Part shown: positions 1 through 34,084 of the stretch, piece by piece
Position numbering within the stretch: the stretch's first letter is position 1
Layout: each line of letters begins with the position of its first letter
Position numbers and translations under genes: made by a program
The notes under the pieces: model-generated
Seen by the model: the letters and a program-made list of their open reading frames with translations, nothing else
The model's database searches: none
Told to the model about the DNA's origin: nothing
Source of the DNA: Rhodoferax sp.
Lineage (GTDB): Bacteria > Pseudomonadota > Gammaproteobacteria > Burkholderiales > Burkholderiaceae_C
DNA length: 34,084 nt
Direction: 5' to 3'
Assembly (NCBI GenBank): GCA_030683195.1
Contig: JAUXQA010000319.1
Span: 1-34,084, forward strand

Positions 1-293
1 CAACTTGCCCTGAATAAGGCTTAAAGGTTGGCTGGGCTTTGAGTGAACAACCTGAACAGCTTTCCTGTAAGTGTTGGTTGGTTCAGGGCTACTGAACAAA
101 GCGATTTGAGTCGACTCAGGTGAATCCAAACGTGTTTGCATGGGTGGCAATTGTACGCAATACCGTCACCTTAAGGGTTTTTTTCTTTAGCAATAGTCGG
201 ACAGCACCTGTTGTGTAATTTAGATAACGCTTTAGTCATTTAATACCTTTAGGCATCAAAAAACTAAATAAAATCAATAACTTAGATCATTCT
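1..293. other. Non-coding left end, AT-rich flank of putative origin
   Basis: I see no convincing gene in this stretch. The last ~50 bases (about 241-293) are very AT-rich and lie directly against the first 18-bp iteron, which is the usual arrangement of a DNA-unwinding element beside iterons. No rep gene is visible here; if one belongs to this origin it lies left of the window or elsewhere on the replicon. Confidence 0.4.
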
Positions 294-342
294 AGGTGAC
301 TGTTTATGGGAGTGTAGGTGACTGTTTATGGGACATAAGGTG

Positions 343-351
343 TGTGGATAT
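343..351 (-). promoter_or_regulatory. DnaA-box-like site 1
   Basis: TGTGGATAT differs at one position from TGTGGATAA, the reverse complement of the DnaA box TTATCCACA. It sits inside the first degenerate iteron, and an identical copy lies 43 bp downstream. This supports an origin, but a 9-mer match alone is weak. Confidence 0.35.
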
Positions 352-385
352 GGGTGTGAGGTGACTGTTTATGGGACTTAAGGTA

Positions 386-394
386 TGTGGATAT
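386..394 (-). promoter_or_regulatory. DnaA-box-like site 2
   Basis: A second TGTGGATAT, again inside the degenerate iteron that alternates with exact ones. The same 9-mer replacing the iteron core twice suggests selection for DnaA-like sites rather than plain decay of an iteron. Confidence 0.35.
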
Positions 395-442
395 GGGCCT
401 TGAGGTGACTGTTTATGGGAAATCGATGATTTTCGATATCTA

Positions 443-484
443 AGGTGACTGTTTATGGGATAAAAATCCCATAAACAGTCACCT
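443..484. repeat. Perfect inverted pair of the iteron
   Basis: The last direct copy (443-460) is followed after TAAAAA by its exact reverse complement (467-484), giving an 18-bp-arm hairpin or palindromic binding site. Paired inverted iterons in plasmid origins often bind Rep dimers and take part in autoregulation or copy control. The downstream array multiplies this same module. Confidence 0.6.
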
Positions 485-620
485 TTAGAAATAAATTGCA
501 ATCACGTGACCGAATAAATTGATGAAAACGGTAGTTTGATCTGGAAATGTATTTGACAAACGTCACCTTTCATCTATGAAAGCTGTGAATTTTGTAGCTT
601 GAATGTATTTTTTGACACCG

Positions 621-1778
621 CCCATAAACAGTCACCTTTAGGCCTTCCAGCAGTTCCGGTCCATGCACAAAGACAGTGTTTAGGTGGCAAAAAACACTGT
701 TTTTTCCATCATCAGCTACTTTTCAAAGAGGCCAATCAGTGGAGAGGTGATGCTTTATGGGAAATGTTGTCCCATAAAGCGTCACCTTTAGACCCTCGCC
801 ACAGTACCGCCTAGGTCGCCGTGATGATCTTGAGGTGGCAAAAAACGCTGTTCATCCCATAAAGTGTCACCTCGACACTGAGGGACCCTTGTGAAGGGTG
901 ACTGTTTAAGGGAAATACTGTCCCATAAACAATCACCTTTAGGCCCTCTCCACAGTGCCGGCCCAGGCGCCCGGATGGTCTCTTGAGGTGGCAAAAAACG
1001 CTGTTCGTCCCATAAACAGTCACCTTTCACTAAGGCCCACCGGCATTAAGGTGACGCTTTATGGGAAATTCGGTCCCCTAAAGCATCACTCTTTGGCCTT
1101 CTCCACAGTGCCAGCCCAGGTGCCGGGATGGTCTTGAGGTGGCAAAAAACGCTGTTTGTCCCATAAACAGTCACCTTTTACCAGGGCCCATCAGCATTAA
1201 GGTGACGCTTTATGGGAAATTCGGTCCCCTAAAGCATCACTCTTTGGCCTTCTCCACAGTGCCGACCAGGCGCCGGGATGATCTTGAGGTGTCAAAAACG
1301 CTGTTCATCCCATAAAGCGTCACCTCAACACTGATGGACCGATGTGAAGGGTGACTGTATATGGGAAATTAGGTCCCATAAAGCATCTCCCTTTGGCCTT
1401 CTCCACAGTGCCAGACCAGGCGCCGGGATGGTTATGAGGTGGCAAAAAACGCTGTTTGTCCCATAAACAGTCACCTTTTACCAGGGCCCATCAGCGTTAA
1501 GGTGACGCTTTATGGGAAATTCGGTCCTATAAAGCGTCACCTTTAGGCCTTCTCCACAGTGCCAGCCCAGGCGCCGGGATGGTTATGAGGTGGCAAAAAA
1601 CGCTGTTTGTCCCATAAACAGTCACCTTTCACTAAGGACCATCAGCATTAAGGTGACGCTTTATGGGAAATTCGGTCCTATAAAGCGTCACCTCTAGGCC
1701 TTCTCCACAGTGCCAACCCAGGCACCGGGATGGTTATGAGGTGGCAAAAAACGCTGTTTGTCCCATAAACAGTCACCT
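621..1778. repeat. ~151-bp tandem array of inverted iteron pairs
   Basis: About eight units recur on a ~151-bp pitch. The landmark TCTCCACAGTGCC or a variant starts at 645, 796, 947, 1100, 1251, 1400, 1551 and 1702. Each unit carries an inverted pair of the iteron-like 18-mer as a hairpin (about 745-787, 896-938, 1049-1091, 1200-1242, 1349-1391, 1500-1542, 1651-1693), a conserved block with GAGGTGGCAAAAAACGCTGT, and one further inverted copy. Two versions of the core occur, GACTGTTTATGGGA and GACGCTTTATGGGA. ORF-track entries here (HKQSP, INSHL, CLWD peptides) are translations of the repeat, not genes. Likely roles are Rep titration/incompatibility or a partition centromere. The array ends 8 bp from the uvrD-like stop codon. 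Confidence 0.85.
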
Positions 1779-1786
1779 TCGGAAAA

Positions 1787-3589
1787 CTAGACCGACTCGG
1801 CGTATTGAATTAGGTTGCATTTCGGCAACTCCGCTTCCGCAATAAAGGGCGTTGGTACGTCACTGTATAGGGCAAAAAATCGTTCTTTGGCACGCGTCAT
1901 GGCAACATAAAAAAGACAGCGTTCAGCTTGCTCATGCGCTATCAAAGACCCATCATCGGGGGAAACAGAATCGATCAGAAAAACAGTATCGAACTCCAGT
2001 CCTTTGGACGAATGCATGGTGCACAGACGGATGGCTTCCGATCCCTGTTCTTTATCCTGAAGTCGGCCAAGGATAGATAGGCGCTTCGACAATTTTCCAT
2101 CCAAGGCGAGAAGTATTCGTTCAACATGCTCAAACGCCTCACGGACACGCTTTGTCTGAGATCGCATGGTGGAGGCGGACAGGCTTGACAACGCCAAATG
2201 GGACGCGTACCACTCGTAGACTTGGTCAATGACTTCAGGAATGAGCAGCGATATTTCGCCTTTTGCGAGTTTTAAGTTCCAAAGTTTGCAACTGGCGGCG
2301 ACGCTCTGAAGAAACTTTGCATCGGTGTCTGTTGCGTGATCCAGATCGGGAACCTCGCCGCCTGACAGGAAGGACGTGGCGTCATGACCGAGCTTCCTTT
2401 CAAGCTCACGCCGCAATTTGGCATCAAGCGGGAATATGGACAAGACCGGCTGAAAGGAGGATGTGCTGTTGTTGGTCAATGCCTGCAGCATGGAGATGGC
2501 GATGGCGACCGCAGGCAAGTCCCAAATTGAAGGGCCTTTCATGACGTAGGGTATGGCCTTTTCGTTGAGTGCCCTACCCATGGTTTGAAGTGGGAAGTTT
2601 GTTCGTGCAAGCACCGCCACTGACTCGCCAGGCTTGCGGGACTCCAGGACATAGCGCACGATGGCCGAACACTGTTGGTTCAAGCCGGCGAAACACTCAT
2701 GCCCCAAAACTCCGCCCGGACCGCGAGTGGACCGCTGGTTCTTGTCGATTCGATTGGGATCGTTGTTGGCAATCAACAATTTGGCGTGATGCACGATCTC
2801 TTGGCGACTTCTGAAGTTTTCTGAGAGGGCGATGGTCTTGGCGTTGGCCTCACGGCCGAATTTCTGCAGGCCAGCGTAACCCAACGCACTGCGCCATTCG
2901 TAAATCGTTTGATCGTCGTCCGCAACCAGGGTCGTGATAACGCCTTTGCGGGTGTGGGCCAGGATCATTTCAAGCTGGATTTCATCCGCGTCCTGCATCT
3001 CATCACCCAAAAGATGCGTTATTGGCAGGAGGGGCAACTGGCCATTGACCATCTGGGTGGCACAGTCGCGCATCACCATCGACAGGTCGGTCGAATTGGA
3101 GGTTTCCAGGCGCTTGTGATAAGCCACCACAAAGTCGTGTTGCTTGAAGTCGTCAAACTCGACTTGAGACTGATCCAGTGCGCCCTGATATTTTTCCAGC
3201 GCCAGTTGGAACTCCTTGCGTTCCTCAGGCATGAGGTCAAACAGCATGGCGTTGACCATGGCAGTCTTGGCGGGTGGGGCAATCAACCGAGGTGTGTTGC
3301 GCGCATGCTTTTGATAGTGTCGTAACGCGATTGAATGAAACGTGCCGCATATCAGTCTGGTACCGGGACTTTGGGCACGATCCGCCTGGAGTCGATTGAT
3401 CATTCTCTCGCGCATCTCGTCGGCAGCTGCGGAGGTAAATGTGACCATGCAAAGGCGATTTGCAGGATCATTCAGTATGTGAATTCCTTTTACAACCGAG
3501 GTCGATGTTTTGCCAGACCCCGGCCCTGCAAACAGGATCAGATTTTCACAGTAGACGGATGCCGCCTCTTGGCTGACTGTCAAAGCCAT
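1787..3589 (-). CDS. UvrD/PcrA/Rep-like superfamily 1A DNA helicase
   Basis: A 600-residue ATP-dependent 3'-5' helicase, shorter than chromosomal UvrD (~720 residues) but with the full motif set. Visible are Walker A GPGSGKTS (about 22-29), motif Ia around VTFTSAAADE, motif II DEMQD (196-200), motif III VADDDQTIYEWR (about 222-233), motif IV SENFRSRQE, motif V TMHSSKGLEFD and motif VI YVAMTRAKERF near the C terminus. Plasmid copies may help replication, recombination or unwinding at the origin. It reads leftward into the iteron array, whose last repeat is 8 bp past the stop, and lies 114 bp downstream of the acaB-like gene on the same strand, so the two are probably cotranscribed. The start has only a weak ribosome site. 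I give no symbol because UvrD, PcrA and Rep cannot be told apart here. Confidence 0.9.
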   Translation of the reverse strand: MALTVSQEAASVYCENLILFAGPGSGKTSTSVVKGIHILNDPANRLCMVTFTSAAADEMRERMINRLQADRAQSPGTRLICGTFHSIALRHYQKHARNTPRLIAPPAKTAMVNAMLFDLMPEERKEFQLALEKYQGALDQSQVEFDDFKQHDFVVAYHKRLETSNSTDLSMVMRDCATQMVNGQLPLLPITHLLGDEMQDADEIQLEMILAHTRKGVITTLVADDDQTIYEWRSALGYAGLQKFGREANAKTIALSENFRSRQEIVHHAKLLIANNDPNRIDKNQRSTRGPGGVLGHECFAGLNQQCSAIVRYVLESRKPGESVAVLARTNFPLQTMGRALNEKAIPYVMKGPSIWDLPAVAIAISMLQALTNNSTSSFQPVLSIFPLDAKLRRELERKLGHDATSFLSGGEVPDLDHATDTDAKFLQSVAASCKLWNLKLAKGEISLLIPEVIDQVYEWYASHLALSSLSASTMRSQTKRVREAFEHVERILLALDGKLSKRLSILGRLQDKEQGSEAIRLCTMHSSKGLEFDTVFLIDSVSPDDGSLIAHEQAERCLFYVAMTRAKERFFALYSDVPTPFIAEAELPKCNLIQYAESV

Positions 3590-3703
3590 GATCTAACCGA
3601 CATGATGCAATGCCCGGCAAACGTCAATCCAGTCCTTCTTGATCTGAACTTGTGTGTGCACAAAATCAAGACTATGGCGTGGAATGATCTGCCACGCTCC
3701 AGA

Positions 3704-4594
3704 TCAGGCGATGACCGGGGCCACAGGAGCGGACCCTGTCATTCCAGCATCGGCCGCATCTGTTGGTGCGTGCGAGTCGGTTTTGAATTTGACAGAGCGT
3801 TTTCGGTCTGCAGCGTTAGCGGCGGCAACACCTGTAGCAACCAGGGAATCAAGCACCGCACTGGCTTCATCCAGAGAAACATGAGAACCATGATCGTTTT
3901 CAGATGCATCGTATTCAGCCTGACCTTCTTGAACGATTTTCTCTGCATGGATGACGTCGTCTTCAACTAGATCACCGCGTGCAGCACGCATTCTCAAAGA
4001 CTCTTTGCGCAATTTGATGTGCTCATTGCGAACCAGGGCCGTGAATGAGCGGATGGCCCTGCGTCCTTCCAGTTCAGCTTTGCTGCGTTGGCTGCCATCC
4101 AGAATTCCATAAAGGGAGGCTGAACCGGTAAGTTGATAGTATTCATCAAGCTTGATCAGCAGGGAAATGAACGAGTAGGCGTGGGCTGCAATGATGGGAA
4201 TTGTCAGTCGTTGTGCCTGCAGGTAAACCGCATCTGGGGTAATGCCGTTGTTGCGAAAGAGAGCAGCGGTTTGTTCAATTCGCTTGGTCAAAAGGAGCTG
4301 CACAGCCGCAAGCTTTTCGCCGGTCATGCGGGCATAGTTGTCTAGCAGTTCCTGATTGAAGTCGGGGCGGCGGCGATAAACGCTTTCCAGGAACAGATAT
4401 CGTGACAGCAATTTGAAGTCCCTGCGATAGAAGCTCAAGGGAGCCGGCGAGCGAAGGGTTTCCGTCACGAAACGTACTGGATCGCGGAAGTCGCGAGCGA
4501 ATTCACTGCCAAATACTTCCGCCAAAGAGGCGATTCGAGGATCAGGAACAAGTTGATCTTGCAGGGCCGCAGTTGGTGTCGTTGTATCTGTCAT
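3704..4594 (-). CDS. AcaB/DUF1845-like conjugation-associated protein
   Basis: 296 residues from the ATG at 4594, which follows CTGGAGC about 8 nt upstream; the ORF track's longer start (4879) has no support. The middle of the protein (an L-rich helical stretch, then PIIAAHAYSFISLLIKLDEY and a segment ending IRSFTALV) follows the pattern I remember for DUF1845/TIGR03761 (PFL_4669, AcaB) proteins of MOBH plasmids and integrative elements. In IncC plasmids AcaB is a transcriptional activator feeding the acaDC genes. The C-terminal ~80 residues are acidic, then Ala/Pro-rich and probably disordered. A 38-bp box (4668-4705) lies 73 nt upstream, the same element that precedes the transfer operons. 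The family call is by recollection and moderate; the reading frame itself is secure. Confidence 0.5.
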   Translation of the reverse strand: MTDTTTPTAALQDQLVPDPRIASLAEVFGSEFARDFRDPVRFVTETLRSPAPLSFYRRDFKLLSRYLFLESVYRRRPDFNQELLDNYARMTGEKLAAVQLLLTKRIEQTAALFRNNGITPDAVYLQAQRLTIPIIAAHAYSFISLLIKLDEYYQLTGSASLYGILDGSQRSKAELEGRRAIRSFTALVRNEHIKLRKESLRMRAARGDLVEDDVIHAEKIVQEGQAEYDASENDHGSHVSLDEASAVLDSLVATGVAAANAADRKRSVKFKTDSHAPTDAADAGMTGSAPVAPVIA

Positions 4595-4667
4595 AAGTTT
4601 GCTCCAGTACGAAAATGCCTTGCGGCGGATAGTTCCAGCAAAGTTTAGAGGTCGTGTCTCTGCAGCT

Positions 4668-4705
4668 GTCCGAGCAAACACTCTTAATCTGGCATTTGCT
4701 CGGAC
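4668..4705 (-). promoter_or_regulatory. 38-bp inverted box, site A (proposed FlhDC-like target)
   Basis: GTCCGAGCAAA, 16 bp, then TTTGCTCGGAC: perfect 11-bp inverted arms. It lies 73 nt upstream of the acaB-like start, reading on the minus strand. The same arms with the same 38-bp total length recur at 18866, 24192 and 33925, each between genes and before an operon. I could not place a convincing -10 at a fixed distance. Confidence 0.7.
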
Positions 4706-4878
4706 AACTGTGCTGTTTTCTTTTGGTCCAGGCATATCTTTCCAGATAGAATTACTGCAACTTTCAGTTACGCTGGAGTTAGTGGAGCTGGGACACTCAA
4801 ACTTTCCGAGCCATCTGCAAAGTAGAAAAGATGCGACGGCGTCTATCTGCGCGAAAGTGCCAGACAATATTGGAAGCA

Positions 4879-4898
4879 CCCCCGGCTCTGCCCGGGGG
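4879..4898. other. GC-rich hairpin in divergent intergenic region
   Basis: CCCCCGG, a 6-nt loop, then CCGGGGG, in the ~575-bp interval between the leftward acaB-like gene and the rightward peptide gene. No T-run follows on either strand, so it is not a classic terminator. Apart from this, box A and leader 1, the interval 4595-5117 holds only a TTGACA near 4962 without a well-spaced -10. Confidence 0.4.
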
Positions 4899-5117
4899 CT
4901 GCGATTTCCAAATCACCCCATTTCAATTTCACATAGCTACGTGACAAAACCAAACACGCTTTGACAGTAATGAACTGTTTGGCGGGTATGGTTTTTTCAT
5001 GGGCGCAAGTCCTGAGAAGAGTCGGTCCGGGTTTACCTGGGCCGACGAGCTGACGTTGTCAGCCATATCAGTCGCTCTGAACTCCGGTTCAGCGCATGCT
5101 GCGAAAGCAGCTTTACA

Positions 5118-5172
5118 TCAACCCTTGGGGCCAGTTCCCTTGGGGCTGGTTTCCCTTTGGAGATCCAGCATG
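5118..5172 (+). promoter_or_regulatory. Structured leader RNA, copy 1 (TCAACC motif)
   Basis: Begins TCAACC, followed by CCAG, an unpaired TT, CCC-TTG-GGG, then CTGG: a hairpin with a TT bulge and an inner C/G stem. After it TTTCC can pair with the GGAGA Shine-Dalgarno region of the peptide gene. Copies 2 (11983) and 3 (15507) keep the TCAACC start, bulge and inner stem while the outer stem changes on both sides (CCAG/CTGG here, GCAAG/CTTGC in copy 2). That covariation argues for a selected RNA fold. Confidence 0.5.
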
Positions 5173-5310
5173 AAAGCATTTGTCGTTTCCATCATCGTGG
5201 CCCTCGCAGCTATCGCTGCCGTGGCCAATTCTGCGCATACCAGCACAGAAAAGACAGTTCAGGCCGGCATCAGCCGTCTTGCAGCTGCCGAGGCTGCAGC
5301 TCTTAAGTAA
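5170..5310 (+). CDS. Small single-span membrane or secreted peptide (46 aa)
   Basis: Start ATG 5170 follows TTTGGAGATCCAGC, a good ribosome site; the ORF track's upstream start (4999) would translate through the structured leader. The product begins MKAFVVSIIVALAAIAAVA, a typical signal peptide or single membrane helix, followed by ~25 residues ending in an Ala-rich helix. I do not recognise a family. It heads the rightward DNA-metabolism block and is separated from the next gene by a strong hairpin. A membrane peptide or a leader/control peptide are both possible. Confidence 0.5.
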   Translation: MKAFVVSIIVALAAIAAVANSAHTSTEKTVQAGISRLAAAEAAALK

Positions 5311-5314
5311 GGAC

Positions 5315-5346
5315 CTCAACACCCATGCATCTGCGTGGGTGTTGAG
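5315..5346 (+). terminator. Intercistronic hairpin after the small peptide
   Basis: CTCAACACCCA, a 10-nt loop, then TGGGTGTTGAG: a perfect 11-bp stem 4 nt after the peptide stop. No T-run follows, so it is either a weak terminator or an mRNA-processing/stability hairpin that sets the level of the following operon. Confidence 0.45.
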
Positions 5347-5400
5347 TGATCTTCATGATCTGTATGAAATATCCTCACCCATCACCCAGTGGAGGCCGCA

Positions 5401-6048
5401 ATGATTGCGCGCATGCACGGCTCTAGCGGCCACAACCCGCTTCAACAACCCCTTTTCTTTGTCGAGCCAGAACACCGTCATTTGATGACAGACATCTGGA
5501 ACAAAAAAATCTTTATCACTGAACAGCGCAAGCTCAAGGAAGAAAAGAAGGCTCACCAGAGGATCGAGGTCCTTGTCGCCAAGTCCCATGCGGAGGGCAT
5601 CACTTGGACAAATATCCAAAAGCTGTTGGATCGTCCGATCGGTCACTATCAAGCATCAGAACTGGACATCCAGCCAGCAACCGATGAACCGTCGCCCATC
5701 CATCATGTCGATGGGGTCACCGAGGAGCGTATTGAGTGGACAGAGCAGGCAATGCTCGATCTTCACGAAGGCGTACTCAACTATTCGCTCCAACTCCTGA
5801 GAACCAGGGGAAACGCGAAAGAAAAACTGGAAATCCTCAATTGGATCTGGGCAGACGATGTCTACGACTTCGTGACCAGAAAAATTCGAGGCGTCAATAA
5901 ACAAGTCCCGATACGGGCAGATCAAATACCCTTTTCATTCCAGACGTGCTGTCGTCTTAGCGGATACCGCTATGACTTGCTGCGCGATGGATTGGCTTGG
6001 GAGATGCGAACTGCACTTGCCGCATTGGGATTCCAACCACGGAATTAG
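5401..6048 (+). CDS. Unknown conserved-looking protein, first gene of AAA/ssb operon
   Basis: 215 residues. ATG 5401 has a strong GGAGG at 5391-5395, so it is preferred to the GTG at 5389. The N-terminal half is charged and helical (EQRKLKEEKKAHQRIEVLVA), suggesting a short coiled coil. The C-terminal part (ILNWIWADD, then PFSFQTCCRLSGYRYDLLRDGL) looks like a small helix-turn-helix-like module, but I cannot name a family. It ends 2 nt before the CobS-like ATPase start, so translation is probably coupled and the protein may work with that ATPase. Function unknown. Confidence 0.75.
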   Translation: MIARMHGSSGHNPLQQPLFFVEPEHRHLMTDIWNKKIFITEQRKLKEEKKAHQRIEVLVAKSHAEGITWTNIQKLLDRPIGHYQASELDIQPATDEPSPIHHVDGVTEERIEWTEQAMLDLHEGVLNYSLQLLRTRGNAKEKLEILNWIWADDVYDFVTRKIRGVNKQVPIRADQIPFSFQTCCRLSGYRYDLLRDGLAWEMRTALAALGFQPRN

Positions 6049-6050
6049 CA

Positions 6051-6995
6051 ATGAACAAAACAAAGTACAGCCTCTCAACAGAGTTCGGCCTGGATATCGA
6101 CCCACGAGCAATGATCGATGGTTACGAGTCCGGTCATCCTGCTGCGCCGCCTATTAAAGACGGGTACGTCTTTCAAAGGGTAAAGTTGCGAGACATCCTT
6201 GCCTTCTGGCAATCGGGATTCACGGCGCTAAAGATCATGGGCGACCCTGCCACTGGCAAGACATCGCTGATTGAGCAATGGCATGCGCACCTGCGTTGGC
6301 CGCTCTATAAAGTCGCATGCTCTCGTTCCACCGAGGCATGCCGATTGATTGGTCACCTTGTGCCCACAGAGACCGGAGGCCTGAAATGGGTCGATGGACC
6401 TGTATTGAGGGCTGCAAAAGAGGGCACAAGTGTTTTGCTCGATGAGTACAACACCATGGATCCCGATCAGGCGACCGGTTTGAATCTATTGCTGGATGGT
6501 TATTCGTTCACAGTGGAAGAAACCGGTGAAATCGTGGTCCCACAACCTGGATTTCGAGTTTTTGCAACTGAAAACTCGATTCAATCTCGTTTGAGTGTGA
6601 CGGGAAGGAACGTTCAGGATGTCGCTAACGATGATCGGTTCACGGTTATGGAAGCCGACTACTTGCCTGAGGACTTGGAAATCAAGGCGCTTTACAACGC
6701 CATGCTTGCAGCAAAAATTGCGGAGCCGGTGGCGGCGCAGCAAGCCAAGTTGGTCGTCGAGCTTGCCAATAAAGTTCGGATGGCATACCGCAATGAGGAA
6801 GACGGTATCGAGAAACCAATGAGCCACCGCGCGGCAATTCGCTGGGCAATTCTTGCGTCCAGATATCAAGGGGTTCCAATCGCAGAGGGCGGGCCCATGA
6901 TTTACGCGCTGCATCGAGCTTTTGCAATGAGCAAAGAAATGGCAGCCGTAGTCGATACATACGCCAGAGTGAAACTGGGTCTGCCGACAGCATGA
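6051..6995 (+). CDS. CobS/MoxR-like AAA+ ATPase
   Basis: 314 residues from ATG 6051 (the ORF-track start 5997 lies inside the previous gene). Motifs: Walker A GDPATGKT (about 64-71), Walker B SVLLDE (about 127-132), and a sensor-1-like FRVFATEN; the body matches the AAA_5 group that includes CobS and MoxR. These ATPases usually act with a von Willebrand factor A partner to remodel or insert metal into a target protein. The likely partner is the VWA/CobT-like protein at 13154, with the DUF3150 protein at 12043; related cobS/cobT-type genes occur in IncC and SXT/R391 backbones as I recall them. No CobN chelatase subunit is present, so cobalt insertion is not implied. It shares an ATGA overlap with the next gene. 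Confidence 0.85.
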   Translation: MNKTKYSLSTEFGLDIDPRAMIDGYESGHPAAPPIKDGYVFQRVKLRDILAFWQSGFTALKIMGDPATGKTSLIEQWHAHLRWPLYKVACSRSTEACRLIGHLVPTETGGLKWVDGPVLRAAKEGTSVLLDEYNTMDPDQATGLNLLLDGYSFTVEETGEIVVPQPGFRVFATENSIQSRLSVTGRNVQDVANDDRFTVMEADYLPEDLEIKALYNAMLAAKIAEPVAAQQAKLVVELANKVRMAYRNEEDGIEKPMSHRAAIRWAILASRYQGVPIAEGGPMIYALHRAFAMSKEMAAVVDTYARVKLGLPTA

Positions 6996-7690
6996 AAGAT
7001 TGCCGAAACGTCTTGTTTGACGTCTTTCAGAATCCTCTCTCGAAGTCGGTCTACGCCTTCGGTGAGTTGCCTGACAAGTCAACAATTGTCCTGGAAAGAA
7101 ACAGCGACAAGGGCCATGCGGTCCTGAGGTCGCTGCCAATTGTTTCGGCGATGCAATTGATGGGGAAAAAGCTCCGTCAGGGGTATATCCGTGGCAAGTC
7201 GATGATGTATTTCGACGCGGCTGAACAGGCATTTACCCACGTACACCCTGATCTCAGTTGGGGTGGGAAGAACTGGCTTTTGGCAGCGAAAGCCCCAACC
7301 GTTCAACAAGGGATCGATGCTGTTGTGGCGGCGATCAGAAAGGCGCCACCCAGCGTCATTCACCCTGTTGAAATTGATGCATGGGCACTTCGTCAACAAA
7401 ATAATGCGGCGTATATCGTCGCATTTAACGACCTTCCGGTCTGGAGTTTGATTCTCACCGAGACATCCCTTAAAGAAGGATGGCTCGTGCGGGCGAATTC
7501 GCATCTGTCAGGGGCACCGTCCTTACTGCCTTCCATGAACCCCATCGAATGGGACGACTGGCTTCAACAAGTTTTCGAGCTAGACCTGGTGCAGCGCACG
7601 CGCGTGGAGCTGGGTTTTACCTTCGACAACATTCATAAATCTGACTATCAGGAAATCATCGATTCCGAGAATTGGTCTGCACTCATTTGA
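6992..7690 (+). CDS. Unknown protein, translationally coupled to AAA+ ATPase
   Basis: 232 residues, starting in a 4-nt ATGA overlap with the ATPase stop, a sign of coupled translation and related function. No transmembrane segment, signal peptide or known motif is evident. The sequence is an even mix typical of a soluble globular protein, with several Trp residues (SWGGKNW, PVWSLIL, EWDDWLQQ). I do not recognise the family. Its place between the ATPase and the OB-domain protein suggests an accessory role in the same DNA-related operon. Confidence 0.75.
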   Translation: MKDCRNVLFDVFQNPLSKSVYAFGELPDKSTIVLERNSDKGHAVLRSLPIVSAMQLMGKKLRQGYIRGKSMMYFDAAEQAFTHVHPDLSWGGKNWLLAAKAPTVQQGIDAVVAAIRKAPPSVIHPVEIDAWALRQQNNAAYIVAFNDLPVWSLILTETSLKEGWLVRANSHLSGAPSLLPSMNPIEWDDWLQQVFELDLVQRTRVELGFTFDNIHKSDYQEIIDSENWSALI

Positions 7691-7699
7691 AAGAATGTC

Positions 7700-8758
7700 A
7701 TGCTCAAATTTTGTATTTTTCTAATTACAACGATCCTGAAAGGGGTTGGATTCATCCTCACAGAGATTGCGAGACGAATCGCTGACATCGCTATTCCGCC
7801 TGCGCCTTACATCCAGGGTCTGGGTGGTGCTGATTATTCTGCACGCAAGGCGTACACAGAAAAAGCGATCAACCAGCTCATGGCGAAAGCCACGGTTGGT
7901 TCATATGCCAAAGTCGTGACCCCGGCCGAAACGCCAAAGGTTGACGAACGAGACCCTCTGGTCCTGCGCACGCCTCAAGAGCTAATGCCAGATCAGGGGC
8001 AGCTTGAGGGTCGGTGTAGCCCGCAGGTGTCTTCCAGGGTTCTCACCATCCCTTTAGAAGCGGACGGTGGTCTGCCCATTGGTACGGCGTGGATCTACCT
8101 GTTTGAGCGCGATGCCTCAGGCAAAGCGTTGCACAAGGCTCGCCGCGTTCTCAAGTTCAACAATCGTGCGCTTGCACGAGTCATTTGTGGGCCCGATGAA
8201 ATGCGTTACTTTTTCAAGGATGTCGATTACATTCCAGAAAATGGTACGCGTGAAATCTGCGATGCTTTTGTCGGTGAGATTCGCAAGCTCTTGGACAGGA
8301 AGCAAGCCTTCTCCAAGGCGGCGAAGATGAATGTCGCGGCTGAGAAGCCCAAGCCGATCGAAGCAGCAGCAATGCCGAAGCCAGATCCTGTGGTTGTGCA
8401 AGCGCCCGCGCTGCCTCCCACTTCAGCGCCAGTTCTCCAGAAGGCTATGGAGCCAATGCGCCCTGTGAATCGAACTGTCAAAGGTCAGGTTTATGAAGGG
8501 ATGGTGGTGAGTGCGGGAATGAGCACCAAGAATGGACAGACCGGGTCATATTCGACGTTTTGTCTCACTCTCAATGATGGTGAAAAAGAGGTGCCGCTAA
8601 ACGGCACCGAAATTCATCGCCAGTTCAAAGACATGGGAATCCGAATCGGTGAGCGCGTTAAAGTAGTGTCCATGGGACGTTCTCCAATAGACGTGCCGGG
8701 GCAAGAAAAACAAGGTTGGAAGAACCTCTACCAAATCACGCGATTAGGAGCACATTGA
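7700..8758 (+). CDS. Unknown protein with N-terminal hydrophobic helix and C-terminal OB-like domain
   Basis: 352 residues. Residues ~1-25 (MLKFCIFLITTILKGVGFIL) form a hydrophobic helix, possibly a membrane anchor. A globular part follows to ~200, then a Pro/Ala-rich linker (~215-255). The last ~90 residues (from VKGQVYEGMVVSAG through FCLTLNDGEKEVPLNG to GIRIGERVKVVSMG) resemble the small beta-barrel appended to some plasmid relaxases, primases and KfrB-type proteins; this is pattern recognition, not a confirmed hit. The stop overlaps the ssb start by 1 nt (TGATG), so the two are coupled. Function unknown; nucleic-acid binding is plausible from the C-terminal domain and from being next to SSB. 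Confidence 0.7.
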   Translation: MLKFCIFLITTILKGVGFILTEIARRIADIAIPPAPYIQGLGGADYSARKAYTEKAINQLMAKATVGSYAKVVTPAETPKVDERDPLVLRTPQELMPDQGQLEGRCSPQVSSRVLTIPLEADGGLPIGTAWIYLFERDASGKALHKARRVLKFNNRALARVICGPDEMRYFFKDVDYIPENGTREICDAFVGEIRKLLDRKQAFSKAAKMNVAAEKPKPIEAAAMPKPDPVVVQAPALPPTSAPVLQKAMEPMRPVNRTVKGQVYEGMVVSAGMSTKNGQTGSYSTFCLTLNDGEKEVPLNGTEIHRQFKDMGIRIGERVKVVSMGRSPIDVPGQEKQGWKNLYQITRLGAH

Positions 8759-9336
8759 TGATCAGCGTTACCGCAACCGGCTTCATTGGTGAAAAGCCGC
8801 AACTTCAGGTTGTCAGCGCTTCAAGCCAGAAGGTCGAATTCGACGTTATCTGGGGCCGCCGTGCGTTCAGCGCCGGGCAATGGAAAACGGCGTGGGAGCG
8901 CGCAACCTTCGTTGCTTGGGGTGAGGAAGCCGAACGAATCGCAGGTTCACTTGACAAGGGCAACAATGTCTCTTGCACGGGTTTGCAGGAAACCTCAGAG
9001 TGGACCGACCGCGATGGCAACAAGCGGTCCAAAGTCAAGTTCAAGCTTACTGCCTGGATCAAACACCACAACCCGCGACCACAAGACGCGGCACCTCAAT
9101 CAGGTAGGCCGGCTGCAGTGGACAGCAGCCATGGCCACAGCAAGGCCAATGAAAGGGCAGGGCACAGGGAGCAGTCTGAGGTGAACTATCAGCACACCAG
9201 ACAGCAGCAACCGGTACCGCCCGTGAACCAGGCACCCAGACCGCAACGCGGTTATGAGCCTGACAATTCGGACGAGCCTTTTGCTGGCTTTCCGGATTAT
9301 TCTGGAAACCATTCGAATGACTTCATCCGGATGTAG
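8758..9336 (+). CDS. ssb: Single-stranded DNA-binding protein (plasmid SSB)
   Basis: 192 residues from ATG 8758, with TAGGAG 7 nt upstream and a 1-nt overlap with the previous stop; the ORF-track start 8716 lies inside that gene. The N-terminal ~100 residues form an SSB OB fold (MISVTATGFIG, FVAWGEEAERIAGSLDKGNNV, VKFKLTAWI). A Gln/Pro/Asn-rich linker of ~70 residues follows. The tail contains DNSDEPFAGFPDYSG and ends DFIRM rather than the usual DDIPF tip, so its interaction with host SSB partners may differ. Plasmid SSBs protect single strands during transfer and replication. Last gene of this operon, followed by a 15-bp-stem hairpin. Confidence 0.85.
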   Translation: MISVTATGFIGEKPQLQVVSASSQKVEFDVIWGRRAFSAGQWKTAWERATFVAWGEEAERIAGSLDKGNNVSCTGLQETSEWTDRDGNKRSKVKFKLTAWIKHHNPRPQDAAPQSGRPAAVDSSHGHSKANERAGHREQSEVNYQHTRQQQPVPPVNQAPRPQRGYEPDNSDEPFAGFPDYSGNHSNDFIRM

Positions 9337-9342
9337 TTGACA

Positions 9343-9376
9343 CTTTCATCACCCAGGGCGACCTGGGTGATGAAAG
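9343..9376 (+). terminator. Perfect 15-bp hairpin after ssb
   Basis: CTTTCATCACCCAGG, loop GCGA, CCTGGGTGATGAAAG: a perfect stem 6 nt past the ssb stop. No T-run follows, so it is probably a stability or processing hairpin or a weak terminator. A strong intrinsic terminator lies 135 bp downstream. Confidence 0.55.
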
Positions 9377-9427
9377 AACGTCAATAAAAAATCGATATAC
9401 TGTGTAGGAGTTCTGCGAAAAGCTGCT

Positions 9428-9455
9428 TTGACAAAAGCGTTTTTCGGAGTATTCA
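9428..9455 (+). promoter_or_regulatory. Possible promoter for a short transcript
   Basis: A perfect -35 TTGACA (9428-9433), a 16-bp spacer and a weak -10 TATTCA (9450-9455). A start near 9462 would give a ~95-nt RNA ending at the strong terminator at 9512-9558. The -10 matches the consensus at only half its positions. Confidence 0.3.
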
Positions 9456-9458
9456 GGA

Positions 9459-9512
9459 ATGCCCAACATGGCGTTCAAGAAGCACGTAGCTGTACGTAAC
9501 ACCTCAGCATGA
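9459..9512 (+). other. Possible 17-codon leader ORF or small RNA body
   Basis: ATG 9459 opens a 17-residue frame (MPNMAFKKHVAVRNTSA) whose TGA ends exactly on the first base of the terminator stem. AGGA lies right against the ATG, too close for a good ribosome site. The segment may therefore be an attenuator-type leader peptide, the body of a small RNA, or chance. It lies between ssb and the ribonucleotide reductase gene. Confidence 0.25.
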
Positions 9513-9558
9513 AAGCAAGTTTTGACTAATAAACGTTAGTCAAAACTTGCTTTTTTTT
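9512..9558 (+). terminator. Strong intrinsic terminator (18-bp stem, T8)
   Basis: AAAGCAAGTTTTGACTAA, loop TAAACG, the exact complement, then a run of T. It would stop both the ssb operon and any short transcript from 9428. It lies ~190 bp before the reductase start, so that gene needs a promoter inside 9559-9750 or regulated read-through. Confidence 0.85.
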
Positions 9559-9673
9559 CGTCCTCACGACGACAAAGCCGTAGCTGGCAGACGAGGCAAG
9601 CGCCGAATCCAGCAATTTCACCCGTGGCATTTCACGCCACAACTCAATTCAATACTGAACTACGAGGGGATCG

Positions 9674-9727
9674 ACATCTGTGCATCCCCGCGTGGGAGCC
9701 CAGATGTGGATCAACTTCCCGATCCAC
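9674..9727 (+). promoter_or_regulatory. Possible alternative leader stems before nrdJ
   Basis: ACATCTG (9674-9680) can pair with CAGATGT (9701-9707), and GTGGATC (9706-9712) with GATCCAC (9721-9727). The two stems share bases 9706-9707, so complete versions exclude each other. The second stem lies 23 nt before the start codon. I see no cobalamin riboswitch consensus. Otherwise 9559-9750 shows no gene and no clear promoter. Confidence 0.25.
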
Positions 9728-9750
9728 TTTTAAACTGGAGAACCCAAAAA

Positions 9751-11760
9751 ATGAAAACAGAAAACAAGGGCGATTTGTCGCCGGAACCGCAAGAGTTTTG
9801 CAAGTCTGTCTTGCTGGAGAAGTACGCCCTGAAAGGCGAAACTTCAGCATTGGAAATTCATATGCGCGTGGCCAAAGGCCTCGCCAACGATGCCGCACAG
9901 GAAGCCCGCTTTCTCGATGCCTTACAAGCTGGCTTTGTCCCAGGCGGGCGGATCAATCGTGCCATTGGCTCGAATACTCTCACCACGGCGATCAGCTGTT
10001 TTGTTACGTGCGTGGGTGATTGCATATCGGGCGTGGATGCCTACGGCAACCCCGGTATCATGGATGCGTTGACTCAAAGTTCGATGACATTGCGTCTCGG
10101 TGGGGCTATTGACTATGACTTCTCTTTGCTTCGGCCATGTGGCTCGGTTGTCAAAGGCACAGACAGCCGCGCCAGTGGCCCGGTGAGTTACATGCGGGTA
10201 TTTGATCGCATGTGTGAGACGGTCGAATCAGCTGGAGCCCGCCGGGGTCAAATGGGCATTCTTCGTGTGGATCATCCCGATGTTGAGGCGTTCATTGATG
10301 CCAAGAAGGCGCCTGAGTTCAAGGGCCTACCTGAGCCCGAAGCGAAGGCTTTGCAGAAGATGCTGTCGGACAATCCTGCGTTCGGCTGGATGATGCGCAA
10401 ATCGTTTGCCACGCTGAGCAACTTCAACATCTCGGTGGCAATTACAGACGAGTTCATGCGTGCCGTGGAAGCGGATGGTGACTACGATCTGGTTCATGAA
10501 GCAAACCCCGGAACCGACTTGGCCGTCAAGAGGCTTGGCGCTGATGGTGTGGTGCGTTTCGTCTACAAGACAATCAAGGCGCGGCATGTCTGGGACAAGA
10601 TCATGACCAACACTTATAACGGTGCTGAGCCAGGTGTGATCTTTATTGACCGAGTCAATCATGACAACAACCTCCGCTATTGTGAAAAGATCGCAGCAAG
10701 CAATCCGTGTGGTGAGCAATTTCTGCCGCCCTTCGGTGCATGTGACCTGGGCAGCATCGGGCTGCACTGGCTGGTACGCAACCCCTTCAGCGCACAGTGC
10801 AATTTCGACTGGCGCGGTTTGCGGGAGCTGGTGACCACTGGCGTGGAGATCCTGGACCGCGTCCTGGATGTTACGCGTTGGCCGTTGCCTGAGCAACAAG
10901 TCGAGTCGGTAAACAAGCGACGCATTGGATTGGGCTTCTTTGCCCTGGGCGATGCCATGGCGATGCTCAACATCCGCTATGACAGTCCAGCAGGCGTGGA
11001 ATTTGCCGCGAACGTGGCCAAAGAGATGCGGGATAGCGCTTACGCTGCCTCTGTGGAGTTGGCTATCAAGCATGGGCCATTTCCGTACTTTGACGCGGAA
11101 CAGTATCTTGCAGAGGGTACCTTTGCCTCGCGCTTGCCAAGTAAGCTTCAGGATAGCATTCGCAAGAATGGGATTCGGAATTCGCATTTGCTGAGCGTGG
11201 CGCCAACCGGAACCATCGCACTTGCGCTCGGTAACGCAAGCTCGGGAATTGAGCCTATTTTCAGCCTGCGTCAGAAGCGCACGAAGGTGATGATGGATGG
11301 CACGCGAGAAGAGTTCTATCTGGAGAATGGTGCCTACAGGCACTTCCGGTTTGTCAAAGGAGATGACGCCCCGCCAACAATGTTCGTCACCGCGCTTGAA
11401 ATGAGTGTGGACGATCATCTCAACGTACTGCAGGCAGTGGCCCCTTACATTGACAGTGCCATCAGCAAGACGGTGAATGTGCCGGCTGAGTGCACTTTTG
11501 AGGATTTCTCCCAAGTCTACATTCGTGCATGGAGGGCAAATCTGAAGGGGATCACGACCTACCGGCCCAATTCCGTTGTCGGCGTGGTTCTGCAAGACGC
11601 TGACGAGGTGGTCAAGGCGTTGGAGTTGCCTTCAGGCGACCCGGATCGCCGCATCGAAATCAAGGAAGTGCATGCGATTACGAGCGGATTGAATGTGCAA
11701 ATTGTCACGCGATCGGTGAGTGCGGCTAGTGCGTTGACCGCAACTGAATCGAGTTGTTGA
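9751..11760 (+). CDS. nrdJ: Class II (adenosylcobalamin-dependent) ribonucleotide reductase
   Basis: 669 residues from ATG 9751, with CTGGAG upstream; the ORF-track start 9547 would begin inside the terminator. It reduces ribonucleotides to deoxyribonucleotides using a B12-generated thiyl radical. Visible signatures: FVPGGRINRAIGS near the N terminus, a Cys in the AISCFVTCVGD segment, the catalytic NPCGEQ loop (about 318-323: Asn, radical Cys, Glu), GACDLGSIGLHWL carrying the second redox Cys, and the APTGTIAL loop. No NrdB-type subunit is nearby, which fits class II. The C terminus ends with a single Cys (ESSC) and lacks the usual CxxC or Cys-rich tail that regenerates the active site, so re-reduction may differ. 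It is a single-gene unit with terminators on both sides and would supply dNTPs for plasmid replication. Confidence 0.9.
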   Translation: MKTENKGDLSPEPQEFCKSVLLEKYALKGETSALEIHMRVAKGLANDAAQEARFLDALQAGFVPGGRINRAIGSNTLTTAISCFVTCVGDCISGVDAYGNPGIMDALTQSSMTLRLGGAIDYDFSLLRPCGSVVKGTDSRASGPVSYMRVFDRMCETVESAGARRGQMGILRVDHPDVEAFIDAKKAPEFKGLPEPEAKALQKMLSDNPAFGWMMRKSFATLSNFNISVAITDEFMRAVEADGDYDLVHEANPGTDLAVKRLGADGVVRFVYKTIKARHVWDKIMTNTYNGAEPGVIFIDRVNHDNNLRYCEKIAASNPCGEQFLPPFGACDLGSIGLHWLVRNPFSAQCNFDWRGLRELVTTGVEILDRVLDVTRWPLPEQQVESVNKRRIGLGFFALGDAMAMLNIRYDSPAGVEFAANVAKEMRDSAYAASVELAIKHGPFPYFDAEQYLAEGTFASRLPSKLQDSIRKNGIRNSHLLSVAPTGTIALALGNASSGIEPIFSLRQKRTKVMMDGTREEFYLENGAYRHFRFVKGDDAPPTMFVTALEMSVDDHLNVLQAVAPYIDSAISKTVNVPAECTFEDFSQVYIRAWRANLKGITTYRPNSVVGVVLQDADEVVKALELPSGDPDRRIEIKEVHAITSGLNVQIVTRSVSAASALTATESSC

Positions 11761-11801
11761 ACAGTCGACTAAACGGCCTTTCACCATCCGGTTAATTTTT
11801 G

Positions 11802-11834
11802 AAACCCCTGCCCGATGATGCAGGGGTTTTTTTT
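11802..11834 (+). terminator. Intrinsic terminator after nrdJ
   Basis: AAACCCCTGC, an 8-nt loop, GCAGGGGTTT and a T8 run, 41 bp past the stop. A textbook rho-independent terminator that closes the reductase unit. Confidence 0.9.
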
Positions 11835-11891
11835 GCCCATATGACCCTCGCACTCCACCAGTTTTCGCTGCCAAATTGATGGGCGTGAAGC

Positions 11892-11925
11892 TATAATCCA
11901 AAAATATTTATGTGGTCTGACCACA
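11892..11925 (+). promoter_or_regulatory. -10 element with palindromic operator
   Basis: A consensus -10 TATAAT (11892-11897) followed by the 15-bp palindrome TGTGGTCTGACCACA (11911-11925), which would overlap the early transcribed region, a classic repressor position. The -35 at 17-bp spacing is poor (TGCCAA), so an activator may be needed. The unit read would be leader 2, the DUF3150 gene and the VWA gene. Confidence 0.45.
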
Positions 11926-11982
11926 GATAGGGTAGCTGGATCAACCTGATCGAAAGATCGTACCCAGCATAAATTTAGTCAA

Positions 11983-12045
11983 TCAACCCTCGGGGCAAGT
12001 TCCCCGGTGGGGCTTGCTCCTTTTTTTATTGGAGCGAGCCTCATG
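11983..12045 (+). promoter_or_regulatory. Structured leader RNA, copy 2 (TCAACC motif)
   Basis: TCAACC, then GCAAG, an unpaired TT, CCCC-GGT-GGGG, CTTGC, then TCC and a T7 run: both an attenuator-like hairpin and the same bulged fold as copy 1. Next, GCTCC can pair with GGAGC, which holds the Shine-Dalgarno of the DUF3150 gene. The outer stem covaries with copy 1. Confidence 0.55.
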
Positions 12046-13143
12046 ACAGGCGATATCGTTAGCAAAGATGCCACAGACCTTGTGTGCATCCAACTGGAAG
12101 TCCACATCTGGAGTGGACGCCGACATCTGGACAAATCTGACCTGGTGCATGCCAACCCCGAATTCGGGAAGCTGCCTGAGAAAGATCTGGCCAACCTCGG
12201 TTCGGTGAAGATTTGCGATCCGGAAGAAATCAAAACCTTCCAGAAAATCAAGAATCAGGCCGAACTGGTCCTCAAGCGTGCTGGTCTGCCAATCCTCGGC
12301 GCGACCGGTATCCCTGCAAGCAAATACCCTGAAGTCTTTCTGAAGCTCCAGGAGCTGCAGGATGAATACACAGCGAAGTCAGCTGCATTCGTAGCGGCAT
12401 TCGACCGCAACATCCGCGAATGGAAGTTGAAGCACTTGTTTCAACATCCAGAATGGGAGCAACTCTTTCGGGATTTGCCAACAGCGGATCATGTGGGCGG
12501 GCGTCTGTCGTTTCAGTTCCATCCTTACCGCATCTCTGCCCCGGCCGCTGAATCTCATCCTGATCTGAACGATCGGTTTGAAAAGCAAATGGGTGGACTC
12601 AAAGGCGAGTTGCTGCAAGAAGTGGCGACTGAAGCCGGGACGTTCATTAATTCATTGAGCAAAAAAACCGACGGCGGCATTTGCACCAAACGTGATTTTG
12701 TGACTCCCAAAACCCTTGGGCCATTGCGGCGCGCGGCGGAGAAGCTTGACGCGTTTGCATTCATCGACCCAACGATCGGACCACTAGCTACGTTGCTTCG
12801 CGACATGCTGGATGACTTGCCGGATCTAGGCCGTGTCGATGGTCAAAAATTGTTGATGCTCGGCGGCATTGCCCGCTTACTCAATGACCCAGTCGGAATT
12901 TCTGAACTGGCTGCCATTGCCCACAACGGCGGCACTGCTCAGGATGCAGTGTCTTCAAATGTCGGCATCCGGTTGTCCCAATGGGTTCCGGTAATCGACG
13001 AGGTGAAAACCATGCGGCAATCTGAGTCATCAAACGCGTTTCAAATTCAAAGTCATGTGACAGACGCCGATGAGCCGGCTGTCCAGACGATGGATCTGAC
13101 GGTGCGGTCGGATGAAGACGCATTCCTATCCAACCTTCTCTAA
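12043..13143 (+). CDS. DUF3150-like protein
   Basis: 366 residues from ATG 12043, with GGAGCGAG upstream; the ORF-track start 12007 lies in the leader hairpin. Soluble and helical with no membrane segment. The N-terminal ICIQLEVHIWSGRRHL-type segment, a middle WKLKHLFQHPEW region and the overall size fit the DUF3150 proteins found beside CobS-like ATPases and CobT-like VWA proteins on conjugative plasmids; the family call is from memory. The gene ends 10 nt before the VWA gene, so the two form an operon. A remodelling complex of ATPase, DUF3150 and VWA is the inferred role, substrate unknown. Expression is probably controlled by the palindrome at 11911 and leader 2. Confidence 0.6.
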   Translation: MTGDIVSKDATDLVCIQLEVHIWSGRRHLDKSDLVHANPEFGKLPEKDLANLGSVKICDPEEIKTFQKIKNQAELVLKRAGLPILGATGIPASKYPEVFLKLQELQDEYTAKSAAFVAAFDRNIREWKLKHLFQHPEWEQLFRDLPTADHVGGRLSFQFHPYRISAPAAESHPDLNDRFEKQMGGLKGELLQEVATEAGTFINSLSKKTDGGICTKRDFVTPKTLGPLRRAAEKLDAFAFIDPTIGPLATLLRDMLDDLPDLGRVDGQKLLMLGGIARLLNDPVGISELAAIAHNGGTAQDAVSSNVGIRLSQWVPVIDEVKTMRQSESSNAFQIQSHVTDADEPAVQTMDLTVRSDEDAFLSNLL

Positions 13144-13153
13144 AGGCGAGACA

Positions 13154-15337
13154 ATGAAGACGATTCAACAAATCGTCATGATGACAGAGGGCTTCGTTGC
13201 CCTCTGTCTGGGGTCGTCCGACCGCATCGTTTGGGTAAACCAGACTGACGCGGCGGCCTTCTCCGATGGCGAAAAACTCTACCTCCCAAGTCCGCAAGGC
13301 CTTGACGGAGAAATTGAACTTCTCCTCGGCATTGCCTTGCGGGAAGTTGCCAAAATCTTACATGGCAACGCGGATGTATTTGCATCAATCGCTCCATCGA
13401 TTTCTGGCTACACGGCATCAATTGAAGATGCTCGAATCAAACAGGAAATAAGCGAGACGTACAAGGGCGCCGCAAGCGTTTTTGATGCTGCTACCTCTGT
13501 GATTCGACGCATTGCCGTCGAAAGTCTCAGTGACGACCCGGTGAACCCGAACATGGCAGTGCAAATGGCCATTTGGGCAGGGGCCAATGATGCCTACCTT
13601 GGAACATTGAACAGTGCCAAAGCTCTGTTCGACCTGAGTGCAATAGCAGCCGGCTGCGTTGATCCAGTGAAGCTTGAGTTGGTCAATGCGATGACGCAAG
13701 CCGCTCCGTGGCTCAAGTCAACTCATGCCAGTGCTTTATGTGCCCAGCGGATCCATGCAATCCTTGTTGAGCCTGAGCCCGAGCCCGAGCCCGAGCCCGA
13801 GCCTGGTGAAGTTCAGCCTGAGCAGCCCCAACAGGGACAGAGTCAGCCTGAGCCGGAGCCTCAGCCAATGCCGCAAGGCGAAGGTCAAAGTGGAGATGAA
13901 GAAGACCCGCTGCCAAAGTCCGAACCAGAAGGTGAAGACGACGGTGAACAGCAGGAACAGAAGCCAGAGTCCGACTCATGTGGTCAAGATGATCCCCAGA
14001 ATGCTGATCCAAGCCAAGGGCAAGGTGAGCAGATTGCACAGGATGGCGCTCAATCTGAGGCCGGCGTTGACGTTGAGCAGCAAGGGTCCCAACCTGACGC
14101 GCGCCAACCAACCGACACGCAGCCCCAAGATGGCACATCGGAACCGGCAGAAGCGGGGCATGAAAAGGACCACGAGGCAGAAGAGTCGGGTCCTGGCGAT
14201 CAGCAGCCTGATTCGGACAACGATGTGGACGGTAGCGACCCAGTTGAGTCAGACCAGTCGGGTAGCCCCTCCAATGAGAAGGCTGCCAAAGACACCGGGG
14301 TGACTGAGTTCAGTTCGGACCCAATGAGCAACGCCTTGGCGATGCTCAAAGGGCACAAAGGTGCTGCACCAGCTTGTCAGCCGGGCCAAGCGGAAACGAT
14401 AGGGGAACACGCGCAGGTTGACAACAGCGTGCTTGCAGCTATTGCCCACGCGATGCAGCAGGCCGATGCAATGGAAATCATTTGTGATCTTGCACTCGCG
14501 CTTCCGATCGATGATTCGCAAGAGTCTCCCGAGGAAATGGAGGAAATGGAGGACGCAGTGCTGCTGGCTCTGTGTGCTGACCAGCTGGGCGGCGATGCAC
14601 CGGCATCGTCAGTCATGGATGCGGTGAACAACCTTGGATCTATGCCAGCACGACTCGTAAGCGTTTTGCTGCGTGAGTTTCAGGACAAGCGGCCCAAGAT
14701 GCAGCTTCGAAGCCAAAGTGGTCGCGATTTGTCCGTAAGACATTTGTGGCGCCTCAAAGCATTGGGTGATACCAAGGTATTTCGAAAGAAGACTCCTTCA
14801 TCCGGTATCGACGCTGCGGTGACGCTCCTGCTTGATCGATCTGGCTCGATGCACGGTGATATCGAGCTGGCTGCCAGCGCGACACACGCGTTTGCCCAAG
14901 CATTGCAGCGCATCAGTGGCGTAAGAACGGCCATAAGCCTGTTCCCGGGCGACAGTACGGCCACCATGGAACTGTTGCAGTTTAGACAAAGCGCTGTTCA
15001 TGCTGCGAGCAAGCTGCGTGCTGTGACAGCGCAAGGCGGCACACCAACCGATGAAGCAATCATGGTGATTCTTCCATCGCTGCTAAAGACCACAGTGGAA
15101 AAGCGATTCATTGTGTTGATCACGGATGGGGATCCGGACAACGTTGAGGCAACTCGAAAATCGGTTGCCCATGCGAATTCGGTGGGCGTGGATGTGATCG
15201 GCATCGGCATCGGCAAGCAGACACATATTCACGGGTTTCTTTCGCGCAGCGTGAGTATTGCTGACGTTGACGAATTGCCGATAGCGCTTGAAGCGCTTTT
15301 TAAAGACGAATTGAGCACCAATCTTTTGGTAGCCTGA
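13154..15337 (+). CDS. CobT-like von Willebrand factor A protein
   Basis: 727 residues from ATG 13154, with AAGGCGAG upstream. Residues ~1-200 are a globular N-terminal part. About 205-390 is a very acidic Pro/Gln/Glu-rich disordered linker that begins with a PEPEPEP run encoded by GAGCCC repeats. The C-terminal ~190 residues are a VWA domain with the metal site LLLDRSGSM (about 561), the Thr in GGTPTDEA and the Asp in LITDGDPDN. The long acidic linker plus VWA layout is that of CobT, the partner of CobS in cobalt chelatase, but such pairs also serve other systems. Partner candidates here are the ATPase at 6051 and the adjacent DUF3150 protein. No chelatase large subunit is present. Confidence 0.8.
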   Translation: MKTIQQIVMMTEGFVALCLGSSDRIVWVNQTDAAAFSDGEKLYLPSPQGLDGEIELLLGIALREVAKILHGNADVFASIAPSISGYTASIEDARIKQEISETYKGAASVFDAATSVIRRIAVESLSDDPVNPNMAVQMAIWAGANDAYLGTLNSAKALFDLSAIAAGCVDPVKLELVNAMTQAAPWLKSTHASALCAQRIHAILVEPEPEPEPEPEPGEVQPEQPQQGQSQPEPEPQPMPQGEGQSGDEEDPLPKSEPEGEDDGEQQEQKPESDSCGQDDPQNADPSQGQGEQIAQDGAQSEAGVDVEQQGSQPDARQPTDTQPQDGTSEPAEAGHEKDHEAEESGPGDQQPDSDNDVDGSDPVESDQSGSPSNEKAAKDTGVTEFSSDPMSNALAMLKGHKGAAPACQPGQAETIGEHAQVDNSVLAAIAHAMQQADAMEIICDLALALPIDDSQESPEEMEEMEDAVLLALCADQLGGDAPASSVMDAVNNLGSMPARLVSVLLREFQDKRPKMQLRSQSGRDLSVRHLWRLKALGDTKVFRKKTPSSGIDAAVTLLLDRSGSMHGDIELAASATHAFAQALQRISGVRTAISLFPGDSTATMELLQFRQSAVHAASKLRAVTAQGGTPTDEAIMVILPSLLKTTVEKRFIVLITDGDPDNVEATRKSVAHANSVGVDVIGIGIGKQTHIHGFLSRSVSIADVDELPIALEALFKDELSTNLLVA

Positions 15338-15349
15338 TTCGAAATCTAA

Positions 15350-15406
15350 CTGTCCCTCTCACGAGGGCAGTTTTTAAAGTTGTCCCCTCGGCGGCTTTAA
15401 AAACTG
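15350..15406 (+). promoter_or_regulatory. Two adjoining hairpins, possible switch
   Basis: CCCTC-TCAC-GAGGG (15354-15367) is directly followed by CAGTTTTTAAAG, a 15-nt loop and CTTTAAAAACTG (15368-15406), a perfect 12-bp stem. The CAG at 15368-15370 could instead extend the first stem by pairing with CTG 15350-15352, so the two compete slightly. No T-run follows. It starts 13 bp after the VWA stop, so it may be a terminator-like or processing structure between this operon and the primase gene. Confidence 0.4.
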
Positions 15407-15506
15407 GCACCAAAAAACGAAAGATAACCATGGGAATCAGGCACAATCGAATAGTCTACGATGATTCACTTCGTCGAAACAGAGCTGACTTTTCAGCAAC
15501 TTGTAA

Positions 15507-15570
15507 TCAACCTATGCGGGACCTATTGCCCGCCGGGTGAGGGGTCTCGCGAATTAGAGGAGGCTCGATG
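15507..15570 (+). promoter_or_regulatory. Structured leader RNA, copy 3 (TCAACC motif)
   Basis: TCAACC, then GGGACC, a bulge containing TATT, an inner CCC-GCC-GGG stem and GGTCTC closing the outer stem, with a GAG-containing Shine-Dalgarno region (GAGGAGG) able to pair with the CTC of that closing strand. The order of elements matches copies 1 and 2, with different outer-stem bases. This is the weakest of the three copies. Confidence 0.4.
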
Positions 15571-16596
15571 CTTATCAATGCAGAAGTTTTGGCCCGTGAT
15601 CGATGGCCCGATATTTTGACTGCGGCCGGCGTGGATAAGTCCTATTTCAGGGCATCCAACGGACCTTGCCCTTTCTGTGGCGAAGGGGTTGACCGGTACC
15701 GCTGGGCCAACAAGCACGGTGGGGTCTATGTGTGCTCGGTTTGCACAGAAGGAAAATACCGAAACGGCTTCGACTTTTTGAGTCGGCACAAGGGATTTCA
15801 GGCTTTTGCAGATGCAGCGAACTATGTTCGCGCGCACTTCGGCATCAATGGCTCCCTGGATGACCAAGTCGTGGTCAAGAGACTGGCGCAGGAACCCAAG
15901 CGGTCCACTGCCGTGGATCCCCAGAAGTCGCTTGCACGAATGACCCGTCAATGGGACCAAGCAGTTGCGGTGACGCCAGGCGATGCGGTACATAGATACC
16001 TGTGCAATCGCGTGCCAGGTGTGACAAGCGTTCCGAGCGAGGTGCGATATCACCCTTCACTGGAATACTGGAATCCACCCGCTGAGCAAGGGGGTTCGCC
16101 TGTGCTGCTGGGTCGCTTTGCAGCCATGCTGGTACGTGGATTTGATGTCCACGGTAACCTGGTGCAGCTGCATAAGACGTATCTGGATCAGGAAGGGCAT
16201 AAAGCACCCGTGCCCCATGCCAAGAAAACGGATCAAGGCGTCGGTAGCAACTCCTTTGCTTTGCGGCTGGGAACGCCTACCGACACGCTTGGGGTTTGCG
16301 AGGGTATTGAAACCGCAATTGCATCTTCGGTGATGCGCAACATTCCTGTGTGGTCCTGCCACTCAAGTTCAATCCTTGCCAATTTTGAGTTGCCTACCAT
16401 CTTCGATGGTTTGGTCAAACGATTGATCATCTTTACGGATTCCGATGAGATCAAGAACGGTCGTCGGGCAGGAGAAGAGGCCGCGAAGACGTTGGCCGAT
16501 CGTGCCAAAAAAATGGGCTTGCGATCATTGATCGTGAGACCAGCCAAGGTCGGTACGGATTTTGCCGACCTGTGCCGTAACAGCGCATCGGTCTGA
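15568..16596 (+). CDS. CHC2 zinc-ribbon/TOPRIM primase-like protein
   Basis: 342 residues from ATG 15568 with a strong GAGGAGG. The N terminus has a zinc ribbon with Cys pairs CPFC (34, 37) and CSVC (56, 59). The C-terminal half holds a TOPRIM domain: LGVCEGIETAIASS with the catalytic Glu (about 245-258) and IIFTDSDE with the DxD pair (about 288-296). This is the layout of phage P4-alpha or plasmid primases without a fused helicase; it probably makes RNA primers for plasmid replication or for the transferred strand. It is a stand-alone unit between leader 3 and a bidirectional terminator. Confidence 0.8.
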   Translation: MLINAEVLARDRWPDILTAAGVDKSYFRASNGPCPFCGEGVDRYRWANKHGGVYVCSVCTEGKYRNGFDFLSRHKGFQAFADAANYVRAHFGINGSLDDQVVVKRLAQEPKRSTAVDPQKSLARMTRQWDQAVAVTPGDAVHRYLCNRVPGVTSVPSEVRYHPSLEYWNPPAEQGGSPVLLGRFAAMLVRGFDVHGNLVQLHKTYLDQEGHKAPVPHAKKTDQGVGSNSFALRLGTPTDTLGVCEGIETAIASSVMRNIPVWSCHSSSILANFELPTIFDGLVKRLIIFTDSDEIKNGRRAGEEAAKTLADRAKKMGLRSLIVRPAKVGTDFADLCRNSASV

Positions 16597-16611
16597 GTGA
16601 TGAAAACAGAG

Positions 16612-16667
16612 AAAACCCACTCGGTACCCGCAAGTTCAAAGCTTGCGAGTGCCAGTGGGTTTTTTTT
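16612..16667. terminator. Bidirectional intrinsic terminator
   Basis: AAAACCCACT pairs with AGTGGGTTTT around an inner CGCAAG/CTTGCG stem, and T8 follows on the plus strand; the minus strand also ends in TTTT. It lies between the primase gene and the convergent XRE gene and would serve both. Confidence 0.85.
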
Positions 16668-16689
16668 CCGAACTTTCAGCGAAGAATGC

Positions 16690-17364
16690 CTAACAGCCGT
16701 GGATTGTGCCGATGGGCTTACCTGCTAAATGAAGACCAGGCGGTTCATTGTTGTTCTGGCGAATCGGCACAATGAGCCGGTCACTAAACCCAGTGTATTT
16801 TGAGGCGAAAACACCAACTTGTTCAGTGGTTTCTACGCAGCGCATCGGGTGAGCGATCCCGTTGATGTCTTCAATAATGTAGTAGTTGTCTTTCGCAACT
16901 GGCTTCAAGGTATGCGCAGCTAGTGACGTCCAGTCTTCATAAACCAACATGGTACGTACCTCTGAGGCGAAGTAGCCCACTGAGGACGTTGAAATATAAC
17001 GCAGGGGTTGGTCCGGAAAATCCCTCTGGCGATCCAAAAAGCCGCTTGGGGCGCGCCACACGGTGTTTTCACCGCCGTCAACTGATGTCACTACGGCGAT
17101 ATCCGCAGGAATTTCCTGATCTAATTCTGCATCAAGAAAATAACCAGCTGATTTACCAAAGGTAGCGCACAGTAAACCTATGTCTTCTAGGGTCCATGGC
17201 ACAAGACCAGATAACAGGTTTGACGCCGAGCGCCTGCTCACGCTAGCTACTTTCGCCAGCGAGGATTCGCGCCCCAAGGCATCAATCGGGTGCCCTGAGT
17301 CAGTTAACAGTTTTTGCAATCGTGTTGCTGCCAGATGTGACAGTGCGGCAGCAGAGCGATTCAT
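16690..17364 (-). CDS. XRE-like transcriptional repressor
   Basis: 224 residues if the ATG at 17364 is used, 234 from the in-frame TTG at 17394; neither start has a strong ribosome site. About residues 35-75 look like a helix-turn-helix (LAKVASVSRRSASNLLSG, then PWTLEDIGLLCATFG). The C-terminal ~140 residues resemble the regulatory half of phage-type repressors, but I do not see a clear Ser/Lys peptidase pair. It is transcribed away from the FlhD-like gene across an AT-rich region full of inverted repeats. By analogy with SetR of SXT, which represses setCD, it probably holds the FlhDC-like activator off and regulates itself. Function inferred from fold and position. Confidence 0.6.
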   Translation of the reverse strand: MNRSAAALSHLAATRLQKLLTDSGHPIDALGRESSLAKVASVSRRSASNLLSGLVPWTLEDIGLLCATFGKSAGYFLDAELDQEIPADIAVVTSVDGGENTVWRAPSGFLDRQRDFPDQPLRYISTSSVGYFASEVRTMLVYEDWTSLAAHTLKPVAKDNYYIIEDINGIAHPMRCVETTEQVGVFASKYTGFSDRLIVPIRQNNNEPPGLHLAGKPIGTIHGC

Positions 17365-17397
17365 TTCTTTTTTATTCAATTGATACTCACTCAAAAA

Positions 17398-17661
17398 TCT
17401 AGATATGCGCCAACTCCGTATTTTTAGTGTATATCTATACTTATTTATAAATTAATATAACATTCTCTTCGCGCTGTGACATTTTTTGTGGTGAATACTT
17501 AAAATTTAATGTAACAGAAAGTAACATCAATATTACAATTCAAAGTAAATTAGTCGGGTTAATTGATAATCCGCAGGCAATCGCGTAGACGACAGCATGT
17601 TTGCGTCACTTTTGTGACATGCATTTATCTTCAAATTGATTACGAACAGGGACGGATCTAC
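17398..17661. promoter_or_regulatory. Divergent control region between repressor and FlhD-like gene
   Basis: An AT-rich 260-bp region. It contains TAGATAT...ATATCTA (17400-17437, 24-bp spacer) near the repressor start, a TGTAAC/GTAACA/TATTACA cluster around 17510-17538, and GTCAC-TTTT-GTGAC (17605-17618) about 45 bp before the FlhD-like start. These are candidate operators for the repressor or for an AcaB-type activator. I could not fix either promoter with confidence. No 38-bp box is present here. Confidence 0.45.
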
Positions 17662-18186
17662 ATGACGGAGCAGGACATAGAGTCAGAGAACTTACAACTT
17701 CTTACCGGGAAGTGGAAGAAGCTCGTCATGGAAAAAGCGGATCCAACTCGCCTCGGGTTAAGTCGTGAGGCTGCCCAGGTATTGCTCCAACTTGGTGAAG
17801 ATCAGGTCAAACGCGCAGCCACCGTGCACGTTCCTCTTTTTGAGTTCTCATGTACAACTGAAATTCTTAAAGAAGCCTTCAGCTCGACGAGCCAGCAATC
17901 AGAAGAGAGAAATGATGACGCCCAGCTGTTTTTGAGTAACAGGTGGCGGGCCAGCGAAGGAACATTTGTATCGACCCAAATGCTCTACAACATGACGCGC
18001 GGCATGCATGCCCTGATGCAAAGCGCGACGTACACCAAGATTGTGCGGGCGGGGGAAAGCGGAGTGAGGCTGATGAGGCTTGCGGTCCGGCCCCAATACT
18101 TGTTTCATGCAGGCAACAAATTTGATCTTCACACAAGTCACAGAACATCAATGGCTATTTGTTGCGCCGACCGCTCGGGTTACTGA
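17662..18186 (+). CDS. FlhD-like subunit of conjugation activator (AcaD/SetD-type)
   Basis: 174 residues from ATG 17662; the ORF-track start 17563 lies in the control region. The N-terminal ~65 residues follow FlhD closely in pattern: LLTGKWKKLVMEKADPTRLG, LSREAAQVLLQLGEDQVKRA, then VPLFEFSC, equivalent to the FlhD helices and the CxFRFD segment. FlhD is ~116 residues, so this protein carries an extra ~60-residue C-terminal part of unknown role. FlhD relatives form a heterohexamer with FlhC and switch on transcription; in IncC and SXT/R391 elements such pairs (AcaCD, SetCD) turn on conjugation genes. Gene order D then C, 11 nt apart, is the same here. No flagellar genes are in the window. Confidence 0.65.
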   Translation: MTEQDIESENLQLLTGKWKKLVMEKADPTRLGLSREAAQVLLQLGEDQVKRAATVHVPLFEFSCTTEILKEAFSSTSQQSEERNDDAQLFLSNRWRASEGTFVSTQMLYNMTRGMHALMQSATYTKIVRAGESGVRLMRLAVRPQYLFHAGNKFDLHTSHRTSMAICCADRSGY

Positions 18187-18197
18187 GAGCAGAGCCT

Positions 18198-18851
18198 ATG
18201 AAGAAGCTAACAAAGGCTTTAATTTTAAGTCAGTGGGCGGCAGATCCGGCCACCATGACTCGGCTCGAACAAATCGTCTTGTTGACGCAACGGACCGATT
18301 TGATCAAGCAGTTGATGCTGATTGAGGATGGGTTCGAAGGTCAATTGAGAATTCAGATCAAGGTTATATGCGACAAGCACAATATTCCATACGTTCCACC
18401 GCGGGGTCGGACAGGTGACACCAAAAACCCGAAGCAGTTCTACGGACGCGTACGCTTTGACATCTCCGTGTTGCTCGGCCTGTTCTTGAATTCAAATGAT
18501 GGTGGCGTTGTATCTTCGAAAGAAGGGCGTCTCCTCTCAACCGATGTTTTGGATAGATTGATTTTTGCCTACCATCGGTACTTGCAACTCCATCGGGTGA
18601 CCTCAGCCCAGGCAACCGTGAACTTCGAGTTGTTCGTAAAGAGTTGGCAGGCTGTGCAAATGGGTGAGGCGGTGATGGCGAATTGCACAAATTGTGGTTC
18701 GACATACGTTAATTTCCGTTCTGCAATGGTTCACCAATGTCCCGTTTGCACAAGCTTGAACTTGGCCATGCTGCAACGCCCGGCCGTGATTCGTCGGTCA
18801 AGCCAGGATGATTTCGGCCTACCCATCGGGCAAAAAATCCGCAATTCATAG
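18198..18851 (+). CDS. FlhC-like subunit of conjugation activator (AcaC/SetC-type)
   Basis: 217 residues from ATG 18198 (FlhC of E. coli is 192). Matches to FlhC in order: a helical N terminus, a central FDISVLLGLFLN region, LDRLIFAYHRYLQL (about 118-131), ELFVKSWQAVQMGEAVM (about 144-160), and a zinc site with four Cys, CTNC (163, 166) and CPVC (181, 184), like the FlhC zinc cluster. FlhC contributes most of the DNA recognition in the FlhD4C2 complex. The gene follows the FlhD-like gene by 11 nt and ends 14 bp before box B, the first of three boxes ahead of the transfer operons. The homology call rests on the motif order and Cys pattern. Confidence 0.75.
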   Translation: MKKLTKALILSQWAADPATMTRLEQIVLLTQRTDLIKQLMLIEDGFEGQLRIQIKVICDKHNIPYVPPRGRTGDTKNPKQFYGRVRFDISVLLGLFLNSNDGGVVSSKEGRLLSTDVLDRLIFAYHRYLQLHRVTSAQATVNFELFVKSWQAVQMGEAVMANCTNCGSTYVNFRSAMVHQCPVCTSLNLAMLQRPAVIRRSSQDDFGLPIGQKIRNS

Positions 18852-18865
18852 AAGTTCGATGTTGA

Positions 18866-18903
18866 GTCCGAGCAAGTAACGTAAATTGCGGGTTTGCTCG
18901 GCC
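18866..18903 (+). promoter_or_regulatory. 38-bp inverted box, site B, upstream of traI-like gene
   Basis: GTCCGAGCAAG, 16 bp, TTTGCTCGGCC: the same arms and the same 38-bp length as site A, differing at one base in the left arm and one in the right. It lies between flhC-like and traI-like, ending 32 nt before the traI-like start, the same distance as site C to its gene. Confidence 0.7.
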
Positions 18904-18935
18904 AACGCAAGCGCAGCCGGTGGAAAAATCGGCGC

Positions 18936-20813
18936 ATGTTTAACTACCTTGCAAACAAAGTATTTGGCCGCGTCCATACTGCGCCGGTAGCCCTCGCTGA
19001 TGTTGGGGTAAAACGTGTTCCACCTCAGGGGCCTGGACGGTCGGATCAGCCCCATGTCCAATACCCCCCACAGGACCCAGGCTTCATTTGCCCCGAAGCC
19101 TCCGATCTGTTGCGCGCCCAGGCCGACATCATGGGCATGCTACGAATTCACGCCGCATGTTCCCCCGCGATGTTCAAAGATCGCTATGAACAGCCTATCC
19201 TGAACTTGGCGGCATACATTGCAAATCTGCCTGCCACTGCATCCGGAGTGTTTTCGGGAGAGGGTGGTTTGATGCGCGCCTGCGTTGAAATGGCGTTCAA
19301 CTCATTCAGAGCATCGGATGGCAGGATCTTCACCGGTGCCAGTGGCGTCGAGGAACGTCACCTGTTGGAAGGCCGGTGGCGCTACGTTTGCTTTGCTGCC
19401 GGCTTGCTGTATCCCCTTGGCGCCTCAATCGAAGCGATGCAGGTCATCGATGCACAAGGTAAGCGATGGTCGCCTGAACTCGATTCCCTTGTGTCTTGGG
19501 TAGACCCGGGAGAGCGCTACTGGGTGACTTGGCTGCATGAGGATGTACAGCCTGGCCCGTCTTCGATCATGGGGATGCTCCTGCACAAACTTCTTGGTCG
19601 GCCTAACATCGACTGGTTGAATGATGGCTCATCCGATTTGATCAAACGACTGCTTGAGATCATTACGGGGTCCGCGCTGGCCGCGCCTTTGATCGCTACC
19701 AACGTGGTCCAAAGCGTCTGGGTGTCGGTACATATGCGTGAAGTCGCACGGCGCCACCAGAACTACGGGCGTCTGACGGTTGGCTCGCACATTTCGCCCT
19801 ACATCATCGACGCCATGGTCGTCCTTACCAAGGATATGTGGGTCATCAATGAGAAAACAGTGTTTGCCGACGCCACGGGGGTGCATCTTGAATGGCCTGC
19901 CGCCGGGCGCGACATCATCGACTACTGCAAGGCCCGCGCATATCCTGGCGTTCCGTCGAGCGAAGCGGCGTTGCTGACGATGTTATCTGCCAACAAAATC
20001 ATTGTTGGCGGACTCGATGGCGTAGCCATGGTTGAAATTGCGAATGCCGATGGCGAAATCGTCGCTGCGGTCAAATTGGCAAAGCCCGGCCTGTTGGTGG
20101 ATGACCCCGCAATCTACGCTACCGCCAAAAGCAGACCCGTAGCGATCGAGGAAGTCATCGCGGGTGACCCATTGACCTCTGAATCCCCTGAGAAATCTCC
20201 AATTCGAACGAAGCAACCCAAGAAAGTGCTGCCTCCCGCTGAAGTCGCCACGCGCCCAACTCTGGACACCATTGAAATCGGTGAGCAGACAGGAATCCAG
20301 TCAACCACGGTTGCCCCCCCCCGGGGAAGCGCCAATACGGCTGAACCAGCCGCAGTTGCCGTTCAAGCTCCAGCGAATGAGGCAAAGCAATCCTCTGCCG
20401 TAGCACAGCCAGATCCTAGCGACTCAACTGATAGTCTCCCAATGGATGCCAGCATAGAGGGCACAGAAATCAAATACGCGGGGTTTGTAGACAAGGACGT
20501 TGCGTCAAAACTAAAACCGCATTCGGTTGAAATTCTCGGAAAAGTCATCCACGCTTGGCGCGAGAAGACGGACTTGCAGTACGTGATGCGGACAACATCT
20601 GTTGGCGCTGCAGTGGAGAAGGATTTCCTGTTGATGTGTTCTAGTCGTGGGATCGACTCGATCCTTGAGTTCGCGGCAGTTGGTTTGCTATACATTGATC
20701 CCACCCGTCCGGGGATCAAGATCCATCAGATCGCAACCGTGGATGGCGGACAAAAGAAGGTTGATTGCATCGTGTTCTCGCGCGGAGCTGTGAAACTGCT
20801 TGGGTTGAACTGA
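18936..20813 (+). CDS. TraI_2 (MOBH) relaxase-like protein lacking the catalytic histidines
   Basis: 625 residues from ATG 18936, with GGTGGA upstream. The N-terminal ~270 residues align by eye to the TraI_2 domain of MOBH relaxases: a segment in the place of LPASE-HHH...GGLLxH (here LPATASGVFSGEGGLMRA, about 98-115) and one in the place of LLHDIGKPVTD (here LLYPLGASIEA, about 157-167), followed by GKRWSPELDSL. The HHH motif, the following His and the HD pair are all replaced, so metal-dependent nicking as known for MOBH is not expected. A charged Pro/Ala/Thr-rich linker (~400-510) leads to a C-terminal winged-helix-like domain similar to TraI_2_C. The frame is open throughout and the gene lies directly before traD-like. 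It may be a structural or DNA-binding member of the relaxosome. Confidence 0.7.
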   Translation: MFNYLANKVFGRVHTAPVALADVGVKRVPPQGPGRSDQPHVQYPPQDPGFICPEASDLLRAQADIMGMLRIHAACSPAMFKDRYEQPILNLAAYIANLPATASGVFSGEGGLMRACVEMAFNSFRASDGRIFTGASGVEERHLLEGRWRYVCFAAGLLYPLGASIEAMQVIDAQGKRWSPELDSLVSWVDPGERYWVTWLHEDVQPGPSSIMGMLLHKLLGRPNIDWLNDGSSDLIKRLLEIITGSALAAPLIATNVVQSVWVSVHMREVARRHQNYGRLTVGSHISPYIIDAMVVLTKDMWVINEKTVFADATGVHLEWPAAGRDIIDYCKARAYPGVPSSEAALLTMLSANKIIVGGLDGVAMVEIANADGEIVAAVKLAKPGLLVDDPAIYATAKSRPVAIEEVIAGDPLTSESPEKSPIRTKQPKKVLPPAEVATRPTLDTIEIGEQTGIQSTTVAPPRGSANTAEPAAVAVQAPANEAKQSSAVAQPDPSDSTDSLPMDASIEGTEIKYAGFVDKDVASKLKPHSVEILGKVIHAWREKTDLQYVMRTTSVGAAVEKDFLLMCSSRGIDSILEFAAVGLLYIDPTRPGIKIHQIATVDGGQKKVDCIVFSRGAVKLLGLN

Positions 20814-20816
20814 TAC

Positions 20817-22763
20817 ATGGCCCAGCAAAAGTTCGAAAGTCTCCTGCGTCCGCTTTACGAAGCCCATGCTGTTGGCGCATGGCTTTTCGCAGCGCTGTGG
20901 TGCCTGGTGTGGGGCATCGTGGTTGACTTCGGCCGATCGACAATATTTTTGCTGGTCGTGATGTGTTTAGCAATTGCGGCCTGGCGTTCGATTGGGGCAT
21001 ACCGGCTGTCCAAACTCAAGCTGGGTCTCATTGGCAAGCCAATTGCCTTCATTGACACCAAACAGCTCGCGAATGCCATGTCAAAAATGGGCAACAACCT
21101 ATGGCTCGGATGGGGCTACCGCTGGGAGCCGCGCCATACCCGGCGCGCTTACGAGGTTATGAAGCACGATATGGCGGAAATCTATCCGAAGCCTTGGGTG
21201 CTGCGCCTTTTGGGCGAATCGAGAAACCCGAAAGACGAGCGTGGCATGCAGTGGATTCACGGCTTGGAGCCACAAGAGAAAGATATCTTGGTGCCCTTCG
21301 ATGCGTTGAAAGGCCATTGTGCAGTCATTGCCACGACCGGATCGATCAAGACCCGTCTGGTGTCGTTGATCGCGTACCAGTTGGCCACCCGAGGCGACAC
21401 AATCATCATGATTGACCCGAAGGGCGATCCTGAGCTGCGAGAAATTCTGCGTGCATGCGCCGTCGCCTCTGGTGAGCCCGAGCGTTTTTTGATGATGCAT
21501 CCAGCGTTCGCTAGTGAGTCCACACGTATGGATTTGTTAAAAAACTGGGACCGGGTGAGCCAAGTGGCCAGTCGGGTAGCGTTGGTGTTGGGATCTCAGG
21601 AGGAGTCCACGTTCAAAGAGTTCTGCTGGAATGCGGTGCACAGCATTACCAATGGCATGAAGTATGTCGGGCGGCGAGTGAGCATTCTTAGTCTGAAAAC
21701 ATCCATGCAATCACGAATCAGTGTCGAGCGCCTGACCGAAGAAGCGCTGAATGTTTTGTTTCGAGATCACGCGCCACACTTGAAGGAAAAGATCGAGGAA
21801 GAGGTCAACAAGATGTTGTCCGAAGGTGCCCCTAAAGGGCGCGGCAAGGTGAAGTCGAACATGGTTGAAACCAGTTCAATCGTACTCACTGCGATGATTC
21901 AGGTGTTCAATGTCTACCTGTCTGAAGACCATGCAGAGGCCGCGAGAACTGGCAACATGGAAAAGCCGGAAGAGTTGAGGGGCCTGATTGCAATTCTGGA
22001 GGCAAACAAGGAGTGGTTCGGGAAGATGATCGTGTCGATTACTCCCATGCTTACCAAGCTCAGTACCGATGACCTGAAAGGCTTGCTGTCACCGGACTAT
22101 GACGACATCAACGACACGCGGCCCATCATGGACATGATGCGGGTCATCCGTGGGAAGCATATTCTGTACGTGGGCACCGACACACTGGCAGACCCATCGG
22201 TCGGTCATGCCTTGGCGGCCATGTTGCTTGCGGACGCATCGGCTGTTGCCGCTGAAATATACAACCACGGTGTCGAGGGCGATGACGGCTCCACGCCACG
22301 ACGCATTCATGTGATCGTGGACGAATGGGGGGATGTGATGTGCGAGCCCTTGATTCAGCAGGCCAACAAGGGCCGAGGGGCCGGCATTTTTGTATGGGCC
22401 CTTGGCCAAACCCTGTCTGACCTCACAGACGCCTTTGGGGGCAATCAACCCAAGGCCCTACGTTTCATGGGCAACATGAACAACATGATTGTGGGTGCAA
22501 CCCAGGATTCAGCCACCATGGAAATGGTGTCAGAGAAATTTGGTATGACCTCAATTACCGTCAAGACACAAGGCCAGTCCACTGGCTCAAAAACAGAGGA
22601 TACCGGACTTGAGTTCTCAGTGAACAGATCGGAATCCATCAGCGAGCAATCGACCGAGCTTTTCCCACCCAGCCTTCTACCCGGACTACCCGACCTGCAC
22701 TACGTAGCAATGCTGAACCGTTCAGAGTTCATCAAAGGCCGCATTCCCGTTTTAAAACTGTAG
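20817..22763 (+). CDS. TraD/VirD4-family coupling protein with altered Walker A
   Basis: 648 residues, starting 3 nt after the traI-like stop. Two N-terminal membrane segments (about 20-37 and 42-56) precede the cytoplasmic ATPase domain, as in TraD of SXT-type systems. The P-loop position reads ATTGSIKT (172-179): the Lys and Thr remain, but the first Gly is Ala and the Gly before Lys is Ile. Walker B is intact (HVIVDEWGDVM, about 496-506), as is the IDPKGDPEL strand that normally follows. Coupling proteins dock the relaxosome to the type IV channel and pump DNA; here ATP hydrolysis may be weak or lost. Probably cotranscribed with traI-like under box B. Confidence 0.8.
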   Translation: MAQQKFESLLRPLYEAHAVGAWLFAALWCLVWGIVVDFGRSTIFLLVVMCLAIAAWRSIGAYRLSKLKLGLIGKPIAFIDTKQLANAMSKMGNNLWLGWGYRWEPRHTRRAYEVMKHDMAEIYPKPWVLRLLGESRNPKDERGMQWIHGLEPQEKDILVPFDALKGHCAVIATTGSIKTRLVSLIAYQLATRGDTIIMIDPKGDPELREILRACAVASGEPERFLMMHPAFASESTRMDLLKNWDRVSQVASRVALVLGSQEESTFKEFCWNAVHSITNGMKYVGRRVSILSLKTSMQSRISVERLTEEALNVLFRDHAPHLKEKIEEEVNKMLSEGAPKGRGKVKSNMVETSSIVLTAMIQVFNVYLSEDHAEAARTGNMEKPEELRGLIAILEANKEWFGKMIVSITPMLTKLSTDDLKGLLSPDYDDINDTRPIMDMMRVIRGKHILYVGTDTLADPSVGHALAAMLLADASAVAAEIYNHGVEGDDGSTPRRIHVIVDEWGDVMCEPLIQQANKGRGAGIFVWALGQTLSDLTDAFGGNQPKALRFMGNMNNMIVGATQDSATMEMVSEKFGMTSITVKTQGQSTGSKTEDTGLEFSVNRSESISEQSTELFPPSLLPGLPDLHYVAMLNRSEFIKGRIPVLKL

Positions 22764-22770
22764 TTACACC

Positions 22771-23388
22771 ATGCTAGAAACTGTTGTCCCAATACACGCC
22801 AAGATCGACGCTTTTGCAAGCCGAAAGCAATACCTGCCAGACTCAAGCAAAACGATAGATCTGCCTAATTTGCGCAAGCCTCATGATGAGATATCCGCTT
22901 ACCTGGAGAGCATGGGGCTGCAGGCCGATGCAAAGGCGCTTTGGATCGGTTACCCAGGATTAAAACAATCGGTCGAGCGGCTTGTTTCGTGGGTCGGAAT
23001 CGAATGGCCTTCCGAAAAAAACCCGTTGTTGCCTGCCATATTCGAGGCCATTGAGTTGGCCGTCCGGTCGACCAAAGATGGGTTGGAGCGCCAGGAAACA
23101 GACCGTCGCTTCGTCATCGCCAATTTTCACAATGGTTTGGCCCATATTGCCAGGGACATCGCTGGGTTCGTTGCGTGGGGATGCTCGTCACAGAAGGCGA
23201 TTGAGCAGTGGGAACCGTTCCTGATTCCATTCCAAGTGTGGTGCGATGCAAGTCGGTTCGAGAAAATAATCTTCAAAAGGGTTGATTCCATGAACGAGAT
23301 CGACATGGATGGATTGCTTTGGAAAATGAGAAGCACGATCGCATCTGTTCACGATGTCGGGGTGATTCACCGCTATGGGGCAAGGTAG
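22771..23388 (+). CDS. Unknown protein downstream of traD
   Basis: 205 residues, starting 7 nt after the traD-like stop, so it is in the same operon. It appears soluble, with no signal peptide and no clear membrane helix (a mildly hydrophobic stretch, FVAWGCSS, is too short). No family recognised. Its place between the coupling protein and the DUF4400 gene suggests an accessory transfer role. The gene ends before a 160-bp interval containing a hairpin. Confidence 0.65.
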   Translation: MLETVVPIHAKIDAFASRKQYLPDSSKTIDLPNLRKPHDEISAYLESMGLQADAKALWIGYPGLKQSVERLVSWVGIEWPSEKNPLLPAIFEAIELAVRSTKDGLERQETDRRFVIANFHNGLAHIARDIAGFVAWGCSSQKAIEQWEPFLIPFQVWCDASRFEKIIFKRVDSMNEIDMDGLLWKMRSTIASVHDVGVIHRYGAR

Positions 23389-23440
23389 ACACCTGATTGA
23401 ATCTACAAGGACTTGGTTGAGGATGCCGATCTTGCGGATG

Positions 23441-23468
23441 AAGGATCTCCCCGTGGTGCGGGTTCCTT
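23441..23468 (+). terminator. Weak hairpin between traD operon and DUF4400 gene
   Basis: AAGGA...CCCG-TGGTG-CGGG...TCCTT forms an interrupted stem 50 bp after the preceding stop. No T-run follows, so termination is unlikely to be complete; it may only lower read-through into the DUF4400 gene. Confidence 0.3.
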
Positions 23469-23547
23469 GTAGGAGCGGTTTTGGGACTTCGATCAAGAGC
23501 GTCGTAGCGTTGTTTGACTCGATACTCAAATCCAGAGAAGGCATCTG

Positions 23548-24177
23548 ATGGATACCTCGACTCACATCCGATTTTGGATTCTGATGATTCTGGCCGCTTT
23601 TCTGTTGTCGCCTCTTGTGAGAGACAGTAAATCTATGGAGTCTTACGTCGCAAACGAGCTGCAAATGACGCGAGACACCTTTGGGAACGAAGTTGCAGAC
23701 TGGCTGGAGAATAAGGCGGCGTTGGTGTATCGAATGATGCCGTCTGATGTACTGGAGCGTGTCCAGATTAAGGGTGATGGCATGCGCCGCACAAAGCAGG
23801 TTGTGCCCGGCGCGGGTGTCGCGGTCACCGTGGCGTTCAATAACTATGTGCAGGGCTTGGTGACGAATTTGTTTGTTGCCACGCTGCGAATGTTCATTGT
23901 CATGGTCTGGCTGTTCGTGCTAGCCCCAGTATTCCTGGCTTCCCTGGTTGACGGATTTTCCCAGAGAGCGATCAAGCGGGCCGAATTTGGTGCTATCCGA
24001 CCTGCCGCCTTTGCGCTCACCAGCATCATGGTGGTTCCCATGTCAATGGCGCCACTGATCTATCTCGTAACGCCCATGACCATTAGTCCTTTGGCAACGC
24101 CAATGTGGGCCTTATTGATTGCTCTCCCTTTGGCGCTCATGGTCAGCAATATGCAGCCAATTTTCGGGCGGAACTAG
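23548..24177 (+). CDS. DUF4400-like conjugation membrane protein
   Basis: 209 residues from ATG 23548, with AGAAGG upstream. Helices are visible at about 9-25, 110-135, 150-175 and 185-203, so it is an inner-membrane protein with an exported or cytoplasmic segment of ~80 residues after the first helix. The phrase ASLVDGFSQRAIKRAEFG is characteristic of DUF4400 proteins, which occur with TraD in SXT, ICE PFGI-1 and related transfer systems. The exact role is unknown. The stop (24177) is 14 bp before box C. Confidence 0.65.
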   Translation: MDTSTHIRFWILMILAAFLLSPLVRDSKSMESYVANELQMTRDTFGNEVADWLENKAALVYRMMPSDVLERVQIKGDGMRRTKQVVPGAGVAVTVAFNNYVQGLVTNLFVATLRMFIVMVWLFVLAPVFLASLVDGFSQRAIKRAEFGAIRPAAFALTSIMVVPMSMAPLIYLVTPMTISPLATPMWALLIALPLALMVSNMQPIFGRN

Positions 24178-24191
24178 AAAAGCGACAAGTC

Positions 24192-24229
24192 AGCCGAGCA
24201 AAGTATCTGGAATCGATGTTTGCTCGGAT
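24192..24229 (+). promoter_or_regulatory. 38-bp inverted box, site C, upstream of virB11
   Basis: AGCCGAGCAAA, 16 bp, TTTGCTCGGAT: the same arms and length as sites A and B. It sits in the gap between the DUF4400 gene and virB11, ending 32 nt before the ATG at 24262. Confidence 0.7.
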
Positions 24230-24261
24230 AGGGTCTCAGGTCGATAGAGAACAATATTCTC

Positions 24262-25242
24262 ATGAAAATGCCCGTGCGAAAGACCTACTCGATGCGTTGT
24301 CAGGACGCCATGATGGACGCACTGTCTCCGATTAGAAGTTTGCTTGATGATGTGACGATCAACGAGATCATGATCAATGGGCCAAACGATGTCTTTGTCC
24401 GTCAGCGTGGTCCAGATCGTCGTGTCGATGTGGAGCTCAGCAGTCGGTCAATCGCCACCGCTATTACCTTGTTGGCTAGCTTCGTAGAGAAGGAGGTAAA
24501 TGCGGATCAACTCGTGTTGTCCGCCCGGCTGCCTGGGTTTCGAATTGAGTGCGCGTTGCCGCCTGTCAGTGTCAAGGGACCATCGATGACTATTAGGCGA
24601 CACGCGTCTCGAATTCTTACCCTTGAAGAGTATGTCGAGACGGGGACCATCGACCCGCAGCAAGCAATTGCAATTCAAGATCTGATGCATTCAAGAAAGA
24701 ATCTTCTGATTGCTGGCGGCACGTATTCCGGAAAGACAACGCTCATGAACTGCATACTTGCTTTGATCGATCCGAATCAAAGATTGTTTGTGATTGAGCA
24801 GGTTTCAGAACTCAAGATTTCAGCTCCAAACTGCGTGTTGATGGAATGTGATCCAGACTTCGGTGTCACGCCGACCATGGCCGTCAAAACGGCGATGCGT
24901 TACTCGCCTGACCGAATCATCCTTGGCGAATTGCGAGGACCCGAAGCCAACGACTGGTTGGAAGCCTCCAACACTGGTCACCCTGGTTCTGCCGCGACCA
25001 TTCACGCGAACAACGCCAGCGACGCGCTCAAACGTCTGGGCTCCCTCGTACTTATGGCATCCACAGGCATGCCACACGAGGTGATTCAGGACCGCATCGC
25101 CAGCACAGTCGACGCCGTTTTGTTCATTGAGCAACGCTACGGTGTTCGTCAACTATCGGAGATCTGTCTAGTGGAGGACTACGACAGGGCACGTGGGAAA
25201 TTTGTTACCAAAGTTATTAACCATCTGGAAAGAAAGAAATGA
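24262..25242 (+). CDS. VirB11/TrbB-family secretion ATPase
   Basis: 326 residues from ATG 24262 (an in-frame ATG at 24310 after AGGA is an alternative and would match the usual family start, ALSPIRSLLDD). Traffic ATPase of the type IV secretion channel, a hexamer at the inner membrane. Motifs: N-terminal domain through VTINEIMINGPNDVFV, Walker A GGTYSGKTT (about 152-160), Walker B region RIILGELRGPEA, and the His box TGHPGSAATIHANN. Near-identical in layout to TrbB of IncP. First gene of the virB operon after box C; its stop overlaps the VirB2 start (ATGA). Confidence 0.9.
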   Translation: MKMPVRKTYSMRCQDAMMDALSPIRSLLDDVTINEIMINGPNDVFVRQRGPDRRVDVELSSRSIATAITLLASFVEKEVNADQLVLSARLPGFRIECALPPVSVKGPSMTIRRHASRILTLEEYVETGTIDPQQAIAIQDLMHSRKNLLIAGGTYSGKTTLMNCILALIDPNQRLFVIEQVSELKISAPNCVLMECDPDFGVTPTMAVKTAMRYSPDRIILGELRGPEANDWLEASNTGHPGSAATIHANNASDALKRLGSLVLMASTGMPHEVIQDRIASTVDAVLFIEQRYGVRQLSEICLVEDYDRARGKFVTKVINHLERKK

Positions 25243-25607
25243 AAAGATACGAAAAACTTAAACGAAACGCCGTAATGCAATACGAGAGGGCTATCGTTGC
25301 CATTCTCTGTGCGATGGCAAGTCAGTCGGCATCGGCGCAAACACCAACACCAGCACCAACCGGTGGCGGTGACTTCAGCCTTCCAGGATTTTCTGATCTT
25401 GGATGCAAGGTAATTAACTGGCTGACGGGTGAGTTATCTGTGATGATCTTTTTCATCATCGTCATTGTTACCTTGCTGGTGGGATTCTTTGCCAAGATGG
25501 ATTGGACAAAAATTCTTGGTGTCATTGTCTTCTTCGGCTTGCTTCAAGGGGCAACCAAATTATTTAGCGGATTCATCACCACATCAATCTCTTGTTTAGC
25601 CGGCTAG
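25239..25607 (+). CDS. VirB2/TrbC-like pilin precursor
   Basis: 122 residues, starting in a 4-nt overlap with virB11. A signal peptide (to about residue 33, ending SASAQ) is followed by a short Pro/Gly stretch and two hydrophobic helices (about 68-87 and 92-112) separated by KMDW, the two-helix layout of VirB2/TrbC pilins. A Cys on either side (C55 and C119) could bridge. Position between virB11 and virB3 is that of TrbC in IncP. Confidence 0.75.
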   Translation: MKRYEKLKRNAVMQYERAIVAILCAMASQSASAQTPTPAPTGGGDFSLPGFSDLGCKVINWLTGELSVMIFFIIVIVTLLVGFFAKMDWTKILGVIVFFGLLQGATKLFSGFITTSISCLAG

Positions 25608-25830
25608 TGTCAATCACCCTACTTGAGAAGGCGAGGTTTTCAAGGTATCAGGGTCGCTAGCTGGTACAGGGGCTCTCACACAAACATTGCCGATTGGCGC
25701 AGCGCGCTGATGGCTATGGCAATTTTCAACTCCAGAGCTTAACTACAAAGGATGCGGGATTGGGTCGTGCTGGTCGCACGACGCGCTCTACCTCACCGGC
25801 CATGAAGCCGATGTTTCCCGCGGAATTTCA
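25608..25830. other. Intergenic gap within the virB cluster
   Basis: About 220 bp without a convincing gene between virB2 and virB3. A hairpin GTCGTGC-TGGTC-GCACGAC near 25768 could adjust pilin versus downstream levels. I see no clear promoter and no 38-bp box. Confidence 0.4.
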
Positions 25831-26136
25831 ATGAATCGCAGGTCCAGCAGGGTTCACACGTCACTGAATCGCAATCGAACCATCATGGGGGTCGAACAAA
25901 GGGCATTTATGGTTGTTGCGTTCGCTGCGTCTGCGATGTTTGCCAATGGAGTGTATTTGGGACTCATTTTCATCCCATTCCTGCACCTATTCATGCAGTG
26001 GCTGACAAAGAAGGAGTACAACTTTTTCAACATCTTCATGCAGTATCTCAACGAGTCTGATGCCTATGGCTCCATACCACGTCCCAGCGACTGGCAAAAA
26101 AGACCTGTTGGCTGGGGCAGGGGGTTGCCATGGTGA
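25831..26136 (+). CDS. VirB3/TrbD-like inner-membrane protein
   Basis: 101 residues from ATG 25831, with GCGGAA upstream. One or two close membrane helices at about residues 25-60 (AFMVVAFAASAMFANGVYLG, IFIPFLHLFMQW), then a polar tail, as in VirB3/TrbD. It overlaps the virB4 start by 7 nt, matching the common virB3-virB4 coupling; VirB3 assembles with VirB4 in the inner-membrane complex. Confidence 0.75.
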   Translation: MNRRSSRVHTSLNRNRTIMGVEQRAFMVVAFAASAMFANGVYLGLIFIPFLHLFMQWLTKKEYNFFNIFMQYLNESDAYGSIPRPSDWQKRPVGWGRGLPW

Positions 26137-28673
26137 ACCTTAAAGATCTGTTCACCCTGCCGCGGGAGTCCGTTTCCAGCTTTGGGGAGGCCTTGCCATG
26201 GTTTGGCATGATCACTGATGGTCTCGTGCTGTGCCACGATGGATCCTTGATCGCCGGATTTGAATACGAAGGCGAGGACATTGAGGGCGTCAACAATGAG
26301 GAGATCAATCAACGCATCGACTACCTCCAGAACGCGATGCGCCAACTCAACGACCGCGTTACCCTTTGGACGGTTCAGGAGCGTCGGTATGAGACCGACT
26401 ACACCTACGCCGACTATCCCAACCCGGTGGCCGGCTACATTGACTATGTATGGGGAACCAGTTGTTCAGCGTTGCCGAATGCAAGACTCAGGCATACGCT
26501 TTACCTTGGTTTTAGTTACCCCAACAAGGCAGAAGCATTCTTTGAGGAAGTAAAGACCGAAATGGAAGCGTCCAGCAACGGATTCCAGGCTCTTTTTCAT
26601 GTGCTCAAGAAGCGACTCACTGAGAAGACCGCGGTTGGCGCTGTGCGTGGGCGACTTGCCGATATGGCCGATGAATTTGAGCAGATCATTCTGAACTTTG
26701 GCGAGATCGTTATCTCCAGCCTCGGGTTTCGACGATTGTTTGGAGAAGAACTGGTCGGTGATCTCTATTCGCGCGCCAATATTGCGAGCCCGAGGGGCCC
26801 GATCCACCTGCCAGAACGATTGGCCTATCTGAATACGGTGCTGGCGTCGGATGACGTCGTTCGCCAAGATGATGTATTGGAATTCAAGGGCCCGGCACGC
26901 TCTGTCAACTGCGCCGTCCTATCGATCACAACCCTTCCATCAGCGGCCAACAGCGTACATATGGACCAGTTGATGTCATCGCCGTGCGAATACATCATGG
27001 TCCAGACCTTCAAGTTTATGGACAGGACCGCCGCCGAGAAGACCATTCAAAAGGCCGAAGAGTTCTATCAGAACGAAGTGAAGTCGGTCATGGTTCGATT
27101 GTTCGAACAGCTCACCAAGATTGAGAGCAACAAGGTCAATACCGGCAACCTGGTATTAGCACAGGATGCGCAGGAGGCATTGGTTGATCTGACAGCCCAT
27201 GAAGTCATGTACGGCTATTACAACATGACACTCCTGGCTCTTGGCGACACGCCGCGCGAGGCGGCTCGGAGCGCCGACATTCTCTCTACGCGCCTGCGTA
27301 GCAGTGGCTACAGCGTGACTCGGGAGCGTCAAGGCATTTTCGGTGCCTTTCTTGGTTCGATGCCAGGAAACAGCAAAGTCCAGCTGCGAAAGTACATGGT
27401 CTCGGTCCCCAATGTTGCGGACTTAGCACCGATCCGAACCATATCGCGAGGGGAGCCAACACACCCGCTCTTCTCAAAAGCGCTTGGGCGCACCGTACCA
27501 CCGCATGTGCGATTCATGACGCCCTATGGTGTGCCATATGATTTCAATCTGCATGCAGAGGATCTTGGACACACGGTCGTCATCGGTGGATCAGGGTCAG
27601 GAAAAACGTCACTCATGCAACTGCTCGTGGCGCAGTTCCAAAAATACTACCCGTCGAACACCTTCATATTCGACAAAGACAGGTCCATGGCGCTGCTCAC
27701 GGTGCTGATGGGCGGCGCCCATGTGGATATGGCCAACCCGAAGGGTGGGGGGGTGATGATCAATCCGGTCAAGCGTATGCTCAAAGATGGAGATTTACTC
27801 GCCCTGTCTCGTTGGGTCGGAATCTTGCTGACAGCACAGGGAGAATCGCTGTCCACTGAGGCCATGGAAAAGGTGTCGGCTGCAATACAGAAAATGGCTG
27901 CTCTCAATGAGATTCAGTGGCGCCTTGGAACCCTGTACAACATGCTCAACGGTGCAGATAAGAGCTTGGCTCGCAGGTTGTCTGCCTACGTCGACAAGTC
28001 TGACGAAGACGAAGGATCGTACGGAAAAGGTATCTACAGCGACTACTTCGACAACGAAGATGATGACTTCTCACTGGGGTCATTGGTGTGCATGGAAACG
28101 GGAAAGCTTCTGCAGACAGCGGCAGTTTCCGCGCCGTTCATGGACTACGCGTTTTACTGCATCGAGAAGTCGCTGGATGGGGTAACTCCAACGCTGATCT
28201 ATGTGGAAGAGGCCTGGTACATGCTGGCGAACGAGAAGTTCGAGGAAAAAATCAACGACTGGTTGCGAACATTTCGGAAGAAAAAAGCCTTCGTTATTTT
28301 TGCCACACAGTCACCGTTTGAGCTGCAACGACTCAAAGCATGGGATGCGTTTATTGCAAACGTCCCAACATTCATTTTTTTACGGAGCATCAAGGACAGT
28401 GTGGAGCAAACGGCTCCTACGTACAGAGCCCTGTTCAATATGAATGACGCTCAGTTGGGCTTGTTGTCCGGAGCAGTGCCTAAACGCGACTACCTGCTCA
28501 TCAAACCCGGCATCACGCGCCTGGTGACGGCCAGCATGCCCAAGGTACTGCTGGCCATAAATGAAGCGACCACGCGCGACGGCATGGTCGAACGGGCAAT
28601 TCAGTATTCGCAAACCCATGGCGACGGATGGGAATTTTCTTTTTTAAGTGAGGTACTCAATGTTCAAATCTAA
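26130..28673 (+). CDS. VirB4/TrbE-family secretion ATPase
   Basis: 847 residues, starting inside virB3. The largest ATPase of the channel, energising pilus assembly and substrate passage. Motifs: CagE/TrbE-type N-terminal half, Walker A GGSGSGKTS (about 485-493), the following FDKDRSM strand, and Walker B TLIYVEEAWYML (about 685-696), then the FATQSPFEL and LRSIKDS segments. Length and order are normal. Its last 14 nt overlap the VirB5 start, so the genes are coupled. Confidence 0.92.
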   Translation: MVNLKDLFTLPRESVSSFGEALPWFGMITDGLVLCHDGSLIAGFEYEGEDIEGVNNEEINQRIDYLQNAMRQLNDRVTLWTVQERRYETDYTYADYPNPVAGYIDYVWGTSCSALPNARLRHTLYLGFSYPNKAEAFFEEVKTEMEASSNGFQALFHVLKKRLTEKTAVGAVRGRLADMADEFEQIILNFGEIVISSLGFRRLFGEELVGDLYSRANIASPRGPIHLPERLAYLNTVLASDDVVRQDDVLEFKGPARSVNCAVLSITTLPSAANSVHMDQLMSSPCEYIMVQTFKFMDRTAAEKTIQKAEEFYQNEVKSVMVRLFEQLTKIESNKVNTGNLVLAQDAQEALVDLTAHEVMYGYYNMTLLALGDTPREAARSADILSTRLRSSGYSVTRERQGIFGAFLGSMPGNSKVQLRKYMVSVPNVADLAPIRTISRGEPTHPLFSKALGRTVPPHVRFMTPYGVPYDFNLHAEDLGHTVVIGGSGSGKTSLMQLLVAQFQKYYPSNTFIFDKDRSMALLTVLMGGAHVDMANPKGGGVMINPVKRMLKDGDLLALSRWVGILLTAQGESLSTEAMEKVSAAIQKMAALNEIQWRLGTLYNMLNGADKSLARRLSAYVDKSDEDEGSYGKGIYSDYFDNEDDDFSLGSLVCMETGKLLQTAAVSAPFMDYAFYCIEKSLDGVTPTLIYVEEAWYMLANEKFEEKINDWLRTFRKKKAFVIFATQSPFELQRLKAWDAFIANVPTFIFLRSIKDSVEQTAPTYRALFNMNDAQLGLLSGAVPKRDYLLIKPGITRLVTASMPKVLLAINEATTRDGMVERAIQYSQTHGDGWEFSFLSEVLNVQI

Positions 28674-29430
28674 ATGCTTGTCCGCTATCGCCGCTGCGGT
28701 CGCGATGTTGTCTACACAAGCTCACTCATCCGGAGCGGTTGCGGGAGCCACGGAATTCACACAAATTCTGAATAACTCTGAACTCGCGGTCGGTGTCACC
28801 CAGCAGATGAAGACGGTTCAACAGTTGGTGCTGACGTATAAGACCACGCTCGATCAATACAAAGAAATGTTAAATGCAGGGAAGTTACTCAACGTTGACA
28901 ACCTTCTCGGACCGCTAAAGTCGATTCCGGGCGAAATTGCAGCGGTAAATGATTACCTCAAATCATTGAAGAAAGCTGGCATTAGTTTCGAGGATATGAA
29001 AAAAGCAATCGATACGCGCAATGTTGAAGCAAAACTAAAAAAACTTACCTTTGAAGAATACATTGCCCAAGAAGGCGAGAAAATAAAGCAGGGTGACAAA
29101 AGGGCTCGTCAACGTATAGAAGATGAAGAAAAACTAATTAAGCAGGTTAATGAAGATTTCACCATTGCAACCACACTTTCAAATGAGATTTCTAAAACCA
29201 GCGGCGTGCATGCTTCGATGGGATTATTGAATACCCATATGAACCGGGTTATTCAACAGAATGCACGAATGACCCAGATCATGGCAGCCGCAGGAACACG
29301 TGACTCAATTCAAATAAAAAAAGAGAGCGATACTGCGGAAGAATCTATGAAGGCACTCAAGAATATGTCGGAAAAGCATAAAAAGACATATGAAGATGAT
29401 AGAAAGCGAATCGACGCTATGGGTAAATAG
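28660..29430 (+). CDS. VirB5/TrbJ-like periplasmic pilus-tip protein
   Basis: 256 residues from ATG 28660, with AGGT upstream and a 14-nt overlap with virB4; the GTG at 28648 is less likely. A signal peptide (to about residue 23, ending STQAHS) is followed by a long helical protein with repeated Gln, Lys and Glu (QQMKTVQQLVLTYKTTLDQ), the TrbJ/VirB5 pattern. This gene and virB6 look more AT-rich than their neighbours by eye, which may mean a different history for this segment. Confidence 0.8.
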   Translation: MFKSKCLSAIAAAVAMLSTQAHSSGAVAGATEFTQILNNSELAVGVTQQMKTVQQLVLTYKTTLDQYKEMLNAGKLLNVDNLLGPLKSIPGEIAAVNDYLKSLKKAGISFEDMKKAIDTRNVEAKLKKLTFEEYIAQEGEKIKQGDKRARQRIEDEEKLIKQVNEDFTIATTLSNEISKTSGVHASMGLLNTHMNRVIQQNARMTQIMAAAGTRDSIQIKKESDTAEESMKALKNMSEKHKKTYEDDRKRIDAMGK

Positions 29431-29582
29431 CAGAACAACCAGGTCCAGTATTCGAGGTGTTGGATTCAGCATCACGGAACTAGTCTATCAATATCATATC
29501 AATCAAGCATCAGGAAGCATTGATCGATACCCTGCTACTGAGTTTGAGTGAAAGAAGACGACAGTAGTTAATCAATACAAAT

Positions 29583-31052
29583 ATGAAAAATTTTAAATAT
29601 AAATCCTTTGTATTGGTGATGATCGCTTTTACGATATTTTTTGGATTTAGTTTGAATGTCATGGCCCAACCGGCCAATGGCGCAAACGCCGCGGATCAGT
29701 TGATTAAAATCGGTGACAGCATTGGAACTGGGTTAAAGGCCTTAGAGTCAAATAATACTCTTCGCTCAATGGGCCTTGGGATACTTCAAATTCTGATGTT
29801 TGGCAATTTCGTATGGATTTTAATCAAGGGTATGTCGACTGGTCGCATGCTCGATGCGTTAATAGGGGATCTTGTCCCGCTTATTGTCGCCGGTTTTCTG
29901 GCGTTGCTATTTATCAATGGCATAGACGGAAAGACAGCTGATCTGGGTAGTGTCGTTAGAGGATCACTGGACGCGATAACATCTGCTGTGGCCCCTGCAA
30001 ATTCGAATACATCGAGCCTTGGGCAGTTGATCATGTTGCCAATGAATCAATTGTTTAAGGTTATCACTGATCTTATGAAGGAACTAAACCCGGCGGACTT
30101 CTCGATCGGATTGACAGATGTATTTACGGGTGCCGCATTTTCAACGTTGATTGGAGCATTCATAAAGTTGATCGTAGTGATTTGCATCGTGATACTGTTA
30201 TTGATTGCAGGTGGGGTATTTATTGGCACATTGGTAATGACTCAGATTACATTCACCATTGCGATAATTTTCATGCCACTATTTGTCCCATTTATGGTTT
30301 TCAAACCAACTGCAGGACTGTTTGACACATGGTTGAAATTTTTTCTCGTGGCCGGTTTTGCAAAAATCATTGGCGTACTGATGTTAGGTATTACTGAAAT
30401 TGTTTTGAAATCAATGGTTGATGTGGCATCGGCCTTGGATGTACAAGCCCTCACCGGTTTGGACGCCATTGCATTTAGTATTGTTCAGTACGGTGCGCTT
30501 GTTCTGATGGCCGCGCTCATGGTACTTATGATGGGATCCGTCAAGGCGATTGCAAGTGGTCTGATCGGCTCCGTTGGTGTGGGCTTCTCGGGCTGGGCTG
30601 AGCTGAATAGGGGTGCAATGAGTCAAGGGCCAATGGGAGGCATGGGCGCTAAACCTGCGTCATCACCCAGCGGAGGAATGGGCGCTGGTTCCACTTCGAG
30701 TCCGAGCGCGCATGGGTTGTCCTCCGCGTCGCAGTACGCTCCCAATGCACTTAAGGGAATGATAAACACTGCTGGTAAGGCCGGTTCTGCGGCACAAGGC
30801 AAAATAATGGCCAGCAGAGATACTGCGTCTGCAAATAGTCAACGAGGCAATTTTGTAGGCCCCCAGCAACAAGGTAAGGACAGTGGGGGAAGCGTTGCGC
30901 CGCGTGACATGTCTAATATGTCAGCTGCGACAAAGAACGCGTACACCAAGCACATTGAGGGTGTGAATCGATTACAAGCTGCTGAGGGCAAGTCGAATTA
31001 CACGATACCGGCAAACAGGAGTTCGACTACGCCGCCTAAATCAAATGCCTAG
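29583..31052 (+). CDS. VirB6/TrbL-like polytopic membrane protein
   Basis: 489 residues from ATG 29583, with no visible ribosome site, so translation may be weak. A signal-like N terminus (to about residue 28, ending VMAQP) is followed by at least five membrane segments between ~60 and ~330, then a ~150-residue Gly/Ser/Met-rich hydrophilic tail (GGMGAKPASSPSGGMGAGS) that is likely disordered. This is the TrbL/VirB6 architecture; VirB6 forms part of the inner-membrane channel. It lies 150 bp after virB5 without a clear promoter in between. Confidence 0.8.
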   Translation: MKNFKYKSFVLVMIAFTIFFGFSLNVMAQPANGANAADQLIKIGDSIGTGLKALESNNTLRSMGLGILQILMFGNFVWILIKGMSTGRMLDALIGDLVPLIVAGFLALLFINGIDGKTADLGSVVRGSLDAITSAVAPANSNTSSLGQLIMLPMNQLFKVITDLMKELNPADFSIGLTDVFTGAAFSTLIGAFIKLIVVICIVILLLIAGGVFIGTLVMTQITFTIAIIFMPLFVPFMVFKPTAGLFDTWLKFFLVAGFAKIIGVLMLGITEIVLKSMVDVASALDVQALTGLDAIAFSIVQYGALVLMAALMVLMMGSVKAIASGLIGSVGVGFSGWAELNRGAMSQGPMGGMGAKPASSPSGGMGAGSTSSPSAHGLSSASQYAPNALKGMINTAGKAGSAAQGKIMASRDTASANSQRGNFVGPQQQGKDSGGSVAPRDMSNMSAATKNAYTKHIEGVNRLQAAEGKSNYTIPANRSSTTPPKSNA

Positions 31053-31254
31053 TCCCACGTATTTTCTCGGGGGACGATTACTTGAGTTCTCCAATCGCAT
31101 CAAGCATCCTGCAGACCAAGTGTCCACGTGGTGGCTGTAAGTCATCCTTTGGGACGCCTGCTTAATACCTTGACCGAAGCTGAAAAAGAGCCCGCCACCC
31201 CTTGACCGATGTGAAATGTGTTGTACCGTGATTTAGACACGGAGAATTTATGAC

Positions 31255-33420
31255 ATGAACACTGAAGCAAATAAATCACGCCAGGAACTGCGCGCCATGA
31301 TGACTTGGGAAATGGCCAATTCAGCATGGTTTTACCGATTGGGTAGGGGCGATATGAGACGGGCGCACAACTTTTTATGTCGTCTCGAAGGCCCGATGAT
31401 TGTCATTCATCTTGGGTGGATATTGTTTTATGCTGTGGCGTACTTCACCGGCCCGTTTTCGCTATCGTTCAACCCTACACCAGTCGAACTGGCGGGCGGC
31501 ATAAACCGGGTTTGGGCGATAGCCATTTTCACCCTACATACCCTGTTTTTCTGGATGCTTTTGGTGTATTTCGTCAAGGTGCTCTTCGGAGTGCCGTGGA
31601 AAAACATTAAATATCCCCTGGTCAATCCAGTTTTCACCTCATATCCGCTCAATTGGATTGGGCTGCATTACGTTGTGTTTGCGGCAATCACTGTGTGGCA
31701 AATCGGTATGCCGAGTGTGCATATCTGGTTGAACGGATTGGAGGGGCTATTTTTGATCTATCTGTATTACGGAGAGCCAGCTTTCGGGTTTGTGCCATGG
31801 ACTCGTGCTGATCAGGCCAAGTGGGAGAAAGTGATGCCACAAAGGCAGGCAGCACAGAATTCGGACGCTGCAGCGAAAGAGGACGAAACCTACAAGGTCC
31901 CGGTGGTGGCGCGCTACGCGAAACTCAAATTTGATGGAATCTTCGGGATGAAGGCCGTAAAGGAAAAGTTGCTTGAGCCAGCCCGGGCGATCATCGCTAA
32001 TGACCGACCTGCCGGTGAGGCCCCGCGCAATGGGTTCTTGTTGTTTGGCGATCCCGGCAATGGCAAGACCGTCTTCGCAGAAGCACTTGCCGGGGAACTT
32101 GGCATTGCCTTTCTGGAGGTCACCTACGGACCAACCTCCAGCCAGTGGATGGGCAACATGCCAAAGGTATTGAGTAAGACCTTCGAGTATGCCAAGAGCT
32201 GTGCTCCATGCGTCCTCTTTATCGATGAAATCGACTCCTTCATCAAATCTCGGGGTGCACTTACCAACAACTCGGAAGACGTAAAGATCACCAACACCTT
32301 GCTCACAGAAATTGTCAGTCTGCGAACCCATAAGGTGGTTTTGATTGGCGCGACCAACTACTTCTCCAGCCTCGATGAAGCCGCAGTTCGTGAAGGCCGT
32401 TTCGACTACAAGGTTGAAATCACGCCCCCCGACGAAGAGGCTCGTATCGGCTTGATCGAGTCCGGCATCAAAAAGTACGCATCCAAACTCGATGTTGACA
32501 CCGCAGATGCCATTTCCGCCGCCAAACGATGGAATGGATTTTCAGTGGCGCGACTGCTTGCGGTGTGCAAGTCGCTTCCTGACATTGCGAAGGCGGCCAA
32601 TTCCCCCCGCATCAATCTGGCGAGCTGGATGGCCGCATTGCGTGAAGTGCAGGGGCGCCGAGGCAAGTTGCCAACCAACACCAAGTCAATGGCGGAACTG
32701 GTGTTGGAGCCGGCCACCAAAGATGCCCTGCACCTGATTGCAGGTCGCATGAAGGACGTGGCCCGAATCGAATCAATGGGGGGCACGCTTCCCACTGGTT
32801 GCCTGTTCTATGGACCTTCCGGTACCGGGAAAACCGCCGCAGCGCGCGCCTTGGCTAAAGAAGTTGGCTGGGCGTTCCTAAGCATCGCCGGGCCGGATCT
32901 GGTGGCTGACAGGACCAAACTGGACAAGCTCTACGCTGAGGCAAAAGACATGCGTCCAACCCTCATATTTATTGATGAGGCAGATGATGTGCTGCGAAGC
33001 CGTCAGTTTTCATCAACTCCGGATTTGACCAACAAGATGCTGACCATCATGGACGGGGCAGAGGATCGGGTCTTGGATGTGGTGTGGATTGCGGCAACCA
33101 ACAACCCGGATCAGATTGACCCGGCGCTGGTGCGGTCAGGCCGATTTACGGAAAAAGTGTTATTCAGCACGCCGCCGCAAGAGTTGATCCCCCGCCACGT
33201 CTCCAAGTGGCTTAAAAAGAAAGGGGTGGAACTGGCGCCCGGTTTGGATGCATTCGACATCGCAGAAATGCTCCAGGGGCAGACCATTGCCGATATTGAA
33301 GGCGTTCTACAGTATGCGCTGAATAGCGCCATCTCATCCACCGCTACGGCCGAAGTCCCGGTCATCACCCAACACAACCTGCAGCAGGCCCTGCGCATGG
33401 TACTCAATCAGGACACTTAA
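31255..33420 (+). CDS. Membrane-anchored protein with tandem AAA+ domains
   Basis: 721 residues from ATG 31255 (GGAG at 31241). The N-terminal ~170 residues hold about four membrane helices (about 43-62, 81-105, 130-150, 152-172). Two AAA+ modules follow: first GDPGNGKT, VLFIDEID, LIGATN and REGRFD; second GPSGTGKT, LIFIDEAD, WIAATN and VRSGRF. Both keep the Walker and arginine-finger residues, so both should hydrolyse ATP. No zinc-protease domain follows, so it is not FtsH; the tandem layout recalls Cdc48-like unfoldases fixed to the membrane. It sits inside the virB cluster, where no standard channel component matches. It may remodel or clear channel proteins. Confidence 0.8.
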   Translation: MNTEANKSRQELRAMMTWEMANSAWFYRLGRGDMRRAHNFLCRLEGPMIVIHLGWILFYAVAYFTGPFSLSFNPTPVELAGGINRVWAIAIFTLHTLFFWMLLVYFVKVLFGVPWKNIKYPLVNPVFTSYPLNWIGLHYVVFAAITVWQIGMPSVHIWLNGLEGLFLIYLYYGEPAFGFVPWTRADQAKWEKVMPQRQAAQNSDAAAKEDETYKVPVVARYAKLKFDGIFGMKAVKEKLLEPARAIIANDRPAGEAPRNGFLLFGDPGNGKTVFAEALAGELGIAFLEVTYGPTSSQWMGNMPKVLSKTFEYAKSCAPCVLFIDEIDSFIKSRGALTNNSEDVKITNTLLTEIVSLRTHKVVLIGATNYFSSLDEAAVREGRFDYKVEITPPDEEARIGLIESGIKKYASKLDVDTADAISAAKRWNGFSVARLLAVCKSLPDIAKAANSPRINLASWMAALREVQGRRGKLPTNTKSMAELVLEPATKDALHLIAGRMKDVARIESMGGTLPTGCLFYGPSGTGKTAAARALAKEVGWAFLSIAGPDLVADRTKLDKLYAEAKDMRPTLIFIDEADDVLRSRQFSSTPDLTNKMLTIMDGAEDRVLDVVWIAATNNPDQIDPALVRSGRFTEKVLFSTPPQELIPRHVSKWLKKKGVELAPGLDAFDIAEMLQGQTIADIEGVLQYALNSAISSTATAEVPVITQHNLQQALRMVLNQDT

Positions 33421-33421
33421 A

Positions 33422-33853
33422 TTGGACATCCAAGAACAGAACAGCGCAGTGGACAACGCGCGCCGAGATACCTTTGGGGACTACCGATTCCACGATCCGG
33501 CCTGGATGGCATGGTGGTTGACTTCCATGTATCTTTTGCCAACTCAGGATCAGATCACCATCGCAGAAAAGGTACTGCTTAGCGTTCATTCGCCTGACTC
33601 AAGAGCGGTTCTCACGGGCTTCATCGAGTATCAAAGGGGTGAGTACACGCCCCCCTTTGAAATAGCGGTCGATCCGGAGCCCGTTGTTGTTGAGCCGAGC
33701 ATCGACCCCGATGACCATAGGCCCATGACCATCCTGACCAGGATCACAACCACGGTTTGGCAAAGATACCCCAAGCTTGTTGTGGGTGCGGGAGTCGTGT
33801 TGGGCTTCTACATGTGGAACGGTCTCAAGAGCATCTTTTCGCTGTTTGGTTGA
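33422..33853 (+). CDS. Small protein with C-terminal membrane anchor
   Basis: 143 residues using a TTG start 1 nt after the tandem-AAA stop, with AGGAC upstream; tight spacing suggests coupling. The soluble N-terminal ~90 residues have no recognised family, a Pro/Asp-rich stretch follows, and a single membrane helix lies at about 121-138 (KLVVGAGVVLGFYMWNG). Possibly a partner or adaptor for the AAA protein at the membrane. Last gene before box D. Confidence 0.65.
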   Translation: MDIQEQNSAVDNARRDTFGDYRFHDPAWMAWWLTSMYLLPTQDQITIAEKVLLSVHSPDSRAVLTGFIEYQRGEYTPPFEIAVDPEPVVVEPSIDPDDHRPMTILTRITTTVWQRYPKLVVGAGVVLGFYMWNGLKSIFSLFG

Positions 33854-33924
33854 CCCAAGAAACCCCGCTATAGATCTGGCGTAGCGGTGGGAGACTTCAT
33901 CTTATTTCTGGAAAGTGACATGCA

Positions 33925-33962
33925 CGCCGAATAAGCATCGAATACCAGAGACTTGCTCGGAC
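33925..33962 (+). promoter_or_regulatory. 38-bp inverted box, site D (degenerate left arm)
   Basis: CGCCGAATAAG, 16 bp, CTTGCTCGGAC. The right arm matches the others at 10 of 11 bases. The left arm keeps CCGA and AA at exactly the register the 38-bp spacing predicts. It ends 53 nt before the next start codon (34016), in a 160-bp gap. Confidence 0.6.
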
Positions 33963-34015
33963 ACATGTAGCCACTCACTATTGAAAATGAACCGAATCAT
34001 TTTGATGGAGTGTCC

Positions 34016-34084
34016 ATGGTGTTCGGAAGAAAAAATAAGGCTGCTCCGCGGCAGCTGGCTGATATGCCTGACGCGCCGGAAGGG
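34016..34084 (+). CDS. Start of a further transfer gene (truncated by window)
   Basis: ATG 34016 follows GGAG by 5 nt, and the frame stays open to the edge (23 codons, MVFGRKNKAAPRQLADMPD...). A basic, hydrophilic N terminus is what VirB8/TrbF-like proteins have before their membrane helix, and VirB8, VirB9 and VirB10 are still unaccounted for. Too short to name; placement under box D suggests it opens the second half of the channel operon. Confidence 0.5.
   Translation, partial: MVFGRKNKAAPRQLADMPDAPEG

Follow-up and report, generated by a model that had tools for sequence, protein, structure and literature searches.

Handcuffing models of plasmid copy-number control have been built on the direct-repeat iterons of a few enterobacterial plasmids. 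In P1 (incA) and RK2 (oriV), accessory iterons lie outside the minimal origin and lower the copy number, and in RK2 one iteron is found in the opposite orientation. Both have fewer sites than the array described here, and we know of no inverted-pair array or tandem unit in either of them.

Among the closest described counterparts are the incC iterons of F and the downstream iterons of RepFIB, which resemble the present locus in having Rep_3-type initiators (RepE and the FIB Rep) and a further group of initiator sites at a distance from the origin core, to which handcuffing has been attributed (PMC11983097). The incC iterons of F (FIA) and the downstream iterons of FIB handcuff the origin, and the downstream block of FIB alone displaces the plasmid (PMC11983097). 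In the locus studied here, by contrast, the additional sites number about 20 and are found beyond the origin on the upstream side of rep, and inverted, phased pairs arranged in a 151-bp tandem unit predominate among them. The ori2-inc region of Vibrio cholerae chromosome 2 (initiator RctB) is similar in its head-to-tail iteron core with a two-turn pitch and in the adjoining inhibitory initiator sites; it carries RctB 39-mers, a 29-mer and 11-mers, and its inhibitory neighbour region works by titration and handcuffing (PMC6090056). The inhibitory 39-mers, however, differ in sequence from the iterons (PMC6090056), whereas the distal sites of the present locus are iterons themselves. Inverted iteron half-sites have been shown to be bound by Rep dimers (PMC5395669).

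The locus occupies the left end of a stretch of 34,084 nucleotides from Rhodoferax sp., here called the window, which is an entire contig of a 70%-complete genome bin. Reading from the left end, rep (minus strand) is followed by an AT-rich element, a cluster of iterons on a 22-bp pitch, an inverted pair and the array (Table 1). This is a genuine Rep_3-family iteron origin, and the initial annotation was right in placing the array beside a replication origin, as a Rep_3 rep gene starting at 141 on the minus strand, the AT-rich element and a cluster of iterons and DnaA boxes adjoin it. The window's Rep is visible for 47 residues only, its DNA-binding part lying beyond the contig end. Its N-terminus is 65% identical over 46 aa to the Rep of Azohydromonas australica (L039; blastp, E 1e-15), and the pOS401 Rep matches the window at 4-132 on the minus strand (tblastn, 44%, E 4.5e-5). 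These 47 residues align with the relatives, of which a full-length one contains the two winged-helix domains Rep3_N and Rep3_C (Pfam PF01051, PF21205), and a profile of the relatives' Reps matches the solved structures of RepE (F) and pi (R6K) among PDB profiles. The sole good match to plasmid DNA is 94 bp of the origin of pOS401, a Comamonadaceae plasmid, beside its Rep_3 initiator gene. A search of the window's own assembly found no second Rep contig, and no relatives of the Rep were found in viral contigs.

Direct repeats about two helical turns apart are present beside rep at 294-420, interspersed with iteron variants at 338 and 381 that bear predicted DnaA boxes (TGTGGATAT at 343 and 386), which are conserved in the relatives. 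The candidate operator next to rep has the same place and form as an AGGTNAC-N17..19-GTNACCT element adjoining rep in L027, L038, L039, L041-L044, L046 and L051.

Table 1. Features of the rep-proximal end of the window.
Feature	Position	Strand	Basis
rep, N-terminal 47 codons, Rep_3-family initiator, cut by contig end	1..141	-	tblastn, blastp, alignment
Candidate rep operator, GGGTGGC-N16-GTCACCT inverted iteron half-sites	142..171		weak candidate, from comparison with relatives
AT-rich element (DUE), with family-conserved TTTAATACCTTTA at 239	181..293		sequence; motif in most relatives
Origin core, iterons at 294, 316, 359, 403	294..420	+	pattern search; 21-22-bp pitch
Perfect head-to-head inverted iteron pair, N = 28 between AGGTGAC and GTCACCT	443..484		
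Array, about eight 151-bp units, 20 iteron matches	620..1778		Tandem Repeats Finder, pattern search, box positions
Head-to-head pair B/C, unit 1, N = 29	745..787		
59-bp A-to-B (tail-to-tail) segment, inverted orientation, copy 1	855..913		inner 23-bp identity
Head-to-head pair B/C, unit 2	896..938		
Box AGGTGGCAAAAAACGCTGTT and iteron A	986..1025	iteron A minus	box positions; unit variability
Head-to-head pair B/C, unit 3, C arm decayed	1049..1091		
Head-to-head pair B/C, unit 4, C arm decayed	1200..1242		
59-bp A-to-B segment, inverted orientation, copy 2, carried by 451-bp block duplication	1308..1366		
Head-to-head pair B/C, unit 5	1349..1391		
Head-to-head pair B/C, unit 6	1500..1542		
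Head-to-head pair B/C, unit 7	1651..1693		

The remainder of the window carries several further features. An ORF of 737 aa at 9547-11760 resembles ribonucleotide reductase by eye, and behind it, at 11930-11995, the Rfam model of the DUF3085 cis-regulatory RNA (RF02959) is matched exactly at the gathering score. An AAA_5 (MoxR-like) ATPase, a DUF3150 protein and a CobT/VWA-domain protein stand in a row within 5997-15337, together resembling a plasmid-borne module of the chelatase type. The region 18894-33853 is a conjugation-like block with a TraI_2 (relaxase-associated) domain found by Pfam, and with ORFs resembling, by eye, a coupling protein, VirB-type secretion genes and a tandem AAA ATPase.

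A search with the iteron pattern AGGTGACNNTTTATGGGA, in which up to 3 mismatches were tolerated, gave 26 matches in the window against 0.21 expected from shuffles, all of them within 294-1778. As six of these belong to the origin (294-484) and 20 to the array (620-1778), the figure of more than 20 copies given in the initial annotation holds for the whole locus and is too high for the array itself. In sequence, the sites of the array match the origin iterons exactly or nearly so. A pattern search of the other contigs of the same assembly, with up to 2 mismatches, found no match.

The repeated inverted iteron pairs on a pitch of about 151 bp were confirmed, as seven head-to-head pairs and eight boxes 150-153 bp apart were found. 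The eight copies of the conserved AGGTGGCAAAAA box (AGGTG[GT]CAAAAA) follow one another at 151, 153, 151, 150, 150, 151 and 151 bp, with the box AGGTGGCAAAAAACGCTGTT recurring at 682, 833, 986, 1137, 1287, 1437, 1588 and 1739. The array opens with a lone iteron at 620, followed by a first unit in degraded form; thereafter each unit consists of the box (plus strand), iteron A (minus) 21-22 bp on, iteron B (plus) 41 bp on, iteron C (minus) 25 bp on and a long spacer. The start offset of the seven complete head-to-head pairs (B/C) is exactly 25 bp and that of the seven tail-to-tail pairs (A/B) exactly 41 bp, while the length of the units ranges from 149 to 153 bp, with the differences confined to the C-to-A spacer (83, 85 or 87 bp). 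Conservation within the unit is highest in the box (variability 0.014), followed by the iterons (0.03-0.10) as against 0.26 for the remainder. Together with iteron A the box forms AGGTGGC-N26-GTCACCT, which exceeds the candidate operator at 142-171 by about one turn, suggesting an operator-like pair of half-sites. An exact search found the box at none of the other loci of the relatives gathered at that stage. The sequence TTCTCCACA, one base off a DnaA box, occurs once per unit in five units (1099, 1250, 1399, 1550 and 1701), possibly as a chance sequence copied by duplication. A coding repeat was rejected, since the length of the unit is not divisible by three and an 80-aa ORF at 788-1030 changes frame from unit to unit. 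An assembly artefact was judged unlikely, as the units are distinct enough to be separated and a collapse would shorten the array.

Units 1-7 are mostly 65-91% identical to each other along their whole length, the degraded first unit 50-63%. Tandem Repeats Finder reports 745-1779 with a period of 151, 6.9 copies and 83% matches, and a period of 451 scores higher; this corresponds to a three-unit duplication of 451 bp, in which the block 745-1199 is 86% identical to 1200-1650. When the inner 23 bp of the two inverted 59-bp segments (Table 1) are compared with the segments of opposite orientation, identity is 0.57-0.70 after reverse complementation of the latter and 0.13-0.26 without it. The history of the array is thus one of tandem duplication together with one inversion between inverted iterons. 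In the order of events that we propose, the single terminal inverted pair of the family would have been amplified in tandem, giving rise to the 151-bp unit first and to the three-unit 451-bp block next, and a 59-bp stretch between two inverted iterons would have been inverted once.

Because the units are homologous through tandem duplication, the 151-bp pitch is largely inherited, and selection for phase is not needed to account for it. A strict helical phasing of the units was therefore dropped: 151 bp correspond to about 14.4 turns at 10.5 bp per turn, which is not the integral 14 turns proposed initially, and the sequence between the pairs, which had been thought to vary while a phase of 149-153 bp was kept, is in the window homologous in all units.

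For comparison, rep regions were drawn from plasmids, contigs of species-representative genomes and whole genomes, and a weight matrix was fitted for each upstream region. A tail of iterons on the upstream side of rep is a conserved element of more than 50 related plasmids, and it often closes in one head-to-head inverted pair. Between 7 and 28 iterons were found upstream of rep in nearly all of the 47 regions of a first survey and in 15 of the 19 of a second (two of the 15 being poor or weak calls). The relatives typically show five or six iterons on a 22-bp pitch, a cluster present in nearly all relatives with iterons, and then a distal tail, often of direct pairs 26 bp apart. Tails closing in a single head-to-head pair were found in L027, L039, L041, L043, L044, L031, L048 and L072, and it is to plasmids with such tails that the N-terminus of the window's Rep is closest. 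Most relatives have few strand switches, their arrays being in one orientation, compared with 18 in the window. The number of pairs, whose comparison among relatives had been proposed as a check, is one in most of them, four in the Azohydromonas-type arrays described below and seven plus one in the window. Facing iteron pairs are therefore a conserved feature of this plasmid family, and since the tails of many relatives end in one head-to-head pair, the 151-bp unit is best read as an amplified terminal pair. A text search for inverted iterons in an open-access library found no description of such arrays, the papers recovered being one on a plant virus and one on Paracoccus plasmids, the latter with single partial inverted iterons, so that the feature has apparently not been described for this family before.

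Some loci follow other patterns. No recognisable iterons of the family type were seen upstream of rep in Methylibium (L030/L089). L030 (Methylibium RPME01) has two Rep genes about 1.5 kb apart, with a different repeat, ATCCGGACGAT, before the first and no family iteron seen before the second. In a Burkholderia sp. replicon (L057), direct iterons upstream of rep have expanded independently to about ten copies on a 40-bp pitch. Three further Rep hits (L091, L092, L097) had too few seed matches for scoring.

The spacing inside the inverted pairs varies in a regular manner. The number of bases N between the AGGTNAC and GTNACCT half-sites clusters at 28-31, 39-40, 48-51, 58-60, 68-69 and 88-91, with off-phase values at 33, 42-43, 55, 71 and 72, and the values of the window pairs, 28 and 29, agree with this periodicity. 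Terminal pairs, taken as one value per Rep cluster with distinct N (n=11), gave R=0.86 with a best period of 10.0, and none of 5000 random sets was as strong, although the periodicity had been noticed before testing and the independent values are few and were grouped by hand. Adding weak pairs (n=31) gave P=0.0004 for a periodicity of about 10 bp, and loci gathered later, tested together with the window at a preset phase, gave P of about 0.004. A change of pair spacing in whole helical turns with a period of about 10 bp is thus supported, if not proven.

An array of inverted pairs exists in a second lineage, which overturned our view of the window as unique in this respect. L093, L096 and L099 each contain four head-to-head pairs on a pitch of 82-86 bp, the four being orthologous among these loci, and L094, L095 and L098 contain two each. 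The lineage is probably Azohydromonas, because one of its genomes carries a copy 100% identical to L039. Like the window, these loci have a 22-bp origin cluster followed by alternating plus and minus iterons, and the tail-to-tail offset is 38-40 bp as compared with 41 bp in the window. The Reps are about 40% identical to those of the window's nearest relatives, and the head-to-head N is 48-51 instead of 29. Further, the spacers between units, homologous in the window, are near random here, with an identity between paralogous pairs of 0.50-0.53 (random being about 0.45). Despite this, the gaps remain at 26-29 bp and 20-22 bp, implying selection on spacing. The initial proposal of a phase held while the sequence varies, which fails for the unit pitch of the window, thus applies to the Azohydromonas-type arrays and to the spacing inside inverted pairs. 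One genome, probably also Azohydromonas (G789), contains five related Rep genes (L039, L094, L097, L098, L099), at least four of them with different iteron sets, which suggests several coexisting replicons with diverged iterons.

We consider it likely that the array is an enlarged distal negative-control locus of the inc/cop type of a Rep_3 plasmid, which titrates and handcuffs Rep and arose by tandem amplification of the terminal pair. As in other inc/cop loci, extra copies of the origin iterons are present outside the minimal origin, 20 of them at 620-1778, and distal copies occur in the relatives too. Rep binding, titration and handcuffing at the array are what we infer from the F/FIB, Rep-dimer and ori2 analogies, because of which the array would be expected to titrate Rep and to pair with the origin. 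Rep bound to the 22-bp-pitch iterons at 294-420 would, with DnaA, open the AT-rich element and start replication, while Rep on the distal sites would deplete free Rep and handcuff Rep bound to the origin of the same or of a sister plasmid, so that a rise in copy number would lower initiation by titration and handcuffing. The array is thus probably a brake on copy number. The earlier suggestion of a Rep sink for copy number gains support from the identity of the array sites with the origin iterons and from the distal tail accompanying rep in all but a few relatives; a replication barrier, also suggested, has no specific support. Against our preferred reading count the decay of some C iterons, which have lost conserved bases, and the fact that the box, for all its conservation, falls short of a full iteron.

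Such decay would be expected if the array were a neutral by-product of unequal exchange or slippage, a tandem duplication of one terminal pair without a selected role beyond that of the ancestral pair. The clear duplications linking the units, including the three-unit block and the inversion, are in agreement with this, as is the unrelated 40-bp expansion of direct iterons in L057. It is nevertheless unlikely, as the iterons and the box are less variable than the remaining unit, all seven units have the same head-to-head and the same tail-to-tail offset, and an independent lineage retains four inverted pairs after near-random divergence of its spacers.

Large repeat arrays beside origins can also be centromeres, at which a ParB-type protein binds and segregates the plasmid, and in pOS401, JS666 and an Acidovorax plasmid the parAB genes are located close to the iteron region. 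Such a partition site, named as one option initially, appears highly improbable here, since the repeat of the array is the Rep iteron itself and the immediate neighbour gene in the window encodes a UvrD-type helicase, not a par protein. Moreover, many relatives have parAB on the far side of rep with the iterons still upstream of rep; because the iterons stay there wherever parAB lies, it is rep that the sites accompany, not parAB, and the linkage to parAB expected of a ParB centromere does not hold in several relatives. Least probable of all, and hardly to be expected, is that the pairs act as cruciforms or RNA hairpins, whether in a single-strand origin, a regulatory RNA or a recombination site. 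When four of the inverted pairs were folded as single-stranded DNA, three did form an uninterrupted stem (-17 to -21 kcal/mol, z about -10), but the arms differ at 1-5 positions per pair, mostly uncompensated, and the unit-3 pair weakens to -9.5 kcal/mol. In addition, the loop reaches tens of bases in the relatives with the helical phase retained, and the array has no match to an Rfam family.

Returning to the inc/cop reading, the spacing of the facing iterons would put the two Rep molecules on the same face of the helix, favouring Rep-Rep contact, and an arrangement of iterons that face each other in phase points to a complex dedicated to inhibition. It is conceivable, although we regard this as a tentative proposal with somewhat less than an even chance of being correct, that phased facing pairs are a distinct control element at which the initiator assembles an inhibitory complex unlike the direct-repeat complex of initiation, with the number of pairs serving as an evolutionary dial of copy number. 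Large betaproteobacterial plasmids with inverted control pairs, whole-turn spacing and one to eight pairs would thereby make the geometry of the inhibitory Rep complex accessible to testing.
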